The notes beneath the pieces are model-generated. The model was not told the origin of the DNA, searched no databases, and saw nothing but the letters and a program-made list of their open reading frames with translations. The translations under genes and the position numbers were made by a program. Positions 1 through 64,000 of a stretch of DNA of 64,000 nucleotides are shown here, one piece after another (within the stretch, counting starts at the first letter, position 1; each line of letters opens with the position of its first letter). Location of the stretch: the IMG/VR virus record IMGVR_UViG_3300008448_000004, positions 116,935 through 180,934 of that record; one strand, written 5' to 3'. The stretch is from a virus.

Positions 1-3000
1 TTAAATTTGAATCCAGGAGCTAAGATACCGTCCTTGATAAAGGTTAGTAGTAGATTAGCTAATGCTGATATTTGAACGCTTGTTAGAGATTGCCATAAGT
101 TATGTCCTCGATAAACCGGATAAGAGAGATGACACTCATCGTAAGGTATGGCTCGCTCGCCGCTATAATTTAATATTTGACCGCTAGAAGTACACAGCAA
201 GGCAGGACCGTAAGATTCCATTTCAATTCCTATACTATTAGCATTCATACTAGGAGATGCACCCCAAGTCGGATCACCGTAGTGGTTAGATTTCCATTTT
301 TTAAATCCTCTAAATCCAGCTATCTTTCCTGTTCGTCCGATAGTAAAATCAGCACTGGCAGGGTTTACATCTACGGATCTATTCCAGGTGTTTTGATAGT
401 GTGTTAGCGGATTGTCGTAACTCGATACCGTGTAGTGTATGGTTACATATTTAAAGATGCCGCTGGCATTACCTTTTGCTGCTCTGGTCCAAGTCTTTCC
501 ATCGGTAATAGATGCCATTTGGAAAGCAAAAGGTTGATTATTATAGTCTGATGCTTTTTCTTTACAGTTGAGTACGGCTTGAACTGGAACTCCTTGAGCA
601 GCTGTTCTTAGAGGAAAAGTTTTCTTTACATCAGCCCATTTCTTAACACCGATTTTTCCACGTTCTGCTGCGGGAACATACTTATTAATATCCTCCAGGG
701 TTGCAATTTTAAGAGCTTTGCCGGAACATTTAGCTGCTTTCTTTGTTGTACTGTAAGTCGGCGTACCTACTACTTCTTGCTTTTCAGGTGGTTTGTAAGC
801 TCCTTTCTTTATAGACTGGTTTAAGACAGATGCTGCTACCTTAACATTTTTAGGTAGATTAATCATAGATCCCTTTATGGTAGTATTCCATGCGTTATTA
901 GAAATATCATGTGTTATTCCGGATACAATAAATCCTACTTTAGGGAGTCCGTTAGTTTTGTACTTTGAAGGAAGTCTATCTCCTGGAATGCAAAATCCTT
1001 CATACAGCACCAGGTTACTTATTCCTGCCATAGTCAAGTTGATTGATATCGGCATAATACCGTTAGCACTTACTCCCATAGTCGCTCCTCCTGCTTCACC
1101 GGGGTTCGATTTAAGAAGAGTTGCAGCAGTAATGTAGTAGTTCTTAGCAGCGTCCAGATTTTGAATTTTAACCTCTCTAGGAGCTGCTAAGGAGTTAGCA
1201 GAGTAGAATCGAAACATAAACTCATTAAAGCTTTGAGCTTCTTGTAGCACTCCAGCATTATCTACCGGTTGAACCGGCCCTGATTTTTGCTCGGTTTTTT
1301 GACCGGCATCAGTAGTTTTATTTTTCATAAGTCTGTCTACTACACCGGCATTAAACTCGGCAAAAGTAGAACCGTCTTTATTAAGGGTTGATACCTGATT
1401 GCCGGGGTCCATTGCTGTGATTGCAAGCATAGATCCTAGCTTGGTGCTAAATTCAGTATTAAGGGAGAAGCTCTTAGCAACCGAAGGTAGTCCTGTAACA
1501 GGTATTCCTTGGTATATACTCGACTCTTTACCTTTTGGGTTTGCATCTAATATCTGGTCGTCGTATATTGTAAGAGTATTGCTGTCGTCGTCATATCCTA
1601 CTCTAAATTCATTAACATTACCTAAACTTTTTTGTACATCTGTTAGAATTTGCTCTAAAAAAGCTGCTAGAGTAACGTTAAAATTTCTATCACTATCTGT
1701 AAAATTTCTTATAACTCCTAGAAGGTAATCTACATTCAAATAGATCTCCATTATTCTTCCTTCGGTATCACTTGCTTTATACTTGCAGTTTTTTAAAAAA
1801 GAAGAACCGAAAGGACTTCCCGTTGGTGAAAAGAGCTCTGCTGTGTTTACAGCTGTATTAGGTACACTACCTGGGCTTACTTTGTTAATTGTGAAAAGCT
1901 TTCCGTAATCAGCATCTGATGCATCTAAGGGTACTATGCAGACTGTAGGATCGGCAGAAAACTGGTGATTAGTTCTATAACAGAGGTTATTGTTAGGATT
2001 AAAGTTTAAGTAGATTAAGGGTTTTTTCTGATTAGCGCTTTTGTTAAACTCGTAAATCATGGCCGAGTTATGTATGTAGGCTAATAGCAATCCTAGTTTG
2101 ATATAGCAGTAGAGAGATTGAGAGGTGGTTGCTTCATCTCCGGTATCTCCAGATACTGAACTGAAAGGTACTAGTAGAACGCTATCTAATCCAGCAAGAG
2201 CGTTTCCGCCTGTTGATTTTCCTGTTAGTAAATATTCAGGGTCGTTTCCGTTTTGAAAAGCACTCACTACCTCGGGTGCTGCTGTCGAACCACCAGACCA
2301 TAGTCCTAACCCTGGTGCAAAGTAAGTAGTCGCAATATCCGGAATTGTTGTCTCCACAGGGGTGGGGTCAGCAGCCGTTAACGTAGTTGTTGCGATAGGT
2401 TCAGAAAGAGATCCGGTAGATCCAAATCTTAGTTTCATATCTACTAAGAATCCTTCTAGAGCAGAAGCCGGTGCAGATCTACCATCTAATAAAGCTTGGT
2501 ATTGGGATACTGCATCAGCAGCCTCTCCGTTACCGGCTGAAGGAGCTCCTTCTCCGCCGCTATTTGATCCGGCGTTTGCACTTGCTAGTAGTTGTTTTCC
2601 AATTTTTGAATCAGGGAAAGAAGATATGTTATTTATCTTCAAAGAATCTGTAACGCTACCTATACCTGTTAATTTTAAAGTACAGTCGTAACTACCATCC
2701 GGACCAACACTCCAGTTGAAGTTAGTTACTGTTCCTAACATACCGTCGTAGTTGCCGTCTGTCTTTCTTCTAATCTGGTAAATCTTTCTTAGAAGATCTT
2801 CTTTAGAAAGGTCTTCATCTTTAAAGACGTCCACCGTGATTGAATCATCTGCTGTATCGAAAGTGTCATTGTTCTTAATGTATGAACTATGTCCCCACTC
2901 TAATAAACAGGTAAATCCGGTTCTAAAAAATAAAGCATCTATAACATCTAACTGAGCTAGGTTATTGACTCTAAATTTAACATCAGCTACTTTAAGAGAT

Positions 3001-3383
3001 CCTAGGGTACCTACTGTATTTATTGTTGCTGATGTGATGCCGGGCATAGGTCTGTATCCGAATTCATCTAAAGCTTTTACTCCTATGTTGTAGGAAGCAT
3101 CCCAAGATCTCAACCTAGATCCTCCACCAGCAGTCTCAATTGCTGTACCTCCAAACAGTACCCATTTTCTAGCAAGATTTACTCCACCTTCACCGAGACT
3201 TTTTACTAAGTCGCCACCAATAACGGATGCTAGAGAAGTAAGTTTGATCCAGCAGTTATTATCGGATATAAATTCTATGTTTTTATTATCCCTAGCTTCG
3301 GTCTTAACTAGTTGTCTACTTCTAGCAAAGATCTGCCCTATAGCTTCGTTATTTATCGGAGAACCTATTAAATTTTTTGCCAT
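1..3383 (-). CDS. Baseplate hub-like protein with C-terminal N-acetylmuramoyl-L-alanine amidase domain (3' end outside window)
   Basis: The frame is open from the ATG at 3383 to the left edge, about 1127 codons, so the C-terminus is missing. From about residue 970 it shows features of the zinc amidase (Amidase_2/PGRP) fold: VTIHYTVSS with a candidate zinc ligand at His983, then SADFTIGRTGKI and NANSIGIEMESYG, and finally DECHLSYPVYRGHNLW, which may hold the remaining ligands. The large N-terminal part has no motif I can name. Its position just downstream of a gp53/LysM-like wedge gene and the tape measure points to the tail tip. By analogy with T4 gp5, a hub carrying a lysozyme, it would cut peptidoglycan during entry, here probably the amide bond to the stem peptide. 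The amidase assignment is fairly secure; the hub role is inferred from context. Confidence 0.75.
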   Translation of the reverse strand, partial: MAKNLIGSPINNEAIGQIFARSRQLVKTEARDNKNIEFISDNNCWIKLTSLASVIGGDLVKSLGEGGVNLARKWVLFGGTAIETAGGGSRLRSWDASYNIGVKALDEFGYRPMPGITSATINTVGTLGSLKVADVKFRVNNLAQLDVIDALFFRTGFTCLLEWGHSSYIKNNDTFDTADDSITVDVFKDEDLSKEDLLRKIYQIRRKTDGNYDGMLGTVTNFNWSVGPDGSYDCTLKLTGIGSVTDSLKINNISSFPDSKIGKQLLASANAGSNSGGEGAPSAGNGEAADAVSQYQALLDGRSAPASALEGFLVDMKLRFGSTGSLSEPIATTTLTAADPTPVETTIPDIATTYFAPGLGLWSGGSTAAPEVVSAFQNGNDPEYLLTGKSTGGNALAGLDSVLLVPFSSVSGDTGDEATTSQSLYCYIKLGLLLAYIHNSAMIYEFNKSANQKKPLIYLNFNPNNNLCYRTNHQFSADPTVCIVPLDASDADYGKLFTINKVSPGSVPNTAVNTAELFSPTGSPFGSSFLKNCKYKASDTEGRIMEIYLNVDYLLGVIRNFTDSDRNFNVTLAAFLEQILTDVQKSLGNVNEFRVGYDDDSNTLTIYDDQILDANPKGKESSIYQGIPVTGLPSVAKSFSLNTEFSTKLGSMLAITAMDPGNQVSTLNKDGSTFAEFNAGVVDRLMKNKTTDAGQKTEQKSGPVQPVDNAGVLQEAQSFNEFMFRFYSANSLAAPREVKIQNLDAAKNYYITAATLLKSNPGEAGGATMGVSANGIMPISINLTMAGISNLVLYEGFCIPGDRLPSKYKTNGLPKVGFIVSGITHDISNNAWNTTIKGSMINLPKNVKVAASVLNQSIKKGAYKPPEKQEVVGTPTYSTTKKAAKCSGKALKIATLEDINKYVPAAERGKIGVKKWADVKKTFPLRTAAQGVPVQAVLNCKEKASDYNNQPFAFQMASITDGKTWTRAAKGNASGIFKYVTIHYTVSSYDNPLTHYQNTWNRSVDVNPASADFTIGRTGKIAGFRGFKKWKSNHYGDPTWGASPSMNANSIGIEMESYGPALLCTSSGQILNYSGERAIPYDECHLSYPVYRGHNLWQSLTSVQISALANLLLTFIKDGILAPGFKF

Positions 3384-3384
3384 A

Positions 3385-3687
3385 CTACTTTACGTTAAGC
3401 CTATTGTACTGTCTTAAGATAGCACTTACATCAACGGGTACTCTGAGCTGTATTCCCGGTTCTGGGAATAGAGTATCACAAGGTAGGTTGTTTGCTGTAG
3501 GTATAATCCACCATAGTGTCTTATCTCCGTAGTAGTTATGTGCTAGGAGATCGTACCTATCTTGTTGAGTTGATATAAGGTAAATATCGTTATTTGTTGG
3601 CGCAATATGCGGGTAGTAATTGGTTGTATAGAGCCTCTTACCTGAATCGCTTTTTACTACTTCTATATCTTGGTATCTGCGGTTCAT
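3385..3687 (-). CDS. gp53/LysM-like baseplate wedge protein
   Basis: A 100-residue protein whose centre reads LAHNYYGDKTLWWIIPTAN. This pattern (disordered start, D-x-L-A-x-x-Y-Y-G-D, then W-W-I-I-x-x-x-N) is typical of small LysM-like tail proteins of contractile phages such as T4 gp53 and P2 gpX. Such proteins sit in the baseplate wedge or clamp the hub. The gene lies between the hub-amidase gene (1-base gap) and a large baseplate gene, which fits. No catalytic residues are expected. I am confident of the family type and less so of the exact T4 counterpart. Confidence 0.75.
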   Translation of the reverse strand: MNRRYQDIEVVKSDSGKRLYTTNYYPHIAPTNNDIYLISTQQDRYDLLAHNYYGDKTLWWIIPTANNLPCDTLFPEPGIQLRVPVDVSAILRQYNRLNVK

Positions 3688-3691
3688 ACTT

Positions 3692-6406
3692 TTACGCTTT
3701 TAACTGTTGTTGGAAAGAAAGAGGTGTTATATTAGTAGCACTTGTACTACGGCGAGGTAAGAAGTCATGTATAGGCGTAAACTGACAGCTAACATCTACT
3801 AGCTGAGGAGCTTCAAACATATCACCGTCTAGGTTAATTTCCCAAGGGTAACTGTCTGCAACTGTTATATTCATACTAGTAAGAAATCCGGGTTGTTTAT
3901 AAATATAATCACCTAGAGTCAATTTAACAACTGGGCTTCTCATAAATCCGCTAGATTGGTAATCTGGATATAGTTGTGATTGTAGGAAGTTCAACTTCTG
4001 ATACATGGGTTTAAGTTCTTGCTTTGATTCTGCTGCAAGCTTAAAATTAAAAGAAAGAGTTCTTGAAAATCCATTGTATACGTAAAAGTTCTCACCTCTA
4101 CCTACATATCTAAACGGTGATAATTCTGCAGTATTATTATCAGAGAAAGAAGTTAAATAGGCTCTAAAGAGGACAGGTATAACAGCTCCACTGTACATTA
4201 AGGCTTCAAATCTAAACTTAATAAGATCTGCAATAGATTTTTCCGGGTCATAGTCTTGCCCGACTGGTGCTGCTGTTACTTTATCAGATCGGCCAGGTCC
4301 TGCAATACCGATTCTACTCTGAAGATTGTTAGTAGTGTAATCTACAAGCTTGTAGCCTATTTTATCTGGAGAGAAAGAACCTGCTCCACCTGCTGCTCCT
4401 TCTATCGTACTTCTAAAATCAGTTAAGTTAGCATCAGTCCATTTTTTTCCAGATGCACCTAATACCGATTGTTTGTAGAGTAAGCTATAGTTAAAAGTTT
4501 TAGCCCCGTTATTAGAGTTGTTTGGGTCGCCTGGGTTAGCACTAGAGTTAAGGGTATCGGTTTTATCTCCAGTATTTGTTTCTCTTTTTAGAATTACTTT
4601 ATCACTAGGGCCGATTGGGTACTCATATATAACATTTGGATTAGAAGGATTAGTAGTTACCTTATCGTTTCCTTTTATAATTTGCTTATCGGAAAAATCA
4701 GCAGACTTGCCGATTAGTTTTCCTGCTAACACTGCTAACCTACTCTCGTTATTAACGTCTACGGTATTGTTTGTTAAAGTTTGACCGTAAGGAACAGATC
4801 CGAAAAGACCTGCTTTAGCAACTGTTACAGTTTTGTCGACATACGCTGTTGTCTGTAAAAGTTCTTTTAATGTTTTATAGGTTCCGTTTTGATACAAAGG
4901 TATCGGCGGGTTTACGTCGTATAGCGGACTTGTATCAAAATCTGGATTTCTTTTTATAATGGTTTGGCCAATACCTCTCTTTGCTCCTGGACCTCCTTCA
5001 TACTTTAGTAAGGTAAATCGATCTTCTGGAATAAAAAGGTTCTTATTAGCAGTTGTGGTTTGCTTAGTAAATATTTTAGCTTTTAAAAGAGCTACAAGTC
5101 TATTGTCTGTATCAGGTTTTGCTTTATTAGAAGTCTGAGTATATTTTACGTAGCCAGGAGCGTTAGCTTGTAGATCTTCTGGTTTGGTAATAAGAATATC
5201 CTGCAGTGTTGCATTTACTCCTTGAGCATTTGCGTAGAGAGATGTTGCAGGATTGGCTTTATATAGATCAGAGTTATCTTGGTATCTCTGTATAGTAGTT
5301 GTTCCGAGACCTCTTTCAGAATTAGGGCCTCCCGGATACTGTATTAAGGTTGTTCTATCTTGAGGAATGTACAGGTTCTTATTTGTTGTTGTTTCTGCAC
5401 TATACATCTTAGAGCGGAGTAAAGCTACTAATCTGTTATCGGTATTAGGTCTTTCTAGATTCGACTGTTCTGTGTATTTGAGATAACCTGCTTTAGTTGA
5501 CTTTAATCCTTCTTTTGTAAGTACGTATATATCCGCCAAAGTAGTAGTCTCTCCTTCTTGATTCTTATAAAGAGAAGAAGCAGGATTTGTTCTCAGCAAA
5601 TCTGAGTTATCAGCATATCTAGGGATGGTTGTTAATCCTATACCGTATACTGATCCAGGTCCGCCTGGGTATGAGAATAGTAGATTCTTGTTTGTTCTTG
5701 AAATACCTAGTCGCTGTAAATTTTCTAGATTAGAAGTACTAGATGTATCTGTTGCTCGAGTTGCTGGTAGTATTTTGGTATTTAAGAGAGTTACAAGTCT
5801 GTTATCTGCTCCTTGATTTGCTAAATTATAACTCTGTACGACTCTTTCGTAGGTTTGGGAAAAAGGGTTATAGGGCACAGTTCCATGTCTGTCTGCATGT
5901 ATACCGCTACCTGCTAATCTTACTTGAGCTAAAGTGTTTAATCCACCGTTGTATACTCTTGTGTTTTCTATTAATCCAAAAAATCTAGCTGTTGTATTTC
6001 TTCCCGGGTTTAGGTTAGCTTGAGAGCCAACTTCCATTTTAGGATTAGTTAACTGTAATCCTATTTGCTTTGCTACAAAGGTATATCCTTTTGGAGAGGA
6101 TTTTATAAATTTTTGAATCCTCTTAAAATCATATTCTGCAGCAGAAGGTACAATAAGTCCGTTACCGAGTCTTGTTAAACTACTACCTCTAACCGGGAAG
6201 TCTAAAGATGCTAAATTACCTGTATAGTATTGTCTAGTCTTTCCGTCTGCGTTTTCAGGGAAAGGCCATTGTATATACGGCTCATCACTACTTGCTCCAA
6301 ATTGCTGGTCTCTTCCGTATTTTAAGCTCTTCTGTATAAAGTTACCGGTTCCTCCGTAGTAGTAGGGGAAGTTAGCGAGGTTATTTAATAAGTCGACTAA
6401 TGGCAT
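3692..6406 (-). CDS. Large baseplate protein with internal tandem repeats
   Basis: A 904-residue protein between the tape measure gene and the wedge gene. Residues about 201-515 hold three copies of a roughly 110-120 residue module, each starting with DNRLV and containing a Lys-Asn-Leu, GGP and Asp-rich loop pattern. The C-terminal 200 residues (FYVYNGFSRTLSFNFKL, LTLGDYIYKQPGFLTS, PWEINLD) look like the beta-barrel fold of tail-tube and baseplate tube-initiator proteins of the gp48/gp54 type. I infer that it links tube and baseplate and that the repeats form a surface extension. It has no signal peptide or membrane segment. The exact T4 homologue cannot be named from sequence alone. Confidence 0.6.
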   Translation of the reverse strand: MPLVDLLNNLANFPYYYGGTGNFIQKSLKYGRDQQFGASSDEPYIQWPFPENADGKTRQYYTGNLASLDFPVRGSSLTRLGNGLIVPSAAEYDFKRIQKFIKSSPKGYTFVAKQIGLQLTNPKMEVGSQANLNPGRNTTARFFGLIENTRVYNGGLNTLAQVRLAGSGIHADRHGTVPYNPFSQTYERVVQSYNLANQGADNRLVTLLNTKILPATRATDTSSTSNLENLQRLGISRTNKNLLFSYPGGPGSVYGIGLTTIPRYADNSDLLRTNPASSLYKNQEGETTTLADIYVLTKEGLKSTKAGYLKYTEQSNLERPNTDNRLVALLRSKMYSAETTTNKNLYIPQDRTTLIQYPGGPNSERGLGTTTIQRYQDNSDLYKANPATSLYANAQGVNATLQDILITKPEDLQANAPGYVKYTQTSNKAKPDTDNRLVALLKAKIFTKQTTTANKNLFIPEDRFTLLKYEGGPGAKRGIGQTIIKRNPDFDTSPLYDVNPPIPLYQNGTYKTLKELLQTTAYVDKTVTVAKAGLFGSVPYGQTLTNNTVDVNNESRLAVLAGKLIGKSADFSDKQIIKGNDKVTTNPSNPNVIYEYPIGPSDKVILKRETNTGDKTDTLNSSANPGDPNNSNNGAKTFNYSLLYKQSVLGASGKKWTDANLTDFRSTIEGAAGGAGSFSPDKIGYKLVDYTTNNLQSRIGIAGPGRSDKVTAAPVGQDYDPEKSIADLIKFRFEALMYSGAVIPVLFRAYLTSFSDNNTAELSPFRYVGRGENFYVYNGFSRTLSFNFKLAAESKQELKPMYQKLNFLQSQLYPDYQSSGFMRSPVVKLTLGDYIYKQPGFLTSMNITVADSYPWEINLDGDMFEAPQLVDVSCQFTPIHDFLPRRSTSATNITPLSFQQQLKA
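4862..5806 (-). repeat. Three tandem ~110-residue modules inside the baseplate protein
   Basis: The encoded modules start with DNRLVTLL, DNRLVALL and DNRLVALL at residues 201, 323 and 434. Each continues with an Asn-Lys-Asn-Leu strand, a Gly-Gly-Pro turn and Asn-Pro-x-x-x-Leu-Tyr. Similarity is clear in protein but has drifted in DNA, so the duplication is not recent. Confidence 0.7.
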
Positions 6407-6413
6407 TTTAATA

Positions 6414-9400
6414 TTATCTTATACGTGAGTTAGAATTTAAAACATTGCCGTAACTTGTAACGGTTGCTTTAGAAGTTGCATAGGCTAGTTTATCTGCATC
6501 CACTGTAAGTTGTTTATCTCTAATTGCAGTTAAAATAGCTGTATGCTCTTTTAGAACTTTAACCATTTCAACAATAGTATCGCGAGTATCTTTTCCTAAG
6601 AATACTTCTCCTTGGTCTACTTTTGCTACACCTGTAGTAGTTACTACGCCTCCGGTTGCTAATTTAGGTTCCTGAAGAGGAGTAGCTTCCTTGGATGGAC
6701 CGGTTTTTCCTGCAGCTTTTAATTCATCTCCGTACATACCCAGTACAGCATCACCGATAGGTTTTGCTCCTACAAAGTCTGCAACCAATCCTCCTAGCCA
6801 CCTACCAGCAACATCTCCTGCCATTGCACCTAAGATAGTACCTACGCCTGGGATAGGTATGAGAGATCCTAAAGCGCCTCCTCCGATTGAGCCTAACACA
6901 CCTCCTAATCCTTGCATCACTCTCGCACCGACTGCTTGTGATAGTTCAGGCCCTTTTTTATCACCTGCTATCATCTCCTTAATGTCGTTATTTGCAAATA
7001 CACCTTCTATTAAGGTGCTAACAATAGGTATCTTAACTAATTTTTTTAAGAAACCTCCTATATTTGTTTTTAACCATCCTCCTATAGCCCCTTTAGGGTT
7101 AGCTACAGCAGAAGCTGTTGATTTTATACTGCTCCATATTCTACTAAAGAATCCACCTCCGCCGGTTTTAGCAACATTAGAGGCAGCGGCAGCTGTTGTC
7201 TGAGTTGCGGGTGCAGCTGCTTTAGCTTGTTTTAGAGCTTCTGCAGATGTCATACCGGGGTTAGCTGCTTTTATTTGAGCGGCTGTTTTAACATTCGCTG
7301 ATACCGGTTTAGCACCGGGGGTGGTTGCTGCTGCAGGTGCACTAGCTGTAGCGCCTGCGCTTGCTCCGCCACCTGCGGCTCCACTCATAGCATCTGCTAC
7401 ACCTCCGTATCCTAAAGCTCCTAACAGTGGTGCAGCCTTTCCACCTATCTTTCCTAAAAACTTACCAGTACCGGCAAGGAATCTACCGAACTTGCCCATT
7501 TTAGCAAGCTTTCTTCCCATCTTAAACTTACTACCGGGTTTAGAGCCGCCTAGCATATCTGCTACACCTCCTTCACCTTCACCTCCTCCTGCTCCTGCAC
7601 CACCAGCACCCAGATTAGTTACTTCACTAAAAGTTGGATTACTGCGAGATGAACCTCTGGTAAAGTATTTTGCAATACCTGATAATCCTTTTAACCCTAT
7701 TATGATTGCTCCTATTGAAGCAAACTTCTTAAGCACGTCTCCCAGGATTGGAATATCTCCAATCTTACCTATAAACTGTCCTACACCTTTTACTGCTAAT
7801 ACTATACCTCTAGTTATATCTGATACAAATTTAAAACCGTCTGCTAAAAGTTCTACAAATTGTCCCATCGGCCCTTCTACTATGGAGGCTATAACATCTT
7901 TCATTTTTTCCATAGCTTCGGCAAACCTGGTCTGAGTGTCAACTTGCATTTTTGATACCTCAAAGCTCTTACCTTGGGCGATACCTTGTTCTATTTGATC
8001 CGCTAATTGACCTTTTCCTTCTGCTCTTAGTTTCTTTATCTCATCTTTTTGTGCAGCACTTAACTTATTTAACTGAGCTTGTTTCTGTAACGAATTGGCT
8101 AACTCATCAGCAGACATGCCCATTGACTCAGCAATTGCCTGTTGTTGAATCCTATTTAATTTTTGGAAGTTGTTAATACCGCCGACTTGCTTTAACATCT
8201 CTTCAGCCGCTTCTGCTGTTTTTCCTTCAAGAGCTAAACTTCTAGCTCTACTTAACTCTAAATCACGGCCTGTTAAAACTTCTGCTTCCATTTCTGCTGC
8301 AATAGAACTCTCAAAGTCTAACAGCTTATCTGTCATATTCTTTGTTTGTTCTAGAGTTAGTCCTAGCTTTTGAGCCTGTACTACAGCTTTTGCAATTAGA
8401 GCAGGATCGTTTTTATAGAATGCAGCTAATTGCCCTTCTGTCTTAAGTACTTCTGCAAGTACTTTTTTATTGCTAAATAATCCTTTGTTTTGTTTTCCAA
8501 CATTTTTTACAAGATCTTCCTGAGTAGTGTTGTACTGCATTGCGTACATCGAAAGCTTAGAAGCTTCTTCCCCGCTAAGTCCTAAGTTTCTTGTAAGTAG
8601 TATTTGTCCTTCTGTTAACTTCTCTCCAAAGATGGCTGATGTACCAAAAGCTTCGTTAAGCTGTTGTTGAGCGGCAAGGGTATTCTTTTTAGTCATATAC
8701 TCCTTACCGCTATGTACTGCCATTTCTTCAGCATAGTGGTAGAGGTCTTTTGCTGCATCAGCAGATAAACCATACTGTTTACCGATATCGGCTACCTCTT
8801 TGTTGAACTCCATACCTAGATGGACTAGCTTAGTTACAAGACCGACAGCTAGTCCCATAAGTACCAGAGGATCTTTAAGGGCTGAACCAATACCTTTAAA
8901 CACACCTTTAAGCCCTGCCATTGCAGTGCTCCATATGTTACCATGCTCAGCAGCATGTTCCATACTCTCTTCTATATCCTCAAAATATTTTGTATCGATA
9001 CCAAACTTACCTAGAGCACCAGTTATACCGTGTATTAACTTTCCGGTTAATCCTAACTTCTTTTGAATTTCTTCTTCATGCTTTAAACGAGTCTGGCTAA
9101 GCTTTACCAGGTCATTTAAGTAGTTACCTTCTTCTTGCTTTAATTTTCCGTTCTCATCTAGAATTCCGTTAATCTCTATAAGCTGTGCTTTCTCCTGTTC
9201 TGTAAGTGCTCTAGATTTTGCTAGTTCTTGTAATTCTTTTCTCGTCGAACTTAAAACCGATGTCTGTATTTTTATTTTTTCTTGAAGGGATAATATATCT
9301 TTTCTGTTAAGTTTAGATATACCTTCTTGGTCGTATTTAAACTTATCGGCTATTCCTCCTAACGCTCTAAAAGATTTAGTTATCTCTTTACTCGCAGTGT

Positions 9401-9668
9401 CAACTCCGGTTATATCTTTAACTACATTCTTAAAGGTATCGCTTACTTCTGAAAATCCTCTTTTCATCCTATCTACTCTATCTTCTAAACCGGCTAGCGT
9501 TTGGTCTAGAGCAGTAGTATCTCGTTTAAGAGCGTCTAAAGTTACGCTTTTAAACTCTATATTAAGTTCACGAGCTAACTCTTTTAACCTTAAAATCTTA
9601 GCTTCTATTTGAGCTAATGATTCAGGGCTGGGAGTTTGATCGCCTGTAGGATTTGTTGCATCTACCAT
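6414..9668 (-). CDS. Tail tape measure protein
   Basis: A 1084-residue protein with a long, charged, coiled-coil-rich N-terminal half, hydrophobic helices near residues 270-300 and 630-690 (for example GAIIIGLKGLSGIAKYF), a Gly/Ala-rich stretch (about 700-800), further amphipathic helices, and a C-terminal GGVVTTTGVAKVDQGEVFL segment often seen at the end of tape measure proteins. Position is also typical: directly downstream of the gp26/gp51-like gene with its frameshifted extension, and before the baseplate genes. By the usual 1.5 Angstrom per residue it would specify a tail of roughly 160 nm, longer than T4 (gp29, about 590 residues). The start ATG lies 17 bases after a TATTTATA element. 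Confidence 0.88.
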   Translation of the reverse strand: MVDATNPTGDQTPSPESLAQIEAKILRLKELARELNIEFKSVTLDALKRDTTALDQTLAGLEDRVDRMKRGFSEVSDTFKNVVKDITGVDTASKEITKSFRALGGIADKFKYDQEGISKLNRKDILSLQEKIKIQTSVLSSTRKELQELAKSRALTEQEKAQLIEINGILDENGKLKQEEGNYLNDLVKLSQTRLKHEEEIQKKLGLTGKLIHGITGALGKFGIDTKYFEDIEESMEHAAEHGNIWSTAMAGLKGVFKGIGSALKDPLVLMGLAVGLVTKLVHLGMEFNKEVADIGKQYGLSADAAKDLYHYAEEMAVHSGKEYMTKKNTLAAQQQLNEAFGTSAIFGEKLTEGQILLTRNLGLSGEEASKLSMYAMQYNTTQEDLVKNVGKQNKGLFSNKKVLAEVLKTEGQLAAFYKNDPALIAKAVVQAQKLGLTLEQTKNMTDKLLDFESSIAAEMEAEVLTGRDLELSRARSLALEGKTAEAAEEMLKQVGGINNFQKLNRIQQQAIAESMGMSADELANSLQKQAQLNKLSAAQKDEIKKLRAEGKGQLADQIEQGIAQGKSFEVSKMQVDTQTRFAEAMEKMKDVIASIVEGPMGQFVELLADGFKFVSDITRGIVLAVKGVGQFIGKIGDIPILGDVLKKFASIGAIIIGLKGLSGIAKYFTRGSSRSNPTFSEVTNLGAGGAGAGGGEGEGGVADMLGGSKPGSKFKMGRKLAKMGKFGRFLAGTGKFLGKIGGKAAPLLGALGYGGVADAMSGAAGGGASAGATASAPAAATTPGAKPVSANVKTAAQIKAANPGMTSAEALKQAKAAAPATQTTAAAASNVAKTGGGGFFSRIWSSIKSTASAVANPKGAIGGWLKTNIGGFLKKLVKIPIVSTLIEGVFANNDIKEMIAGDKKGPELSQAVGARVMQGLGGVLGSIGGGALGSLIPIPGVGTILGAMAGDVAGRWLGGLVADFVGAKPIGDAVLGMYGDELKAAGKTGPSKEATPLQEPKLATGGVVTTTGVAKVDQGEVFLGKDTRDTIVEMVKVLKEHTAILTAIRDKQLTVDADKLAYATSKATVTSYGNVLNSNSRIR

Positions 9669-9685
9669 AGTATCTCTAAATATAT

Positions 9686-9693
9686 TATAAATA
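9686..9693 (-). promoter_or_regulatory. TATTTATA element before the tape measure gene
   Basis: The coding strand reads CTATTTATAATA 17 bases before the ATG at 9668. It is one of 17 such octamers preceding genes in this window and is proposed as the late-promoter core. Confidence 0.55.
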
Positions 9694-9701
9694 GGGAGTA
9701 C

Positions 9702-9965
9702 CTACTTTTTTGGAGCAGGTACTTTATAGGTAGGTTGTTTCTGAGCTATGTTTGGTTTGTAAATCTCTCTCTTATTATTAGTTGCGTCGTTTAGATCTTC
9801 TTCTCCTTTTTGCTTCTCGTACCAGTCTTTCATTTCATTAAAAGTGTATTTGCGAAGCCAAGTAGGCATTTCATATATATCTAACCAACTGTAACCTCCT
9901 TGTCCGTGAAATACTATTTCATGTATTTCTTTGAAAAGGTAGAGTCTATGCTCAGGACTTAGGCC
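9702..9965 (-). CDS. Frameshifted extension of the tail assembly chaperone (GT-like)
   Basis: An 87-codon frame with no suitable ATG at its beginning; the first Met is 33 codons in. Its protein starts GLSPEHRLYLFKEIHEIVF and continues QGGYSWLDIYEMPTWLRKY, a conserved-looking fold with two helices. It overlaps the end of the upstream gp26/gp51-like gene and can be joined to it by skipping one base (+1) or slipping back two (-2) on the run of seven T at 9966-9972. That would append these residues after ...GTEFF. Position right before the tape measure gene is exactly where lambda G/GT-type chaperone frameshifts occur. I am confident the frame is coding; the frameshift mechanism is inferred. Confidence 0.72.
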   Translation of the reverse strand, partial: GLSPEHRLYLFKEIHEIVFHGQGGYSWLDIYEMPTWLRKYTFNEMKDWYEKQKGEEDLNDATNNKREIYKPNIAQKQPTYKVPAPKK

Positions 9966-10707
9966 AAAAAAATTCTGTTCCGATTGGAATCTCTACGCCC
10001 TCCTCAACGTGTGTATCAGATTCGTAGTCAAACGTAAGAAGTACTTCTGGTTGAATTTCGGTAATATGTTTTCTTAGAGCTCTTGAATCGGGTGCTAACA
10101 TAACATCGACAAAGCCTCTAATTGCTTTTGGATCTCTGTCTCCATTTATCGATGTGATAATCTTTTTGAACCTGGTAGTTACTTCGCTAGATCCGTTAGG
10201 ATTGACTTTTTTCATACCTTGAAGTTCTCTCTCAATATCTTTCTCATCTTTATGAGTTAGTAGTTTGAAAGTGACAATATTGCCGGTAGTAGGTAGTTTA
10301 AATTCAAACTCATTCACACCGGGAGTCTTAACTAAACTTCTATCGAGTTTCTTTTCTTTTAACTTTGTTAAGTCGACGGTGACTTTTTCTGAAGTTCCTG
10401 TAATAGGATTGTAGTAGTTAAAACTGTAATCTTTACCGTATCCTAGAATTCTTGCAGCAATCAGCAAAGCATTCTTATCTGTTATTAGTAGATCGTCAAA
10501 ATTAATCTTAGTGACGATTAGAGATTGTAGTAGTTTATCTAGAACCGTGTTATTATTAATTAGATTAGCATTAGTAAGGATATCTTCCTCTTTTGCTGTC
10601 ATATACTTCATTTCCAGTTTACCGCTAGATAAAGGGTTATCTTGGGGATATAAGAGTCCTTCGGACGGTAGTTCAACTGTTTCGGTCGGTAACTTAAATT
10701 CGCTCAT
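9952..10707 (-). CDS. T4 gp26/gp51-family baseplate hub / tail assembly chaperone
   Basis: A 251-residue protein beginning MSEFKLPTETVELPSEGLLY, followed by KLEMKYMTAKEEDIL, DKLLQSLIV and LLIAARILGYGKDY. This N-terminal pattern (ELPS.G..Y, then MTAKEED) is the signature of the phage family that includes T4 baseplate hub proteins gp26 and gp51. In related phages these genes lie before the tape measure gene and probably chaperone it. The C-terminus ends EFFWPKS at a stop just after a T7 run, beyond which a second frame continues. A TATTTATA element lies 29 bases upstream of the ATG. Confidence 0.78.
   Translation of the reverse strand: MSEFKLPTETVELPSEGLLYPQDNPLSSGKLEMKYMTAKEEDILTNANLINNNTVLDKLLQSLIVTKINFDDLLITDKNALLIAARILGYGKDYSFNYYNPITGTSEKVTVDLTKLKEKKLDRSLVKTPGVNEFEFKLPTTGNIVTFKLLTHKDEKDIERELQGMKKVNPNGSSEVTTRFKKIITSINGDRDPKAIRGFVDVMLAPDSRALRKHITEIQPEVLLTFDYESDTHVEEGVEIPIGTEFFWPKS
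9966..9972 (-). promoter_or_regulatory. Candidate translational slippery site (run of seven T)
   Basis: On the coding strand GAA TTT TTT TGG CCT in the upstream frame becomes GAA TTT TTT GGC CTA after a one-base skip (or a two-base back-slip), entering the downstream 87-codon frame. A -1 shift instead meets a stop after two codons. The site is inferred from sequence only. Confidence 0.6.
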
Positions 10708-10736
10708 AGATTTTTATTTAGTAACTGTATTGTATA

Positions 10737-10744
10737 TATAAATA
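10737..10744 (-). promoter_or_regulatory. TATTTATA element before the gp26/gp51-like gene
   Basis: The coding strand reads CATATTTATATATAC, 29 bases before the ATG at 10707. Same octamer class as the other late-gene elements. Confidence 0.55.
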
Positions 10745-10764
10745 TGCCGGAGATTGATTTTCTA

Positions 10765-11328
10765 CTAGAAAACAGTCTTCAAGCTTCTAATAATTTTTTT
10801 ATCCCATTTCTTAAGAACATTCTTGTAGAAGTAAGCTAAAGCATACGGTCCAGAATGTCCTAATTCTAAAGCAAAGCTCTTTATTTCAGCAGAGGTTAGT
10901 TCGATAAGAAGGATGTACTCGTCAAAAGTTGGATCGCCTTCTATATTATTTTTCTTATAATAGTCTCCTAAAGCTATTTCAGCAGTTAAGTCAAAGTATT
11001 TACCATTAGAAGAATTCCAAGCATGATCGAGAGGTACGTACCTGGAAGCTATTCCTTCGCAGTATTTAATGCCTGATCCGCCTGAGTACGCTGTGTAGAA
11101 AGAGTTGTCGTAGCACTGCTTAGTCTTGACTTTTAATATTTTGCTTTTTAACAAATCGTCTACGTCTTTAGCTACAGGTAGGGTTTTATAAGAAACAACT
11201 TTTATAGGTTTAGCTACTTCAGCTTTCCATTTAGCAAACTTTAATTGATCATTTTCAGCATCAAGCATTTGAGAAAGCATTGTTGCTTCTCCGTCAAGAT
11301 ATCGTTTTAATTGGCTTTCTAGTAACAT
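10765..11328 (-). CDS. Unknown tail-cluster protein with Cys/His/Asp pattern
   Basis: A 187-residue protein I cannot assign. It contains QCYDNSF (about residue 90), KYCEGIA, then PLDHAWNSSNGKYFDLTAE. A Cys followed by His-Ala-Trp-Asn and Asp-Leu-Thr recalls the Cys-His-Asp order of papain- or transglutaminase-like folds, but I have no direct family match. The N-terminal 50 residues are helical and charged. It sits between the tail tube and the gp26/gp51-like gene and has its own TATTTATA element and an upstream terminator, so it is its own late unit. Because the element ends 4 bases before this ATG, the real start might be Met17 (11280) or translation may be nearly leaderless. Confidence 0.7.
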   Translation of the reverse strand: MLLESQLKRYLDGEATMLSQMLDAENDQLKFAKWKAEVAKPIKVVSYKTLPVAKDVDDLLKSKILKVKTKQCYDNSFYTAYSGGSGIKYCEGIASRYVPLDHAWNSSNGKYFDLTAEIALGDYYKKNNIEGDPTFDEYILLIELTSAEIKSFALELGHSGPYALAYFYKNVLKKWDKKIIRSLKTVF

Positions 11329-11332
11329 CGTA

Positions 11333-11340
11333 TATAAATA
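11333..11340 (-). promoter_or_regulatory. TATTTATA element before the 187-residue gene
   Basis: The coding strand reads AATATTTATATACG, then ATG 4 bases later. It lies directly downstream of the terminator at 11346-11377, a terminator-then-promoter arrangement that supports a promoter role. Confidence 0.6.
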
Positions 11341-11345
11341 TTAAA

Positions 11346-11377
11346 ATAAAAAAATCTCTTGGGATTTCCAAGAGATT
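11346..11377 (-). terminator. Rho-independent terminator after the tail tube gene
   Basis: A perfect 10-base stem (AATCTCTTGG with CCAAGAGATT) and 5-base loop, followed on the minus strand by a run of T. It lies 26 bases after the tail tube stop codon and just before the next TATTTATA element. Confidence 0.85.
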
Positions 11378-11402
11378 CTTTAAAATAATTGCTAAGGTTA
11401 TC

Positions 11403-11888
11403 TTAGAAGTTAAGTTCGCAGTAATCCATAGCGATTGTCATTTCGATCGTAATGTACTGATCGTTAGACCAATCGTATTCACCGAAGTTAGCTGATTTAA
11501 CGTATGCGCCTCTGATCACCCATTCTCCTACGATATCACCTACAGGGCCTAAGATGTTTAGAGTGACATTCTTTTTATAGAAGTCAGAATAACCATCTCT
11601 ACCTGTGATTGATTCGTGAGATAGACGGATCCATTCCATTACAGTTTGGGCTCCAGAAGGGGTGATAGGGTCGTAAAGCGATAGTGCCATATCCTGCCAT
11701 TCAGCTTTGCCCTTAAGTTTACGGTATACGTTGATGTGATCGAGCTTGATATCAGTAAACTGTACTTGAGGTGAAGCAGCTTTCTTGATGAGGTATGTAG
11801 GGATACCATCGATGTACATTATGAAGCGGTTCTGAACCTTGGGTTCGAAGGCCGTATACATCAACTCATTTGGATCTATTAGTGGCAT
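11403..11888 (-). CDS. Tail tube protein (T4 gp19-like)
   Basis: A 161-residue protein, almost the same length as T4 gp19. Typical features are the N-terminal NRFIMYIDGIPTYLIKKA, DIKLDHINVYRKLKGK, then DMALSLYDPITPSGAQTV and the C-terminal QYITIEMTIAMDYCEL. It forms the hexameric rings of the inner tail tube inside the sheath. It lies immediately downstream of the sheath gene, the usual order, and is followed by a strong terminator. Its own TATTTATA element 15 bases before the ATG is expected for a protein needed in many copies. Confidence 0.93.
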   Translation of the reverse strand: MPLIDPNELMYTAFEPKVQNRFIMYIDGIPTYLIKKAASPQVQFTDIKLDHINVYRKLKGKAEWQDMALSLYDPITPSGAQTVMEWIRLSHESITGRDGYSDFYKKNVTLNILGPVGDIVGEWVIRGAYVKSANFGEYDWSNDQYITIEMTIAMDYCELNF

Positions 11889-11903
11889 ATTCTATTCGTT
11901 TAA

Positions 11904-11911
11904 TATAAATA
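11904..11911 (-). promoter_or_regulatory. TATTTATA element before the tail tube gene
   Basis: The coding strand reads GATATTTATATTAAAC, 15 bases before the ATG at 11888, in the short gap after the sheath gene. Confidence 0.6.
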
Positions 11912-11935
11912 TCGGTTTAATAAATTTTCTATAAC

Positions 11936-13729
11936 TTATTGACCAAATGTTGCTCCAGTTGGTAGAATGTTGAAGTCAAGTATAATGAATTCAGCAGTTC
12001 TAGTTGGCTGTAAGTAGATAGCACCTACTAATTGGTTTCTATCGATTACATCTGGAGTGTTGTTTGTTTCATCCATTACAATTCTGTAAGAATATAGACC
12101 CTGTCTTTGTTGTACTGAATCTAAGTAAGGAGTCATTTGATTGACGAACTTAGTTCTTGTAGCAACTGTGTTCTGCTCGAATAAGAAGTTTTCAGCAATT
12201 TGACCAATTTGTCTCTTAAGAGCAATTAATAGTCTTCTTACGTTTACTCTATCAAGAGCAGAAGGCTTAGTTTGTAAGGTCTTCTGACCATATACTACTG
12301 TACCTTGTCCAGGGAATATTGCAATTGGGTTTACTTTACCGTTGTAAAGGTTGTCTCTGTTAGACTTTGTTAATCTGTATTCAGGACCGATTACTGTTGG
12401 CAGTCCACCGCGGTTTAGACCTGCTGGTGCAAACCATTCTGCAGCAATCTTGTCGTTATATGCATACACACCGGGGATGATAGTTGAAGCAGGAACCCAA
12501 CGCATTTTACCTGTCTCGTTAGATCTTACTTGAACCCAAGGCCAGTATGTAGCGGCATAGCTAGTATCGGCTACAGCTGCATTATTTACAGCGTTAGAAA
12601 CACTTTGGTTTTTAGCTGTTGTGTCTAGTACTGCAATTGCATCACCTCTACCTTCGACGATTGTTATTACATCTGCTAGGGTAGTTTCTGCATTTTGAAT
12701 GGCTAGACCTGGAGCATAAATTACTTCGTAGTCGTACCAGTCTTTATTTTTAAGAAGACTGAAAGCTATATCGTAGTTACCTGGAACGAGTCCTTGTATG
12801 TTTTCAGTAGCGTTTGTTGAACCTTCAGGAACACCTGTTATGTTTTCAAACAGCTTTAACGCTTTACCGCTAGTCTTTCCGCCGTATAGATCACCAGCTG
12901 AACCACTGAAAGATCCATTGTATGAACCTGAACCTATTTTAGGTATAGAGCCGGTTGCAGCTGAGTTTGCAGTTCCGTCATTGTTTAAGTATCCGGGCTG
13001 TGCATTAACGTAAGATACTCTCACGAAACGGCTCTTGTTAGCGTAAGATCCTGTAGAGAGTAACTGCCAATCGCCGTTCTCATCTTGAACAGGATACCAA
13101 GACATATTACCGATTTGGTATTCTATATAATTAGGTGTATTTGGATCTAAGCTTAAGTTAGACCAAGTCTCTAATACTGTTTTTTGTTTCTGGTAGTCAT
13201 CACCTCTTCTGATCACAAGAGTGAAAAGTCCGTTCTCTTTATCTGAGTATGATACTTCCCATCTGATATTATTCAATGAACCAGAAGGTAAATACCCCTC
13301 TGCTAGGCTTGCTGTTGCACCTTGGTAGTTGCTTTGGTCAACACCTAAAGCGAGTGTTTCTAATATAAAAGAAACAACTCCAGAGCTTGTAGCTGGTACA
13401 GAAGCAGTTGCAGGTAGGTAACCTCCGTTAGGTATAGTTGCAATTGATCCTGAAACAACTCTTGTTACAATCATAGTCTCACCTCCTTGTTGGAAGTAGT
13501 TATAAACTGCTAAAGAGGTTAGATATTCTTCGGTAGAGCTACCGGTTACAAATATAGATCCAAACTTGCTTGTAAAATCAGAATAAGAAGTTACTACAGT
13601 AGGGTAGTTAACCGGCCCTTTAACGGTAGGACCTACTAACGCGGCACCTGCTACTACAGGTCCTTGTGCTATTTGGGATAGGTCGTTTTCGTTTAGAAAT
13701 ACGCCGGGTGAGATTATTGCTTCTGCCAT
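11936..13729 (-). CDS. Contractile tail sheath protein (T4 gp18-like)
   Basis: A 597-residue protein beginning MAEAIISPGVFLNENDLSQ, with AALVGPTVKGPVNYPTVVTS and a C-terminal half containing FPGQGTVVYGQKTL, VNVRRLLIALKRQI and PTRTAEFIILDF. These are the conserved N-terminal handshake arm and C-terminal core strands of the phage sheath family. It forms the contractile tube around the gp19-like tail tube that drives penetration. Somewhat shorter than T4 gp18 (659), with the variable protruding domains in the middle. TATTTATT lies 27 bases before the start. Confidence 0.95.
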   Translation of the reverse strand: MAEAIISPGVFLNENDLSQIAQGPVVAGAALVGPTVKGPVNYPTVVTSYSDFTSKFGSIFVTGSSTEEYLTSLAVYNYFQQGGETMIVTRVVSGSIATIPNGGYLPATASVPATSSGVVSFILETLALGVDQSNYQGATASLAEGYLPSGSLNNIRWEVSYSDKENGLFTLVIRRGDDYQKQKTVLETWSNLSLDPNTPNYIEYQIGNMSWYPVQDENGDWQLLSTGSYANKSRFVRVSYVNAQPGYLNNDGTANSAATGSIPKIGSGSYNGSFSGSAGDLYGGKTSGKALKLFENITGVPEGSTNATENIQGLVPGNYDIAFSLLKNKDWYDYEVIYAPGLAIQNAETTLADVITIVEGRGDAIAVLDTTAKNQSVSNAVNNAAVADTSYAATYWPWVQVRSNETGKMRWVPASTIIPGVYAYNDKIAAEWFAPAGLNRGGLPTVIGPEYRLTKSNRDNLYNGKVNPIAIFPGQGTVVYGQKTLQTKPSALDRVNVRRLLIALKRQIGQIAENFLFEQNTVATRTKFVNQMTPYLDSVQQRQGLYSYRIVMDETNNTPDVIDRNQLVGAIYLQPTRTAEFIILDFNILPTGATFGQ

Positions 13730-13756
13730 AGTTTTTTAGATTAGTTAATTTCTAAT

Positions 13757-13764
13757 AATAAATA
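13757..13764 (-). promoter_or_regulatory. TATTTATT element before the sheath gene
   Basis: The coding strand reads ACTATTTATTATTAG, 27 bases before the ATG at 13729, in a 74-base gap that otherwise holds only AT-rich sequence. Confidence 0.55.
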
Positions 13765-13803
13765 GTACACTTTTTTCGTAAAAAGTTATTCCTAAAATAT
13801 TTA

Positions 13804-14052
13804 TTATGTTATTTTAGTTGCGGTTCCATCTTCGATATTTACAGAAACTGGTCCGTATTTCTTTACTAGACTTTCTGAAGCAGATTCTTCCTCGATCATT
13901 AATTCTTGTAATTCTCCAAGGTAAGCTTGTTCTACTAAATTTAATCTAGCTTTTTGTACGGCGATTTCACCTAGATTCGCGACTAATTTTTCTGTTCTTT
14001 CTTTGATCTTTACTAGTTGATCAATTTCTTCTTGTAACAAGTTAATTTTCAT
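13804..14052 (-). CDS. Small coiled-coil protein of unknown function
   Basis: An 82-residue, mostly helical protein with regularly spaced Leu/Ile (MKINLLQEEIDQLVKIKER and onward), predicted coiled coil for the first 55 residues, then a short polar tail VSVNIEDGTATKIT. Small coiled-coil proteins of this kind are common in phage neck and tail operons, but I cannot name this family. It follows the fibre-like gene by 14 bases without its own TATTTATA element, so it is probably co-transcribed with it, upstream of the sheath gene. Confidence 0.75.
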   Translation of the reverse strand: MKINLLQEEIDQLVKIKERTEKLVANLGEIAVQKARLNLVEQAYLGELQELMIEEESASESLVKKYGPVSVNIEDGTATKIT

Positions 14053-14066
14053 AAACGTTTATATTT

Positions 14067-16358
14067 TTAAGATACTTGAGTTAGAGTTGCTATAATAGAC
14101 GGCACTCCGGGTATATTCCCGTTTGCAGCAAGGTAAGCATAGGTTGTATTTGCACTGTTACTCTGATATGCTATTTCTAAATAATCTCCAGCATTCAAAG
14201 AGTCTACAAAGTTCCATGCTGCAACGAGGCGATGATTCGAAGGCACAGTTACTACTGTAGCACTATTAGGTATATTAGATCCGTTCTTCTTAAACCAGAT
14301 ATAGACATCAGCAGAGCCTGCTCCTTGAACAATTTGAGCTGAGAATTGAAGATTAAAGACGCCGGTATCAGCTACTTGTATCCTCGTCGGTAACCCCATC
14401 TCATTATTTTCAATAGTAACTTCGTTACTGTAGTCTGTTGTATGATATTGAAAAGATCCAGACTGGTTAATTGAGCCGGACTGAGTTGTTAGATCGCTAA
14501 AAGCTCCGAAGTGTTTGCCTTGGAGACTGGAGCTTATGCTAGTTCCGTTTATGTAGAGTTGGTTGTTTCCTTCTACGTAAACACTACCGGTTATATGCAA
14601 CGAACCAGTCATTTCGTGACGGTTATTTGCATCTAGGTGCAACTTCTTATTTGCTATTGAATCAAATCCTCCTGCAAAGAACATTATAGGCATGTCAGAA
14701 GATGCATTACCTATGTGAAGATGTTCCCCTGTAGAATATATGTAAGCATCATTAGGACCCCCTACCACGTTTGGAATATTATAAGTACTACTATTAATAC
14801 CCATGTCAATATAGTACTCTGTTTCGCTTCCTATATCGTTTGTAGCAACTATATCACTAGAAGCTACTACACTATCAGATAAATTTTGGATATTAATTTG
14901 AGAATAAGTAGCTACATTGCTTTCGGCTTGTATTATATTATAACTAGCGTTGTTAGCAGGTAATACTCTTAGAGCAGGAACTGCAGTACTAACTTCAGAA
15001 GCAGTAGTACTTGTGTTAATACCTACTACTCCTTCAGGATGTATATACACTTTAGCATTAGCTTCGGTATCAAACCCTCCATTAAATATTATGACTGATT
15101 TATTAGGGGCAGCGTTACCTATTAGTAGATTACTTCCTGTTACGTAAAGGTATCCATCGTTAGGACCTCCTACTACTCCAGAAGCACTATCAAAAGTACT
15201 ACTGTTAATGCCCATATTTATGTAGTTACCTTCTTCGGTAGCTTCGTCATTTGCTGCAACTACATCGGCTGATGCGGTAGATCCACTGCTGTGGTTACAT
15301 ATTAGATTCTGCACATATCCGTCTACTTCTGCTAAAGAAGTTATTATATTATAAGAACCGGTATTGAGTTGTTGTACAATTAAAGCTTCAGGAGCAGCTG
15401 CTCCATGAGATGCAGATGTGTTTATTCCAATATAGTACCAATTCTCGCCGTCTACGATACTGGCTGTTTGCCAGATTGCGCTGTTAACTAGTGTAAATGT
15501 TTCATCTAGGTAGGGAATATGGTAAGGGTCTGCATCAATTCTAGGTATGTTAGAAGCTGTTACGTCTCCGAAAAATTGAATTGAACCGTAGACTGTGTGA
15601 CCTGAACCGGTCACTTCTAGTGCGCCGGAAAGTATTAGATCACCGCTAGAGCTAATCTTCATCTTAACTCTATCCTGTACATTAAAGCCGCCAACGAAGA
15701 AGTTTAAACTTCCGGTTGCACCTTCTCTAGCATTGCCTATATAGAATTCGTTTGCAAGAGAGTATAAGTAAGCATCACCGGCATTACCTATTCCTCCTTC
15801 TACAGAGTATCCCGAGTTATTAATACCGAGATCGACGTACATATCCGATTCTGAGCCGTTGTTAGCTGTAACAACTATATCACCGGATGCAAAACCGCCG
15901 GAGCTGAAATTCTTTACAGCGATTTGAAGATAGTTATCCGTATCTCCGAAAGCATCCATAATAGTATAAGCGTCCGCGTCATTTTGAAATACATTTAGAG
16001 AAGCTGGTGCTCTTGATTCAGGTTCGTAACTACCTGTTGTGTTAATCGATACGTAGAGAAACTCTACATCGTTAACTAAACTAGCTGTAACGTGTATCGG
16101 CGAGTTTGCCCAAAATCCCCCTACTGGGTCGTAGTAGGGAACGTGGTAAGGTTCGGTCTGTACCAGTGCTGGAGCAAAAGCAGAAGCAGTAACGTTTGTT
16201 AGATTTCTACCGTCTCCATAAAGGTATGAGCCAGAGATTGAACCTGATACTAGTATGTCAGCAGAGCTAGATGCTGCTAGAGCATTTATTACTCTGAGTA
16301 TATGATCAGATTTGATTATTTTACCAGGTTCAATACCTGTTTTGCTTATAGTTGCCAT
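14067..16358 (-). CDS. Fibre-like virion protein with repeated beta modules
   Basis: A 763-residue Ser/Gly/Asn/Thr-rich protein. Three related segments each contain a Gly-rich turn, a Tyr-Leu/Ile-Tyr strand and IGNA followed by F-x-GGF (for example EFYIGNA, NLLIGNA and HLHIGNA). Between them lie LSGALEVTGSG-type strands common in trimeric phage fibres. A C-terminal domain (about residues 640-763) with SGSFQYHTTDYSNEVTIEN and WNFVDSLNAGDYLEIAYQSN resembles a jelly-roll tip. I infer a trimeric fibre or whisker. The unusual site between gp15-like and sheath genes suggests neck or collar attachment, though a tail fibre is equally possible. Confidence 0.6.
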   Translation of the reverse strand: MATISKTGIEPGKIIKSDHILRVINALAASSSADILVSGSISGSYLYGDGRNLTNVTASAFAPALVQTEPYHVPYYDPVGGFWANSPIHVTASLVNDVEFLYVSINTTGSYEPESRAPASLNVFQNDADAYTIMDAFGDTDNYLQIAVKNFSSGGFASGDIVVTANNGSESDMYVDLGINNSGYSVEGGIGNAGDAYLYSLANEFYIGNAREGATGSLNFFVGGFNVQDRVKMKISSSGDLILSGALEVTGSGHTVYGSIQFFGDVTASNIPRIDADPYHIPYLDETFTLVNSAIWQTASIVDGENWYYIGINTSASHGAAAPEALIVQQLNTGSYNIITSLAEVDGYVQNLICNHSSGSTASADVVAANDEATEEGNYINMGINSSTFDSASGVVGGPNDGYLYVTGSNLLIGNAAPNKSVIIFNGGFDTEANAKVYIHPEGVVGINTSTTASEVSTAVPALRVLPANNASYNIIQAESNVATYSQINIQNLSDSVVASSDIVATNDIGSETEYYIDMGINSSTYNIPNVVGGPNDAYIYSTGEHLHIGNASSDMPIMFFAGGFDSIANKKLHLDANNRHEMTGSLHITGSVYVEGNNQLYINGTSISSSLQGKHFGAFSDLTTQSGSINQSGSFQYHTTDYSNEVTIENNEMGLPTRIQVADTGVFNLQFSAQIVQGAGSADVYIWFKKNGSNIPNSATVVTVPSNHRLVAAWNFVDSLNAGDYLEIAYQSNSANTTYAYLAANGNIPGVPSIIATLTQVS

Positions 16359-16371
16359 GTTCTATATTACT

Positions 16372-16379
16372 TATAAATA
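16372..16379 (-). promoter_or_regulatory. TATTTATA element before the fibre-like gene
   Basis: The coding strand reads AATATTTATAAGTAATATAG, 13 bases before the ATG at 16358. Confidence 0.55.
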
Positions 16380-16380
16380 T

Positions 16381-17250
16381 TTAAGGTCTGCCGGTAACTA
16401 TTTCAGGGTTGAAGATAACTTTGGTAAAGTTGTGGAACTTATTAGCCATCTTCGCTATTTCTGCATTAACCGTATCTGGTATCAGGTATCCATTCAATGT
16501 CATATTAAAGCTGCTTTTTACAGCTCTATCTGCTCCCTCTTCTAGTATAGTTTGAGTAGAGAAGCTATCTATTCTTGTTTTAAATTGAAATCTTTCCGGA
16601 TCTCCCCAGTAGCTGTTTGAAGCAAAGTTAATTCCTTCTACAAGCTTATTCATCTGTTCAACAAAGTCTGTAAAAATAACGCAGGAATAGGTTATAGTAA
16701 CGTAATCAGGTACGATTGCTAACATCCACTCTTCTTCCGGCTTTTGATTAGAGAGAAGGTAGAAGTTATCGTATATGTTTCTTCTGCTAAATTTTTTCTT
16801 CAACATAACAACATTATTGACAACGTTACCGTCCAGTTTATTCCCTAGTTCTCTGTTTTGTTCTATAGTATCTCTCTTGTACATAATAAGAGGTACTAGT
16901 ATCTTACCGTTACCGTCTCTATAAAATCCATCGGCTTGAACAGACTTCCATCTTTCAGGAGAACCGTAAATCACAGGTACGTTTATCTGTGTACTATTTT
17001 GAACAACTGTCAGTTTTAATCTATTGTCAAAATAAAACTGTATAGCTTCGTCTATATCCTTTATACCGATTTTTGGAATTTTATCGGTATCGCCTTTCAT
17101 TGATATCTCAAAAGCGCGATTAAATTCTGGTTGTCCGGGGTTGGTGGTATCTACGCCTCCTATACCGTTAGGATTTCCTATCTCTGTTAAAAATGGATTA
17201 ACAAAGCTATCTAAAAAATCTCGCCTTTGAACTGGTGTAGGTTTTGCCAT
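16381..17250 (-). CDS. Tail sheath stabiliser / tail completion protein (T4 gp15-like)
   Basis: A 289-residue protein close to T4 gp15 in length (272) and in layout: an N-terminal arm, VPVIYGSPERWKSVQADGFY matching the gp15 VPITYAS-x-E region, a central TITYSCVIFTDFVEQMNKLV matching the gp15 ELSIFTRYEDDM segment, and late SSFNMTLNGYLIPD matching gp15 SLTFEVNGWMYP. gp15 caps the tail and joins it to the neck. Gene order gp13-like, gp14-like, gp15-like as in T4 supports the call. Similarity is moderate, judged from remembered patterns rather than alignment. Confidence 0.75.
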   Translation of the reverse strand: MAKPTPVQRRDFLDSFVNPFLTEIGNPNGIGGVDTTNPGQPEFNRAFEISMKGDTDKIPKIGIKDIDEAIQFYFDNRLKLTVVQNSTQINVPVIYGSPERWKSVQADGFYRDGNGKILVPLIMYKRDTIEQNRELGNKLDGNVVNNVVMLKKKFSRRNIYDNFYLLSNQKPEEEWMLAIVPDYVTITYSCVIFTDFVEQMNKLVEGINFASNSYWGDPERFQFKTRIDSFSTQTILEEGADRAVKSSFNMTLNGYLIPDTVNAEIAKMANKFHNFTKVIFNPEIVTGRP

Positions 17251-17253
17251 TTA

Positions 17254-17745
17254 TTACAGTCGTTGTTTTGTTATACCTAATTTGTCTCCACGTGTATAGT
17301 GTGTCTTTAGTATAACAGAGTAGTCGTTACCAAAATTCTCTAATCCGTCAGAATAAGAATAGGCATTGTCTTTACCCATTATTAACTGATTTTCGTTTAC
17401 ATTATCTACTTCGTAGTATATTTCGTTGTACATAACAACATCGCCAATCTCAGGTATAACGTTTGCTTCAATCATATCATCTCTTAAGAACCTAAAAACA
17501 ACATCTCTTTGAGTGTCGGGGCCAAATTCATCGACAGGAGCTGTAAAATCTCCTCTCTCAATTATGCAGTTAAATAGTATAGGTCCTATAAAAGTCTTAC
17601 TTAGTGATTCGCCATATAAATTAGGCGTAGTATCAGGAAGAACTGTCTTGTAGTATCCTACCTGCTGGGAGATTACGTCGTTAACTAGCTCTTTTGAGAT
17701 AATTTTAAACGTATCTATGTCTCTAAGTGATCCAAATATTGCCAT
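17254..17745 (-). CDS. Neck protein (T4 gp14-like)
   Basis: A 163-residue protein lying between gp13-like and gp15-like genes. The segment NVIPEIGDVVMYNEIYYEVD resembles the gp14 motif around EGDLIYFP and EINWV, with an earlier GPILFNCIIERGDF strand and a VVFRFLRDDM segment. It is shorter than T4 gp14 (256). The family probably forms the neck ring between portal and tail. The ATG lies 7 bases from a TATTTATA octamer embedded in the end of the preceding gene. Confidence 0.68.
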   Translation of the reverse strand: MAIFGSLRDIDTFKIISKELVNDVISQQVGYYKTVLPDTTPNLYGESLSKTFIGPILFNCIIERGDFTAPVDEFGPDTQRDVVFRFLRDDMIEANVIPEIGDVVMYNEIYYEVDNVNENQLIMGKDNAYSYSDGLENFGNDYSVILKTHYTRGDKLGITKQRL

Positions 17746-17746
17746 C

Positions 17747-18955
17747 TTATCCTATAAATATAAACATTGGTATATCTGTCAAAGTATTCTTCATAGCTGA
17801 TGCTTCGGCTTGCTTTCTCTCTAACTGCGCTTGACGTGTTGTTCCGTCAAGATCTCCTCTTAGTTTCTCAATTAAAGCTACTTTTTCTGCTCTAGCATCT
17901 GTAAGTAAATCACTCTGATTTAGAGTAACTTCATCACCCGGTATAGGAATAGCGTTATACTTTCCTCTGATATAGCCTAGTATTTCTTTTGCTATAGCAG
18001 CAGCATATTCATAAATCCAGTATTTACCCGGGGCGTTAATTTCAGAATAAACAGGGTTCTCATAAGGAACATTTCCCATGTTAGTTATAAGGTTATTAGG
18101 CTGTGTTAACTGTCCAGTAGCAGGATCTATATAAGAATAAGGGCCTCTTAGTGGGTTTGTTTCATCAGATTTTTTACTATACTGAAACCATAGTCTACCT
18201 GCTCGGTAAGGATCCGTTACAGTGCCGGGTACTGGGAATATTTTTAACTGGTTGTTTATTAATTCGAAAGTAAATGTAGATCTTCTCACATAATCTGACA
18301 TTTCAATAGCTTGTATTCTTTGAATATCCCAATATACGGGGAACATCATATACGATACAGCCGTTGAGTAAGATCCCCAGCCGAAAGTATCTAACAAGCC
18401 TTGGTAGTCAAAACCGGTGCCAGCGTATGGATCAAAGTAACGCACAATAGCAGGAGGAGCTTCGTAGAAGATTCTTCGTATTTTAATATTATCACCAAGT
18501 GCTAGAGAAGCAGAAGCTTGTGCCCAAGCATTCATATCGTATATTTGCTGTCCGCCTCTTAACATCATAGATCCCGTATACCAAGGTACATTTCCTCCAA
18601 CGCCTACCGCTTCACCATACACATCTGATAATTGTATTATACCTTGTATGCTTGGGGAGATTACGTTATTATTCAGCGGTGAACTATTGGGTGACCCTTC
18701 TAGAGAGAGGTAATTATCTCTAATCTTAAACAGGTATAATTCATTTCCATAAGTGGTTACAGCTTCTTCTAGAGCTGCGTAAAAGTTGATGTCTTGCAGC
18801 TCCACTTCCATGATAGGATACCCGAGCTTTCTTGCAGCAAAGTTAGCAAACTTAGGAGCATCAATTTGAAATTGAGCATCGCTGTCATAGAACCCGAAAG
18901 GGGTATTTCCTGCTACCGGAATTGGGGTGCCGTCGTATATTGGTTTATTCGCCAT
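17747..18955 (-). CDS. Neck / head completion protein (T4 gp13-like)
   Basis: A 402-residue protein with the gp13-family signature: an N-terminal FANFAARKLGYPIMEVELQ, DINFYAALEEAVTTYGNELY, RIFYEAPPAIVRYFDP and a C-terminal YEYAAAIAKEILGYIRGKY. gp13 and gp14 form the connector between portal and tail after DNA packaging. It follows PhoH with a 2-base gap and precedes the gp14-like gene with a 1-base gap, so these are translationally linked. Longer than T4 gp13 (309). Confidence 0.8.
   Translation of the reverse strand: MANKPIYDGTPIPVAGNTPFGFYDSDAQFQIDAPKFANFAARKLGYPIMEVELQDINFYAALEEAVTTYGNELYLFKIRDNYLSLEGSPNSSPLNNNVISPSIQGIIQLSDVYGEAVGVGGNVPWYTGSMMLRGGQQIYDMNAWAQASASLALGDNIKIRRIFYEAPPAIVRYFDPYAGTGFDYQGLLDTFGWGSYSTAVSYMMFPVYWDIQRIQAIEMSDYVRRSTFTFELINNQLKIFPVPGTVTDPYRAGRLWFQYSKKSDETNPLRGPYSYIDPATGQLTQPNNLITNMGNVPYENPVYSEINAPGKYWIYEYAAAIAKEILGYIRGKYNAIPIPGDEVTLNQSDLLTDARAEKVALIEKLRGDLDGTTRQAQLERKQAEASAMKNTLTDIPMFIFIG
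17753..17760 (-). promoter_or_regulatory. TATTTATA octamer inside the 3' end of the gp13-like gene
   Basis: The coding strand reads TATATTTATAGGATAAG, 7 bases before the gp14-like ATG, overlapping the last codons of the gp13-like gene. The match may be a real element or a coincidence of coding for Ile-Phe-Ile. Confidence 0.4.
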
Positions 18956-18957
18956 TT

Positions 18958-19641
18958 TTAATTCCTATGATCGTTGTATATTTTTAAAATATCTTCCACT
19001 ATGGGATCTCTATGGTTAGTTCTTAGAGTTACAACTTTAAATCCTGGAACATCGTTGAAATTATCGCAGATAAATTTAAAACCAGATGCTTTTTTATCCT
19101 TTAAGTCTATTTGTGCAGTATCTCCACATACAACCATCTTGCTACCGGAACAGATTCTTCCTAATAATAATTCCATTTGTCTATCAGTTATATTCTGTCC
19201 TTCATCTACTACAACAAAACAGTTACTAAGGTTTCTACCTCTCATGAACGCTAAAGGTATAACTTCGATTCTGCCTTCAGAAATCTCTTTATCTATTTTC
19301 TCCTTATTGTAGAGCCTATACATATTATCGTATATAGCTGCAGTATAGGGAGCTAGTTTAGCATCTTTATCTCCTGGTAGGAATCCTATTTCTTCTCCAG
19401 AAGTAACTGCCGGTCTAGTTAGTATAACTTTCTCAACATCGCGTTTAAACAGAGCATCAAGAGCGGCTTGTGCAGCTACCATTGATTTACCTGATCCAGC
19501 TGCTCCTTTCAAAACCGTTATTTTACTTTCTAATATAACGGCTTTAGCTTGTTTTTGTTCATCTGTAAGAGAAACTTGAAATCTAATAGGATTTTTAAGC
19601 TCTCTTTTCTTCTTTACAGCACCGTTTCCTTGCTCAGTCAT
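18958..19641 (-). CDS. phoH: PhoH-like P-loop ATPase
   Basis: A 227-residue protein with Walker A GAAGSGKS (46-53), VILTRPAVTSGEEIGFLPG, Walker B VVVDEGQN (143-150), CGDTAQIDL and a final TNHRDPIVEDIL. These are the motifs of the PhoH ATPase domain, related to the N-terminal domain of superfamily 1 RNA/DNA helicases. PhoH genes are widespread in aquatic T4-like phages; their function there is not settled (RNA handling or phosphate stress have been suggested). It begins a transcription unit after the capsid gene terminator, with TATTTATA 13 bases upstream, and runs into the neck genes. Confidence 0.93.
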   Translation of the reverse strand: MTEQGNGAVKKKRELKNPIRFQVSLTDEQKQAKAVILESKITVLKGAAGSGKSMVAAQAALDALFKRDVEKVILTRPAVTSGEEIGFLPGDKDAKLAPYTAAIYDNMYRLYNKEKIDKEISEGRIEVIPLAFMRGRNLSNCFVVVDEGQNITDRQMELLLGRICSGSKMVVCGDTAQIDLKDKKASGFKFICDNFNDVPGFKVVTLRTNHRDPIVEDILKIYNDHRN

Positions 19642-19654
19642 AAAACATCTTTGT

Positions 19655-19662
19655 TATAAATA
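19655..19662 (-). promoter_or_regulatory. TATTTATA element before phoH
   Basis: The coding strand reads ACTATTTATAACAAAG, 13 bases before the ATG at 19641 and directly downstream of the terminator at 19679-19704. Confidence 0.62.
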
Positions 19663-19678
19663 GTTAGAAAGTGACAAT

Positions 19679-19704
19679 AAAAAAGCCGGCTTTTTGAGCC
19701 GGCT
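19679..19704 (-). terminator. Rho-independent terminator after the major capsid gene
   Basis: A GC-rich stem AGCCGGCT / AGCCGGCT with a 5-base loop, followed on the minus strand by TTTTT. It lies about 24 bases after the capsid stop codon. Confidence 0.88.
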
Positions 19705-19727
19705 CTTTATATTTGGTTAACAATCTA

Positions 19728-21428
19728 TTAAAGAGTGTTAAGGTCGGTGACGTACACCTTAGCGTAGAATTCAGGACGAACCATTTTCTTAGCGTAGCGA
19801 GTCATTAAACCTTTTCTTGGTGTAAAGGTCTCAGGATCGTACACTAGAGGTGTCATGATCAACGGTACATAAGGAGCATATACAGCACCAGTCTCAAGGA
19901 ATTGAGAACCACGTAGACCAAGAAGGATTAAGTTCTCAGTTAAGTAAGGGTTCTTATAAACCTTATAACGGCTGTTTAATTGACCAACCTTCTGTACGCC
20001 GAATGCATACTTCATAGACTCAGTCTCACCGTTTACATCAGCTGCAAATCCAGGAATAGATTCAAGGATTGTAGAGATAGCAGGAGAAACCATCATGAAG
20101 TTAGCACCACCGCGTAGAGTTCTTTGGTGAATTACGTTAGAAAGCTTTTGAAGCTTAGTTCCAAGTGTCTGGAACCACTCACCCTGGGTGTTGTAGAAAC
20201 CACCAGCACCAGCTGCTACGATATTGTAGCTGAAGGTACCATCAGCGCCTGCAGTCCAGAATTTGTTAGCTACAGCAGACCATACTTCAGTTCCAGCAGA
20301 TGCATTCTGAATAAGCATATCTAGGATCTCAAGATCGATCTCAAGAGCGATATACTCACCTAACATAGAAGTTAGTTCAGCTTCAGCATCGATGTTCTGG
20401 AATTTCTCAAGGTCTTGAGCTAATTCCGGAGTCCATTCTGCTTTTAACTTACGAGTCTTAGCAACGATACCTTCAGATTCCATTTGAATCTTAATCTCAG
20501 GGATTACGATATCAGATGTAGAAGCAGCGTTTGGTACAGAGAAGTTAGCAGAAGCAGGAGTGTCTTCGAAGTCACCACGCTTGTTAAAGTCGGTTTGCTT
20601 AGTGTAGTAAACTACATAATTACCGGTAGCAGCAGTTGCTTCAGCAGTAGAAGCAGAAACGAAGAATAGGACGTTACCGCCGCTAAGTCTTGTAAATGCT
20701 TGTAGGTTGTCAGCAGACTCGATTGAACCAGAGTTAATGATAAAGCCTCTTACTGCATTAACGTCGAAATCAGTTAATGAAGAAGTAGGGATAGCAATCT
20801 TCTTAACAAGAGTAAGAGCTGAATCGCTACCACCTTGGATTGAAGAAGAGAAAGCTGTATCGTAGTTCACATCAGAGAAAGAAGCAGAAGCTACAGAAAC
20901 ACCAGAAGCGTTATAAGCTACAGATGCAGAGAATTGGTTAATTGAATAACCAAAACGACCAGCGCCATAAAGACCACCTTGAGCAAGGTTGCCGAAGTTA
21001 GTAGAATCAGTACCGAAAAGTGACTGACCGCTAACGAAAGGAGTCTTGTTGTTTGAATACTGGAAGTTTAAGTAGAAGATAAGACCGGCAGGTAGATTCA
21101 TAGGCTGAACGGAAACGAATTCCTTAGCAGCGATCATACCGAACACCTTTCTTACAAGAGGAAGAGCGATACCAGCCCACTGCTCACCTACACCAGTTGT
21201 GAAGGTTGCACCGCTTGTGCTGTTACCACCAGAGAAGTTAGAAGCAGACTCGACTACAAGTCTTTTAGCCTGATTCTCAAGCATTACTGCCATGTTTGTT
21301 TTGTCATAGCCATCTAGACCTTCTAGAAGACCAGACTTAGCCCACTTACCAGCAAGCTTCTTAGCAACAGATTGCTGCTGCTCAAAGCCGTTTGATGTGG
21401 ATTCTAAAAGAGAGTTAATAGTACTCAT
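19728..21428 (-). CDS. Major capsid protein (T4 gp23-like)
   Basis: A 566-residue protein, near T4 gp23 (521). The first about 60 residues are a helical propeptide ending QAKRLVVE; by homology cleavage after Glu60 by the prohead protease would leave a mature start SASNFSGGNSTSGATFTTG. Then come GIALPLVRKVFGMIAAKEFV, VQPMNLPAGLIFYLNFQY, and later LEIDLEILDMLIQNA and SRYKVYKNPYLTENLILLG, all typical of the gp23 HK97 fold. It builds the icosahedral head. It lies just after the scaffold gene (24-base gap), probably sharing its promoter, and is closed by a strong terminator. Confidence 0.96.
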   Translation of the reverse strand: MSTINSLLESTSNGFEQQQSVAKKLAGKWAKSGLLEGLDGYDKTNMAVMLENQAKRLVVESASNFSGGNSTSGATFTTGVGEQWAGIALPLVRKVFGMIAAKEFVSVQPMNLPAGLIFYLNFQYSNNKTPFVSGQSLFGTDSTNFGNLAQGGLYGAGRFGYSINQFSASVAYNASGVSVASASFSDVNYDTAFSSSIQGGSDSALTLVKKIAIPTSSLTDFDVNAVRGFIINSGSIESADNLQAFTRLSGGNVLFFVSASTAEATAATGNYVVYYTKQTDFNKRGDFEDTPASANFSVPNAASTSDIVIPEIKIQMESEGIVAKTRKLKAEWTPELAQDLEKFQNIDAEAELTSMLGEYIALEIDLEILDMLIQNASAGTEVWSAVANKFWTAGADGTFSYNIVAAGAGGFYNTQGEWFQTLGTKLQKLSNVIHQRTLRGGANFMMVSPAISTILESIPGFAADVNGETESMKYAFGVQKVGQLNSRYKVYKNPYLTENLILLGLRGSQFLETGAVYAPYVPLIMTPLVYDPETFTPRKGLMTRYAKKMVRPEFYAKVYVTDLNTL

Positions 21429-21452
21429 TTGTTATTCTTTTTTTAAGTTTGA

Positions 21453-22601
21453 TTACTTGGTTTTTTTAATCCCAGCGAGAACTTGCCAACGGTTAACGAT
21501 GTCATTTTGTTCTACGATAGGTTGTGCTTTAGCAACCATTCCAGCAGGCTTAGAAGCAAATCCTACTGATTCTTTGATAGATTTTTTAGCTACATTGGTT
21601 GTAGCGATAGAATCTTGTAATGTTTCGTAAATCTTTTTAGCTTCTTTTACGTTTTCAGCACGATCAAAAGCATTGATAACTTTTAACTTCTGTGCTTCGC
21701 TTAAGGATTTAGCTTTGAAAATTTTATTTACATAAAGCAATTTAGCATTCAATAGGTTTACTTCGTTCAATTCAGTACGAAGTGTGTTTATTGTTTTAAC
21801 TGCTTCTTGTAAATCGTGTTTCATTTTCTTAACTTCTTCCATAGCTTTTTCTTCTTCTCCGTGTTTAGCTTCCATCTTAGGATCTTCTTCCTTGTCAGCT
21901 TCTTCTAGAGAGGCAAGAATTTCATCGAGAGTAATCTCGTCAACAGAATCATCGTGTACTTCAGCTGCTAAATCAACTTCGCCTTCGCCACCAGCTTCTT
22001 CGCCAGCGCCAGCTTCAGGTTCAAGAGCACCAGCATCATCTGCAGGAGCACCGCCCATTTGAATGTCAGAAAGTACGTCTCTGATAATGTCTTTAAGTTC
22101 ATCGACTGTTAGCTCGGTTACTTCTTCTCCACCTTCAACAGGGCCTTCTTCGCTTTCACCAGCTTCGTCATCTTCTTTTTCTTCTTTATCGTCAGCGTCG
22201 TCATCGTCGCCTTCTTTCTGAAGTTTTTTAGAATCGTCTTCAGCTTCAAGTTCAGCTAAAAGTTCGTCAAGAGTAACTTCGTCAACTTCACCCATATCAT
22301 CGCCTTCTTTCATGGGATCTTCGTCATGCTTAGCTTCCATCTTAGCGTCCTTTTTGTCATGTTTAGCTTCTCCCATGGCTTTTTCCTCTTCGTCATGCTT
22401 AGCTTCATCGACAGGCTTTTCTTCCTTGTCTTTTGCTTCGAATGCTAAAGATTCATCATCCATTTCAGATAGCTTTAACTTGATCATTTCTTGAACTCTA
22501 GGACCGAAAGTTTCTGCAATTTGCTCTTTGGCAAGTTCGTAAGCAGATTGGCGCAATGCTTTAGCGTCAGCAATAGCCTGCTTAATTAAATCGTTTTGCA
22601 T
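21453..22601 (-). CDS. Prohead core scaffolding protein (T4 gp22-like)
   Basis: A very acidic protein between protease and capsid genes. I chose the ATG at 22601 (MQNDLIKQAIADAKALRQ), giving 382 residues, because this is the amphipathic helix with which gp22-like scaffolds begin; an in-frame ATG at 22679 would add 26 residues that look unlike the family. The middle is low-complexity Glu/Asp/Lys/Ala with repeated EAKHDEE-like blocks and three copies of a DEVTLDELLAELE-like unit; the C-terminal third is coiled coil and ends NRWQVLAGIKKTK. Scaffolds of this type form the inner core on which gp23 assembles and are degraded by the prohead protease. Larger than T4 gp22 (269). Confidence 0.85.
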   Translation of the reverse strand: MQNDLIKQAIADAKALRQSAYELAKEQIAETFGPRVQEMIKLKLSEMDDESLAFEAKDKEEKPVDEAKHDEEEKAMGEAKHDKKDAKMEAKHDEDPMKEGDDMGEVDEVTLDELLAELEAEDDSKKLQKEGDDDDADDKEEKEDDEAGESEEGPVEGGEEVTELTVDELKDIIRDVLSDIQMGGAPADDAGALEPEAGAGEEAGGEGEVDLAAEVHDDSVDEITLDEILASLEEADKEEDPKMEAKHGEEEKAMEEVKKMKHDLQEAVKTINTLRTELNEVNLLNAKLLYVNKIFKAKSLSEAQKLKVINAFDRAENVKEAKKIYETLQDSIATTNVAKKSIKESVGFASKPAGMVAKAQPIVEQNDIVNRWQVLAGIKKTK

Positions 22602-22690
22602 TTTTACTTTTTTTGGGAATTGCTTATTAGAAGCAATATAAGAATTATAGGTATGTAATGCTACAATAGAGGGTAGCATATATTTGTACT

Positions 22691-22698
22691 AATAAATA
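22691..22698 (-). promoter_or_regulatory. TATTTATT element before the scaffold-capsid unit
   Basis: The coding strand reads GTATATTTATTAGTAC. It lies 11 bases before the ATG at 22679 and 89 bases before the preferred start at 22601. It probably drives scaffold and capsid together. Confidence 0.55.
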
Positions 22699-22738
22699 TA
22701 CCTATTTAAAGGAAACAGTTAATTCTTACGAAACTTTT

Positions 22739-23365
22739 TTATCGTAAGCAACAAACACCTGTCTGTAGACATATAATATCTCCTAACAGACTATCTACTT
22801 TCTTATACTTGTTGAAATGATTGATCTCTGAGGGAGTATAAGATTCTTTTAATACTGGTGTCATGAAAGAGCCGTAGGTAGAAGGAGTTGAGACAAAATC
22901 CCAACATATTAATTCTAGGTCATCTTCTACTTGAACTAGGTTTTCATCAATAGCTGAGACTGAGCCCATGGCTCTAGAAGATATACCAACTTTAATTCCG
23001 TTTTGGAATAAGGTTCTTAATATGTTACCCGAAGGGGTAGGTAATACTTCAATCTTACCGTATAGATCGTCTCCATCCCACCATAAGTCTAATATGTTAT
23101 GAGATGCGTTCTTTAAGTTAACAACAGGAGATTCTGGGTGATCTAATTCACCGAGAGCTCTATTTTCTGCGATAGGCCCGCGAAGGTATTTCTCTACTTC
23201 TCTTTTTAAGGATGGACCGTAAACGCGTCTGTTTGCATTTGGCTTATTCATAGCCTGCATCTTACCCTGTACTATTAGATTAGCGTTAGGGTTTATTTTT
23301 GATTCAAACAGAGCTTGAGGGCTAGGTTGAAAAGGCAAATATTCTATTAAAAGTTGTTTTGACAT
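22739..23365 (-). CDS. Prohead core protease (T4 gp21-like)
   Basis: A 208-residue protein, nearly the length of T4 gp21 (212). It has NRRVYGPSLKREVEKYL, the His motif RALGELDHPESPVVN (His76) and the Ser motif VGISSRAMGSV (Ser130 most likely nucleophile), which together define the herpes-assemblin-like phage prohead protease family. It cleaves scaffold, capsid propeptide and internal proteins after (Leu/Ile)-x-Glu. Its own N-terminus, MSKQLLIEYL, contains Leu-Ile-Glu, a possible self-cleavage site. This protease is the enzyme expected to remove the MIKL-type leaders of the genes at 37474-41941. Confidence 0.93.
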   Translation of the reverse strand: MSKQLLIEYLPFQPSPQALFESKINPNANLIVQGKMQAMNKPNANRRVYGPSLKREVEKYLRGPIAENRALGELDHPESPVVNLKNASHNILDLWWDGDDLYGKIEVLPTPSGNILRTLFQNGIKVGISSRAMGSVSAIDENLVQVEDDLELICWDFVSTPSTYGSFMTPVLKESYTPSEINHFNKYKKVDSLLGDIICLQTGVCCLR

Positions 23366-23366
23366 A

Positions 23367-24749
23367 TTAGCTTATGTTCTTCTTTATAAAAGATATACCT
23401 GCGTCTTTTAGTTTCTTCTCTAATTCAGGATCAGTAGTTTTTCTATACTCACGATCTTCCCCGGCGCTACCAATCGAGTACTTTAATGCTTCCTCAACGT
23501 GTTTCTTAATTATCTCTTTTACCATCTTACGCTTCTCTTCACTTAAGCCACCAGCCTGTGGCGAGTTTTGATTTACAGCTGCGATAAAATCTTGGTAGCT
23601 TTCAACCGGTTCGTCGTAAACTGTTATCGTATCATTATCGGTATCAATACGTATTGCTCCGTCTTGGTAGCTTAAGTCTAGGATAAGAGTACTATAGTTC
23701 TTACCAATAGCTGTTCCTCCTCTAATTCCTTTACCTGCTTTTTCAGCCCATCTTGCTACCTGATTAACTAATGGAAGTATACCTCTAGATTTAGCAAATT
23801 TTTTAATATTCTCGGGAACAGTAGCTTCTTGTACAGCATCTTCTTCCATTGATGTTGGTGCTGACATTTCGTCTCCCATGTTACCTGGGTGTAGATCAGC
23901 ATCATCGTCATTTAAGAATTGCTCATAGTCATCTAATACATCCCAGTTAGACAAGAGATGTCTAATAGCGATTTTACCTTTAGGTGATAAATCACCGTGT
24001 ACATCTGACCAGCCTACAATTGCATCTTCTAGATCGCTATACAGGTCACTATCTTTTCCCCATTCATCAGCTACCTTGTCCAGCATTTGCTGAACTTTAT
24101 TGAAGTCTTCTTTAATTCCTTTCTTAACCATATCTACAGCCATATCTTCAGAAGAATCGTATGGAGTTCCCATATATCCTTCCTTTAATTGTTGAACTCC
24201 TTCAGGCTTTCCTTTTTTAGCTTCAGACTTACTTAGAGAAGCTTGGACGTTTGCGTCTTCATCTTTCTTTAATTCCTTTTTAAGATAGCCGTCTGCTTTA
24301 GTTTTATTAGTAGTATCAGAAACATTACTCTCTTTGAATTCAATATCAGAAGCAGCCTCTTCTTTCTTAGGCTTCTCACCAGTTGCAATTAACTTGGTGT
24401 AAAATAAAGGATCTTTTTCTAGATTCTTAAGTGCTTTATTAGTTGCTTTATCAAGCTCTGCTTTGTTTAAAAAAGCAGAATTCCAATCTGGAGCTGCTTG
24501 GTAGGTTAATCCTAATTCGAAATTTACACCTTTTCTTAATTCTGCAGGCATAATTTCGTAAGCCTCTTTAAGAGGGTTTAAAGTTTCAGAGATAATTCCC
24601 TTGTTCTTTAACACTCTGACTGTGTCATCGAACGTCATTACGTTAGTAACAAGGTTTTTGAGTCGACGGTCTTTTCTAGCACGCTCCATGAACTGTGCTT
24701 TATTTATTTTACCGCCTCTATACTCTCTGTATGATTCTGATATAGTCAT
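23367..24749 (-). CDS. Head-associated protein of unknown function
   Basis: A 460-residue charged protein with a basic helical N-terminus (KINKAQFMERARKDRRLKN), Lys/Glu-rich linkers, an acidic middle (FLNDDDADLHPGN) and a folded C-terminal part with ILDLSYQDGAIRIDTDNDT and a final helix EKKLKDAGISFIKKN. I do not recognise a family. It lies between the portal-adjacent genes and the protease in the head operon and is preceded by its own TATTTATT element. Internal or core protein of the prohead is the likeliest role. The first residues MTISE fit an Ile-x-Glu protease site, but that could be chance. Confidence 0.65.
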   Translation of the reverse strand: MTISESYREYRGGKINKAQFMERARKDRRLKNLVTNVMTFDDTVRVLKNKGIISETLNPLKEAYEIMPAELRKGVNFELGLTYQAAPDWNSAFLNKAELDKATNKALKNLEKDPLFYTKLIATGEKPKKEEAASDIEFKESNVSDTTNKTKADGYLKKELKKDEDANVQASLSKSEAKKGKPEGVQQLKEGYMGTPYDSSEDMAVDMVKKGIKEDFNKVQQMLDKVADEWGKDSDLYSDLEDAIVGWSDVHGDLSPKGKIAIRHLLSNWDVLDDYEQFLNDDDADLHPGNMGDEMSAPTSMEEDAVQEATVPENIKKFAKSRGILPLVNQVARWAEKAGKGIRGGTAIGKNYSTLILDLSYQDGAIRIDTDNDTITVYDEPVESYQDFIAAVNQNSPQAGGLSEEKRKMVKEIIKKHVEEALKYSIGSAGEDREYRKTTDPELEKKLKDAGISFIKKNIS

Positions 24750-24765
24750 TTCTGATCTGTTTAAT

Positions 24766-24773
24766 AATAAATA
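24766..24773 (-). promoter_or_regulatory. TATTTATT element before the 460-residue gene
   Basis: The coding strand reads GATATTTATTATTAAAC, 16 bases before the ATG at 24749 and overlapping no gene. Confidence 0.55.
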
Positions 24774-24775
24774 TC

Positions 24776-24904
24776 TTATCGGCCTTGGCCTCTGTAGTTT
24801 TTCTCACGTCTATCATGTTTGTTGAAAGACTTTTGAGATTTACCTAACTTTCTTTTTCCGAACGTAACCTTGCGGCTATCTCCTTTGCCTGTTGATTTTG
24901 CCAT
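24776..24904 (-). CDS. Small basic protein (42 residues)
   Basis: A short frame starting with an ATG that shares one base with the stop of the preceding gene (TAATG), a coupling signal. The protein starts MAKSTGKGDSRKVTFGKRK and ends DRREKNYRGQGR: about one third Lys/Arg, no hydrophobic core. The GKGD start recalls the small ribosomal protein THX, but the rest does not clearly match, so I leave it unassigned. Nucleic-acid or core binding is plausible from the charge. Coding is supported by the tight junction and by the following TATTTATT element starting only 3 bases past its stop. Confidence 0.65.
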   Translation of the reverse strand: MAKSTGKGDSRKVTFGKRKLGKSQKSFNKHDRREKNYRGQGR

Positions 24905-26946
24905 TACTTAAACCTTTTTATATTTTTGTGTAATGCTGAAACCATTTCTTTAATCTGTGTTAAAGCTCTTTCTGTATGTACTTTGTATTTAAGTCCATCC
25001 TCTCCTTCAGATAGTTCTGTTTTGAGACGGCTTACGTATTCGTATAGTTTGTGAATCTCTTGAACTTTTCGCTTAACTGCTTTTACAGCTTGATGAAACT
25101 GCTCGGGTTTAGTTCGAGTTTTTGTTTCGGTTCTAAACTTAGAATAGTTTTCATTTAGATTTCCTCCATCTTTGAAAGCTTTATTCAGCATATCTATAAC
25201 ATTCTCTACTCCCCAAGATCCAAATTTTGATATTTGAAGAGCGTTTTTGAGCGATGTTGTTCCTGGTTCTCTAGTTCCTATTGCTACTCTAAAATCATTC
25301 AATCTAGGAGCTCCAGCAGCTTTATCATCTACCATAATCAAGTCCTTATCGCCTAATTTATAGATGTAAACTGTTCTCTTAGAACCGTATTTATTTACTT
25401 GTTGATCTTTATCTACAAGTTTAAAATTTAATCCTTTTTGAGCTGCGTAATCAGTGATCATAGCTTCTATATTCTTAACAGCCCATTGTTGTTTAGCTTC
25501 TTCTATGTTATTTTCGGGTAGCGGTTTTTTCTGCAGTACAAGATTGACAATCATCATTAAGCCGTCTGCTGTAATATGTCCTTGTCTGTAAGCAGACATT
25601 AACGTCTTTTTAACGTCTGGGGCTAGATTGGGATTATTGAGAGTAGCAATTACTTCATCGGTTCCTGCTGCTTCCATTAATTCATCTTCCCAGCCTTCAT
25701 CTTCTTCATCTTCTATTCTCTCTACATCACTAGAGTGCATACTATAAACTTCTCCGTCTCTATCCATTTCAACCTCAACAAAGCCGCGATGAATAGCAAC
25801 TATAGTTCCAGTTTCACCGTAGAATTCGTTTCCGTAGACTACTTTAACTCTATCATCTTCTTGAAATCCTTCTTCTAAGCCATGTGACTTGTGTCCGACG
25901 ATTTCATCCCAAGCATCTTGGTCTAGGGTTTTTTTCTGAACTACTCCGGCTACATTCTCCATCGTTGCTGCCCTTCTCTCGATTTCACCTTTATCCATAT
26001 ACGGATTAGTTTCTGGGCCCCATTCACCTTGACTTTTTAGTTTGCGTATGGCTTGATCAATCTTATTTAGCATGTCACCGTACTTATCAGCTACGGGACC
26101 GCCTTCTGGTTCTGCTTCTTGCTCCATATCTCTCTCAATCTCTGCTCTCTTTCTGAGCAGCATGGCAATCTTAGCTTGATTAGGATTTACTTTCCGTACT
26201 TGCGGTTTTGGAGCGTCTTTTTTAGCTCTTATTGCCATTAAGACAGGGTCGTTAATACCTGCTTCATCAATATGATGTCCTTTCCCCATACCTAAATCAA
26301 AAGCACCATCATACTTCCCAGGTTGTTTTTTAGAAGGAACTAAATCTGCTTTAACAGATAGATAAGGATACTTACCTTTATCGCCTAAAAACTTCCAATC
26401 TTTTGGATCACTAGACCCTCCGGTAGATATCCATCCGCTGTCTCCTTTATAGTCATATTTCACACCCGGTTTTAATTCACTTTCATCTAATGCCTCAGGA
26501 AAATGAGCTTGTCCTTCTTTTGTCCATTTCCAGTTTGGAAACTTCTTTAATACATCATGGATAGTATTAACTTGTAATTCGTTTGTTCTGTTTCCAGCTC
26601 CATCTATTACGTTAATAGAGAAAGTACCTGTTGAAGGTTCAAAGTAAATACTAGAGTCAGTCTTAGTGTCTGTACCGATGTGAATCTTACCAGCGGCTTC
26701 CCACAGCTCTCTATAGTCCATAGCTTTAGCTCCAGGATGAGTGCTATGTTTGAATTTAGCATTAAAAGGAGCTGAGGTGCTTTCTGTTTTTTTCTTCTTA
26801 AAAGCTTTAGGAGTAAAAGTCTGTTCACCAGGTCCGGTCATCGCAGTAGCTCCAGCAGTTGAATTACCGCCAGTAAAAGAAGTTTCTTTAATTATTTCAT
26901 GAATGGCCTTAAAAAGACCTTCCTTGGTAAGTTTAATTTTATTCAT
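24904..26946 (-). CDS. Probable internal head protein with capsid-like mature N-terminus
   Basis: A 680-residue protein beginning MNKIKLTKEGLFKAIHEIIK followed by E-TSFTGGNSTAGATAMTG. Ile-Lys-Glu21 is a prohead protease site by the T4 rule, and the residues after it closely match those after Glu60 in the major capsid protein (SNFSGGNSTSGAT). Further on: a Lys-rich linker, a domain around FDLGMGKGHHIDEAG, a coiled coil (290-330), a KOW/SH3-like barrel (DRVKVVYGNEFYGETG, about 395-450), and a helical C-terminus. It abuts the portal-proximal gene (1-base overlap). I infer a protein processed with the head, either packaged or bound to the capsid lattice. Family unknown. Confidence 0.65.
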   Translation of the reverse strand: MNKIKLTKEGLFKAIHEIIKETSFTGGNSTAGATAMTGPGEQTFTPKAFKKKKTESTSAPFNAKFKHSTHPGAKAMDYRELWEAAGKIHIGTDTKTDSSIYFEPSTGTFSINVIDGAGNRTNELQVNTIHDVLKKFPNWKWTKEGQAHFPEALDESELKPGVKYDYKGDSGWISTGGSSDPKDWKFLGDKGKYPYLSVKADLVPSKKQPGKYDGAFDLGMGKGHHIDEAGINDPVLMAIRAKKDAPKPQVRKVNPNQAKIAMLLRKRAEIERDMEQEAEPEGGPVADKYGDMLNKIDQAIRKLKSQGEWGPETNPYMDKGEIERRAATMENVAGVVQKKTLDQDAWDEIVGHKSHGLEEGFQEDDRVKVVYGNEFYGETGTIVAIHRGFVEVEMDRDGEVYSMHSSDVERIEDEEDEGWEDELMEAAGTDEVIATLNNPNLAPDVKKTLMSAYRQGHITADGLMMIVNLVLQKKPLPENNIEEAKQQWAVKNIEAMITDYAAQKGLNFKLVDKDQQVNKYGSKRTVYIYKLGDKDLIMVDDKAAGAPRLNDFRVAIGTREPGTTSLKNALQISKFGSWGVENVIDMLNKAFKDGGNLNENYSKFRTETKTRTKPEQFHQAVKAVKRKVQEIHKLYEYVSRLKTELSEGEDGLKYKVHTERALTQIKEMVSALHKNIKRFK

Positions 26947-27818
26947 TACTTACTAACTGTGTTTTTAAGTTCTTTTACAAGCTCACAGTATTGCATCAAA
27001 CTAATCAAGTGATCATCTTTGATGTTCTGCTTGTTAGAAATAGGTTGTATATTTTTTAAAACTTCTTGAAGTTTAATAACGGTAACAGGATTCTCTACCT
27101 TACCGCTAAGACGGAGTAGAGTCTGCTTAACTTCTTCTATTTTATTATTTAAGTAAGCTTTTAGCTTAACCGTATCAGATATGTTGTTGATATACTCTTT
27201 CAGTATCTCTTTTTGATCGCTGGATAGAGTATTGTATTTTTCATTAAATTTCTCAACTAAGAACTTGTAGCTTAAAGCTTTAATTTCTTTTTCTTCACGG
27301 ATAAAATCTGTGATTGAAGGATCCTCTATATTTTTAACAGCGGGGGTTGTTACATGCTCAAATACAGTTAGTTTATTAACCATAAGCTGTTCTGTATCGA
27401 CCACTGTTTTAGCATTTGCTGCTTCAAGTATGGTGTAAATTGCTGCGGATACTTTGTAGTTGTTTATCTTAGCTTTGAAAAAGTCGTCTAAGTTGTAATG
27501 CTTCTTAACCTCTCGTATTAAGTTAAACTTTTCTTTCTCTAAAATTTCCTGATTTAACTTCTTGCTCTGCTCGCAGATAGTCGAAATTAGCATCTCTGCT
27601 TTAGTCTCTGATAAAGGGTAATTCTTAAGTAGAGTGTTATATAGATTTAATTCTTTTGAAAGCTCTGTATTTCTAAAATACTTCTTTAATATACTTACTG
27701 CTTTAGAATCTCTTGAAGACATCATGTCTGATGTTATCTGTCTTATTAAAAGCTCAAATAAAATACCAGTATTTCTATATTTCGAGTGCTTAATACGTTG
27801 TTGCATAATAGGTTTCAC
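26946..27818 (-). CDS. Conserved helical protein next to portal
   Basis: A 290-residue, almost entirely helical protein with HSKYRNTGILFELLIRQIT near its start, a pattern I associate with conserved genes beside portal in T4-like aquatic phages, though no function is known to me. The frame can start with GTG at 27818 or ATG at 27806 (MQQRIKHSKYRN); the ATG is attractive but the GTG sits 13 bases from a TATTTATA element. The stop overlaps the next ATG. A head assembly or core role is inferred from position only. Confidence 0.75.
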   Translation of the reverse strand: MKPIMQQRIKHSKYRNTGILFELLIRQITSDMMSSRDSKAVSILKKYFRNTELSKELNLYNTLLKNYPLSETKAEMLISTICEQSKKLNQEILEKEKFNLIREVKKHYNLDDFFKAKINNYKVSAAIYTILEAANAKTVVDTEQLMVNKLTVFEHVTTPAVKNIEDPSITDFIREEKEIKALSYKFLVEKFNEKYNTLSSDQKEILKEYINNISDTVKLKAYLNNKIEEVKQTLLRLSGKVENPVTVIKLQEVLKNIQPISNKQNIKDDHLISLMQYCELVKELKNTVSK

Positions 27819-27831
27819 AGTATTAGTCTAT

Positions 27832-27839
27832 TATAAATA
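27832..27839 (-). promoter_or_regulatory. TATTTATA element after the portal gene
   Basis: The coding strand reads CATATTTATAATAGAC, 13 bases before the GTG at 27818 and 25 before the ATG at 27806. Confidence 0.55.
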
Positions 27840-27846
27840 TGTAGGT

Positions 27847-29790
27847 TTACCCGATATCGTCTTTTAAATTAGATTCGTCTAAAAGACCGCTATCTTTTTT
27901 CTCTTCGAAAAGATTAACTTTTCTCCCTTTTATAGCATCAAATACCGCTTTATTTTGTAAGTATACCTTTGTTGTGTTTGTATTTTCTAGAGCTAAAGGG
28001 GATCCTCCTTGATACTTAGCTCTTATACCTCCTTGTTCGCCATTGGAATCACTACCTGGTAGATCAGCACGGCCGGTTCTGTCGCGTCCAAGTGGGTCTG
28101 CAGCTGTTCCGATAAATGATGCTTTCTCTGTCGGTCTTCCTGGTGATTTTCTAGGTTCATCTTTGAGCTCATCGTAACCTTGAGGAACATCCCCAGCACC
28201 TGCAGTGTAGTTAGCGTTGCCGCCATACATTGCTGCGATCTGGTGAGGAGTACCGTATGCTTGACCTGTTGCTGCAGGGTCATTACCTTCTTCTTCAATT
28301 TGCTTTAATCGGAAAGCTCTCTTCTTATCGGCTACCAGTAAGTCTCTTAATTCATCAAACTTATCTTCGCTGAACTGGAATAGGTTGTCGTAAATCCAAT
28401 CAGTAGGTAGTAGGTTATTCTCTTGTAACGCTGCTGCTAGATCTACTGTCTCTTTCCATAGAGCTATCATCTCTTGACGATATACAATAGAAGGAGGTGT
28501 TAAGGATAGAGAGAAGTTAGTTAAACTCTCATTAGTGTATCCTTGAGTGTATAAATGTACTAGTGCTATCTTTGTAAGCTCGCTTACTACTATATTCTGT
28601 ACTCTTTCTACAGTGCGTGCAAAACGAATATCTTCAGCAGCAAGAGTTGCCTTACCTGTTAAGTCTTTCTCATATCCTAAGAAAGCTTTAGGTATCCTTA
28701 AAGCTGCAAATAGTTTATCTCTTAAATAATCAACGTCTTCAATGCCGTTATAGTCTAATCCTTTAGCTGTATCTATTCTAGTTGATTGATCATTACCTCT
28801 AACTGGAATGAAGAAGTCCTCAAGCATGTTTTGGATGTTATACTTAAGGTTGTACTGACCTGTTTGCGGGTCGATGTAAGGAGTTTTCTTCATCTTAGAG
28901 ATCATTCTCTGCATATAGTTCTCAACCTCATTCGGTGGAATAGAACCTACGTTAACATAGAATACTCTTTTCTCCGGTGCTCTCACAATACGATGTATTA
29001 ACATCGCATCTTCCATTAGAATCATCTGCTTGAAAGTCTTTCTTGCAGGTTCTAGGTATGAACGTCCGTAAGGTAGGTAGTTAACATCACCTAGAAGTCT
29101 AAAGTGAGCCATTTCGTAGTTCTCAAAAACTATCTCTTGAGTAGAGCCTTGTCTTTGGTTGAATAGCGGAGTATAGCCGGTAGTTACAGATGATGCAATT
29201 GCGTTAGGATCGAATCTAAATCTTACATAAGAAGGATTCTTCGGATCAGCACCTTCTTCTCTTATAATGACATAAGCAGAAAAAGGAATTACATTATATA
29301 CTCCAAACTTCTCAGCTATTTCTAGCTTTAAGAAGAAGTCTCCATACTTACACATATTTCTAATCCACGACCATAAGTTAAACTCAATATTCATTACGTC
29401 GTAGAAAAGGTTGTAAAGTATCTTTTGGATATTTTCATCAGAAGATCTAATCTGTAGAACTTCACCTTGTTCGTTTTTAATAGTACACTCGTCAGCTAGA
29501 ACATCAAGAGCAGAAGCAATAATCGCATCTGTATCCATTCCTTCATAGTCTGTATAAAGTTGGAATTTCAGAGCTTGGAAATTCTGAATGATATTGTAGT
29601 TATATGCGTAGCTGTTAGAAGTTGTGTATAGCCTATTAAATCTATCCACAAGAGAGTTTGTCTGTAGTACACCGCTTGTCTGTATTCTATCGGTATCAAC
29701 AACTCTCAACTGATCTCCGCCGACGTTTCTGATGATTACATCGGAAGAAAAAAGTCTTTTAAGGCTCTTAAAGATATTGTTCTCTGCCAT
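27847..29790 (-). CDS. Portal protein (T4 gp20-like)
   Basis: A 647-residue protein with gp20-family features: SLVDRFNRLYTTSNSYAYN, DTDAIIASALDVLADECTI, NLWSWIRNMCKYGDFFLKL, EDAMLIHRIVRAPEKRVFY, VENYMQRMISKMKKTPYID, then RIPKAFLGYEKDLTGKATLA and LAAEDIRFARTVERVQ. It forms the dodecameric ring at one head vertex through which terminase packages DNA and to which the neck binds. The Gly/Pro/Asp-rich tail of about 130 residues is an extension relative to T4 gp20 (524). It follows terminase with a 19-base gap, and the ATG is only 6 bases from a TATTTATA element. Confidence 0.95.
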   Translation of the reverse strand: MAENNIFKSLKRLFSSDVIIRNVGGDQLRVVDTDRIQTSGVLQTNSLVDRFNRLYTTSNSYAYNYNIIQNFQALKFQLYTDYEGMDTDAIIASALDVLADECTIKNEQGEVLQIRSSDENIQKILYNLFYDVMNIEFNLWSWIRNMCKYGDFFLKLEIAEKFGVYNVIPFSAYVIIREEGADPKNPSYVRFRFDPNAIASSVTTGYTPLFNQRQGSTQEIVFENYEMAHFRLLGDVNYLPYGRSYLEPARKTFKQMILMEDAMLIHRIVRAPEKRVFYVNVGSIPPNEVENYMQRMISKMKKTPYIDPQTGQYNLKYNIQNMLEDFFIPVRGNDQSTRIDTAKGLDYNGIEDVDYLRDKLFAALRIPKAFLGYEKDLTGKATLAAEDIRFARTVERVQNIVVSELTKIALVHLYTQGYTNESLTNFSLSLTPPSIVYRQEMIALWKETVDLAAALQENNLLPTDWIYDNLFQFSEDKFDELRDLLVADKKRAFRLKQIEEEGNDPAATGQAYGTPHQIAAMYGGNANYTAGAGDVPQGYDELKDEPRKSPGRPTEKASFIGTAADPLGRDRTGRADLPGSDSNGEQGGIRAKYQGGSPLALENTNTTKVYLQNKAVFDAIKGRKVNLFEEKKDSGLLDESNLKDDIG

Positions 29791-29796
29791 ATTACT

Positions 29797-29804
29797 TATA
29801 AATA
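29797..29804 (-). promoter_or_regulatory. TATTTATA element before the portal gene
   Basis: The coding strand reads AATATTTATAAGTAATATG, with the portal ATG at the end. Only 6 bases separate octamer and start. Confidence 0.5.
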
Positions 29805-29809
29805 TTTAA

Positions 29810-31420
29810 TTATTTTAGCAACCAAGTTAAATCTTCGTTTTGTCCAAACTGATTTGTCATTTTCCATGGATGACGTTCTAAAGCTAAAGCGGGAGTTATT
29901 ATTTCCATGCCGTAGTTCGATTTGGACATATTGCCTAAGCTTGCTTTTGCAAGATCAATACCTGTTTGCCTAAATCTGAGAGCTGTATCTCTTAAGAATA
30001 ACCCAATACCTATCGGTATTACGAGGTCATCATTATATCCTTCAAGCGCTTGAGCTTTACCTGATTTCCAGATGAAAGTAGATAATTCTTCATGCGTTCT
30101 TTTAGACTGTACAATACAACTCTTATCATGAATATACGAAGTTAATTTCGAAATAACAAGAGGTCTTGTTCTTTGATTTGTAGAAAATCCAGGAACCATT
30201 CCATCTCCTCTATCAAAACGGCTTAAATACAGCTCAACATTAGTTAGAGCTATATCCGATCTTGGGGAGTAGTATAGATTAGGGTACTGTGATTCGACGG
30301 CTGTCTGTATTACATCCCATCCAATACCGGTGTTTTCTATAATGAGAAGTCCCATGTTCCACTCTGTAGCAACGCTGACAGCTAATCTACCTAAGTCTCT
30401 TGTGTCGGGCTGTCCGCGGTACTCTGCTACTTGCTTGGCTTCTTCAACTTCCATTACTTGAATAGTTGAATAGTCTTTTCCATCGCCTCTAGCTACGTCA
30501 ACTATAATTGCATATGTTTTAGAGTAATCGGGGTATTCCCAAAGCCAGTAGTTATGATCAATAAAACGTTTCTCTACAGGAGGCTTTATCAAACTCTCGT
30601 ACCATTTTAGTATCTCAGGTTCAATTACGGTTGCACCGGATGTTGTGAAGTCACAATCACATTCCTGGGCTGCTTCTCTTTTACCGAGTATCTTATCTTG
30701 TTCTTCTCTCCAGGTTTGAGTTCTTTCAGGATGTACTGTCCAGGGAAGTCTAATAGCAGTGAATTTATTTTCACCAATTTCTGCTTTAGTAAATTCTTTG
30801 TGAAACCAGTTACCTGTACCGTTAGGGGTAGATATAGCAATACATCGACCTCCGGTAGCAAGAGTCTGTTGAGCAGCTGTAAAGATAGTTTCGATGTTAT
30901 CAATAAACGCTGCTTCGTCAAGTATGAGTAGTGATACAGCTTCTGAACGGCCTGAGTCTGATGCGGCAGAAACTGCTTTGATTTGAGATCCATTTGCTAG
31001 CTTAATACTAAGTTTGTTGTTAAATTCTGTACCACCTGCAAATTCTTTAATCCAATTAGGAAGATGGTCGTATGCAAACGAAACTTTAGTGACAAGGTTT
31101 TTAGCAGTATCCTGCTTTGTTGCTACAACAAGGATGTTCTTATCTTTATTGAAAAGCATCATCCATAAGGCATAAGCAGATACTAGAGTAGAGATACCTA
31201 GCTGTCTAGACTTATTGACAATATTGTATTCGTTTTGTTGAAATACACCTAGTACTTTTTCTTGGAATAGGTAGAGATTAAATTGCATTCTACCGCGGGT
31301 GGGGTGCTGAATCCAGTAATATTTCTTCATGAAATATACAGGATCTTGGGCACAGCGTATTAGCTCCTGCCTTATAGCTTCTTTTAAGCTCTGCTGACTT
31401 ACTTGAGTTTTATTTTCCAT
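29810..31420 (-). CDS. Terminase large subunit (T4 gp17-like)
   Basis: A 536-residue protein with the ATPase motifs NKSRQLGIST (Walker A variant, 69-78) and LLILDEAAF (Walker B, 164-172), the coupling motif AISTPNGTG, and a C-terminal RNase H-like nuclease beginning IIVDVARGDGKDYS (Asp308). It pumps DNA into the prohead and cuts it. Slightly shorter than gp17 (610). It overlaps the upstream membrane-anchored gene by 22 bases. No small terminase (gp16-like) was recognised in the window. Confidence 0.96.
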   Translation of the reverse strand: MENKTQVSQQSLKEAIRQELIRCAQDPVYFMKKYYWIQHPTRGRMQFNLYLFQEKVLGVFQQNEYNIVNKSRQLGISTLVSAYALWMMLFNKDKNILVVATKQDTAKNLVTKVSFAYDHLPNWIKEFAGGTEFNNKLSIKLANGSQIKAVSAASDSGRSEAVSLLILDEAAFIDNIETIFTAAQQTLATGGRCIAISTPNGTGNWFHKEFTKAEIGENKFTAIRLPWTVHPERTQTWREEQDKILGKREAAQECDCDFTTSGATVIEPEILKWYESLIKPPVEKRFIDHNYWLWEYPDYSKTYAIIVDVARGDGKDYSTIQVMEVEEAKQVAEYRGQPDTRDLGRLAVSVATEWNMGLLIIENTGIGWDVIQTAVESQYPNLYYSPRSDIALTNVELYLSRFDRGDGMVPGFSTNQRTRPLVISKLTSYIHDKSCIVQSKRTHEELSTFIWKSGKAQALEGYNDDLVIPIGIGLFLRDTALRFRQTGIDLAKASLGNMSKSNYGMEIITPALALERHPWKMTNQFGQNEDLTWLLK

Positions 31421-32022
31421 AGTATACCAGCTTTAATACTAACACCTCCGTTGAGATCGTAGCCTGCGCCTAAGGTATACATTCCGTCTTTCTTAGTCTT
31501 TAGAGTTAGAGTAGGACCGAAATAGGATATTGGTTCGTCCTTATTTACAACTCCCTCGAAGCCAGCGTATAATTGGGTTTTTGCTTTTGGAGGTATTACT
31601 ACTGTGGTTTCTTTTGTAATGACCGGCACTTTATAGTCTGCGCTGAACCATCTGCTTTCTATCTTATTCTTACTTACCGAATCTGTTATGTAGGCATAGC
31701 CTATACTGTCAATAGCTATAGTATCTCTGTAAACTCTTGTTGCGTAAAAATCTTTAAGTATCGCTGCTGTATCTACATCTTTATAGAACGAATCTACAGT
31801 TCCTGGAAGATACTCTGTTTCACCTGGGATGTATACAGGCTTTTCTACTCTCTTTGCTACATACTGCGTGTCTATCTTTACAGTTATTATGGGCTTTCCT
31901 CCTTCGGGACAAGGTATATCGCTTTTGCAGGACTTTTGCAACAGTATTATAATAACTAAAACGGCAATTATCGCTAGATAAAAGCCGTTCTTAGTCGATA
32001 GTAATTTTTTAATATTTACCAC
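31399..32022 (-). CDS. Membrane-anchored protein of unknown function
   Basis: A 207-residue protein with one N-terminal transmembrane helix (FYLAIIAVLVIIILL, about residues 14-28) followed by QKSCKSDIPC and a periplasm-type beta-rich region with alternating Thr/Val/Asp (VKIDTQYVAKRVEKPVYIPG). The end, LGAGYDLNGGVSIKAGILWK, looks like amphipathic beta strands. Phages carry such proteins as spanin-like lysis components or virion-associated membrane anchors; similar single-helix proteins occur in Bacteroidota phages. I cannot decide between these. It overlaps terminase by 22 bases. Confidence 0.65.
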   Translation of the reverse strand: MVNIKKLLSTKNGFYLAIIAVLVIIILLQKSCKSDIPCPEGGKPIITVKIDTQYVAKRVEKPVYIPGETEYLPGTVDSFYKDVDTAAILKDFYATRVYRDTIAIDSIGYAYITDSVSKNKIESRWFSADYKVPVITKETTVVIPPKAKTQLYAGFEGVVNKDEPISYFGPTLTLKTKKDGMYTLGAGYDLNGGVSIKAGILWKIKLK

Positions 32023-32028
32023 TAAAAT

Positions 32029-32691
32029 TTAATTTGATTTCCAAGCATCTATCTTCTCTTTCCATAGTTTCTTTACAGCTATTCTAGCTGCGTTTTGATC
32101 ATGAGAAGGGATTTGCTTTTGAATTAAGCCTTTGATATCTTCAATTAATTCATCAATAGCCATTTCAACACCTGGACCTGCTAGGTCTGTATCGTCGTAT
32201 TTTTCAAAGAAAGAAGCTGTATCTCCGGGTCTAATAACGTTACTGTACATTAAGTGACCTGGAATTGCTTCTGCTACATCATCTCCTTCTTCTAGAGATT
32301 CTTCTCCTTCTTCATCGCTAACGTCGGTTAGCTTAGCTAAGTCTGCAGTCAAAGTTTTAATTTGCTGCGGGATTGTACCGATCATTTGCTTATACTGGTC
32401 TATTGTTATTTCTCCTGCTTTTAACTTCTGAATGAGTTCGTCTTTTTGCTTAGTTAGTTTAGCTAACTGAGTTCTTTTATCAGAGTCGCTGCCGAGTTGT
32501 TTATCAACAGCTTTTACGTCTTTTTTGGAAGGCTCTTTTTCAAACTCATCAGAGCTAAATTCGTCTTCTTTTTCCCAATCGTCTGTTTCTTCTTCTGCTT
32601 CTTTAATTAAAGCTTTTTTACCAGCATCCAGTTTAGATGCTACAGTAGCTCTATTCTCAGTAACAAATTTATAAAAGTCAAACTGTGCCAT
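32029..32691 (-). CDS. Acidic coiled-coil protein with candidate capsid-targeting leader
   Basis: A 220-residue protein. It starts MAQFDFYKFVTE-NRATVASK; a short aromatic leader ending x-x-Val-Thr-Glu resembles the T4 internal protein leader MKTYQEFIAE, although Val replaces Ile/Leu. The middle is a Lys/Gln/Glu coiled coil (LTKQKDELIQKLKAG), then an acidic linker (DEEGEESLEEGDDV), and a helical C-terminal domain with ELIEDIKGLIQKQIPSHDQN. I infer an internal head protein, with low certainty. TATTTATA precedes it by 14 bases. Confidence 0.6.
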   Translation of the reverse strand: MAQFDFYKFVTENRATVASKLDAGKKALIKEAEEETDDWEKEDEFSSDEFEKEPSKKDVKAVDKQLGSDSDKRTQLAKLTKQKDELIQKLKAGEITIDQYKQMIGTIPQQIKTLTADLAKLTDVSDEEGEESLEEGDDVAEAIPGHLMYSNVIRPGDTASFFEKYDDTDLAGPGVEMAIDELIEDIKGLIQKQIPSHDQNAARIAVKKLWKEKIDAWKSN

Positions 32692-32705
32692 TTTATCTAA
32701 TTTAT

Positions 32706-32713
32706 TATAAATA
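32706..32713 (-). promoter_or_regulatory. TATTTATA element before the 220-residue gene
   Basis: The coding strand reads GCTATTTATAATAAATTAG, 14 bases before the ATG at 32691. It probably heads the unit that runs through terminase. Confidence 0.55.
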
Positions 32714-32727
32714 GCAGGGATTTTAGT

Positions 32728-32967
32728 TTAAAGCATGTCTGGAAGGGGTGTAATAACTTTAGAATCATTCTTTAAGATTAGCCATTCTCTCTTAGACATT
32801 TCACGTCCGTAGATAGCATAGACATCTTTCTTTTTAGAATCTTTAGGGTATTTAATTGCAGGTCCAGCTAACGAATGTAGCTTAGCATTTTTTCCTGGCT
32901 CTTGATAAAGAGATAGTACGGTCCCTTCGGGCGTCTTTACTTTCTTTATGTAACTTGATTCACTCAT
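32728..32967 (-). CDS. Small conserved phage protein of unknown function
   Basis: A 79-residue protein with HSLAGPAIKYPKDSKKKDVY then AIYGREMSKREWLILKND. The arrangement (His-Ser-Leu-x-Gly-Pro-Ala, then Tyr-Gly and Glu-Trp) is one I associate with short beta proteins found in many phages and hosts, without known function. A hairpin overlaps the leader immediately before its ATG. It is flanked by the 220-residue gene and the 563-residue gene. Confidence 0.65.
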   Translation of the reverse strand: MSESSYIKKVKTPEGTVLSLYQEPGKNAKLHSLAGPAIKYPKDSKKKDVYAIYGREMSKREWLILKNDSKVITPLPDML

Positions 32968-32971
32968 ATTG

Positions 32972-32993
32972 TTTTGCTATAAAGATAGCAAAA
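32972..32993. other. Inverted repeat just before the start of the 79-residue gene
   Basis: A perfect 9-base stem (TTTTGCTAT with ATAGCAAAA) and a 4-base loop, ending 5 bases before the ATG at 32967 on the minus strand. No T run follows on that strand, so it is not a standard terminator; the loop region includes TATCTTTATAG, a one-base-longer relative of TATTTATA. It could affect start access, or be a degenerate promoter. Confidence 0.45.
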
Positions 32994-33011
32994 AACTTTC
33001 AGACTTCCAAC

Positions 33012-34703
33012 TTAAATCTCAACTCCTCTTATCTTATCTACCATACCAAAGCGAGACTGTACTCCTCCACCTTCTCGGCTTGCTGCAAATATCTTTGGAA
33101 TTTTAGTACCGTTTAGATCCTGTTTTTCGTCGGTAAAGAAAAGATCTCCATCTCTTTTTCTAATGTGAGCGTAAAGTTTATCGCCTTTTTTCTTTATGAA
33201 AGAAGAAAGAGGTATAAAATCACCGTTTGAAAGCTTAATTGTATTCTTGCCGACTTTTTCATGCTTTACGTCCATCTCTCCTATATAGTAGTAAGATACA
33301 GGACCTCCCATCTCCGGTGTACCTACTAGCAACGTCTTTACGATATCGGCAGGTACTTTCCTAGATACATCCTGTATAGCTGGATTTTTATATAAGTTTT
33401 TTCCTTGTAGTTTTTCTTTGTTGATTATCTTCTTATACCATTTATAAGCATCATTGTAGAATTTAACTACAAATTCTTTAATTGCCGGGTTTTGATTGTC
33501 GGCTGTTAAAGCTGTAATTCCTTTTATTCCTCCGCTTCCTAAAGTCGGGGCTGAAGGTCCTTTAGCGGATACTAGAACTGGAGCTTTTTTACCTTTAACT
33601 ATTAGCTTTACGTCTGAGTAAGGTTCAACACCTTTTACGTTTCTACCTTCTACTTTTTCTGCAGAAAGAACACCTTCCAGTTTTGAGCCGTTTGCAGAGA
33701 TAATGGTCTTTTCGCCAGGTATAGAATTTATAATATCGATAAGACCTCTCTCCTGTCTCTCCGTTGTATCAGCTTTTGATCCGCCTGATCCGCCGAACTC
33801 TGGTGTTTTCTTTAAGTCTCTGAGTGTATATTTGTTTCCTTTGTCATCTTTGAAATAAAAGACTTTATTTGGATGTTCAAAAGGTGTATTTTCTACGGAT
33901 TGAGCGAATGCGTCTGAAATGGCTTGGTTTAAAAACTCAGGCTCTTTGGGGTCGTGATTAGGATAATTTTTTGGATCAGTACTGAACAGTTTCTTATATT
34001 CGGGTTTAGCGAATTGAAGAACTACTTTTTGTCCGTCGGCTAATTCAAAAGGGTCTTTTTTTTCGACCTTATCGTAAATCTTTTTAATTCTAGGAATATA
34101 CCTACTCATCCTTGTAAGTTCCGCAGCATCTAAGTTACGTTCTAACAGTATCTGTAGGTTTTCTACTAGTAGTTTTAAGTTTACCTTCTTCTTGGAAGTA
34201 CTTTCTTCTAGAGTTTCTCCTTCACCTCCTGTCTCTTCTTCACCACCTCCAGCTTCTTCTCCGCCTCCAGCTTCTTCTTCTTCCGGTTCTTGAGGTGCTG
34301 CTCCTTCTTCTTTCTCAGGACCTGGCTTACCTATCGGTGCACCTAACTCTAATAGTTGCGCTATAGCTGCTGTTGCTCTTTGTTTATCGCTTAAGAAAGA
34401 TAGGTAGTACTTCTTACCTTCTACTTTACAGCTGTAAGTTTTACCGGTCCAAGTTAGTATAAATTCTTGATTATTGTGTAAGACAATTTTGAAGGTTGTG
34501 GGTCTAGGTGCTACTACGTATATACCGTTTAAGTAATCTTTAAAAGCATCTGACATTAACATAGTTAACGTCTCTTTTAAAGACGGATACTTCATTAAAA
34601 TGTAGTTCATCGGATCTTCTTCAAACGATACCTGCTGTACCGGTTGAGGAACTGTTTGATCTTCTGGTGCTTCGTTAATTTTATGTCTGAGTTTTATCTT
34701 CAT
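33012..34703 (-). CDS. Unknown protein with candidate leader and nuclease-like core
   Basis: A 563-residue protein beginning MKIKLRHKINE-APEDQ; Ile-Asn-Glu11 fits the prohead protease rule and the first residues resemble the MIKL leaders further upstream. A low-complexity Glu/Gly/Ala linker lies near residues 128-165. A later domain has YSDVKLIVKGKKAPVLVSAK, an Asp followed by a strand with Ser-Ala-Lys that weakly recalls the PD-(D/E)XK nuclease core, plus SGGIKGITAL. I cannot assign a family. Interpretation as an internal virion protein rests on the leader and on its site among head genes. Confidence 0.6.
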   Translation of the reverse strand: MKIKLRHKINEAPEDQTVPQPVQQVSFEEDPMNYILMKYPSLKETLTMLMSDAFKDYLNGIYVVAPRPTTFKIVLHNNQEFILTWTGKTYSCKVEGKKYYLSFLSDKQRATAAIAQLLELGAPIGKPGPEKEEGAAPQEPEEEEAGGGEEAGGGEEETGGEGETLEESTSKKKVNLKLLVENLQILLERNLDAAELTRMSRYIPRIKKIYDKVEKKDPFELADGQKVVLQFAKPEYKKLFSTDPKNYPNHDPKEPEFLNQAISDAFAQSVENTPFEHPNKVFYFKDDKGNKYTLRDLKKTPEFGGSGGSKADTTERQERGLIDIINSIPGEKTIISANGSKLEGVLSAEKVEGRNVKGVEPYSDVKLIVKGKKAPVLVSAKGPSAPTLGSGGIKGITALTADNQNPAIKEFVVKFYNDAYKWYKKIINKEKLQGKNLYKNPAIQDVSRKVPADIVKTLLVGTPEMGGPVSYYYIGEMDVKHEKVGKNTIKLSNGDFIPLSSFIKKKGDKLYAHIRKRDGDLFFTDEKQDLNGTKIPKIFAASREGGGVQSRFGMVDKIRGVEI

Positions 34704-34709
34704 AATGAA

Positions 34710-35537
34710 TTACCATTTACGGCAGCTCCAATATCTTGCTTTTGTTCTTGGTCCGGGGTTATCGCAATTATGTCTTGCTCTGAAAGATTTTCTTCTTGCA
34801 GGATTAGACTTTTTTATTCTCATATTAGGATCTCCAAAGTTAACCTTCTTTACATTTCCGGTTTTTGGATCTTTCACGTATACTTTAAATTTCTTAACAT
34901 CCCCTTGCATGGGCTTACCTAGAGGTACGTTTCTACCGCGATACTCCGCTTCCTGTAAAGCATTCCAATGTTCTTTTATATACTCGGCTAAACAAGCAGG
35001 ACAAAATTCTCCTTCGTTTAACTCATCTAATTCTTCTTTTACCGGAATACATTTATCTTTTCCGTTTTCAGTACCGGCGTATCTATAGCCTTTCCAACAA
35101 GGCTTTCCGTCGCTACCTTTTACCTTCTCTTCGTTTGTCTCTTCAAAGGCTTCCTTACCGTCATACACAATATGTCCTTTGTCTTGTAACATTTTTACTA
35201 GCCTTGGCAATATAGGATTGCCACTTATATCTTTACTCTGGAAGTGAGTTGCTCCGTATTGGTCTAGTATTCGCTTTAAGTCAGACAGCATTACTATTTT
35301 ACCTTCTATTTCATCTTGTAAATCTAGTCCGAATGTTTTGTCGAATAGTTGAACTAACAATGGGTAGTTCCATTCATCGGGCATGTAGGTTTGGTGTTGT
35401 CTAGGAGCTACAAACATCTCATCCATACCTTCGTTCGCTCTGTTCTTACAGCTTTTTGCTCCTGTAAGGTAAGGTTTAGGACATGAAGTACCTTTTTCGT
35501 GCACATGCCCACATCTATGACAGCAAGTTCCAGCCAT
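34710..35537 (-). CDS. Zinc-ribbon protein with conserved basic C-terminal domain
   Basis: A 275-residue protein. The N-terminus has CCHRCGHVHEKGTSCPKPYL with two Cys pairs, probably a zinc ribbon. A short module CWKGYRYAG...CIP follows (about 148-166). Another Cys pair lies in EFCPACLAEYIKEHW. The last 60 residues, with VNFGDPNMRIKKSNPARRK, SFRARHNCDNPGP and RYWSCRKW, match a basic domain I recognise from several T4-like aquatic phage proteins, of unknown function. Adjacent genes overlap by one base. Possibly an internal or head-bound DNA-binding protein. Confidence 0.65.
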   Translation of the reverse strand: MAGTCCHRCGHVHEKGTSCPKPYLTGAKSCKNRANEGMDEMFVAPRQHQTYMPDEWNYPLLVQLFDKTFGLDLQDEIEGKIVMLSDLKRILDQYGATHFQSKDISGNPILPRLVKMLQDKGHIVYDGKEAFEETNEEKVKGSDGKPCWKGYRYAGTENGKDKCIPVKEELDELNEGEFCPACLAEYIKEHWNALQEAEYRGRNVPLGKPMQGDVKKFKVYVKDPKTGNVKKVNFGDPNMRIKKSNPARRKSFRARHNCDNPGPRTKARYWSCRKW

Positions 35538-35899
35538 TAGTGTAAGAATTTAAGTTTATACTTTGTTGAATTAATTAATTCTACAATAGTGTCTACTTGG
35601 TTTTCTAAGTAAGAATCTTTAGGTAGAGAAGGTCTGATAGCGCTCATGAACTTACAGAGCCCTTCAAAATAGGTAATAGCAGAATCATCTTCTTTTAAAG
35701 TTCCGGCCATTTTGTAGCCTCTCAGTATTCCATACATACCTTGATATGATTCTACGTAAGCATCAATCAAAGGTACAATACCTTCGTAGTAGGCCTGTAG
35801 AGCTAGATGTGCTGCGTGAGATTGAGTCTGTAGATGGAATATATGCGCTTGATTTCTAGACTGCATTAGCGTCCCGATAAAAGTTCCTGCTTGATCCAT
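35537..35899 (-). CDS. Ferritin-like helical phage protein (DUF5856-type)
   Basis: A 120-residue helical protein with GTFIGTLMQSRNQAHIFHLQ, HAAHLALQAYYEGIVPLID and YVESYQGMYGILRGYK. The spacing of His/Glu on helices (HxxHxQT, H...YY, E.Y) resembles a Dps/ferritin-like four-helix bundle and matches a conserved family of T4-like phages that I recall as DUF5856. Function unknown; metal binding is an inference. It overlaps both neighbours by one base, indicating coupled translation. Confidence 0.72.
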   Translation of the reverse strand: MDQAGTFIGTLMQSRNQAHIFHLQTQSHAAHLALQAYYEGIVPLIDAYVESYQGMYGILRGYKMAGTLKEDDSAITYFEGLCKFMSAIRPSLPKDSYLENQVDTIVELINSTKYKLKFLH

Positions 35900-36867
35900 T
35901 ATTTTTGTTTTTGCATTGCTTGTTTAATTGCCTTATCTTTTACACCTTTGTATTCTTCTGAAGGCTTTTCAATTTCACCGTCTTTATCAAAATCTTTACC
36001 CGCTTCAGGTAGAACCTTACTTTGCTCAGGACCGTATTCGTGATACTGATCGTTAGCTTGTTGAATGTAGTTCTCCGATTTAGATATATGATCTTGAATC
36101 CAGCCTGGTATGTCTTTTTCTTGGTTGCCTAGTTTTGCAAGTAATTCATTAGCATGACGAATGATAGTCTCTAAGCTACCTTGAGCCATAGACACTTCGT
36201 GATCTTCGTTAAGCTTTTTCTTTTCTACTTCTTTTTCCTGCAAAGGTTTTTTAGACTTCTCAATTATACTATGCTTAGCTCTCAACTCTTTAATTTGACT
36301 TAGGAGTGCTTCTACCTGTGCTTCGTAGTTCTCTGCATTAACAGGATCAGACTTGGCAGCTTTTAGGTGTGCGTTAACTTCTTTTTGTATATGAGCTATC
36401 TTCTTATGAATTTTTTCAGTCACTTTACCTTTCTTCTCTTCTAGACCTCTAGCTGTTTCGTATACAGCTTGTACTAAGTCGTGAGCAGCATTCATTGCTT
36501 CGTTCTCATCCAAGTAGAATCCGTGAATATCTTCGGGAAGTAATCCACCTCTTACTTGATTAGCAAAGCCAATTGGATCGGTCTTAAATGAAAGATTCAT
36601 TGGGTCATCCATTGGATCTTTAGACTTCTCTACTACGTAGAACTCAATATTGTTTGCTAATTGGACTGGAGCTTCTTGAATATTTTCGTTCTCTTTTAAG
36701 ACTTGCTTTATTTCGTTTAAGACTTTTTTCTTTTCGTCTACATTAACTTTTAATGCAGAAATATAATCTTGAAGATCGCCTTTTGTGCATCCTACTTTCT
36801 GGCCTCTTGTTCCATCGGCTTTTTTCTTATAGACGCATTTATTCTTTTGATCGATAGAATATGGCAT
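35899..36867 (-). CDS. Conserved structural or head-associated protein
   Basis: A 322-residue protein with an N-terminal Cys-containing basic module (CVYKKKADGTRGQKVGC), a long coiled-coil region (140-225), a helical domain EVSMAQGSLETIIRHANELL and DIPGWIQDHISKSENYI, and a C-terminal KDFDKDGEIEKPSEEYKG with an EF-hand-like Asp/Glu loop. The last two segments recur in T4-like aquatic phage virion-associated proteins. The DFDKDGEIE loop could bind calcium. No enzymatic residues recognised. TATTTATT lies 14 bases upstream of the start. Confidence 0.65.
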   Translation of the reverse strand: MPYSIDQKNKCVYKKKADGTRGQKVGCTKGDLQDYISALKVNVDEKKKVLNEIKQVLKENENIQEAPVQLANNIEFYVVEKSKDPMDDPMNLSFKTDPIGFANQVRGGLLPEDIHGFYLDENEAMNAAHDLVQAVYETARGLEEKKGKVTEKIHKKIAHIQKEVNAHLKAAKSDPVNAENYEAQVEALLSQIKELRAKHSIIEKSKKPLQEKEVEKKKLNEDHEVSMAQGSLETIIRHANELLAKLGNQEKDIPGWIQDHISKSENYIQQANDQYHEYGPEQSKVLPEAGKDFDKDGEIEKPSEEYKGVKDKAIKQAMQKQK

Positions 36868-36881
36868 ATTTACGGTTTTTT

Positions 36882-36889
36882 AATAAATA
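36882..36889 (-). promoter_or_regulatory. TATTTATT element before the 322-residue gene
   Basis: The coding strand reads CCTATTTATTAAAAAAC, 14 bases before the ATG at 36867. Confidence 0.55.
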
Positions 36890-36891
36890 GG

Positions 36892-37464
36892 TTAAAGCTC
36901 GGCATCTCGCATCTTCTGAAGTATTTCTTTTGCTTCTCCGTACATTTTAGATTTAGACGAGGTTTCAGACCAATCTTCTATATCTCCTTGTTCGGTTAGA
37001 TATTCTTCTTTATCAGACAGCCATGTATCTAGAGCTTTATCTAGATCGACTATTAGAGAGTCTTTATTTGCGTTTAGCATTCGTTTCTCATACTCCTCAT
37101 ATTCGCCTTTCTTCCTCAGTTCATGCTCCATATCAATTACACAGTCAAAGCATTTGCCGTGTATTGAGTACATTTTTTTATTCAAATCTGTTACTTTCAT
37201 TGCTTTCTTACAGCAAGGGCAAGCCAGGGGCATTATAACTAATTTTTTAATTTCGTCAAATTTAGTTATGTTCTGCTTAATTCCGTTTTTGATCGTCCAC
37301 ACTTTGCCGTTATCTTCCCAAACGTCTCCTTCCTGATAGTCAGCAATCTGCTTTTCGTATCCAATCTGCACACGTGTTTTCTCACCGGTCTTACCCGTAA
37401 TTAAATTACGCATACGTTGAACGTCGCGGTGGGTAAATTCTTTTTTCAACATAGACTCTTTCAT
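36892..37464 (-). CDS. Zinc-finger protein of unknown function
   Basis: A 190-residue protein with an N-terminal basic helix (FTHRDVQRMRNLITGK), a small beta region (DVWEDNGKVWTIKNGIKQ) and a four-Cys zinc finger: LACPCCKKAM followed about 20 residues later by HGKCFDCVIDMEHEL. The rest is helical and charged. I associate this arrangement with a conserved gene of aquatic T4-like phages with no known role. It lies at the border between the candidate packaged-effector genes and the head genes. Confidence 0.68.
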   Translation of the reverse strand: MKESMLKKEFTHRDVQRMRNLITGKTGEKTRVQIGYEKQIADYQEGDVWEDNGKVWTIKNGIKQNITKFDEIKKLVIMPLACPCCKKAMKVTDLNKKMYSIHGKCFDCVIDMEHELRKKGEYEEYEKRMLNANKDSLIVDLDKALDTWLSDKEEYLTEQGDIEDWSETSSKSKMYGEAKEILQKMRDAEL

Positions 37465-37473
37465 AGACTTATT

Positions 37474-37983
37474 TTATTTAATTCCTAATTCTCTTAATTG
37501 CTTTATTGTGTCAGCAGCAGAAGTATGTTTAATACCTATACCGCCTGATTCTCTCCATTCATCAATGTTCTTACCTCTATCATCTATCAAGATAGCATTT
37601 GTATTTGCAAACTGTCTTTTTTGACTTGCTCGTCTAAGGATTAACTTCACTCCGGGGAGATTTCTTTTTACCCAAACGTATTTTCCTATCTTAGAAGATT
37701 CTTCATTTGAAGGTGCTGATAGTAGTTCGGGGTTATGAGGTTTGATATAATCCCATAGGGCTTTTCCGTCAGGCATCCATTTTAAATTTGCCCAAAATTT
37801 TATTCCTGCTTTATCTAGAGGTTCCCAAAACTTATCCATGCCGAGAGCTTCAGCCTCTCTAGGAGTCATATGTGTCAGGTCTTTATAGCCTCTGTCGAAG
37901 TCAACTAGGACTCCGTCCATATCACAGTAAATTTTATACTGCTGCTCTTCAGCTTCTTTTAATATATCTAGTAATTTAATCAT
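37474..37983 (-). CDS. HAD-type phosphatase / 5'-nucleotidase-like, with capsid-targeting leader
   Basis: A 169-residue protein. HAD motif I is [10 protein letters not shown] (21-30) and the acidic motif is ILIDDRGKN (Asp134, Asp135), as in deoxyribonucleotidase-like members. Before the HAD domain lies [11 protein letters not shown], which ends Leu-Lys-Glu and matches four other proteins in this cluster. I infer prohead protease cleavage after Glu10 and packaging in the capsid. Substrate is unknown; nucleotides or nucleic-acid ends are plausible. It overlaps the upstream gene by 8 bases. Confidence 0.8.
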
Positions 37984-38608
37984 TCCAGATTACTTCTTTA
38001 AATTTTTCAGGACCGAGACCAAAATAAGCACACTTCCAATCACTTTGCTGAAAGAAAGGTAGGCTCATCCACTCATCTCGTCTATTCCATAGACATTTTG
38101 CAGCATCATCCCAGTCTATATTTAAAACTACATTTTCAACTTTTGTCTTTACTTCTTGAACTTTAAAATAATTGAAGTCGTCCCATTCGTAATGGAATAC
38201 TTCAAATACGACTCCTTCTCTATCTACATAGTCTAAAGCAAAATCAATGCCCCACTTGCTCTTTATTCTTGTTAATTTATGAACAATTGGTAATTCTTCC
38301 GACCATTTCTTGAGCTGAATGAAAGCTTCTCCTGCATATCCTTTTCTCTCTAGTATAGCAGCATGGTTTATATGTACTCCATCCCAGAGTTGATCTGCTA
38401 CAAACCATTCCTGTGAGAGAGCTTTTTTATGTCTCCAGGTTGTTACTTTACTGTTCACTTCAGCGTAATCTTCTTCTAGTTTAGAAAAATTATAGCCGTT
38501 TGTATCGAACAGATCTAAACAGTCGTAAGATGGATTCTCGTACTTTAAAATAGGGTTACTCCACAGTGGTGTGGGGTCAAACTTAGCTTCTAGTAATTGT
38601 AGTTTCAT
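37976..38608 (-). CDS. Unknown protein of the candidate packaged set
   Basis: A 210-residue protein starting [16 protein letters not shown]; Leu-Leu-Glu7 fits the protease rule though the leader is shorter than in its neighbours. The body is rich in Trp, Tyr and Asp ([36 protein letters not shown]) and shows no motif I can place. It is tightly packed between the HAD gene (8-base overlap) and the Cys-rich gene (2-base gap), so it belongs to the same operon. Function unknown. Confidence 0.7.
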
Positions 38609-38610
38609 AG

Positions 38611-38859
38611 TTATGTTGCTGGTTCAAACCAATCGGAACACCATTTTGAAGGGTCATCAATTTTCATGACATTACTATTGTCATTCCATTTAATAAAATG
38701 CTTACTGCTACAAAGATGCTTACCATCTTCTTTAGAGTAGTATTTACATACGTGGCATCCGAAGCCTTTGCTACTTTTCATAAAAGCTTTATGATTAGAT
38801 GGAACAGCGTATGTACCGCCACCGTATTGTTCTTCTAAAAGGTCTATTAACTTAATCAT
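38611..38859 (-). CDS. Small four-cysteine protein with capsid-targeting leader
   Basis: An 82-residue protein beginning [15 protein letters not shown]. After the leader there are four Cys in the pattern GCHVCKYY ... HLC ... KWCSDWFEP. The order C-x2-C, C, C followed by W-F-x-P resembles small iron-sulfur proteins of the high-potential (HiPIP) type, but a zinc site is equally possible. The Leu-Glu-Glu10 end fits prohead protease cleavage, giving a mature 72-residue protein. Clear member of the MIKL-leader group. Confidence 0.72.
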
Positions 38860-38860
38860 T

Positions 38861-39202
38861 TTATTTACTCTTTATAATTAATTCACCTAACACTTCTATC
38901 TTACCTACTAATTTTTGAAATTCTGTCATTCCCATTTCTACGTCTTTCCCTGCTTTTTTAAGCTCTTCTAACAATTCTCCGTATTCCTTAATTCCTTCTT
39001 CTACGTCAAATTTACCTTCGTTTGCTTTTTTGTAATAAGGAAGCTTTACTACGAAGTGGTTGTAGGTTAACATAGCAGGACCGCCTTTCTCTTTAGCATT
39101 ATCAGCTATTTTTTCTGCACCATCGTGACGTTTTTGAGCGAACTCTTTAAAGCTTTCCGTATCTAATATCTCTTCTTTTAGTATGTTTATTAATTTAATC
39201 AT
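38861..39202 (-). CDS. Small helical protein with capsid-targeting leader
   Basis: A 113-residue protein with the leader MIKLINILKE-E. The remainder is helical with EFAQKRHDGAEKIADNAKEK and FVVKLPYYKKANEGKFD. No family recognised. The leader ends Leu-Lys-Glu10, identical in its last five residues to two other members. It overlaps the upstream ART-like gene by 4 bases. Confidence 0.7.
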   Translation of the reverse strand: MIKLINILKEEILDTESFKEFAQKRHDGAEKIADNAKEKGGPAMLTYNHFVVKLPYYKKANEGKFDVEEGIKEYGELLEELKKAGKDVEMGMTEFQKLVGKIEVLGELIIKSK

Positions 39203-40230
39203 TGACAGTGGTAGTTTAAGTATCTCTGAAGTGCTTTTGCGTAATGTGTTCCTTTATCTTTTAATTTACCTTTTGCAGCTCTAACTCTAGAACAAGAAAG
39301 GTTACCTAATCTTTTCTTAAGAATACCAGGCTTTACAGGGTCGTGAACTCCTTCTGCAACTGCATTAATCTCTTCGTAGCTTAGGATGCCTGTTGGAGTT
39401 AGTATAATTTCATTCCATAAATGAGTTACATCCCTTTTACAAGCTGTCCAATCTCTACATATATTCTCTTCATATTCTGGAAAAGAAAATCTGAATAAGT
39501 TTGCAGCTCTATGCCCTTTATCTGTAGCAAAAGATTTTACGTCAGATTGAAATGCAGCTACTAAATGACCTTTTAGTTTAACGAGTATATTGCTTTCTGG
39601 TCTAAAGAATTTTTTAAATTGAGCAGTGAAGCAGGATATAGAGAATGTAGTTTGCGTCTGTATAGATGTAGCAATATTCTTTAATCCTTCTCTAGAAGTC
39701 CAGTGGTAAGCTACCGCTTCTATATCTGCAGAGCCGTATGTATCTACTGTAAACATTTCATCTAGTAAAACATAAGGTTCTATGTTTCCTCTAGAATAAA
39801 AAAATGCAATTTTATCATTTTCAATATTGACAAGATACTTCCCATACTCTTCTCTTATAGTCCATATTCTATGGTTTATAAAATCTTCTATAAAGTCTAG
39901 AACCATTTTCTTCGTATGCTTGTCGTATAATTCAGTTTCTATATACAGTTGGTAACTAAAGTATTTATTAACTAACTGTATTAGCCTTTTATCTCCTCCC
40001 ACTTCTCCTCCTCTTACGTCGTAACCTTGTTTTTGTAATTCTAGAAACTCTCTTGAAATATTTTCCCATTCCCGTATAGTATGAAATGCACTTTCGGGTT
40101 TAATATAGCCTCTCACTTTATACTCTGCGGCATCTTCTACGTAATACTCTTCTTCTTTCTGTAATTTAACTCTTTCGAATGAATATACAGGCGTGGCTAC
40201 CTCTTTTAATATGTCTCTGAGTTTGATCAT
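39199..40230 (-). CDS. ADP-ribosyltransferase-like protein with capsid-targeting leader
   Basis: A 343-residue protein with the leader MIKLRDILKE-V. The C-terminal half contains AVAYHWTSREGLKNI (His176), TTFSISCFT (Ser197/Ser199) and HLWNEIIL (Glu274). This order, His-x-Thr/Ser, a Ser-rich strand, then a late catalytic-type Glu, fits ART-fold transferases, including PARP-like ones, but no single motif is decisive. T4 packages the ADP-ribosyltransferase Alt with a cleaved leader, so a packaged ART would have a direct precedent. The N-terminal half is unassigned. An alternative is a KptA-like fold. Confidence 0.55.
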   Translation of the reverse strand: MIKLRDILKEVATPVYSFERVKLQKEEEYYVEDAAEYKVRGYIKPESAFHTIREWENISREFLELQKQGYDVRGGEVGGDKRLIQLVNKYFSYQLYIETELYDKHTKKMVLDFIEDFINHRIWTIREEYGKYLVNIENDKIAFFYSRGNIEPYVLLDEMFTVDTYGSADIEAVAYHWTSREGLKNIATSIQTQTTFSISCFTAQFKKFFRPESNILVKLKGHLVAAFQSDVKSFATDKGHRAANLFRFSFPEYEENICRDWTACKRDVTHLWNEIILTPTGILSYEEINAVAEGVHDPVKPGILKKRLGNLSCSRVRAAKGKLKDKGTHYAKALQRYLNYHCQ

Positions 40231-41183
40231 TCGTATATCTGTGGATTTTTACGTCCGTAGTCTCTCATTATCATAGCAGCAGAAGCATTTGCTTCATTCT
40301 CAATATCACTACCTGTATCTCCTGCTCCCATTTGTAACATCCCTAATTCGTTCTGCTTATGATGTACCAGCTCGTGAGCTAGAGTTCTAAAAATATCTGC
40401 AAGGTTTCTATTACCGGTATAGACACAGAGTTCGTACGTTTCGGGATTATAATGCCCGAAGGTAAAGTTTTGCTTAGGAAAGCTTGGGTCTGAGATTGTT
40501 TCGATGCCGGGCATGTTATCTACCTCTAATAAATCACAGCAGTGTTTTATAAATTTCTGTATCTCTAAATCTCTAGGATTCTCTAAACCTGCTTCGTAGC
40601 TTTCTTTAATAGTAGCTGCTAGCATTTTAAATAGCTGTTGAGATTTACCTTTAGCGTTGACTGCTTCAGGTACACATTCTTTAAATTTATCGTAATTACC
40701 TGTCCTCAATGCTTCACGCATTGTTGTAGCTGATATTCTTTCAAACTTTTCCTCTACAGGAATGGTAAGTATTTGATCTCCAAAACGTTTCTGTAGAGAT
40801 TTAAAATAGTTTTGATCTTCTACTTCGTCTTTAGCTCCGGCTAGATAGATTGGTTTTTGTTGAGGTCTTGCTTCTATAAATTTATAAGCATAGGTTACCG
40901 GGCTAGGGTATGGGGATATCTCAACACTTGCTTTCGGAATAGGGTTACACTCTAAATAAGTTTCCCAAGTCTTTAAGCTTTGTTGTGCTGTTATACCGTC
41001 TCTTTCTTTTTGACTAATTACTATATATACCTGATCTATGTATCCTCTAGAGGCTAGGTCTTTAACGACTTCAAAATGGCCTTTATGTGGAGGTTTGAAT
41101 CCTCCGGGATATATGCAAGGTCCTAGCTCATAAGTTACATCTTCTACAATGCTCTTAGCTAGATTAAACGCCGTTAAATTCAT
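40227..41183 (-). CDS. Nucleotidyltransferase fused to a zinc metallopeptidase-like domain
   Basis: A 318-residue protein with two parts. Residues 21-170: cytidylyltransferase/NMN-adenylyltransferase fold with YPGGFKPPHKGH (HxGH-type motif, 31-36) and RISATTMREAL (149-159, equivalent of ISSTxxR). Residues about 240-318: gluzincin-like motif TLAHELVHHKQNELG (His270, Glu271, His274) and IENEANASA (Glu295 or Glu297 as third ligand). The N-terminus MNLTAFNLAKSIVE-D ends Ile-Val-Glu14, again a protease-type site. It is flanked by 4-base overlaps. I infer a packaged bifunctional protein; substrates are unknown. Confidence 0.78.
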   Translation of the reverse strand: MNLTAFNLAKSIVEDVTYELGPCIYPGGFKPPHKGHFEVVKDLASRGYIDQVYIVISQKERDGITAQQSLKTWETYLECNPIPKASVEISPYPSPVTYAYKFIEARPQQKPIYLAGAKDEVEDQNYFKSLQKRFGDQILTIPVEEKFERISATTMREALRTGNYDKFKECVPEAVNAKGKSQQLFKMLAATIKESYEAGLENPRDLEIQKFIKHCCDLLEVDNMPGIETISDPSFPKQNFTFGHYNPETYELCVYTGNRNLADIFRTLAHELVHHKQNELGMLQMGAGDTGSDIENEANASAAMIMRDYGRKNPQIYE

Positions 41184-41941
41184 TTCTTTATATTTAAAAA
41201 CGTTTTTATTTTCGAATCTAGTTCATCAAAAGCTGTAAAATCGTTCTGGTTTACTTTATCTATCATACCTTGAAACTCTCTCTCAAGAACTGTTTTTTGT
41301 TCTGGAGATAATTCTTGGTAATTTGGGTTGATTTTAAAGAACTGTTCTACTTTATCTGCAGAAAAGGTATCTGGTCCGCCATCTGGGTCATTGTTATTGA
41401 CAATGGCAAATTTGGAATCTCCAAAAGTTTGCTTATAATGGTCAATGTTATTAGTAACATCCTTCCAGCTGCGAAGCACGATAGACGGTTTTAAGCTTCT
41501 ATCTCTTAAAGTATTACGCCTTAAAGTTGTCATCGGAGAAGCATAAACCATCACCATCATTACATCGTATCCTGCATTCTCTAGTTCATTTTTCTTCTTA
41601 GTAGTTGTATTCTTACTACCTCCTGTAACGTCCATTATAACAGGTCTTCCTCTGAGAACAGCTTCTTTATAATCCTCTTTAGTCTTTATCTGAGCTTTTT
41701 GCATAGCTTTAGATGCTTGACTGAGCTGATCTGATGTGAATGCTCCTTGATTCATACTTCCACCGCCTATTTTTTCTAATTCTGGCTCGAAGTACTTATC
41801 TGGGTTTAGGACGTATTCTTGGAATTCAGATGGAATGTAGTTTTTAATAATAGTACTTTTACCGGATCCTGCCGGTCCTGCAAATAGTATAGCTCTTTTA
41901 TTTTTAGCTACCTCGTATAAAATGGTTCCGAGTTTTATCAT
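41180..41941 (-). CDS. Zeta-toxin/polynucleotide-kinase-like P-loop kinase with capsid-targeting leader
   Basis: A 253-residue protein with the leader MIKLGTILYE-V. It has Walker A AGPAGSGKST (21-30), then LNPDKYFEPEL, Asp104 in IMDVTGGSKNTT, and RRNTLRDRSL, the order found in zeta-toxin and polynucleotide-kinase relatives. Zeta kinases phosphorylate UDP-sugar precursors of the cell wall, while other members act on nucleic-acid ends; I cannot say which applies. It heads the packaged-type unit and has a TATTTATT element 16 bases upstream. Confidence 0.78.
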   Translation of the reverse strand: MIKLGTILYEVAKNKRAILFAGPAGSGKSTIIKNYIPSEFQEYVLNPDKYFEPELEKIGGGSMNQGAFTSDQLSQASKAMQKAQIKTKEDYKEAVLRGRPVIMDVTGGSKNTTTKKKNELENAGYDVMMVMVYASPMTTLRRNTLRDRSLKPSIVLRSWKDVTNNIDHYKQTFGDSKFAIVNNNDPDGGPDTFSADKVEQFFKINPNYQELSPEQKTVLEREFQGMIDKVNQNDFTAFDELDSKIKTFLNIKK

Positions 41942-41957
41942 AAGACAGTATTCTCAT

Positions 41958-41965
41958 AATAAATA
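41958..41965 (-). promoter_or_regulatory. TATTTATT element before the kinase and packaged-type operon
   Basis: The coding strand reads ACTATTTATTATGAG, 16 bases before the ATG at 41941, in the 25-base gap after the nuclease gene. It suggests late expression of the seven-gene block, as needed for packaging. Confidence 0.58.
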
Positions 41966-41966
41966 G

Positions 41967-42764
41967 TTAGTTCTCGAGCTTAATAACATTTGGTAGTAGT
42001 TCTGTTGCAGGAACTAATTCCTCATTTTCAAGTTCAAATAGTTTATAAGCTAATTTAAAAAGCTCAAAATCTTCAGCTAGAGTTTTACCGGATTCTTTTA
42101 ACTCCCATCCATCTCCTTGTAACTTTTTGCCTTGCTTGTCCGGTCCTCGCTTTGTGGATTTTAGCCAAAGTATTCCGCGTCTGTGTATCTCCATATTGTG
42201 TGTTTCGTTCCAAGCCGTCGCATAGGCTGCGGTTTGCAAATCGTAACTTCTATGTAAGCTATTGGAAGTTTTAATATCGATCAACCAATTTTCTTCCCCT
42301 ATTTGACATACTATATCTCCAGTACCTGCAAATTTATAAGCATCTGAGAATAAGTGGCATTCACTCGCAATCAAGACTGGTTTATGCGTGTTCCAAAAAT
42401 CAGCAAATTTACCAATCATTCTCCAAACATCCGTTGGATAGTTAATATGTCCGTTTTCATCAATCCATCTAATCTCTTCTCCTGATAGGTATCTCTCAAT
42501 AGCAGTGTGTACTTGAGTTCCTTCGTCTCCTGCTTTTCTCATTATGATGTCTGCGTTATGTCCGACATCTTTCATCCATGTCTCAAAAAATTTATTCTTA
42601 GGGAAGTAAGACAGTACGTAGGTTACGGATGGGTAAAATACTCCTGCGTCTCTTTGATAATACCTCTGGTCGTGCAGGGTTATTTGTTTGGCGTGAGGAC
42701 TTACCTCTACCACTCTTCTTACAGCCGGATGGTAGTAAGCGTTTTGTCCTTTTTGAATGCTCAT
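41967..42764 (-). CDS. RecB/Cas4-type PD-(D/E)XK nuclease
   Basis: A 265-residue protein with QVHTAIERYLSG (His86), FAGTGDIVCQI (Asp150), LIDIKTSN (Asp163, Lys165) and LQTAAYATAWNE (Gln177, Tyr181). His, Asp, Asp-x-Lys and Q-x-x-x-Y in this order are the active-site and specificity motifs of the RecB-like nuclease family, common in phage replication and recombination modules. It overlaps the primase gene by 4 bases, supporting a role in DNA metabolism. Confidence 0.88.
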   Translation of the reverse strand: MSIQKGQNAYYHPAVRRVVEVSPHAKQITLHDQRYYQRDAGVFYPSVTYVLSYFPKNKFFETWMKDVGHNADIIMRKAGDEGTQVHTAIERYLSGEEIRWIDENGHINYPTDVWRMIGKFADFWNTHKPVLIASECHLFSDAYKFAGTGDIVCQIGEENWLIDIKTSNSLHRSYDLQTAAYATAWNETHNMEIHRRGILWLKSTKRGPDKQGKKLQGDGWELKESGKTLAEDFELFKLAYKLFELENEELVPATELLPNVIKLEN

Positions 42765-43705
42765 GTTAATTGTAATTTTTTTGATAATATGGTTCGGAAG
42801 GTTAAGGGTGTAGCTTTATGAAGCTGTTGTGTAAATTTTGTAAATCCTAATTCACTAGGATCTTTATCTTCTAATTCAATTAAGTAAACTTCTTTACCTA
42901 GATCTAAGAGCTCTTGTGCGTACTTTAGCGTAAGTTTTAAAACATCGTTATCTAAAGCTAAGTAGACAGTCTTAACTTGTATTTCGTTTAGCTTGGCTTT
43001 TAAAGCAGTTGGTATTAACTTACCAAAAAGAGGAATAGCATTTCGTTTAGCTGCTATAGCATCGAAAGCTCCTTCGCAGAGTATTACCGGAACATTCCAG
43101 TTAATTAAATTTTCGAATCCGATAATCTCGTTTTTATTACAAATCGGAGCATCGTATTTTCGAGCAGGGTCTTTTTCAAAAGAACGAGCTATAAAGTAAT
43201 TTATAAGTCCGTCTTTACTGTAGGAAGGGATTATAATTTTATTAGCATATTTACCTTTTTCACAGTACCCTATATTATATTTACAGATATCTTCTAAAGT
43301 TATACCGCGGGATGTAATGTAGTGTATAGCCTGTCTGTAAGTGTGACTAGCTTCATTTTCCTTATACAGAGGTATAAACTCTCTAGGTAATGCTAGAATT
43401 CGTTTATCCGTTGATTTCTCTTGATTCTCCCCACTCTCTCCGCGGGTGTATGTCCTTAGTTCAAATAATTTTTCACTTGGAGCTTTTAGTCTTTTAAAGA
43501 GAGATTCAAGGCTTTTTCCTTTTATATCACACACCCAGCAATGCCAGGGATTTTCACCTTTGCCTGTTAGAGCGACATTAACTTCTAGTTTAGGTTTTCT
43601 ATGGTTACAGAAAGGACAGTGGTAGGCATAGTTGTCCTTAGAGGTTTTTTTACCTTTACCTAAAACAGTTTCAAGGAGTCCTATAAGCAGTCTCTTATTT
43701 TCCAT
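42761..43705 (-). CDS. DNA primase (T4 gp61/DnaG-type)
   Basis: A 314-residue protein with an N-terminal zinc finger (Cys30-Pro-Phe-Cys33 and HCWVC with Cys56/Cys59), a basic linker, and a TOPRIM core: VILCEGAFDAIAA with Glu211 and YLALDNDV with Asp252/Asp254, then LIELEDKDPSELG. It makes RNA primers for lagging-strand synthesis, working with a replicative helicase that is not in this window. Similar in size to T4 gp61 (342). It sits between the glycan cluster and the nuclease gene. Confidence 0.92.
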   Translation of the reverse strand: MENKRLLIGLLETVLGKGKKTSKDNYAYHCPFCNHRKPKLEVNVALTGKGENPWHCWVCDIKGKSLESLFKRLKAPSEKLFELRTYTRGESGENQEKSTDKRILALPREFIPLYKENEASHTYRQAIHYITSRGITLEDICKYNIGYCEKGKYANKIIIPSYSKDGLINYFIARSFEKDPARKYDAPICNKNEIIGFENLINWNVPVILCEGAFDAIAAKRNAIPLFGKLIPTALKAKLNEIQVKTVYLALDNDVLKLTLKYAQELLDLGKEVYLIELEDKDPSELGFTKFTQQLHKATPLTFRTILSKKLQLT

Positions 43706-43743
43706 TCTATAATATAACCATTTTATTTGCCAGAATCTACTCT

Positions 43744-45399
43744 TTAGTGTTCCTTACGTTCACCAGGACCGTAGTGGTCAAATCTGTGATGTTCTGTAGG
43801 ACTTGCTAGGAGTATTCCGGGTTTAATGTTACCTTTTATAATCTCTTGATGTACAAAGCTCATCCAAGTCTGTTCATAAGGGTATTGCCATTTTGTATCT
43901 AGAAAGACTTTCTTATTTCCTTCTTGACTCATTATCTGAGGCCAGTTACAGTAGTAAATCTCTCCATCAGCGTAGCTTAGGTTAGCATAGTTTTTAATGC
44001 TATTGAACTTAGTACGAGGAGCATTTTTAGATTGACCAGAGACGGGTAATGTGCAGTTGTTAGGCCATAGTTCTTCCCTAACGTGTTGAGGTACATTATA
44101 CCAGGACCATTGTGTGGAGTTATCTCCAAAAAATTCAGAGTAGTTAAACTTAAGGTAATCAAAATTTTCCTTCTTTGTTATCTCAACTACCTTGTTAAAG
44201 AGGTCTGTTATCTTCCTTTGAAACCCGTTTCTACATACAGCTTCAGATCCTTCATAGAATACCATATCGTCTTCGTAGAAGATACAGTACTTATAACTGG
44301 TTTGAGCAAAATGTTCTGCAATAAATTGTCTACCTCCGCAGATGCCTATATTATCTTTTTTAATTTCTTCAAAATCGTATTGATCGCAGAGCATTGAATA
44401 CTCTATATCTGTATCTTTATTAGTTGAATTGTTTAATAGGTATTTTTTTGTCTTAGCTAAAAAATTATTGTCATACTTACTAAACGATTCGCAGAGTTTT
44501 TCAAACTGTTTAGGAGAGTTATAGGTTATTACGTAGAGAGCAACTTCTCTATCATCGACAGCTGGTTTATATCCTTTTAGTTTTTCAAAGAAAGGCCATA
44601 CTAACCCGTTACCTTCCAGTTCAAACCTATGCACCATTTCTGGATATATATGGGAGATTATTGTGAAGATGCTTTCTTCGGTTCCCATAAGTCCTTCTTT
44701 CAAGCTAGTGCTAAGAAATCCGTAGTATACGCTACTTATTTCATTTAACACGTCTTTTCTTCCGCCAAAAAATCCACCTCTATTTACATACTCTACGTAA
44801 TCTGTTTGACAGTAGCGAGCAATCTGCTCTCTAGGAAAGCCATGAATCTCAGTTCCGCCGATGTACGGGTAAGATAAAAAAATAAAGTTACCGTGTATAT
44901 TACAGTAGTTAGGTAAATTATCGAATACTTTATCGTGGTAGAAGTACCCCGGATGTACGGTGCTTGTTATTCCTGCATCAATCCAGAAAAAATATTCTGA
45001 ATTGAAAGGATTAAAGAAGCTAGCGTCGTTTAGTAAGAACATCTTACTCATCACAACTGGGTTATACATCTCTAATGTAGCTTGGGGAGAATCTGCTAAC
45101 CATGCAGCTTGCTCAACCCATCCTGGTTTTTGACGGAGATTGTTTGTTATCTCAGTAAATTCAAACCAAGTTTTCATTTGATCTAAAGAGCGAACCATTA
45201 CGGTTGTGTTGTGCTTTTCTCGATGCTGCCATACAAACTCTTCATCTTCCGGTGCAACGAATATAAACATATTAGCATCAGTTCGCATAAGATCCGCGAA
45301 GCGCTGTAAGTAGTGGTCATAACCTCGTCTAAAGCCTTCACTAATTTCTCCCCTGCCTAAATTCCAGAGAGCTGTCACTATTGTAACTCTATTATTCAT
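43744..45399 (-). CDS. Two-domain glycosyltransferase (HtrL/YibB-like plus GT2-like)
   Basis: Start chosen at the ATG at 45399 (MNNRVTIVTALWNLGRGEI), giving 551 residues; it overlaps the previous stop by ATGA. The first about 300 residues match the HtrL/YibB type: TIVTALW, YFFWIDAGI, NRGGFFGGRKDVL. The C-terminal half starts VALYVITYNSPKQFEKL and has CIFYEDDMVF, typical of GT-A transferases with an acidic metal site. Cytoplasmic; likely adds sugars to a virion or host glycan. It is the last gene of the glycan cluster before primase. Confidence 0.78.
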   Translation of the reverse strand: MNNRVTIVTALWNLGRGEISEGFRRGYDHYLQRFADLMRTDANMFIFVAPEDEEFVWQHREKHNTTVMVRSLDQMKTWFEFTEITNNLRQKPGWVEQAAWLADSPQATLEMYNPVVMSKMFLLNDASFFNPFNSEYFFWIDAGITSTVHPGYFYHDKVFDNLPNYCNIHGNFIFLSYPYIGGTEIHGFPREQIARYCQTDYVEYVNRGGFFGGRKDVLNEISSVYYGFLSTSLKEGLMGTEESIFTIISHIYPEMVHRFELEGNGLVWPFFEKLKGYKPAVDDREVALYVITYNSPKQFEKLCESFSKYDNNFLAKTKKYLLNNSTNKDTDIEYSMLCDQYDFEEIKKDNIGICGGRQFIAEHFAQTSYKYCIFYEDDMVFYEGSEAVCRNGFQRKITDLFNKVVEITKKENFDYLKFNYSEFFGDNSTQWSWYNVPQHVREELWPNNCTLPVSGQSKNAPRTKFNSIKNYANLSYADGEIYYCNWPQIMSQEGNKKVFLDTKWQYPYEQTWMSFVHQEIIKGNIKPGILLASPTEHHRFDHYGPGERKEH

Positions 45400-46289
45400 A
45401 AAATTAAATTTCTCAATTTTGTCTTCCAATCTACGTGGTGTATATTATGTGCTATTCCATAGCTAAGATAAGAAGAATGAAAAGTATTGTAGGTTAATAT
45501 CTGATCGCAGTACTTAAACATAGCCATTTCTGCTGCGGTTTCTTGAGCATGCTCTATAAAATCTGAAACTGATCTTGTGTGAGCGTTTTTGTAACTGTAA
45601 CTGTAGTAAGACGGTATGTCGTGAGTAAAGCGATTTTGAAAAGTGTTAGGGTACTCCGCAGTTATTGTATCAACAAAAAGTCTATTATTAGAACAGATCA
45701 TTATGTCTTGTTCCATGTTTTCTACTATAAACTCTTTTATTTTCCGGATAGGTGCTATATATGCTGGTATTCTATTTAACTCTTCGTAGGTATTCCCTAT
45801 GTGTATATCCTGTATTCTGAAATGTACTCCTTTTATTTTAGTCTTATTATCTCGGAATAGTTCAACTTTATTCAGAACTTCCTGGCTTAGGAATTGCTTA
45901 GATGTATCGAAAAACCAATCGTATTTATGTTCTACTACAGTCTTACGGTAGAACCAAGAGTAGCTATATATCTGCGCTTGGTAGTTTTCTAACTCCGGTG
46001 TAATTTCCGATACGTAAATCCTAATAGAATTTTGAAGCTGTGGTAGTAATTTATACCTCTCAATTAATAGAGGTTCTTTTCCGTAAGAGGTATTTCCTTC
46101 AAAGCAGCTCTGGTCAAATAAACAGTCTAATGGTAGGTCTGAGGGGAAATACTGATTCAACACATCCCAGGTTACCTCTACTTCATAGCCAAGTGTTTTT
46201 AAGTCTTGATATATCTGGCAGCCAGAAAGCATACTGGTGTATTGATCGCCTATTCCTGAAATGCATTGTAGTACTATATATGCTTTCAT
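45396..46289 (-). CDS. Fucosyltransferase-like glycan enzyme (uncertain)
   Basis: Start chosen at 46289 (MKAYIVLQCISGIGDQYTSM), where TGATG couples it to the preceding gene; 297 residues. The N-terminal GIGDQYTSMLSGCQIYQDL resembles the Gly-rich donor loop of GT-B enzymes such as NodZ/GT11-like fucosyltransferases, and GVHFRIQDIH recalls their HxRRxD-type loop. The C-terminal YCDQILTYNTFHSSYLSYG fits their acceptor region (Ser near a Thr-Phe). The family is not certain. Position inside the cluster supports a role in glycan synthesis. Confidence 0.6.
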   Translation of the reverse strand: MKAYIVLQCISGIGDQYTSMLSGCQIYQDLKTLGYEVEVTWDVLNQYFPSDLPLDCLFDQSCFEGNTSYGKEPLLIERYKLLPQLQNSIRIYVSEITPELENYQAQIYSYSWFYRKTVVEHKYDWFFDTSKQFLSQEVLNKVELFRDNKTKIKGVHFRIQDIHIGNTYEELNRIPAYIAPIRKIKEFIVENMEQDIMICSNNRLFVDTITAEYPNTFQNRFTHDIPSYYSYSYKNAHTRSVSDFIEHAQETAAEMAMFKYCDQILTYNTFHSSYLSYGIAHNIHHVDWKTKLRNLIL

Positions 46290-47197
46290 CAGTTTTCTAA
46301 AATTTCTTCCCAAATACGAAAGATAGGTTTAGGTAGGCCTAGAGATGAATCCCATACTTTATAATGAAAAGTGTCTACATCAATACCGGTCTGGTGAGTT
46401 TCAAATACGTGTAGTTGTAATTTAGAAGGCTCTATTGTATCTGTAACATACTTCATTATAGCTTGTTCAAAACACAATATACCTGCTTCAATATGTTTAT
46501 TTACACCTTGTGTGAATAAGTCACAATACTCACGCACAACTTCTTTAGCACCGCCGAAAAATCCGGCGATTGGATAATTTCCCGGCTTAGGAGAATAGTC
46601 TTGGAAAGAATGATATCCATCTTGTGGATTAGTACCCACCAGTGTTACGAACTTCCCGTCAGATTTTTGGGTAAGTTTATCAAGCATTTCTCGATTAAAC
46701 ACCAACGTAAAGTTGTACTGTTTGTAAGGATGCTGGTGGAGATCTGGTGCGTCTTTATCGGGGCAATGTCTGTAGGGGAATATCTGATTTGATTGAAGTC
46801 CTGCATCAACCCAGTAAACATAGTCTACGTCGTCGGTACACTCTTCTTTCATCACATCAAACTTGCCCCACATAACTTCTGGCGGTCTTCCGCTTAAGCA
46901 GAATCTTTCTATTTCTTCCTGTGTTTTATTATCTTGTAGTCCTCTAATTTGTCTTGAGTATTTTATCTCTGAAAGCTCTTTTACTTTTATCTCTAGATTT
47001 GTAAGGTTGTACTCCTCCTTAATTGTCTGAAGCTCGTTTAGATTTCTGGCGTGAGTATAACATACTACCGGGTATTGAAATCCACGGCAATGGCTAATTA
47101 TAGAGCCTAGGTATCTAGATTTCCTTGCTGGCATAGCTCCGGTATATCCTTTCTCAACAATATCCATCCAGTATCCTGTTACTAGTTTTGTTCTCAT
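46289..47197 (-). CDS. HtrL/YibB-like glycosyltransferase
   Basis: A 302-residue protein starting MRTKLVTGYWMDIVEKGYTG, with YVYWVDAGLQSNQIFP and YPIAGFFGGAKEVV. The WVDAGL and GFFGG motifs are shared with the 551-residue protein encoded two genes downstream, so the two may be paralogues. The acidic WVDAG is probably the metal/donor site of a GT-A fold. It is coupled to the next gene through TGATG. Confidence 0.72.
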   Translation of the reverse strand: MRTKLVTGYWMDIVEKGYTGAMPARKSRYLGSIISHCRGFQYPVVCYTHARNLNELQTIKEEYNLTNLEIKVKELSEIKYSRQIRGLQDNKTQEEIERFCLSGRPPEVMWGKFDVMKEECTDDVDYVYWVDAGLQSNQIFPYRHCPDKDAPDLHQHPYKQYNFTLVFNREMLDKLTQKSDGKFVTLVGTNPQDGYHSFQDYSPKPGNYPIAGFFGGAKEVVREYCDLFTQGVNKHIEAGILCFEQAIMKYVTDTIEPSKLQLHVFETHQTGIDVDTFHYKVWDSSLGLPKPIFRIWEEILEN

Positions 47198-47201
47198 AAA
47201 T

Positions 47202-47993
47202 TTAAAATTTTATATACTTCGTATCATGATATTTAGGGTAAAAGTAAAAGCATTCTGTCAAAGGTACAAACATATGCCAGTTCCAATTCATCTTAGATTC
47301 TAGAGCGGCTACACCGATCTCAAATCCGTCGGGGTAATTTCTTATATTATTTGCAATACTATACCAAAGCATCGATTCCCACTTTTGTACAAAGAGTCTA
47401 AATTTCCAATTGTTTCTAAAGCCTAAAAACTGTTCATTAACTACATGAGCTTCATCCCAAATTTCATGTTCTAGAACATTATAGTCTCTTAATTTTTCTT
47501 CAAAAAAACAATTCTCTAATCCATTACTTTTGTAATTACCTATTTGAGCTGGTCTCTCAAAAGCTACGTCTATGTCCATAACTTCCAAGTTATTAAAAAA
47601 AGTAAAGAGTTTTTCCTCAGCAAAACCGTCGTGTAGTCCCCAATCTCCATCCGCAAAGATAATATATTCAAAAGGTATGCCTTTGTTTAAACAAGCTTTT
47701 AAAGCTAAAACTTTTAAATTTAAGTTAAAAGTAAAACCGTATCCTTCCATGTGCAGTGGAAATTGAGAACGAGCATTAAAGCTCTCTACGGTTGTTATGT
47801 CTAATTTCGGATATTTTTCTTTAAACTCCTCGTATGGTAATCCTACAATATCTGGAAGTTTTTTAAAATCTTCTTCGCAGGTTGTAATATTAAAGTATCC
47901 TTGTTGAGTTTTTTCGTGGATTGCTGTGTAAAAATCCAAACTCTTACTAAAGTATGGCTCTCCTACTGCTAAGGTAGTGAAGAAATAAGTCAT
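47202..47993 (-). CDS. GT-A-like glycosyltransferase
   Basis: A 263-residue protein with YIIFADGDWGLHDGFAEE, an Asp-Gly-Asp motif characteristic of metal-dependent GT-A glycosyltransferases, preceded by LNLKVLALKACLNKG as in the donor-binding helix. The C-terminus is rich in Trp/Tyr/Phe (MNWNWHMFVPLTECFYF). It overlaps the upstream gene by 4 bases. Donor sugar and acceptor cannot be read from the sequence. Confidence 0.65.
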   Translation of the reverse strand: MTYFFTTLAVGEPYFSKSLDFYTAIHEKTQQGYFNITTCEEDFKKLPDIVGLPYEEFKEKYPKLDITTVESFNARSQFPLHMEGYGFTFNLNLKVLALKACLNKGIPFEYIIFADGDWGLHDGFAEEKLFTFFNNLEVMDIDVAFERPAQIGNYKSNGLENCFFEEKLRDYNVLEHEIWDEAHVVNEQFLGFRNNWKFRLFVQKWESMLWYSIANNIRNYPDGFEIGVAALESKMNWNWHMFVPLTECFYFYPKYHDTKYIKF

Positions 47994-48682
47994 AGTAAAT
48001 GGGTTATTTTAATAGTATCGTCTCCGTAAGGACCGTTATCGTGTACAAAATAAGGATTTATATTCTTTAAAACAACTTCATTTCCTTCTATATTGACAAA
48101 TTCTTTAGCTTTATGAGTGCTAAAAAATAATTTATAGTTCTGATCCACTCCTATATCTTCTTTAAGTAAATATTGTATAGACCATATACTTTGATCTGTC
48201 ACTCTCTCAGGATAGTTCTGGTGTATTATATCTTCTAGATGGGCTACTATGCTATCAGTTGCACCTAAATAAAGGCCGCTGTTTAAGAATGCAGCAGGAC
48301 CGTATACTTCCTTGGTATTGTATAGATGTGTGTAACTGTTTATAGGCCACAGTTCTTTTTCTCCGCAAAACATAATAGACTTTCCAAAGGTGTGAAAAGT
48401 CTCTATAAGATCTTTTGGATCTCTGTAGAAATTAACATCCAAAGCATCCATGAATAGTAGGTATCTATATTTGCCCTGTATGTTTTCTTTAAGGTAAGGT
48501 AGCAGGTAATCTATTTTATATGCACATAGTTTCTCATAATATGAAGCATCTTCAGGCAAGCCACTAAAGCGAGCAATATGTACGTCTTCTTTGTCGTAGT
48601 ATTTTAAAGCATTCTCTAGAAAGATAGGCATCCTATCTTCCGGGTAATTAAAAAATACTGTGATAATTGCTAGTTCTTTCAT
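47990..48682 (-). CDS. PLOD-type (procollagen-like) glycosyltransferase
   Basis: A 230-residue protein with YRYLLFMDALDVNFYRDP (Asp-x-Asp metal site), PAAFLNSGLYLGATDSIV and TDQSIWSIQYLL, followed by FFVHDNG-like strands near the end. FMDALDV and NSGLYLG together are the hallmark of the glycosyltransferase domain of lysyl hydroxylase/PLOD and related bacterial and viral enzymes (also seen in giant viruses). These act on proteins or glycans. A protein-directed activity fits the repeat-protein hypothesis for this window but is not proven. Confidence 0.78.
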   Translation of the reverse strand: MKELAIITVFFNYPEDRMPIFLENALKYYDKEDVHIARFSGLPEDASYYEKLCAYKIDYLLPYLKENIQGKYRYLLFMDALDVNFYRDPKDLIETFHTFGKSIMFCGEKELWPINSYTHLYNTKEVYGPAAFLNSGLYLGATDSIVAHLEDIIHQNYPERVTDQSIWSIQYLLKEDIGVDQNYKLFFSTHKAKEFVNIEGNEVVLKNINPYFVHDNGPYGDDTIKITHLL

Positions 48683-49296
48683 TCTACAATAAAGTCTTTT
48701 CGTATGAATAAATAATCTTCATGTACTAACTCTCGTGTTTCCGGGTTAAAATTAGTCCCTAGTCTCTCTCTTTTTATAAAACCTAGTTCTTCCATATAAG
48801 AAGTAACTTCAGATCCTTGTGGAGCTCCTGTATTGTATTCTACTCTTGCTAATTCTAATATAACTCCTTTAGCTTGTTGTATAAGATTCTTACCGCCTTT
48901 TAGTATGTCTAGTTCAGATCCTTGAGTATCAATTTTAATTAAATCAAATACTTTATTCTGAAAAAGTATATCTAAAGTTGTAGTTGTTAAGGTGTGTTGT
49001 TTTATTTTATCTTCTGCAAAGAAATAAGTTTTCTCTCGATAAAAAGAATTCCCTGTACATCTAAATTGTAGAGTGCTGATAAAAAGGGTTGCTTCTTTTT
49101 CTACATCACTAACTGCTCCTAGATAATAATCAACTCCTAGAGACTGTAGTGCTTCTTCGCATTCGGGATTTGGTTCTATTAAATAGTAGTATGCGTCAGG
49201 GAAATACCCTACAGATTGTCCGTAGAACTCTCCTATATTAGCCCCAATATCAAGTATAGACATCGGTGTAAAGTAATATTTGACTGGTCCAACCAT
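48679..49296 (-). CDS. FkbM-family methyltransferase
   Basis: A 205-residue protein with SILDIGANIGEFYGQSVGYF (SAM motif I), YYLIEPNPECEEAL, and LIKIDTQGSELDILKGG, the invariant FkbM signature. FkbM enzymes O-methylate sugars or natural products, and here would finish a glycan. It shares 4 bases with the downstream PLOD-like gene. The start at 49296 gives a normal family length. Confidence 0.87.
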   Translation of the reverse strand: MVGPVKYYFTPMSILDIGANIGEFYGQSVGYFPDAYYYLIEPNPECEEALQSLGVDYYLGAVSDVEKEATLFISTLQFRCTGNSFYREKTYFFAEDKIKQHTLTTTTLDILFQNKVFDLIKIDTQGSELDILKGGKNLIQQAKGVILELARVEYNTGAPQGSEVTSYMEELGFIKRERLGTNFNPETRELVHEDYLFIRKDFIVE

Positions 49297-49297
49297 A

Positions 49298-50266
49298 CTA
49301 GGCGTTTAAAACTTTTTCTATAAAATTTAAAATATACTCAGGATTAAAGTAATCTGGTAGTTTATTGTCTACAAAGTAGGGCTGTGTTACTATATGCTTA
49401 TACAGCTCATCATTACTATCAATCTCTTTAACTCTTTCTACTACCTGGTCGAAAGTATCGTACTCATGACAGTTTATAAAAGCTTCAGGATTAAAACCAT
49501 CTTCGAGTATTTGACTATTTCCATAGAAGATAGGTATTGTATTGGCAGCAAAAGCATGTATCATCTTCTCATGTGTAAAGTAGGGTAGGTTGCTGGACTG
49601 CACTTGTATTGAGAATTTACAATTGCTTAGAAACTCTACCTTGCTCTTATAACTATCACCGTCTAATCTCATGTATCTTGCGGTTGCTTCTTCCGGTGGT
49701 ACATTAGTTATCCAGCCACCAGATGCTCTGACGAACTTGTAGTCGGTTAATTTATTAAAAAGCTCAATACGGGGAGGTATGCTGGAGTTTTGTACTACTC
49801 CGCAGAAGTGTTTCTTTCTAGCTAAAATGGTATCTCCGTCTCTTTGCTGCAATAACCAGCTGTAAGGAGTATCTACAAGCTTTGATTCTTCGTAGAGGCC
49901 CCATGCCGCTGTTGTATTATGTAATTGCATTCTAAGATACCTTGGATGTTCTTCAGGTTGAGGTCCTATGGCAAAATAATTACTTCCTTCGTTTAGTACT
50001 GATTGATGGTTTGAAACTATTTCGCCGGAACAGAAGATTTTTTTCACATTACTACTGTAACTATCTTGCCCTCTAGCTAGCTTACCTGTTACATCGTCTA
50101 TCATATCGGTAGAGAAGTAAACATTAGAGTAGAAGAGTAAATCGGGGTTTTCCGAATCTACTATTACGTCGTATTTCTGTTCTAAAATAGATTTAAAATA
50201 AGTAAACCAGTATATCATTGACTGGTTTGGAAAGTTACAGCGGGTAATTCTAAGCGTCGGCTTCAT
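49298..50266 (-). CDS. GT10 alpha-1,3-fucosyltransferase-like protein
   Basis: A 322-residue protein with the layout of bacterial GT10 enzymes: a donor-side KKIFCSGEIVSNHQSVL, KKHFCGVVQNSS, VRASGGWITNVP, KVEFLSNCKFSIQVQSSN and YFTHEKMIHAFAANTIPIFY-G. The last two correspond to the conserved donor-binding motif YxxEK(I/L)xxA.....P(I/V)yxG of alpha-1,3/4-fucosyltransferases. Cytoplasmic, GDP-sugar dependent. It overlaps the upstream methyltransferase gene by 17 bases. Confidence 0.82.
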   Translation of the reverse strand: MKPTLRITRCNFPNQSMIYWFTYFKSILEQKYDVIVDSENPDLLFYSNVYFSTDMIDDVTGKLARGQDSYSSNVKKIFCSGEIVSNHQSVLNEGSNYFAIGPQPEEHPRYLRMQLHNTTAAWGLYEESKLVDTPYSWLLQQRDGDTILARKKHFCGVVQNSSIPPRIELFNKLTDYKFVRASGGWITNVPPEEATARYMRLDGDSYKSKVEFLSNCKFSIQVQSSNLPYFTHEKMIHAFAANTIPIFYGNSQILEDGFNPEAFINCHEYDTFDQVVERVKEIDSNDELYKHIVTQPYFVDNKLPDYFNPEYILNFIEKVLNA

Positions 50267-50915
50267 GTTCTAATATCTCGTAGTATTTATGTATTAAGTT
50301 ATCTGATCCAACTACTGGTACAAATCCAAATAGATCACAGTCTACAGTATCTTCCCAGTATATTGCTAATTGTATTCCTTTTGAGTAGCCTTTAGCTAAT
50401 TCATCTGAGCGAGGATTTTTTTCAGTAAATCCGGTTTTTGGTAGGATTTGAAGTCTGTTGTTCATAACATTGAATATGAACTTATGATGAGGATTTCCTC
50501 TATAGTAATTACCGTAGAGAAAAGTAAGTTCTTCATATTTTGAAGGAATAGCTATAAATCCTTTTTTAGAAATAACTTCTAGTAGTCGTATAACTTCGAC
50601 AGGATTGTAGATATCTTCTAGTGTATGGGAACATATAGAGTAGTCAAACTTACCATTTTGAGCTACATACTCTAATAGTTCGTTCCATGTACTTTTGTCT
50701 TGTAGGTTTATAGTAAAAGCTGTTATACCCTCCCCCATTATTTTAAACTCCGAAGGTGTAAGTACATCAGCTACGTATTTGCACTCTGGGTAACTCCAAA
50801 AATAAATCCCTGCTCCTACATCTATAGCTCTGTAGTTTTGCTCTGCTATAAGAGCTTTAACGTCCGTTCTACCTTGAGAACCATCTCTACCTTCATACCA
50901 CCACTTGGTAATCAT
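50250..50915 (-). CDS. Class I SAM-dependent methyltransferase
   Basis: A 221-residue protein with RAIDVGAGIYFWSYPEC (motif I), YVADVLTPSE, and FDYSICSHTLEDIYNPVEV, followed by KKGFIAIPSKYEEL. The order is that of type-11 methyltransferases, often found in sugar-modification clusters. Substrate unknown. The HKFIFNVMNNRLQI segment (about 140) resembles those of cluster-encoded enzymes acting on sugars. Confidence 0.75.
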   Translation of the reverse strand: MITKWWYEGRDGSQGRTDVKALIAEQNYRAIDVGAGIYFWSYPECKYVADVLTPSEFKIMGEGITAFTINLQDKSTWNELLEYVAQNGKFDYSICSHTLEDIYNPVEVIRLLEVISKKGFIAIPSKYEELTFLYGNYYRGNPHHKFIFNVMNNRLQILPKTGFTEKNPRSDELAKGYSKGIQLAIYWEDTVDCDLFGFVPVVGSDNLIHKYYEILEHEADA

Positions 50916-51964
50916 TGTTGACTGTTTATAATATCTTGAAGAATATTGGTTATATTATATGTTAACTTCCAATCAGGGAAGTCTTTTCTAAACTTCCTTG
51001 TATCAGAGATCCACCAGATGTGATCACCGATTCTATTTTCAGGAACATACCTGTAGACCGCTTTCTTTCCTGTAAGTTGTTCGGTTATATCGAACGCTTC
51101 CAGTATAGAACAGTTAGCATCTCTAGCTCCTCCTAGGTTATAAACTTCTCCTACTTTCGGATTTTTATAAACTTCATGAAAGGCGGTAACTACATCATAG
51201 GAATGTATATTACACCTAACTTGTTTTCCTTTATATCCAAATATTTTATACTCTGTTCCTCTGAGTACGCATTTAACAAGGTAGTTTAGAAATCCATGCA
51301 ATTCGGCGCCGTTATGTCGACCTCCGGTTAAGCAGCCGGGTCTAAAAATTGCTGTTTTCATTCCGAAGTATCTTCCGTATTCTTGAACGTATATATCTGC
51401 AGATACTTTAGAACAGCCAAATAAACTGTGTTTAGTGTTATCTATAGAAAAGTATTCATCAATTCCTTCGTAGTACTGATGTTCTTGTGGTAGATCCCAA
51501 CGTCTTTCTAGTTCAATCAACGGTAGCTTATTGGGATTATCTCCGTATACCTTACTTGTAGAAGTAAATAAGAAAACAGCTTCAGGGCAGTATTTTCTAG
51601 TTAATTCAAGTAGATTCAAAGTGCCTGTGGAGTTTACTCCGTAATCAGTGAAAGGCTCTTTAGCTGCCCAATCATGAGAAGGTTGAGCTGCTGTATGTAT
51701 TATAAGTTTCAGATCTGTTCCGTAATGTTGAAATATCTTCTCTAAAGAATCATAGTCGCGGATATCTGAGGTTATATTAAGTAGGTTGGGTATTGTGTTA
51801 TTGAGCTGTTCTGTGTTTTTTTCTACACTACCTTCTTCTCCAAAGAAATACTTTCTCATATTATTATCTACTCCGACTACCTTGTCGAAATAGCTTGAAA
51901 AGTAGGTAACTGCTTCACTTCCTATAAGCCCACTGGCTCCTGTTATTAATACTATATCTGCCAT
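50912..51964 (-). CDS. NAD-dependent nucleotide-sugar epimerase (CDP-tyvelose epimerase-like)
   Basis: A 350-residue extended SDR enzyme: TGASGLIG (8-15), IHTAAQPSHDW (89-99), FTSTSKVYGDNP and SLFGCSKVSADIYVQEYGRY. The usual catalytic Tyr of YxxxK is Phe182 in FGCSK (Lys186). I have seen SLFG-x-SK in close relatives, so this is probably normal for the subfamily rather than inactivation. GGRHNGAELHGFLNYLVKC is also typical of CDP-paratose/tyvelose 2-epimerase relatives. It supplies a modified sugar donor to the local glycosyltransferases. Confidence 0.83.
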   Translation of the reverse strand: MADIVLITGASGLIGSEAVTYFSSYFDKVVGVDNNMRKYFFGEEGSVEKNTEQLNNTIPNLLNITSDIRDYDSLEKIFQHYGTDLKLIIHTAAQPSHDWAAKEPFTDYGVNSTGTLNLLELTRKYCPEAVFLFTSTSKVYGDNPNKLPLIELERRWDLPQEHQYYEGIDEYFSIDNTKHSLFGCSKVSADIYVQEYGRYFGMKTAIFRPGCLTGGRHNGAELHGFLNYLVKCVLRGTEYKIFGYKGKQVRCNIHSYDVVTAFHEVYKNPKVGEVYNLGGARDANCSILEAFDITEQLTGKKAVYRYVPENRIGDHIWWISDTRKFRKDFPDWKLTYNITNILQDIINSQQ

Positions 51965-51971
51965 AGTTTAT

Positions 51972-52583
51972 TTACGGTTTCATTTTTAACATCCAGACAA
52001 CTTCTTTTCCTTTCTGTGTAAGATCATTAGGGAGATCTACTAATCCGTTGTCGTTAATACTACTACCTATATGTGAATATGCTAATTCCCACCAGTTCCA
52101 TAATTTTCCTTTAACTCTATTATCAAAATCCGCTTGATCTTCTGCATAATCATGCCCTCCAATTACGTCACCGGACTTTAATGCAGAGCTAAATGTATTA
52201 AATTCATAAGCTTTATTAGCTCCGTCACATAAAACAAGAACTCTTCCAGCGGTATTGCGTATCTTAGAAGCAACTTCTTCATCAATTTCCGGTGATCCGA
52301 TTCCTTTCTCTAAAAAATTAAACTTGTATTGCTCAACAACTTCCGGGAGTCCTTGCCTAACGTAAGGGTCGTAACTGTCTATGATTAGGTCTAATCCAAG
52401 TTCTTCTACAATCTCACATAGAGCAACGGTAAGCCCTCCATAGGAAGTTCCTATTTCGATTATTAAAGAAGGCTTTACTTCCGATAGTAGTTCGGCCATG
52501 AATGTTCTAATGTTAGGGTGTTGCTGTATGACTGCGTTTGCTCTTCCTGTCTGCCACCAGCCTTTGTCTAGGAAATCTTCCAT
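51972..52583 (-). CDS. SAM-dependent methyltransferase (CmcI/TylF-like)
   Basis: A 203-residue protein with LIIEIGTSYGGLTVALCEIV (motif I), LIIDSYDPYV, VLVLCDGANKAYEF and SGDVIGGHDYAED, the order and short length of the cephalosporin-hydroxylase/TylF-like methyltransferase group. These often methylate sugars or phenolic hydroxyls. It lies beside a second methyltransferase of similar plan (52600-53196). Confidence 0.72.
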   Translation of the reverse strand: MEDFLDKGWWQTGRANAVIQQHPNIRTFMAELLSEVKPSLIIEIGTSYGGLTVALCEIVEELGLDLIIDSYDPYVRQGLPEVVEQYKFNFLEKGIGSPEIDEEVASKIRNTAGRVLVLCDGANKAYEFNTFSSALKSGDVIGGHDYAEDQADFDNRVKGKLWNWWELAYSHIGSSINDNGLVDLPNDLTQKGKEVVWMLKMKP

Positions 52584-52599
52584 TGTTAAGTTGTTTCTT

Positions 52600-53196
52600 T
52601 TATTTAAAAAATACTAATCCTGTTCCGTTTATATGTCCAATGCTAGATACGTCTAGTTTTTCTTCCTCAATAGACTCCCACCAGTTGTACATTGTTGGCG
52701 TCATTGTTATGTCATCTAAGATAACTAGCCCTTTGTATTGGTGTTTTTTTAGAAAATCGAAAAAAGGTACTTCAAAATCTACTACGTTGTGCCAAGTATC
52801 TACAAGTATAATTTTAGAAGTAAGTATTATTTCAGGGTGTTTAAATATATCTCCTTTAGTAAATACGACATTGGCAGGTCTCTGTTTAAGAGATATTCTA
52901 TCTTGTGTATCAAACGAGTAGATAAGGTTGCTAGGATTAAGACTAAAAGCTAGAGCAGAGTTTCCGAATAAAGCTCCGACTTCTAATATCTTCGTATTGT
53001 CAGTTTGCTGTGAGATATATGCTAGCAGTCTATAGTGGTCTTTACCTGGTTCTAGTGTAAACCATTCCTTATCTATAGAATTTGGGAAATTATCATCTCC
53101 TATATACTGTACGTAATCTTCTAAGTTAATTTCACTTAGAGTTTGATGCAGCGAAGTTAAGTTATCGATCCAATCTTGTCTATTAAAAATATTCAT
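52600..53196 (-). CDS. SAM-dependent methyltransferase-like protein
   Basis: A 198-residue protein with KILEVGALFGNSALAFSLNP (motif I), IYSFDTQDRISLKQ, KIILVDTWHN and KGLVILDDITMTP. It resembles the neighbouring 203-residue enzyme in length and fold, so duplication is possible, though sequences differ widely. Role probably in the same glycan pathway. Confidence 0.68.
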   Translation of the reverse strand: MNIFNRQDWIDNLTSLHQTLSEINLEDYVQYIGDDNFPNSIDKEWFTLEPGKDHYRLLAYISQQTDNTKILEVGALFGNSALAFSLNPSNLIYSFDTQDRISLKQRPANVVFTKGDIFKHPEIILTSKIILVDTWHNVVDFEVPFFDFLKKHQYKGLVILDDITMTPTMYNWWESIEEEKLDVSSIGHINGTGLVFFK

Positions 53197-53199
53197 AGT

Positions 53200-54459
53200 T
53201 TATCTTATATCTCCAGTAATACGTTTGCCCCAGCCTTTTGAGGTTGAATAAGGCCATACCACCCACTGTTTAGGTTTGGTAATACCTTGAGCTTCTACTG
53301 GAAAGACTTTGAAATTCTTTTCGTTATAAACAATAGGTGAAATCTCTTCCGGAGTTAAGTCCTTTCTAAATAGAGTTTCGTCGTTCTCGCCATGTAACGC
53401 TACTACTATAAACTGATAGTCTCGTTCGGGTAATTCTTCATGCCAGACGTCTAGGAAGTGTTTAAAGGTTATTACTAAACTACTCTCAAAGTCTTCTTCG
53501 GTTCTGTTTACGTTATTAAAATCAGGTACAAGGTAATTAAATCCTTTTTTGTAGTTATCCTGGTGTACTCTTCTAGTTTTGAACTCTAGACCGGCATATT
53601 TTTCATATTCTCTTAAGCTTCTAACAGGACCAAAGCCGTACTTACCAAACTCCTCGGGAACATAAACCGCTCCATCCATCGAAAATAGTTTTCTATTTCT
53701 TGCATGACAGTGATCGTTCCTCCTAACCCAGATAGGGTCATCATCCCAGCATTTAGTCCTTCCTTCTCTGGTATATTCATGCCATGCAATAATCATATGT
53801 GGATGAAATAAGTCATAGCCCCATGTAAAACTTCTTGCAGCTAATGAAATTTCTTCTCCGTGGAAGTAGTATTCGGGATCATACATAACTTCAGTACCCC
53901 AGCTACCTACTGTAAACATAAAGTGTGCAGAGTAGAATCTCGCCGGTTCAGGTTCTGTAAGCTCTCTAAAATTATCGATAGATTCTGGTAAGAAAAATAC
54001 TGCACCTTCTGGTATGAATCTATCAAATACCATTCTCCAGGGAGTTTGTATTCTTTCCTGCGGATCTTTTCTAGGATTGAATGAAGAGATGTAACCGGTC
54101 AGTAAAGGTTTTGCATGTCCTTTAGCTTGTAACTGTTGAATCATCTGTATACACTTCTCATCCCAGTCTTCTACAAATCGATGATGGGAATCTAACTGCA
54201 TATAGTAATCTTCTCCGTCGTAGAGTTGCTGAATAGCGTATCTAGCCCAGCATGCTCCTCTTGCTGCTTTGTAGGGAATATCGATAACTCGTAATCTCGT
54301 GTCTCCTTCAAACTCTTCTAAGCTTTCTGAAGCATCTCTTTGCCAGCAAATACCAATGTGTATATCATTAGGATTTTTAGCATTAGCAAAAAGGTCTCTA
54401 AGAGTAGGGAGTAGTTCTGGGTCTCTATAAGAGGCGATTGAAACAAATATTTTTGGCAT
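53200..54459 (-). CDS. GT60-type polypeptide N-acetylglucosaminyltransferase-like protein
   Basis: A 419-residue protein beginning MPKIFVSIASYRDPELLPTL, with GICWQRDASE, ARGACWARYAIQQLYDGEDY, the donor site YYMQLDSHHRF (Asp90-Ser-His92), and FHGEEISLAARSFTWGYDLF. These are signatures of the GT60 family, whose eukaryotic members attach alpha-GlcNAc to hydroxyproline of Skp1 or to Thr of trypanosome mucins. A phage member next to Thr/Pro repeat proteins suggests these are its substrate; this is inference. Bacterial and phage homologues exist but their acceptors are mostly unknown. Confidence 0.85.
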   Translation of the reverse strand: MPKIFVSIASYRDPELLPTLRDLFANAKNPNDIHIGICWQRDASESLEEFEGDTRLRVIDIPYKAARGACWARYAIQQLYDGEDYYMQLDSHHRFVEDWDEKCIQMIQQLQAKGHAKPLLTGYISSFNPRKDPQERIQTPWRMVFDRFIPEGAVFFLPESIDNFRELTEPEPARFYSAHFMFTVGSWGTEVMYDPEYYFHGEEISLAARSFTWGYDLFHPHMIIAWHEYTREGRTKCWDDDPIWVRRNDHCHARNRKLFSMDGAVYVPEEFGKYGFGPVRSLREYEKYAGLEFKTRRVHQDNYKKGFNYLVPDFNNVNRTEEDFESSLVITFKHFLDVWHEELPERDYQFIVVALHGENDETLFRKDLTPEEISPIVYNEKNFKVFPVEAQGITKPKQWVVWPYSTSKGWGKRITGDIR

Positions 54460-54469
54460 AAACTATTAG

Positions 54470-54910
54470 TTAATCAATTAAATCTTTTCTATAAAATTTT
54501 GAAAGTATGTTATCATTGTAAGAATCTATTAGTAGAACTTGATTTATACATTGAAAATGAAGTTCCCAGTATGTAAGTTGTTTTTTAGTTTTACATAATC
54601 TAAGAATTTCTCTTCTAAAATCCAACTTTCCTCGCTTATTTATTTCCTCTAGTAAAGTTTTTGAGGAACCATAGTAATCCTTCCAGTTACTTTCTTGAAT
54701 ATCTCGTTTAAAAGTAGGTTTTCGTCCTTTCTTAGGCTCTATCTCTGCTAATTCTTTCTTTGTAAGTTTCTTTTTCCTATTTGTAAATAGGATTTTTTTA
54801 CCGATATAGATCTTACCTGTTTTGTTATCTTCTATTTTATAGATAAACCCGTAAGTATCGGAACCTAAATCTTGTATTTCTGTAACTTCTTTATCTTGGT
54901 ATAACCACAT
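54470..54910 (-). CDS. GIY-YIG-like nuclease domain protein
   Basis: A 146-residue protein with YGFIYKIEDNKTGKIYIGKK (GIY-YIG core, about 20-39), a Lys-rich insertion, then WKDYYGSSKTLLEEINKRGK and YWELHFQCINQVLL. The spacing of the GFIYK/YIGKK strands and the later Glu (YWELHFQ) fits the GIY-YIG fold, present in homing endonucleases of T4-like phages. It could be a free-standing homing enzyme or have a domesticated repair role. It sits between structural and glycan genes, a common type of insertion site. Confidence 0.75.
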   Translation of the reverse strand: MWLYQDKEVTEIQDLGSDTYGFIYKIEDNKTGKIYIGKKILFTNRKKKLTKKELAEIEPKKGRKPTFKRDIQESNWKDYYGSSKTLLEEINKRGKLDFRREILRLCKTKKQLTYWELHFQCINQVLLIDSYNDNILSKFYRKDLID

Positions 54911-54911
54911 A

Positions 54912-55214
54912 TTAAGTATCGTATCTAATTAAAAATGTAACGTCGGTGTTTGTGGGCATGGAAAATGGTTTTGCTAGCTTAGCAACAACAAGAAGGTCGT
55001 TGGTTTCATTGTAAAGTCCTACAGTTGTTACGTAGGGTTGAAATTCAGAACCAGTACACTCAGATCTTAAAGATCCTGACGAGTCAGATTTTACACTTGG
55101 GTTCTGACTTAGATTATATTCGTTCTCGTTTATATGACAGCGAACTTGAGTCTGATAGATTGTAGATTCAGACTTAAAGCTAAGAGAGAAAGGTGTTGCG
55201 GTAGTTACTGGCAT
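54912..55214 (-). CDS. Small conserved virion-type protein
   Basis: A 100-residue beta-rich protein with HINENEYNLSQNPSVKS, EFQPYVTTVGLYNETNDLLV and a C-terminal TDVTFLIRYDT. The combination (N-E-Y/F-N-x-S-Q-N-P, then P-Y-V-T-T-V-G-L-Y-N, ending R-Y-D-T) is one I recognise from T4-like aquatic phages as a short virion or fibre-associated protein. Exact place in the particle unknown. Its ATG is only 5 bases from a TATTTATT element. Confidence 0.65.
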   Translation of the reverse strand: MPVTTATPFSLSFKSESTIYQTQVRCHINENEYNLSQNPSVKSDSSGSLRSECTGSEFQPYVTTVGLYNETNDLLVVAKLAKPFSMPTNTDVTFLIRYDT

Positions 55215-55219
55215 ATATT

Positions 55220-55227
55220 AATAAATA
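55220..55227 (-). promoter_or_regulatory. TATTTATT element before the glycan operon
   Basis: The coding strand reads GATATTTATTAATATATG. Between here and the element at 41958 I noted no further copy, so this may drive the whole glycan cluster together with the 100-residue virion gene. Confidence 0.52.
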
Positions 55228-55249
55228 TCTTTTTGCTAAGAAATGTTAA

Positions 55250-56134
55250 TTAACAATACGTAAATAATCCGCCAGCGCTCACGTTTATAATGATGTATAG
55301 ATTAAAATTAGTGCTATCTACAACAAAAGATCCCGTATAACAGGTAAAAGCGCAAGGATCGTTTGGATCTGTGCTGTAACAGCTACTTGCTTGAGAAGTA
55401 GTTCCGTAATCTGCTCCATATACCCTTACTGTATCTCCAATTTGAGCGTTGAAAGTTCCTATAGGACTATAGTTTGCAGTATTAGTAAAGTATGTTCCTA
55501 TATCTGTAAAATTTACAGTATCGTTTATGGAGTAGTACAGGGTTGCATCATACAGGGGAGTGTTATTTAGTTTTGCATTTAAGGTAACCGCCGTTACAGG
55601 GGTTTCGGTTGGTGTGATAGTTTGAGTTGGAGTTTGAGTTGGAGTTTGGGATACTGTTCTTGTTATAGAAGGTGTAGGGAATGGTGTAACTGTTGCGGAA
55701 GGAGTTACGGGTGGTGTAGCTGTGTTAGTAGGGGTAGGTGTTTGGGTTGTAGTCGCGGTAGGAGTAGGAGTTGCAGGTTGTAATGTTCCGGTTTGACTAG
55801 GTGTTATTGTGTTAGTAGGGGTTACCGGTGGAGTTCCGGTAGGGGTAGGAGTTTTAGTTGGGGTAAGACTTATTGTAAGGGTAGGGGTAGGTGTTGCTGT
55901 AGGGCTCGGGTAGTTAACGGTTAAGGTGGTTATGGTATTACATATTCCCGGATCAACAATAAGTATGCTTGATGCTGCGGGTGTTACGTCATATAGCATG
56001 TACCCGTTTATTAACTGTTGAGCAGTTATTCCAGATGCGAGCAGGGTTCCGGGGCTTTCTGTGTTATAATACAGGTTGAAAGGCCCGGCTGCATTTCCTA
56101 CGGTAGATACTTGTATGAGAAGCGTGTTAGCCAT
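55250..56134 (-). CDS. Thr/Pro-rich repeat protein with N- and C-terminal modules
   Basis: A 294-residue protein. Residues 1-75 form a small beta domain (LLIQVSTVGNAAGPFNLYY ... ILIVDPGICN). Residues about 76-182 are a Thr/Pro repeat with TPT, TQT and PTP units. The C-terminal about 110 residues contain Cys-rich ASSCYSTDPNDPCAFTCYTG and end NLYIIINVSAGGLFTYC. The last segment resembles the end of the 1067-residue repeat protein (GTFQYCP). I infer a fibre or surface protein with a mucin-like stalk. No signal peptide, so it is assembled in the cytoplasm. Confidence 0.75.
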   Translation of the reverse strand: MANTLLIQVSTVGNAAGPFNLYYNTESPGTLLASGITAQQLINGYMLYDVTPAASSILIVDPGICNTITTLTVNYPSPTATPTPTLTISLTPTKTPTPTGTPPVTPTNTITPSQTGTLQPATPTPTATTTQTPTPTNTATPPVTPSATVTPFPTPSITRTVSQTPTQTPTQTITPTETPVTAVTLNAKLNNTPLYDATLYYSINDTVNFTDIGTYFTNTANYSPIGTFNAQIGDTVRVYGADYGTTSQASSCYSTDPNDPCAFTCYTGSFVVDSTNFNLYIIINVSAGGLFTYC

Positions 56135-56147
56135 TTATTATAATTAG

Positions 56148-56777
56148 TTAATTTAAGTCTTTTACGTAATCTGTGCCATTGTAGTATTGCCAATAGACCT
56201 TGTAGAATCCCTTAGCTAATAGGTTCTGATACACTGCTTCTGTAAAGGTGTTGTCATACAGATGTGGAGCCGGTACGTTACTATCGATATTCATGTTTTG
56301 CGTTCCGAGGTAGATCCCAGCTCCGTTGGTTGCAATTATCGATCCTGTATTCAGTACTAGCTTTGCGGTTGTGTAAAACTGTGAGTGATCAGCATCTAGA
56401 TTATCAAAATATATTCCATCATACTTAGTTGTTAGAGTACTAAAAGCTTCTTGCCAACTTGAATTAATGATAGTAACGTTACTTTTTCCTGCAGCCCAAT
56501 TTTGAGCATACTGATAGATCGTATTATTAATTTCTACGCAAGTGTATGAAGCAATATTGGAATTTATAAACTTAGTTGCGCTGATACCTAGCCCGAATCC
56601 TACTTCTAATATATGCCCTCCATTCTGGCTTACAATTTCTGCGGATTTTTCTTCTAGGTTTTTAAATCCTTCGTGCATTAAGGGTGTAAATCTTGTATTA
56701 TCAGGTGTAGTATAGTATATACTACCTGATTCGATATTCACTTCGTTATGTTTTCTATAATGTAGTAATTCAAGCAT
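56148..56777 (-). CDS. SAM-dependent methyltransferase between repeat-protein genes
   Basis: A 209-residue protein with HILEVGFGLGISATKFINSN (motif I), YTCVEINNTIYQYAQNWA, FSTLTTKYDGIYFDNLDADH and TGSIIATNGAGIY, the order of class I methyltransferases resembling the guanidinoacetate or spermidine synthase-like group. It lies between two Thr/Pro repeat genes and 13-15 bases from each. A role in modifying those proteins or their glycans is possible but unsupported beyond context. Confidence 0.75.
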   Translation of the reverse strand: MLELLHYRKHNEVNIESGSIYYTTPDNTRFTPLMHEGFKNLEEKSAEIVSQNGGHILEVGFGLGISATKFINSNIASYTCVEINNTIYQYAQNWAAGKSNVTIINSSWQEAFSTLTTKYDGIYFDNLDADHSQFYTTAKLVLNTGSIIATNGAGIYLGTQNMNIDSNVPAPHLYDNTFTEAVYQNLLAKGFYKVYWQYYNGTDYVKDLN

Positions 56778-56789
56778 AGTTCAAATAAA

Positions 56790-59700
56790 TTATGGACAGT
56801 ACTGGAATGTGCCGAACATTGGATTCACATAAGTATTAATGTTAATAAATGTATTACCTGTTACAGCGGCACTTGTAAATAGTGTTGTACTAGGACAGTA
56901 TGTAGCGGTATTAAGCGGACAAGTACCTGCAGTGCCTTGGTCTGCATTGTAGTATATATCAGTCGCTAGGTTAACGTCCTCTACTCTAACAGAAACTGAT
57001 TGTCCTGAGGTTATTTGTATAGTGTTCATGAAGGTACAGACATCAGTAACTCCGTGTGTAAACCAGAAGTTCCAACTAGCTCCTGCATTGTTGGACCAGT
57101 ACACGTCTACACTGTTAGGTGCACTATTAGATCCAAATCTATGATATACATCTACATCAAATTCCGGCGGTATTGAAGTGGGGGTTTGGGTGGGGGTTTG
57201 GGTGGGGGTTTTGGTGGGGGTAACCGTATTTGGAGGCGTAGCGGTTCGGGTAGGTGTAGGTGTTGGAGTCTTACTTGGACAGGCTCCTTGAGATAATACG
57301 TAGCCTGGTATTCCGTCCCAACCTACGAGGTAACAGTTGGTTCCGTTTGATACATATTCATTTTTAGTACCTGTACAGTTTGAATTAACGTACAAGGTAC
57401 ATCCATCGGATAAGCTAGGACAGTTAGAGTAGTAGGTTTGAGCATTTTCTGGGATTAGAGAGCAGGCTGTAGTACAATCTCCTCCAAAATAAAGGGTACC
57501 GAGATTATAACACGGTAAGGTTGGTGTCGGTGTACGGGTAGGGGTTTGGGTTGCGGTAGCTGTAGGGGTCGGGGTAAGAGAAGGACAGGTAGAACAAGTT
57601 GTTATACCGATTACTTGACCTGATGCGTTAATCTGGATAGAATACACTCCAGACCCGCCCCAAGTTGTTAAGAACCATTGGCTTGCTCCATTAAAAGGTG
57701 TCGTTAGTGGTGAGTTTGAGTATACAACATCGTTTATATTAGGAGTAGTATCTCCTGGAGCTACATAACCAGTTGTGCTATAGGTGGTTAACCTACAGGC
57801 TGTACAAGCGTCTAGTTGCGGTGTTGATAAACTTATAGGCTGCGAAGGTGAAGTCGGTGTAGGAGTTCTAGTATTGGTAGGCGTATTAGTAGGGGTTTGA
57901 GTAGGAGTTATGGTATTAGTAGGTGTTTGTGTTGGTGTTTGTGTTCTAGTTTGTGTAGGAGTTATGGTATTGGTAGGAGTGTTGGTTGGAGTTTGTGTTC
58001 TAGTCTGTGTAGGAGTTATGGTATTAGTAGGTGTGTTAGTTGGAGTTTGTGTTCTAGTTTGTGTAGGAGTTATGGTATTTGTAGGTGTTTGTGTTGGAGT
58101 CTGCGTAGGGGTATTAGTTGGTGTGATTGTATTAGTGGGGGTTTGGGTTGGTGTTTGGGTTCTAGTTTGAGTGGGTGTTATGGTATTTGTAGGTGTGTTA
58201 GTTGGAGTTTGTGTTCTAGTTTGTGTAGGAGTAATAGTGTTGGTGGGAGTTTGAGTTGGAGTTTGAGTCCGAGTTTGAGTAGGAGTTATAGTATTTGTGG
58301 GAGTATTGGTAGGAGTTTGTGTAGGGGTATTAGTAGGTGTGATTGTATTAGTTGGAGTGTTAGTTGGAGTTTGAGTTCGAGTTTGAGTAGGAGTTATAGT
58401 ATTTGTGGGAGTATTGGTAGGGGTATTGGTAGGGGTTTGAGTAGGAGTTATAGTATTTGTGGGAGTGTTAGTTGGAGTTTGAGTTCGAGTTTGAGTAGGA
58501 GTTATGGTATTGGTAGGAGTGTTGGTTGGAGTTTGTGTTCTAGTTTGAGTAGGAGTTATAGTATTTGTGGGAGTGTTAGTAGGTGTTTGAGTAGGGGTTT
58601 GTGTTGATGTTTGTGTTGGAGTAATGGTATTAGTGGGAGTATTGGTAGGTGTTTGAGTTCGAGTTTGTGTAGGAGTTATGGTATTAGTAGGTGTGTTAGT
58701 TGGAGTTTGAGTAGGGGTATTAGTCGGTGTTATAGTGTTAGTAGGAGTATTAGTAGGAGTTTGTGTTCTAGTCTGTGTAGGAGTTATGGTATTAGTAGGT
58801 GTATTAGTCGGTGTATTGGTTGGTGTTTGAGTTGGAGTTGTTGTGTTTGTAGGTGTATTGGTCGGTGTATTGGTAGGTGTTTGAGTCCGGGTTTGAGTGG
58901 GGGTATTAGTAGAGGTTTGAGTAGGTGTTATGGTATTGGTAGGAGTGTTGGTTGGAGTCTGTGTTCTAGTTTGAGTAGGAGTTATGGTATTAGTAGGTGT
59001 GTTAGTTGGAGTTTGTGTTGGAGTTTGAGTAGGGGTTGATGTATTGGTAGGAGTGTTAGTAGCTGTATTAGTTGGTGTATTGGTTGGAGTCTGTGTTCTA
59101 GTTTGGGTAGGAGTTGTGGTATTAGTAGGGGTGTTTGTTGGTGTATTAGTAGGAGTGTTTGTGGAGGTATTGGTAGGAGTTTGTGTTGCAGTAGGAGTTT
59201 GAGTAGCGCCAGTTGTTTGGGTAGGGGTTTGAGTACTGGTTTGGGTAGGGGTATTAGTTGGAGTTATTGTCCGGGTCGGAGTATTTGTTGCTGTGTTAGT
59301 TGGAGTTTGAGTCGGAGTATTAGTAGGTGTACTGGTAGGTGTTGTAGTTCTAGTAGGAGTTTGTGTTGGTGTGTTTGTTGGTGTATTAGTAGGTGTTGTA
59401 GTTCTAGTAGGAGTTTGTGTTGGTGTGTTTGTTGGTGTATTAGTAGGTGTAGTAGTAGGTGTGTTAGTCGGAGTTGTTGTCCGGGTCGGAGTATTTGTTG
59501 CTGTATTGGTTGGAGTTTGAGTCGGAGTATTGGTAGGTGTCCTAGTTTGAGTAGGAGTATTAGTAGGTGTTTGAGTGGAAGTTTGAGTAGGAGTATTAGT
59601 AGGTGTGGTAGTTCTAGTAGGAGTTTGTGTTGGTGTGTTTGTTGGTGTATTCGTAGCTGTCTGTGTAGGTGTTGTAGTATTCGTAGGAGTATTGGTTGGA

Positions 59701-59993
59701 GTTTGAGTTCGAGTTTGGGTAGGGGTGTTAGTTGGTGTAGTAGTTCTAGTAGGAGTTTGTGTTGGCGTATTGGTAGGTGTGGTTGTAGGAGTGTTAGTAG
59801 GTGTTTGAGTGGAAGTTTGAGTAGGAGTATTAGTAGGAGTTATTGTTCTAGTAGGGGTTTGTGTTGGTGTCTGAGTAGGGGTTTGGGTAGGAGTTTGAGT
59901 GCTCGTGGTAGTAGTAGTAGGCGTAGGTGTAGGTGTTGCACACGGTCCTCCGGGGCATCCTAGTTGAAATCTGTATTTTGCCGTTATTGCCAT
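56790..59993 (-). CDS. Long Thr/Pro-rich (mucin-like) repeat virion protein
   Basis: A 1067-residue protein. The first 18 residues are [18 protein letters not shown]; residues about 20-714 are an almost strict Thr-x alternation with x mostly Pro, Gln, Asn, Arg or Ile. Higher-order units of about 18 residues such as [18 protein letters not shown] recur many times. A compact Cys-containing region (about 720-790) follows, then a second short Thr/Pro linker, another Cys-rich module ([19 protein letters not shown]), a third linker and a C-terminal beta module ending FGTFQYCP. I infer a long, extended, probably glycosylated stalk in the virion. A TATTTATA element precedes it by 11 bases. Confidence 0.8.
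57850..59935 (-). repeat. Thr/Pro repeat tract of the 1067-residue protein
   Basis: About 2 kb of low-complexity sequence coding for Thr at nearly every second residue. Thr codons vary (ACT, ACA, ACC), as do the intervening codons, so the protein pattern is kept while DNA copies have diverged. Assembly from short reads could be unreliable here. Confidence 0.9.
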
Positions 59994-60004
59994 ACTTTAC
60001 TTAA

Positions 60005-60012
60005 TATAAATA
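60005..60012 (-). promoter_or_regulatory. TATTTATA element before the 1067-residue repeat gene
   Basis: The coding strand reads ACTATTTATATTAAG, 11 bases before the ATG at 59993, in the 35-base gap between the two long repeat genes. Confidence 0.55.
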
Positions 60013-60028
60013 GTTTTTCTCATACTTC

Positions 60029-63000
60029 TTACCCTGGTATTAAAGCAAATCCTGTTATTACATAATCATCGTTACCTCCACCACCGCCTGTTACCGTACT
60101 GGTATTACCTGAGATAGTAGCCGGTAAGCGTTGATCTCCGGATTGATGTTCTAGGGAACTATCGTTACCTTGAGTTGTTGCGAAGAATGCATCTTGTGCA
60201 AGAACGTTAGGTGAGGTGTTAGTGCCACCAGCAAAGTCACTCCAGGTATTATCATCTGCCGATGTACATAGTAGAACTACCATTCTGTTATTTCCTGATG
60301 TAGTTACAGAAGGCATTGTAGCTGTACCGGAGGTTCCAGAAGCAGTATTTAGACCTTCGTAGGGAGTGCCGGTTGTTACTACTCCTCTATACCTTACCAT
60401 TCTACCTATTTTAGTTACTGCAGCATCGGCTCCAAAAGCTACGGCTAAGTTACCGGTTTCTGCTCCGTTAGATCTTCTATAAAAATTATAATGTCTTATA
60501 GTAGTTCCTCCTGCTATAGGTCCGTTAATTAGAGTAAAACCAGTAGGTGTTGTTACAGTTGTTGTTTGGTTTCTCACAGAAACAGTTAGAACAAAAAGAT
60601 CGTTTGAAGCTAGACCAGTTACAGGGTAAGGTACTGATAAGTTACCTGTAACTGCTACACCAGTTCCTGTACCGGCTTGTTGAAAGGTAGGGAAAGCAGC
60701 AGCTGTAGGTGTAGGAGTTTGAGTCCTAGTTTGAGTTGGAGTTTGAGTCCTAGTTTGAGTAGGGGTTTGGGTAGGTGTTGTAGTCCGAGTAGGAGTATTA
60801 GTTGCAGTTTGAGTTGGTGTTTGAGTCCGAGTTTGAGTTGGGGTGTTAGTAGGAGTATTGGTTGGAGTCTGTGTAGGAGTGCTGGTAGGGGTTTGAGTAG
60901 AAGTGGGAGTAGGAGTTTGAGAATCAGAAGGTGGGGTATTAGTTGGAGTTAATGTAGCAGTTGGTGTTAAAGTCGAAGTATTAGTAGGAGTTTGAGTGCT
61001 TGTTTGAGTAGGTGTATTTGTAGGTGTAGTAGTTGCTGTAGAAGTAGGAGTTATAGTGTTTGTGGGAGTGTTAGTAGGAGTTTGAGTTCTAGTTTGAGTA
61101 GGTGTGTTTGTAGGTGTATTAGTAGGTGTTTGAGTCCGAGTCTGAGTAGGGGTTGTAGTATTTGTTGGAGTGTTAGTTGGTGTATTGGTAGAGGTTTGAG
61201 TAGGGGTATTAGTGGGGGTTATTGTATTTGTAGGAGTATTGGTAGGTGTTTGAGTTCGAGTTTGTGTAGGAGTTATGGTATTGGTAGGAGTGTTGGTTGG
61301 AGTTTGAGTAGGTGTGTTTGTAGGTGTGTTTGTAGGTGTGTTAGTTGTTGTAGATGTCTGCGTTGGAGTTTGTGTTGGAGTGTTGGTTGCTGTATTGGTA
61401 GGTGTTACTGTACTTGTAGGTGTTTGAGTGGCTGTATTAGTAGGTGTATTAGTTGGAGTTTGAGTCCGAGTTTGAGTAGGTGTGCTTGTGTTTGTAGGAG
61501 TCTGAGTAGCTGTGTTTGTTGGTGTTACAGTATTAGTTGGAGTGTTAGTTGGTGTATTAGTGGGAGTTTGTGTAGGTGTGGTAGTAGGTGTTGTTGTTCT
61601 AGTAGAAGTTTGAGTAGGGGTTTGTGTTGATGTTTGTGTCGGTGTACTGGTTGGTGTTACGGTATTAGTTGGAGTATTGGTAGGTGTTTGAGTTCGAGTC
61701 TGGGTAGGAGTTATTGTATTTGTAGGAGTTTGGGTTGGAGTTGCTGTTTGTGTCGCAGTTACGGTTGGAGTTGGGGTTGGTGTAGTATCACATGCACAAA
61801 TTGCGGAAGATGTTACATGCTGTACGAATAATTGCTGCCCTACTCCTGAGTTATAAACGTAATTAAATTCAGCGTGTATTACGTCGTTTGGATATGCATT
61901 AACAGGTACGTTGACTGTACTGACAATACTACCTCCGTACCATATTACCACGCAATTGCAGGTATCATTACTACCGTCTATAATGGTTACATCAATACAG
62001 ACTGTTCCATTAGTTGTACCTACGTTTACGTAATATTCGTTAGGTGATAATCCGCTAGATGTTAGTACGTTATTGGTTGTATCTACCGGGCAATCAAAGA
62101 CATTTTGCTGTGTTTGAGTTGGTGTAGGAGTCTGCGTTGATGTCTGTGTAGGGGTTATTGTAATAGTTACGGTAGGGGTGTTAGTAGGAGTTTGAGTTGG
62201 GGTATTAGTCGGAGTATTAGTTGCTGTTCTTGTAGGTGTGATCGTATTAGTTGGAGTCTGCGTTGCGGTTTGAGTAGGAGTTTGAGTTGGTGTTTGAGTT
62301 GGAGTGGTAGTTCTAGTTGGAGTTTGTGTTGCTGTTTGAGTAGGGGTATTTGTGGGAGTGTTAGTTGGTGTATTTGTAGGGGTTGTAGTGTTGGTTGGAG
62401 TTTGTGTTGATGTTTGTGTCGGAGTATTTGTAGGTGTTTGAGTAGGAGTAGTAGTTCTAGTTGGAGTCTGGGTAGGGGTGTTAGTAGAAGTCTGGGTAGG
62501 GGTTATGGTATTAGTAGGTGTTTGAGTTGGAGTTTGAGTCCGAGTTTGAGTAGGGGTTTGGGTAGGTGTTGTTGTTTGAGTAGGAGTATTTGTTGCAGTG
62601 TTGGTTGGCGTATTAGTGGAAGTCTGAGTAGGGGTTTGAGTAGGAGTGGTGGTTCTAGTTGGAGTTTGTGTTGCTGTTTGAGTAGGGGTATTAGTAGGTG
62701 TTTGGGTTCTAGTTTGAGTGGGGGTTATGGTATTGGTAGGAGTATTAGTCGGAGTCTGTGTTGATGTTTGTGTCGGAGTATTTGTAGGAGTCTGCGTTGG
62801 TGTAGTAGTTTTGGTTGGAGTCTGTGTAGGAGTATTAGTCGGAGTCTGTGTAGTTGTATTTGTTGGTGTTACAGTATTGGTAGGAGTATTCGTTGAGGTT
62901 TGAGTGGGAGTCTGTGTGGGAGTGATCGTATTAGTTGGAGTATTTGTAGGGGTTTGAGTCCGAGTTTGAGTAGGTGTGTTAGTCGGCGTATTGGTTGGTG

Positions 63001-64000
63001 TTTGTGTAAGAGTATTTGTTGGAGTTACCGTATTAGTAGGAGTGTTAGTAGCAGTTTGAGTAGGGGTTTGTGTTGGAGTGTTTGTTGGTGTTGTTGTACG
63101 GGTTGGTGTTTGTGTTGGGGTCTGCGTTGCAGTACTTGTAGGAGTGTTTGTAGGTGTTATTGTATTTGTAGGTGTGTTTGTTGGAGTATTAGTTGGTGTA
63201 TTAGTTGCGGTGTTAGTTGGGGTTTGCGTAGGAGTGGTAGTTCTAGTTGGAGTTTGAGTAGCAGTGTTCGTCGGTGTCTGAGTAGGAGTATTTGTGGGGG
63301 TTTGAGTAGAAGTTATAGTATTGGTAGGAGTCTGTGTTGCTGTCTGTGTGGGCGTGTTTGTTGGTGTTGCTGTATTAGTAGGAGTCTGAGTTGATGTCTG
63401 AGTAGGGGTTTGTGTTGGAGTGATAGTGTTAGTTGGAGTATTGGTAGGAGTTTGAGTCCTAGTTTGAGTAGGAGTGTTGGTAGGGGTTATTGTATTAGTA
63501 GGAGTATTAGTTGCAGTTTGAGTAGGGGTTTGAGTAGGAGTTGTAGTTCTAGTTGGAGTTTGTGTTGGAGTATTAGTTGGGGTCTGTGTTGCAGTATTTG
63601 TAGGAGTTATTGTATTAGTTGGAGTATTGGTAGGAGTTTGAGTCCTAGTTTGTGTTGGTGTATTAGTTGCAGTTTGAGTAGGGGTTTGTGTATTTGTAGG
63701 TGTGTTAGTTGCAGTATTAGTTGGGGTTTGAGTAGCGGTCTGGGTAGGGGTGTTTGTATTTGTGGGTGTGTTTGTTGGAGTTTGACTAGGAGTATTGGTA
63801 GGTGTTGTTGTATTTGTAGGTGTGTTTGTTGGTGTCTGAGTAGCTGTATTTGTTGGTGTCTGTGTAGGTGTTCTAGTTTGAGTAGCTGTTTGAGTAGGGG
63901 TGTTAGTAGGTGTATTAGTAGGTGTTTGAGTTGGTGTTGTAGTACGAGTAGGGGTTTGAGTAGGTGTGTTTGTTGGAGTTTGACTGGGGGTGTTAGTAGG
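60029..64000 (-). CDS. Giant Thr/Pro-rich repeat virion protein (5' end outside window)
   Basis: The frame is open from the right edge to the stop at 60029, at least 1323 codons; no start is visible. From its truncated N-terminal side: a Thr/Pro repeat tract (64000 to about 62110), a folded module with [21 protein letters not shown] and [13 protein letters not shown] (about 62095-61780), a second tract (about 61775-60705), and a C-terminal beta domain with [31 protein letters not shown] and [13 protein letters not shown]. The last resembles the distal beta domains of phage fibres. A GTG inside the middle module (61951) could be mistaken for a start, but upstream codons continue in frame. I infer the longest of three related surface or fibre proteins. 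Confidence 0.8.
60705..61775 (-). repeat. Second Thr/Pro repeat tract of the edge gene
   Basis: About 1.1 kb coding for alternating Thr with Pro, Gln, Asn, Arg and occasional Ile/Val/Ser, between two folded modules. Confidence 0.88.
62110..64000 (-). repeat. First Thr/Pro repeat tract of the edge gene (continues past the window)
   Basis: At least 1.9 kb of the same alternating Thr pattern, with no in-frame stop noticed through to the edge. Confidence 0.88.

Follow-up and report, generated by a model that had tools for sequence, protein, structure and literature searches.

The window, by which we mean the whole 64,000-nucleotide stretch of DNA analysed, belongs to a metagenome contig (an IMG/VR virus record of 180,934 bases) and carries a block of tail genes in the order sheath, tube, gp26-like gene, extension and tape measure:

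11936 to 13729, minus strand: tail sheath protein (PHROG 23, 2e-76).
11403 to 11888, minus strand: tail tube protein (PHROG 4542, 6e-25).
9952 to 10707, minus strand: gp26-like gene of the T4_baseplate family, 251 aa, candidate short form of the tail assembly chaperone (TAC-N) (Pfam PF12322, PHROG 150, AlphaFold2).
9964 to 9972, minus strand: putative +1 frameshift site TTT TTT TGG (YTT, then T or C, in 160/160 distinct +1 relatives).
9702 to 9965, minus strand: gp51-like +1-frame extension, 87 codons plus TAG (conserved frame, dN/dS 0.31, start-codon scan).
6414 to 9668, minus strand: tape measure protein gene, 1084 aa (weak PHROG 167 match, 2.9e-4; same position as the annotated tape measure gene of phage immuto).

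The 3' end of the gp26-like gene reads GAA TTT TTT TGG CCT AAG TCC TGA in the zero frame, with a T7 run at positions 9966-9972 of the minus strand. The +1 frame is open from 9992 down to the TAG at 9704-9702. Counted from the GGC that follows the T-run it has 87 codons, the first ATG, GTG or TTG among them being codon 33 (ATG at 9869), and joined to the gp26-like protein it would give a long form (TAC-NC) of 334 aa. The -1 frame stops after three codons at the junction, and 33 bases separate the stop codon of the extension from the 1084-aa tape measure ORF. A sequence-only reading of the same DNA had described the T7 run with its coordinates and two frames, an 87-codon frame lacking an ATG near its start, a stop soon met after a -1 shift and a position just before the tape measure gene, all of which we found as described. 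It had also placed the end of the gp26-like gene seven codons after the run, which was a miscount: four sense codons lie between the second TTT and the TGA, and the stop is the seventh codon from the first TTT. In-frame TTT_TTT_T occurs once in the 8,551 codons of the 18 structural-region ORFs, and TTT_Y 38 times. A single copy of the gp26 family was found in the virus record, and no tRNA genes that might tune the shift site were found within the 64-kb window.

The chaperone candidate lies between the tail tube and tape measure genes, which is where long-tailed phages encode their tail assembly chaperone. The same order from sheath and tube to tape measure is found in the Flavobacterium phage immuto, the nearest annotated isolate, whose genes are listed as sheath, tail completion protein, baseplate hub subunit, 36-aa hypothetical protein and tape measure. 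A 187-aa ORF without a PHROG match lies between the tube and gp26-like genes of the window (10765..11328, minus strand), at a spot that is empty in immuto.

The gp26-like protein matched Pfam T4_baseplate (PF12322) at 2.1e-8, with 34.5 bits against a curated cut-off of 24.5, and PHROG 150 (baseplate hub) at 3.3e-15. AlphaFold2 models, for which core and extension were folded apart, gave a pLDDT of 92 for the gp26-like core and three helices with a pLDDT of 77 for the extension. The best PDB match of the core was the HK97 tail assembly chaperone gp13 (2ob9), a weak match (Foldseek E 1.2) yet one to the expected family out of 350,542 chains; VIA-align gave this pair a Z of 4.4 over 92 residues, the next row having a Z of 2.4. 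All matches in the fold search with the extension were weak and unspecific, and a PDB sequence search with core and extension profiles returned nothing relevant. From position, family and this weak fold match we infer that the product of the gp26-like gene and its extension is a tail assembly chaperone.

In order to follow the junction outside the window we surveyed 80 close relatives together with more distant loci. Wherever a close relative offered enough sequence, an ORF in the +1 frame was found to overlap the end of gp26. Of all the loci surveyed, 369 could be assigned to a direction, the extension lying in the +1 frame in 174 and in the -1 frame in 195. The +1 loci comprise 160 distinct sequences; as these share common ancestry, the counts that follow carry no probability. 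YTT followed by T or C stands at the junction in every one of the 160, as TTT TTT T (136), TTT TTT C (10), TTT CTT T (6), TTC TTT C (4), TTC TTT T (2) or others (2), with AAC TTT C in one distinct relative. The zero-frame codon in the A site is TGG in 105, TAC in 39, CGN in 13 and another codon in three. Where the second codon of the pair encodes Phe it is TTT in 147/147 cases, against 76% TTT elsewhere in the same genes. Synonymous conservation near the gp26 3' end rises only from two codons before the site to three after it, and dual coding accounts for part of the rise at CCT and the next codon. The extension itself is under purifying selection, with a median dN/dS of 0.31 over 1,494 non-independent pairs. 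Given this conservation and the single in-frame TTT_TTT_T among the structural ORFs, the junction is more than a chance feature, and the comparative data strongly support the earlier proposal that a programmed frameshift joins the gp26-like and gp51-like frames. The expectation that homologues would keep both the T-run and the two-frame layout held for the layout (160/160) but not for the run, which is broken in the variants TTT CTT TGG (6), TTC TTT (6) and AAC TTT C (1) with +1 re-pairing kept; the site of immuto is TTT CTT TGG.

Programmed +1 ribosomal frameshifting on UUU_U, giving a short (gp26) and a long (gp26-gp51) tail assembly chaperone, is the best-supported explanation of these findings, and we hold it to be very probably correct. 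Most ribosomes would read E-F-F-W-P-K-S-stop and produce the short form, gp26 (TAC-N). On a minority of ribosomes the peptidyl-tRNA-Phe paired with the second UUU would, before the UGG in the A site is read, slide one base forward, from the UUU at 9969-9967 to 9968-9966, where it can re-pair with UUU, so that the next codon becomes GGC (9965-9963). Reading of GGC would then yield the long form (TAC-NC), which carries the gp51-like extension of 87 residues behind gp26. Both forms would be expected to coat the tape measure protein and to bring in subunits of the tail tube, in the manner of lambda gpG and gpGT. That the shift takes place in cells, and by a P-site slip, we infer from sequence comparison; a slip of the P-site tRNA-Phe from UUU to UUU while UGG waits is the simplest reading, and re-pairing of the P-site tRNA one base forward is possible in 160/160. 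Judged from sequence, either the first or the second codon of the pair may be the one that slips at most sites. The requirement of the site would thus appear to be YUU followed by U or C, the T7 run itself being dispensable. UUU_Ynn is described as a context in which bacterial ribosomes are especially apt to shift by +1, and prfB shifts at CUU_U (PMC5009743).

The sequence-only reading had left the choice between a +1 and a -2 shift open. A -2 shift, as proposed for phage Mu, would move the P-site tRNA back two bases and insert one extra Phe before GGC; it also joins the frames, and the required re-pairing of tRNA-Phe is possible in 146/160 relatives. In the other 14 (TTC TTT, TTT CTT, AAC TTT) proper re-pairing is impossible, since it would set the P-site tRNA on TCT, ACT or AGT, or a CUU-reading tRNA on TTC, yet these relatives retain both frames as well as the +1 pairing. 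Hence the +1 half of the alternative is favoured and we regard the -2 half as very improbable, slightly more so than transcriptional slippage, in which RNA polymerase would add or drop a base on the T7 run and translation would be ordinary. Slippage of this kind has in its favour the homopolymers of seven Ts at 133/160 sites, but the same frame layout occurs with only three or four Ts at 13/160 sites, where no long run is left on which the polymerase could slip, and with six at 11; we give it a very small chance. An error of sequencing or assembly in the homopolymer, which would make the locus one continuous frame, had been named as an alternative; such indels are common, and the window comes from a metagenome contig. 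It is contradicted by the same layout in 174 loci from many metagenomes and from isolates (immuto, Mel-JY01, SP-15, LIS04, GXN1), some of them without a long run. Furthermore, two other contigs carry the same gene with 100% protein identity and the same run, which a base-call error in one assembly does not explain, and we consider an error to be the least probable account of all. The variants TTT CTT TGG, TTC TTT and AAC TTT C, which break the run and forbid a -2 shift, argue against all three of these accounts together.

Most deposited annotations imply another reading, in which the extension is a small gene in its own right with an independent start; immuto, SP-15, Mel-JY01 and cyanophages all have small separate ORFs annotated at this place. 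However, 83/160 of the +1 relatives lack any ATG, GTG or TTG in the +1 frame, both ahead of the site and over the first ten codons, and start codons, where present, are not at fixed places. The first ATG of the window's extension, codon 33, falls inside the conserved domain, and the annotated genes of 36-39 aa in immuto and SP-15 span only part of the conserved frame. We therefore disfavour an own start in homologues, which the sequence-only reading had offered as a way out, and rate a separate gene about as improbable as transcriptional slippage.

Searches for a stimulator of the +1 shift gave little. Downstream RNA structure found no support, the mean z being -0.91 after +1 sites and -0.80 in a control region. 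Upstream SD-like motifs are present at 32% of +1 sites against a 10% background, with no rise in synonymous conservation there, and the A-site stop codon of prfB is absent at +1 sites, which have TGG, TAC, CGN or other codons. No conserved stimulator was found at the +1 sites.

In many relatives the gp51-like frame overlaps gp26 in the -1 frame instead. These include the cyanophages S-SSM5, S-RIM50 and P-SSM2, Pelagibacter phage HTVC008M, Vibrio phage KVP40, Sinorhizobium phage phiM12 and the jumbo phages Atu_ph07, XacN1 and CBB. Their T-runs are phased T|TTT|TTC or T|TTT|TTT, and TTTTTTC is present in 159/164 distinct -1 loci. SD-like motifs, mostly GAGGG, lie about 5-18 bases upstream of the slip codon at 53% of -1 sites (S-SSM5, for example) against 9% background; the motif is possibly a stimulator, or possibly a by-product of conserved L-E-G-L residues.

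T4, 44RR and EC-F2 have two PF12322 gene copies and no frameshift, whereas all phages checked with one detected family copy have a frameshift. The gp51 of these Straboviridae is colinear with the cyanophage -1 fusion across the junction (hhalign probability 98.5%); for the C-terminal part alone, gp51 against the cyanophage extension, the probability was 96.7%, with at most 2.2% in 40 shuffled controls. The extension of the window group is linked to T4 gp51 only through intermediates, T4 gp51 alone giving no clear signal over the extension against +1 profiles. Hhalign rows that used the +1-group extension alignment were discarded, as gap-rich columns had been aligned. KVP40, a member of the Straboviridae, has one detected family copy and the -1 site GAT TTT TTC GTA TAA, so within the family to which T4 itself belongs both solutions, the frameshift and the second gene, are found side by side. 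Campylobacter phage CP220 (loci L394 and L397) has two distant PF12322 copies and no overlapping frame, the longer having about 16 residues more and an end like the cyanophage extension (PFEREIFISLINDEVEEQNK). The two are possibly a second, independent two-gene chaperone pair; CP220 was not counted as a firm two-gene case, since the long copy matches the fusions only weakly.

We then placed the two directions on a tree of 116 gp26 cores from which the last residues, which hold the trait, had been removed. At least two changes between +1 and -1 are needed on this tree. The window falls in one large +1 clade together with immuto, Mel-JY01 and LR756508; SP-15, LIS04 and GXN1 belong to a smaller +1 group close to a -1 clade. 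On this basis we claim that the direction of the frameshift, as judged from the sequences, changed within the chaperone family; neither polarity nor an exact number of changes is claimed, because the tree is a quick one of modest support, with some long branches and no known root. The phase of the run appears to set the direction: a T before the first Phe codon with TTC as the second would permit tandem -1 slippage, and a +1 slip would be permitted by a run that begins in phase with the codons and extends by one T or C into the following codon. We think it somewhat probable that one conserved chaperone frameshift changed direction at least twice. A shift of the T-run by a base or two relative to the codons, at an unchanged Phe-Phe, would have turned a tandem -1 slip site (T|TTT|TTC) into a single-tRNA +1 site (C|TTT|TTT|T), or the reverse, with the joined protein kept; in T4 a duplicated gene would have taken the place of the frameshift. 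If true, a family that switches direction would be a natural experiment on what sets the direction of frameshifting.

The layout at the window resembles that of lambda G/GT and of the frameshift conserved among long-tailed phages (Xu, Hendrix and Duda 2004, as cited in PMC2147016; reviewed in PMC5009743), with a short and a long chaperone encoded between tube and tape measure by frames that overlap where the first gene ends. The likeness is one of layout, as lambda and most others shift by -1 on a tandem slip site and the window would shift by +1 on UUU_U. With T4 gp26/gp51 the window shares the family, PF12322, and T4 gp51 is colinear with the cyanophage fusion of short protein and extension; T4 differs in having two genes and no frameshift, and other T4-like relatives use -1. 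An older review lists T4 as an exception to tail-chaperone frameshifting (PMC5009743), and the two-gene solution of T4-like phages has been published (Vladimirov, Gautam and Davidson 2022, as represented in PMC10885494); we therefore rejected the T4 gp26/gp51 pair as a new finding.

The prfB gene of release factor 2 shifts by +1 at CUU_U, or at UUU_U in a small minority of species (PMC5009743). The chaperone site is similarly YUU_U, exactly CTT T in six relatives, with one tRNA slipping forward. In contrast to prfB, the +1 chaperone group has no A-site stop codon and no close conserved SD-like element, and its site would make two structural isoforms rather than serve autoregulation. The +1 direction is also shared with structural or tail-assembly genes of the Listeria phages PSA, A118 and A500, which shift at CCC_UGA, and of the archaeal virus HSTV-2, for whose tail chaperone a +1 shift is suspected (both PMC5009743); unlike the window, the PSA-type shifts occur on proline codons in capsid and tail-shaft genes. 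In Vandenendeviridae the tail chaperone has a -1 frameshift at GTTTTT (PMC12846349), with a T-run at the 3' end of a previously misannotated short chaperone gene ahead of the tape measure, as here, but in the -1 direction and in a different phage group. At L086 (Streptococcus phage GXN1), L177 and L189 the +1 site is TTC TTT CGT, close to the UCC_UUU_CGU of influenza A PA-X (PMC5009743).

Tail-chaperone frameshifts, the two-gene form of T4 and -1 T-runs in T4-like phages, the last as cited in PMC12846349, are already published. A report of the +1 clade or of the change in direction was not found in the literature searched, which covers Vladimirov et al. 2022 as represented in PMC10885494 and PMC12846349; that work may include a +1 member. 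As far as this literature shows, three things are new: a +1 site in T4-like phages together with the rule it follows, how large the clade is, and a change of direction inside a single chaperone family. Programmed +1 frameshifting is uncommon in bacteria apart from prfB and is suspected in few tail chaperones; in the present case a +1 site is kept across a large, mostly uncultivated T4-like group under a simple rule, YUU_Y, with no obvious stimulator. As homologues reach the same fusion through a -1 shift or a second gene, the direction of a shift, and even the need for one, can be compared within one family.

The joined reading also bears on annotation. At the extension, the records of the nearest annotated phages give a hypothetical protein that is cut short, and GenBank has small separate gp51 or hypothetical genes at the -1 junctions. 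Sullivan et al. remarked that cyanophage gp51 is without its first ~200 residues (PMC3037559), and the joined product would supply these. Small separate genes are deposited at 3839-3949 in L002 (immuto), 4809-4928 in L084 (SP-15), 3178-3360 in L250 (S-SSM5) and 3220-3357 in L257 (S-RIM50); in these records the conserved frame is continuous with the gp26 junction, and a joined gene is probably needed.

What the first reader, a model, noticed from the sequence alone, without database searches (positions are those of the whole stretch)
37474..41941. A block of unrelated proteins sharing one capsid-targeting-like leader: candidate injected effectors
Five of seven consecutive genes start with nearly the same decapeptide: [40 protein letters not shown] and MIKLGTILYE. 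The bodies are unrelated: HAD phosphatase, four-Cys protein, small helical protein, ART-like protein and zeta-like kinase. The other two start MKLQLLE and MNLTAFNLAKSIVE. All end in (Leu/Ile)-x-Glu. In T4, internal proteins and Alt carry a short leader (such as MKTYQEFIAE) that targets them into the prohead and is cut after (Leu/Ile)-x-Glu by gp21. This window encodes a gp21-like protease. I infer that these proteins are packaged and delivered into the host with the DNA. The shared leader is seen; packaging is inferred.
Basis: partly seen in the sequence, partly recalled or inferred. Interest (0 to 1): 0.92.

Follow-up and report, generated by a model that had tools for sequence, protein, structure and literature searches.

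The report
Phage tag for virion-packaged cargo proteins
A freshwater T4-like phage puts nearly the same ten-residue tag on a row of unrelated proteins, and many relatives do the same with many other enzymes; the tag looks like T4's signal for packing proteins inside the virus head and cutting the tag off, so it may mark proteins that are carried into the host with the DNA.

Summary
Five of seven genes in an overlapping operon (37474-41941, minus strand) begin MIKLxxILxE, and all seven leaders end in (L/I)-x-E. The leader occurs nowhere else in the 180,934-bp contig. In viral contigs it is a modular tag: 140 of 141 pattern matches are gene starts. A scrambled pattern gave 23 matches and no gene starts. 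257 Gb of prokaryote genomes gave only 53 matches. The 234 distinct leader proteins form 83 unrelated body clusters, including ART, NUDIX, kinase, M23/lysozyme, exonuclease and ATP-grasp. The conserved positions 4, 7, 8 and 10 are those that mutagenesis of T4 IPIII assigned to targeting (4, 7) and gp21 processing (8, 10). The phage encodes gp21. Leader type follows the gp21 tree. Outside T-evens there is experimental support: in cyanophage S-CREM2 the only four T4-CTS-like gene starts all encode proteins its authors found in virions, a link they did not draw. I conclude this is a capsid-targeting/processing leader for packaged cargo (about 0.85). Injection and effector roles stay inferred (about 0.6). 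'ART-like' for 39199-40230 is not supported.

The parts
41180..41941 (-). Zeta-toxin/AAA_33-like P-loop kinase with leader MIKLGTILYE (leader codons 41912-41941)
   Evidence: leader; Pfam AAA_33 3.3e-7 and Zeta_toxin 9.8e-7, both above the gathering score
40227..41183 (-). Nucleotidyltransferase (NMNAT/cytidylyltransferase-like) fused to a C-terminal HELVHH metallopeptidase-like part; leader MNLTAFNLAKSIVE (41142-41183)
   Evidence: CTP_transf_like 2.7e-4; phrog_395 4.8e-9; phrog_87 metallo-protease 0.0012. Homologues vary in N-terminus; 44 of 50 distinct ones have (L/I)xE in the first 22 residues
39199..40230 (-). 343-aa protein: leader MIKLRDILKE (40201-40230), body of unknown function, C-terminal module (39202-39369)
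   Evidence: body homologues at about 65% lack leader and C-terminal module; module 85-94% identical in many other proteins
39202..39369 (-). C-terminal ~55-aa module (GVHDPVKPGILKKRLGNLSCSRVR...NYHC), new to Pfam and PHROGs
   Evidence: found alone behind MIKL leaders (62 aa) and behind MKK..L..IIKEVLEE leaders in other phages
38861..39202 (-). Small helical protein, leader MIKLINILKE (39173-39202)
   Evidence: body homologue in Flavobacterium phage immuto behind leader MRLLELLREA; cluster of 19 leader-bearing proteins with this body in viral contigs
38611..38859 (-). Four-Cys protein, leader [10 protein letters not shown] (38830-38859)
   Evidence: cluster of six leader-bearing proteins (GFGCHVCK...WCSNWF) in six loci
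37976..38608 (-). 210-aa protein of unknown function, leader MKLQLLE (38588-38608)
   Evidence: no family match
37474..37983 (-). NT5C/HAD 5'(3')-deoxyribonucleotidase, leader [10 protein letters not shown] (37954-37983)
   Evidence: phrog_2643 6.7e-27; head-region copies in other phages carry an N-terminal leader; copies elsewhere start at the domain
41959..41965 (-). TATTTAT late-promoter-like motif 24 nt upstream of the first cassette gene
   Evidence: 18 of 19 sense-strand copies lie 12-37 nt upstream of gene starts, mostly structural genes; none inside the cassette
22739..23365 (-). gp21-type prohead protease (His and Ser motifs LGELDHP and GISSRAMGS conserved with T4 gp21)
   Evidence: phrog_207 4e-45
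19728..21428 (-). gp23-type major capsid protein with N-terminal LLE sites (residues 9 and 36)
   Evidence: phrog_138 7.5e-67
21453..22679 (-). Probable scaffold (gp22 position), 12 (L/I)xE sites; candidate docking partner of the leader
   Evidence: and gene order; no convincing family match
27847..29790 (-). gp20-type portal
   Evidence: phrog_213 1.5e-60
29810..31420 (-). Terminase large subunit
   Evidence: phrog_2 1.7e-44

Best explanation
The MIKLx[D/N]ILxE decapeptide is a capsid-targeting and processing leader of the T4 type. The cassette appears to be expressed late as one operon. Each leader (hydrophobic residues 4 and 7) docks its protein into the prohead core. The gp21-type protease then cuts after Glu10 (Glu7 and Glu14 for the two variant leaders), releasing mature cargo inside the head. 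Because the tag is short and independent of the body, these phages graft it onto many enzymes and small proteins, which are then present in the virion and probably enter the host with the DNA before phage gene expression. Shown here: the leader, its modularity, its near-absence from host genomes, gp21, late-type context, and residue-level agreement with T4. Inferred: docking, cleavage, packaging in this phage, injection, and the host targets of each body.
For: 1) Statistics: 5 matches in the window against 0 in 100 shuffles. 2) Modularity: 234 distinct leader proteins in 83 body clusters with many unrelated Pfam domains. 3) Protein-level selection: among 100 leaders that do not match the fetch pattern, third codon bases vary (Leu4: TTA 58, CTA 25 and four other Leu codons) while the residues hold. 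4) T4 IPIII: the first 10 aa are enough; targeting at residues 4 and 7, processing at 8 and 10; gp21 cuts after L/I-X-E (PMC9026906). T4 ipII/ipIII MKTYQEFIAE and gp24 MAKINELLRE fit the same register. 5) gp21, gp23, portal and TerL lie in the same window. Of the 27 records searched first, six of the seven leader-bearing contigs over 100 kb carry gp21. 6) Leader class (MIKL or MKK..IIKEVLEE) follows the gp21 tree: 3 changes against 11.7 shuffled. 7) S-CREM2: the pattern [M/V]Kx[F/L]xxFLxE occurs exactly four times in the genome, at the starts of ORF6 SAM hydrolase, ORF13, ORF14 kinase and ORF154 cytidylyltransferase, and all four proteins are in the published virion proteome. 8) Deoxyribonucleotidase: the four head-region copies read carry leaders, the five non-head copies with a clear start do not. 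9) Late-promoter-like motif before the cassette.
Against: No virion proteomics was found for this phage or a close relative. Co-variation of leader with gp21 could be shared ancestry alone. Most leader contigs are fragments, and only 14 of 27 show gp21. The S-CREM2 authors warn that abundant proteins could co-purify, and its leader is MKxFxxFLxE, not MIKL. In some relatives a body homologous to 39199-40230 stands without a leader directly after a leader gene. Some leader bodies (lysozyme/M23) could act at entry rather than in the cytoplasm.
Confidence: 0.85

Rival explanations
1. The leader is an assembly signal of minor structural or core proteins: the proteins help build the head or neck and their enzymatic folds are incidental; nothing is delivered to the host.
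For: Proteins around gp21 in relatives also start with (L/I)xE leaders (MNNQFATQFLREE, MANLVQSLLTES of the capsid protein). T4 IPIII affects head assembly.
Against: 83 unrelated body clusters with enzyme domains, scattered among contigs, fit cargo better than structure. T4 Alt and IPI are injected.
Confidence: 0.2
2. The leader targets the proteins elsewhere in the infected cell (membrane, replication compartment) or acts as a docking helix, independent of heads and gp21.
For: A short amphipathic N-terminal helix could do this; packaging was not observed here.
Against: The invariant Glu10 in an (L/I)xE context, the T4 residue match, late-type context and the S-CREM2 proteome all point to gp21.
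Confidence: 0.07
3. The shared start reflects DNA-level selection: a translation-initiation signal or a recombination hot spot rather than a peptide signal.
For: A+T-rich ATGATWAAA starts; no obvious Shine-Dalgarno sequences upstream.
Against: Synonymous positions vary freely while residues 2, 4, 7, 8 and 10 hold. Unrelated leaders (MKK..IIKEVLEE, MKxFxxFLxE, MRWEQLTE) keep an acidic (L/I)xE-type end but not the DNA.
Confidence: 0.03

Closest known systems
T4 internal proteins IPI/IPII/IPIII and Alt with capsid targeting sequence (CTS) and gp21 processing
   Same: About 10-residue N-terminal leader on unrelated proteins, (L/I)xE before the cut, gp21 in the genome, targeting and processing residues 4, 7, 8 and 10, late-type context
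   Different: Consensus MIKLxDILxE instead of MKTYQEFIAE; a five- to seven-gene overlapping operon; a far wider range of enzymes; a separate shareable C-terminal module; packaging not yet shown
Cyanophage S-CREM2 virion-associated enzymes (PMC10665884)
   Same: Unrelated enzymes with one shared decapeptide (MKxFxSFLxE type); detected in virions; T4-like head with gp21; includes a cytidylyltransferase and a kinase, broadly as in this window
   Different: Different leader wording, gene order and host; the authors did not report the leader
Agrobacterium phage Atu_ph07 gp053-gp063
   Same: Eleven consecutive genes sharing a leader (M[RK]W.QL[TN]E, MRLFQLLE) with an (L/I)xE end; inside the CDS 31-76 cluster with 29 virion proteins by MS
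   Different: Many bodies look like paralogues; the per-gene MS list was not readable here
ART-PolyVal/polyvalent proteins (PMC5512222)
   Same: One leader protein (L152:4092-5093) has an ART-PolyVal domain, 1.3e-27; capsid packaging was also predicted for phage polyvalent proteins
   Different: Here mostly small proteins with a probably cleavable N-terminal tag instead of large multidomain proteins

Membership tests
T4-type CTS/internal proteins | Short (about 7-19 aa) N-terminal leader shared by otherwise unrelated proteins | tested here: met
T4-type CTS/internal proteins | gp21 consensus (L/I)-x-E at the leader end | tested here: met
   All seven window leaders; Glu10 and Leu/Ile/Val8 in all 234 by definition of the search, and 98 of 100 pattern-independent leaders have Leu or Ile at 8
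T4-type CTS/internal proteins | Hydrophobic targeting residues 4 and 7 as in IPIII | tested here: met
   Leu4 and Ile/Leu7
T4-type CTS/internal proteins | gp21-type prohead protease in the same genome | tested here: met
T4-type CTS/internal proteins | Late expression with head genes | tested here: inconclusive
   Late-promoter-like motif upstream; no expression data
T4-type CTS/internal proteins | Protein found in virions with the leader removed | not testable with these tools
   Uncultivated phage; only the analogy S-CREM2, presence but not cleavage
T4-type CTS/internal proteins | Injected into the host and active there | not testable with these tools
   No experiment on this phage
T4-type CTS/internal proteins | Sequence homology of bodies to T4 IPs or Alt | tested here: not met
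   No Alt or IP family match. Claimed as a CTS-type system, not as orthologous IPs
   No Pfam or convincing PHROG match; low-confidence model, so the fold itself stays unknown; no PDB match by sequence
Zeta-toxin/PNK-like kinases (41180-41941) | Walker A P-loop and domain score above cut-off | tested here: met
   GPAGSGKS; Zeta_toxin 28.8 against 22.3 bits; toxicity not tested

The most novel reading that the evidence does not exclude
The leader is a general address label by which a large, mostly uncultivated group of T4-like phages ships a rapidly exchanging repertoire of 80 or more unrelated proteins into hosts. Phage lineages use their own dialects of the label (MIKLxDILxE, MKK..IIKEVLEE, MKxFxxFLxE, MRWEQLTE) matched to their head machinery, and cargo moves between lineages by swapping labels. 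The label would then predict injected anti-host proteins directly from metagenomes.
Probability: 0.6. Interest if true: 0.88.

Novelty: new variant of a known kind. Interest (0 to 1): 0.77.

Why it matters
Which phage proteins enter the cell with the DNA is known for only a few model phages. A simple N-terminal signature would let one list candidate packaged effectors in thousands of phages that cannot be grown, much as secretion signals list secreted proteins. It also bears on published cyanophage virion data (kinase, cytidylyltransferase, SAM hydrolase), where the authors left open packaging or contamination: the shared leader favours packaging.

Tried and rejected
ART-like label for 39199-40230: family searches, a structure model (pLDDT 49.6) and a PDB sequence search gave nothing. 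No fold search was run on that low-confidence model. 'Naked body' homologues (L304-L309) were first read as untagged cytoplasmic versions, but in the two whose neighbours I read (L305, L309) they lie directly downstream of a MIKL-leader gene, so a split gene is possible and the argument was dropped. Syn9 gave only one clear CTS-like start (gp184 MKKFSAFLSE), so it was no independent test. Supplementary tables of the Atu_ph07 proteome were not available, so its leader genes cannot be called MS-confirmed. A first cyanophage pattern was mis-spaced and gave 0; it was corrected. The deoxyribonucleotidase of phage phiM5 was left out of the leader comparison because its start was unclear, and that of phiM12 because its short N-terminal extension MIERNIEMNIKP has no (L/I)xE and its genomic context was not read.
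Full report
WHAT IS THERE. The window is bases 116935-180934 of a 180,934-bp viral contig (IMGVR_UViG_3300008453_000584). It encodes a T4-type head: terminase, portal, gp21 protease (phrog_207, 4e-45) and gp23 capsid protein. The nearest isolates by gp21 are Microcystis phage Mel-JY01 (49.5%) and Flavobacterium phages immuto (45%). Between a primase/exonuclease-like pair (so named in immuto) and the terminase region lies a block of seven minus-strand genes whose ends overlap or nearly touch. Five start MIKLxxILxE, and the other two have different leaders that also end in (L/I)-x-E. The leader DNA pattern occurs five times in the window, never in 100 shuffles, and no such leader was found in the rest of the contig. 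The same position in phage immuto holds an NMN adenylyltransferase, an NT5C nucleotidase starting MKKVMGNLADLLLEE and a homologue of the small helical protein starting MRLLELLREA.

IS IT MORE THAN CHANCE. Of 141 matches, 140 begin an ORF at a plausible start, and half of the loci carry two or more leader genes. A scrambled pattern of the same composition gave 23 matches in the whole collection, none at a gene start. 257 Gb of prokaryote genomes gave 53 matches, 17 at plausible starts; three of these lie on contigs with two or three leader genes (two from Flavobacteria bins).

MODULARITY. Among the loci held, 234 distinct leader proteins fall into 83 body clusters by BLAST (107 when coverage is required). 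Representatives match ART-PolyVal, NUDIX, RNase_T, RimK ATP-grasp, M23 peptidase with tail lysozyme, phosphoribosyltransferase, zeta kinase, 2'-5' RNA ligase and others. In 100 leaders that do not match the DNA pattern used for fetching, Leu4, Ile/Leu7, Leu8 and Glu10 hold while their third codon bases vary, so selection is on the peptide. Residues 7, 8 and 10 were constrained by the search expression; positions 2 and 4 were looser and still hold in 99 of 100.

MECHANISM. In T4 IPIII the first ten residues are enough for packaging; substitution placed targeting at residues 4 and 7 and processing at 8 and 10, and gp21 cuts after L/I-x-E (PMC9026906). T4 ipII and ipIII start MKTYQEFIAE, and gp24, which gp21 cleaves, starts MAKINELLRE. 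MIKLxDILxE fits this register at every informative position. In relatives, proteins next to gp21 and the capsid protein also carry N-terminal (L/I)xE sequences (MNNQFATQFLREE, MANLVQSLLTES). The cassette starts 24 nt after a TATTTAT element. Eighteen of nineteen sense copies of this element in the window sit 12-37 nt before gene starts, mostly of structural genes, against 12 of 38 on the same strand in the rest of the contig. Late transcription with the head genes is therefore likely but inferred.

TAG SWAPPING. The same cargo modules recur behind different leaders. The PVKPGILKKRLG...NYHC module and the DRC..PSAY (DUF5872-like) module occur behind MIKLxDILxE in some phages and behind MKK..L..IIKEVLEE-type leaders in others. 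On a gp21 tree these leader classes need 3 changes, against a shuffled mean of 11.7. This fits adaptation of the leader to the head machinery, though common ancestry alone would also cluster them. The deoxyribonucleotidase gives a small natural control: copies in head regions (window, immuto, Melnitz, HTVC008M) have leaders; copies elsewhere (Atu_ph07 gp301, Cr30, XacN1, L338C, RHph_N34) begin at the domain.

EXPERIMENTAL ANCHOR OUTSIDE T-EVENS. For cyanophage S-CREM2 the authors list 52 virion proteins by mass spectrometry, including a SAM hydrolase, a kinase and a cytidylyltransferase, and could not exclude contamination (PMC10665884). I read their N-termini: MKDFDSFLEE, VKRFDAFLTE, MKNFSSFLTE, plus hypothetical ORF13 MKDLHSFLTE. 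The pattern [M/V]Kx[F/L]xxFLxE occurs exactly four times in the 174,876-bp genome, at these four starts, and never in the reversed control. With 52 of about 221 annotated features detected, four of four by chance is about 0.003 (my arithmetic). The pattern was formed after seeing the sequences, so this is suggestive rather than a blind test. A broader N-terminal rule gave Fisher p = 0.0024 on the ORFs examined, which were not the whole genome. NMNAT-like proteins, the family of window gene 40227-41183, have been reported in several cyanophage virion proteomes (PMC9602691). In jumbo phage Atu_ph07 eleven consecutive genes (gp053-gp063) share another leader (MRWEQLTE type) and lie in a cluster rich in MS-confirmed virion proteins.

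WHAT IS NOT SHOWN. No virion of this phage has been studied. Cleavage, packaging, injection and activity of each body are inferred. The ART-like label for 39199-40230 fails every test I could run. The nucleotidase and nucleotidyltransferase suggest early nucleotide or NAD metabolism, and the zeta-like kinase could modify host molecules, but these are guesses from family names.

VERDICT. A real, strongly non-random, modular leader that works like a T4 capsid-targeting sequence: a new variant of a known kind, notable for its breadth and for making packaged cargo predictable from sequence.

Noticed in passing
39202-39369 (C-terminus of 39199-40230); L310-L381: A ~55-aa C-terminal module (DPVKPGILKKRLGxLSCSxVR...YAKALQRYLNYHC), up to 94% identical across many phages and absent from Pfam and PHROGs, found alone behind leaders or attached to other bodies; possibly a second packaging or DNA-binding tag.
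   Followed up: partly
whole window, minus strand: TATTTAT precedes structural genes by 12-37 nt (18 of 19 sense copies). It is the reverse complement of part of T4's late motif TATAAATA, as I recall that motif; possible late promoter with very short 5' leaders.
   Followed up: partly
OR473000 (L498, L499): Published S-CREM2 virion proteome: all four proteins with the MKxFxSFLxE-type start are MS-detected; the Cas9-like ORF12 also has FASFMAE near its N-terminus. The authors did not note the leader.
   Followed up: yes
L222 (Atu_ph07 gp053-gp063): Eleven consecutive genes share M[RK]W.QL[TN]E or MRLFQLLE leaders, mostly YRGM bodies, within a virion-protein cluster.
   Followed up: partly
40227-41183: Nucleotidyltransferase fused to a C-terminal HELVHH metallopeptidase-like part; some homologues in other contigs are about 200 aa and appear to lack the C-terminal part.
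   Followed up: partly
L305:2038-3765, L309:1264-3765: The body of 39199-40230 stands alone, directly after a MIKL-leader gene; split gene or coupled pair.
   Followed up: partly
43744-54459: Run of what look like glycosyltransferase, FkbM-type methyltransferase and sugar-epimerase genes (from N-terminal sequence only), maybe glycan or DNA-modification enzymes.
   Followed up: no
contig positions about 27508-29300 (L083): Small plus-strand island in a minus-strand genome with TATTTAT upstream; proteins start MVHNLQLRE and MKLIKLLSQRLLE, head-protein-like.
   Followed up: no
L139:7726-8115 and homologues: DRC..RIADRKYDKPSAYKSGAIVRCRKG cargo module matches DUF5872 (1.1e-8) and sits behind at least two leader types.
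   Followed up: partly
L271, L274, L275: Leader-bearing phage-like contigs inside Flavobacteria and Rickettsiaceae MAGs; a weak hint of Bacteroidota hosts.
   Followed up: no
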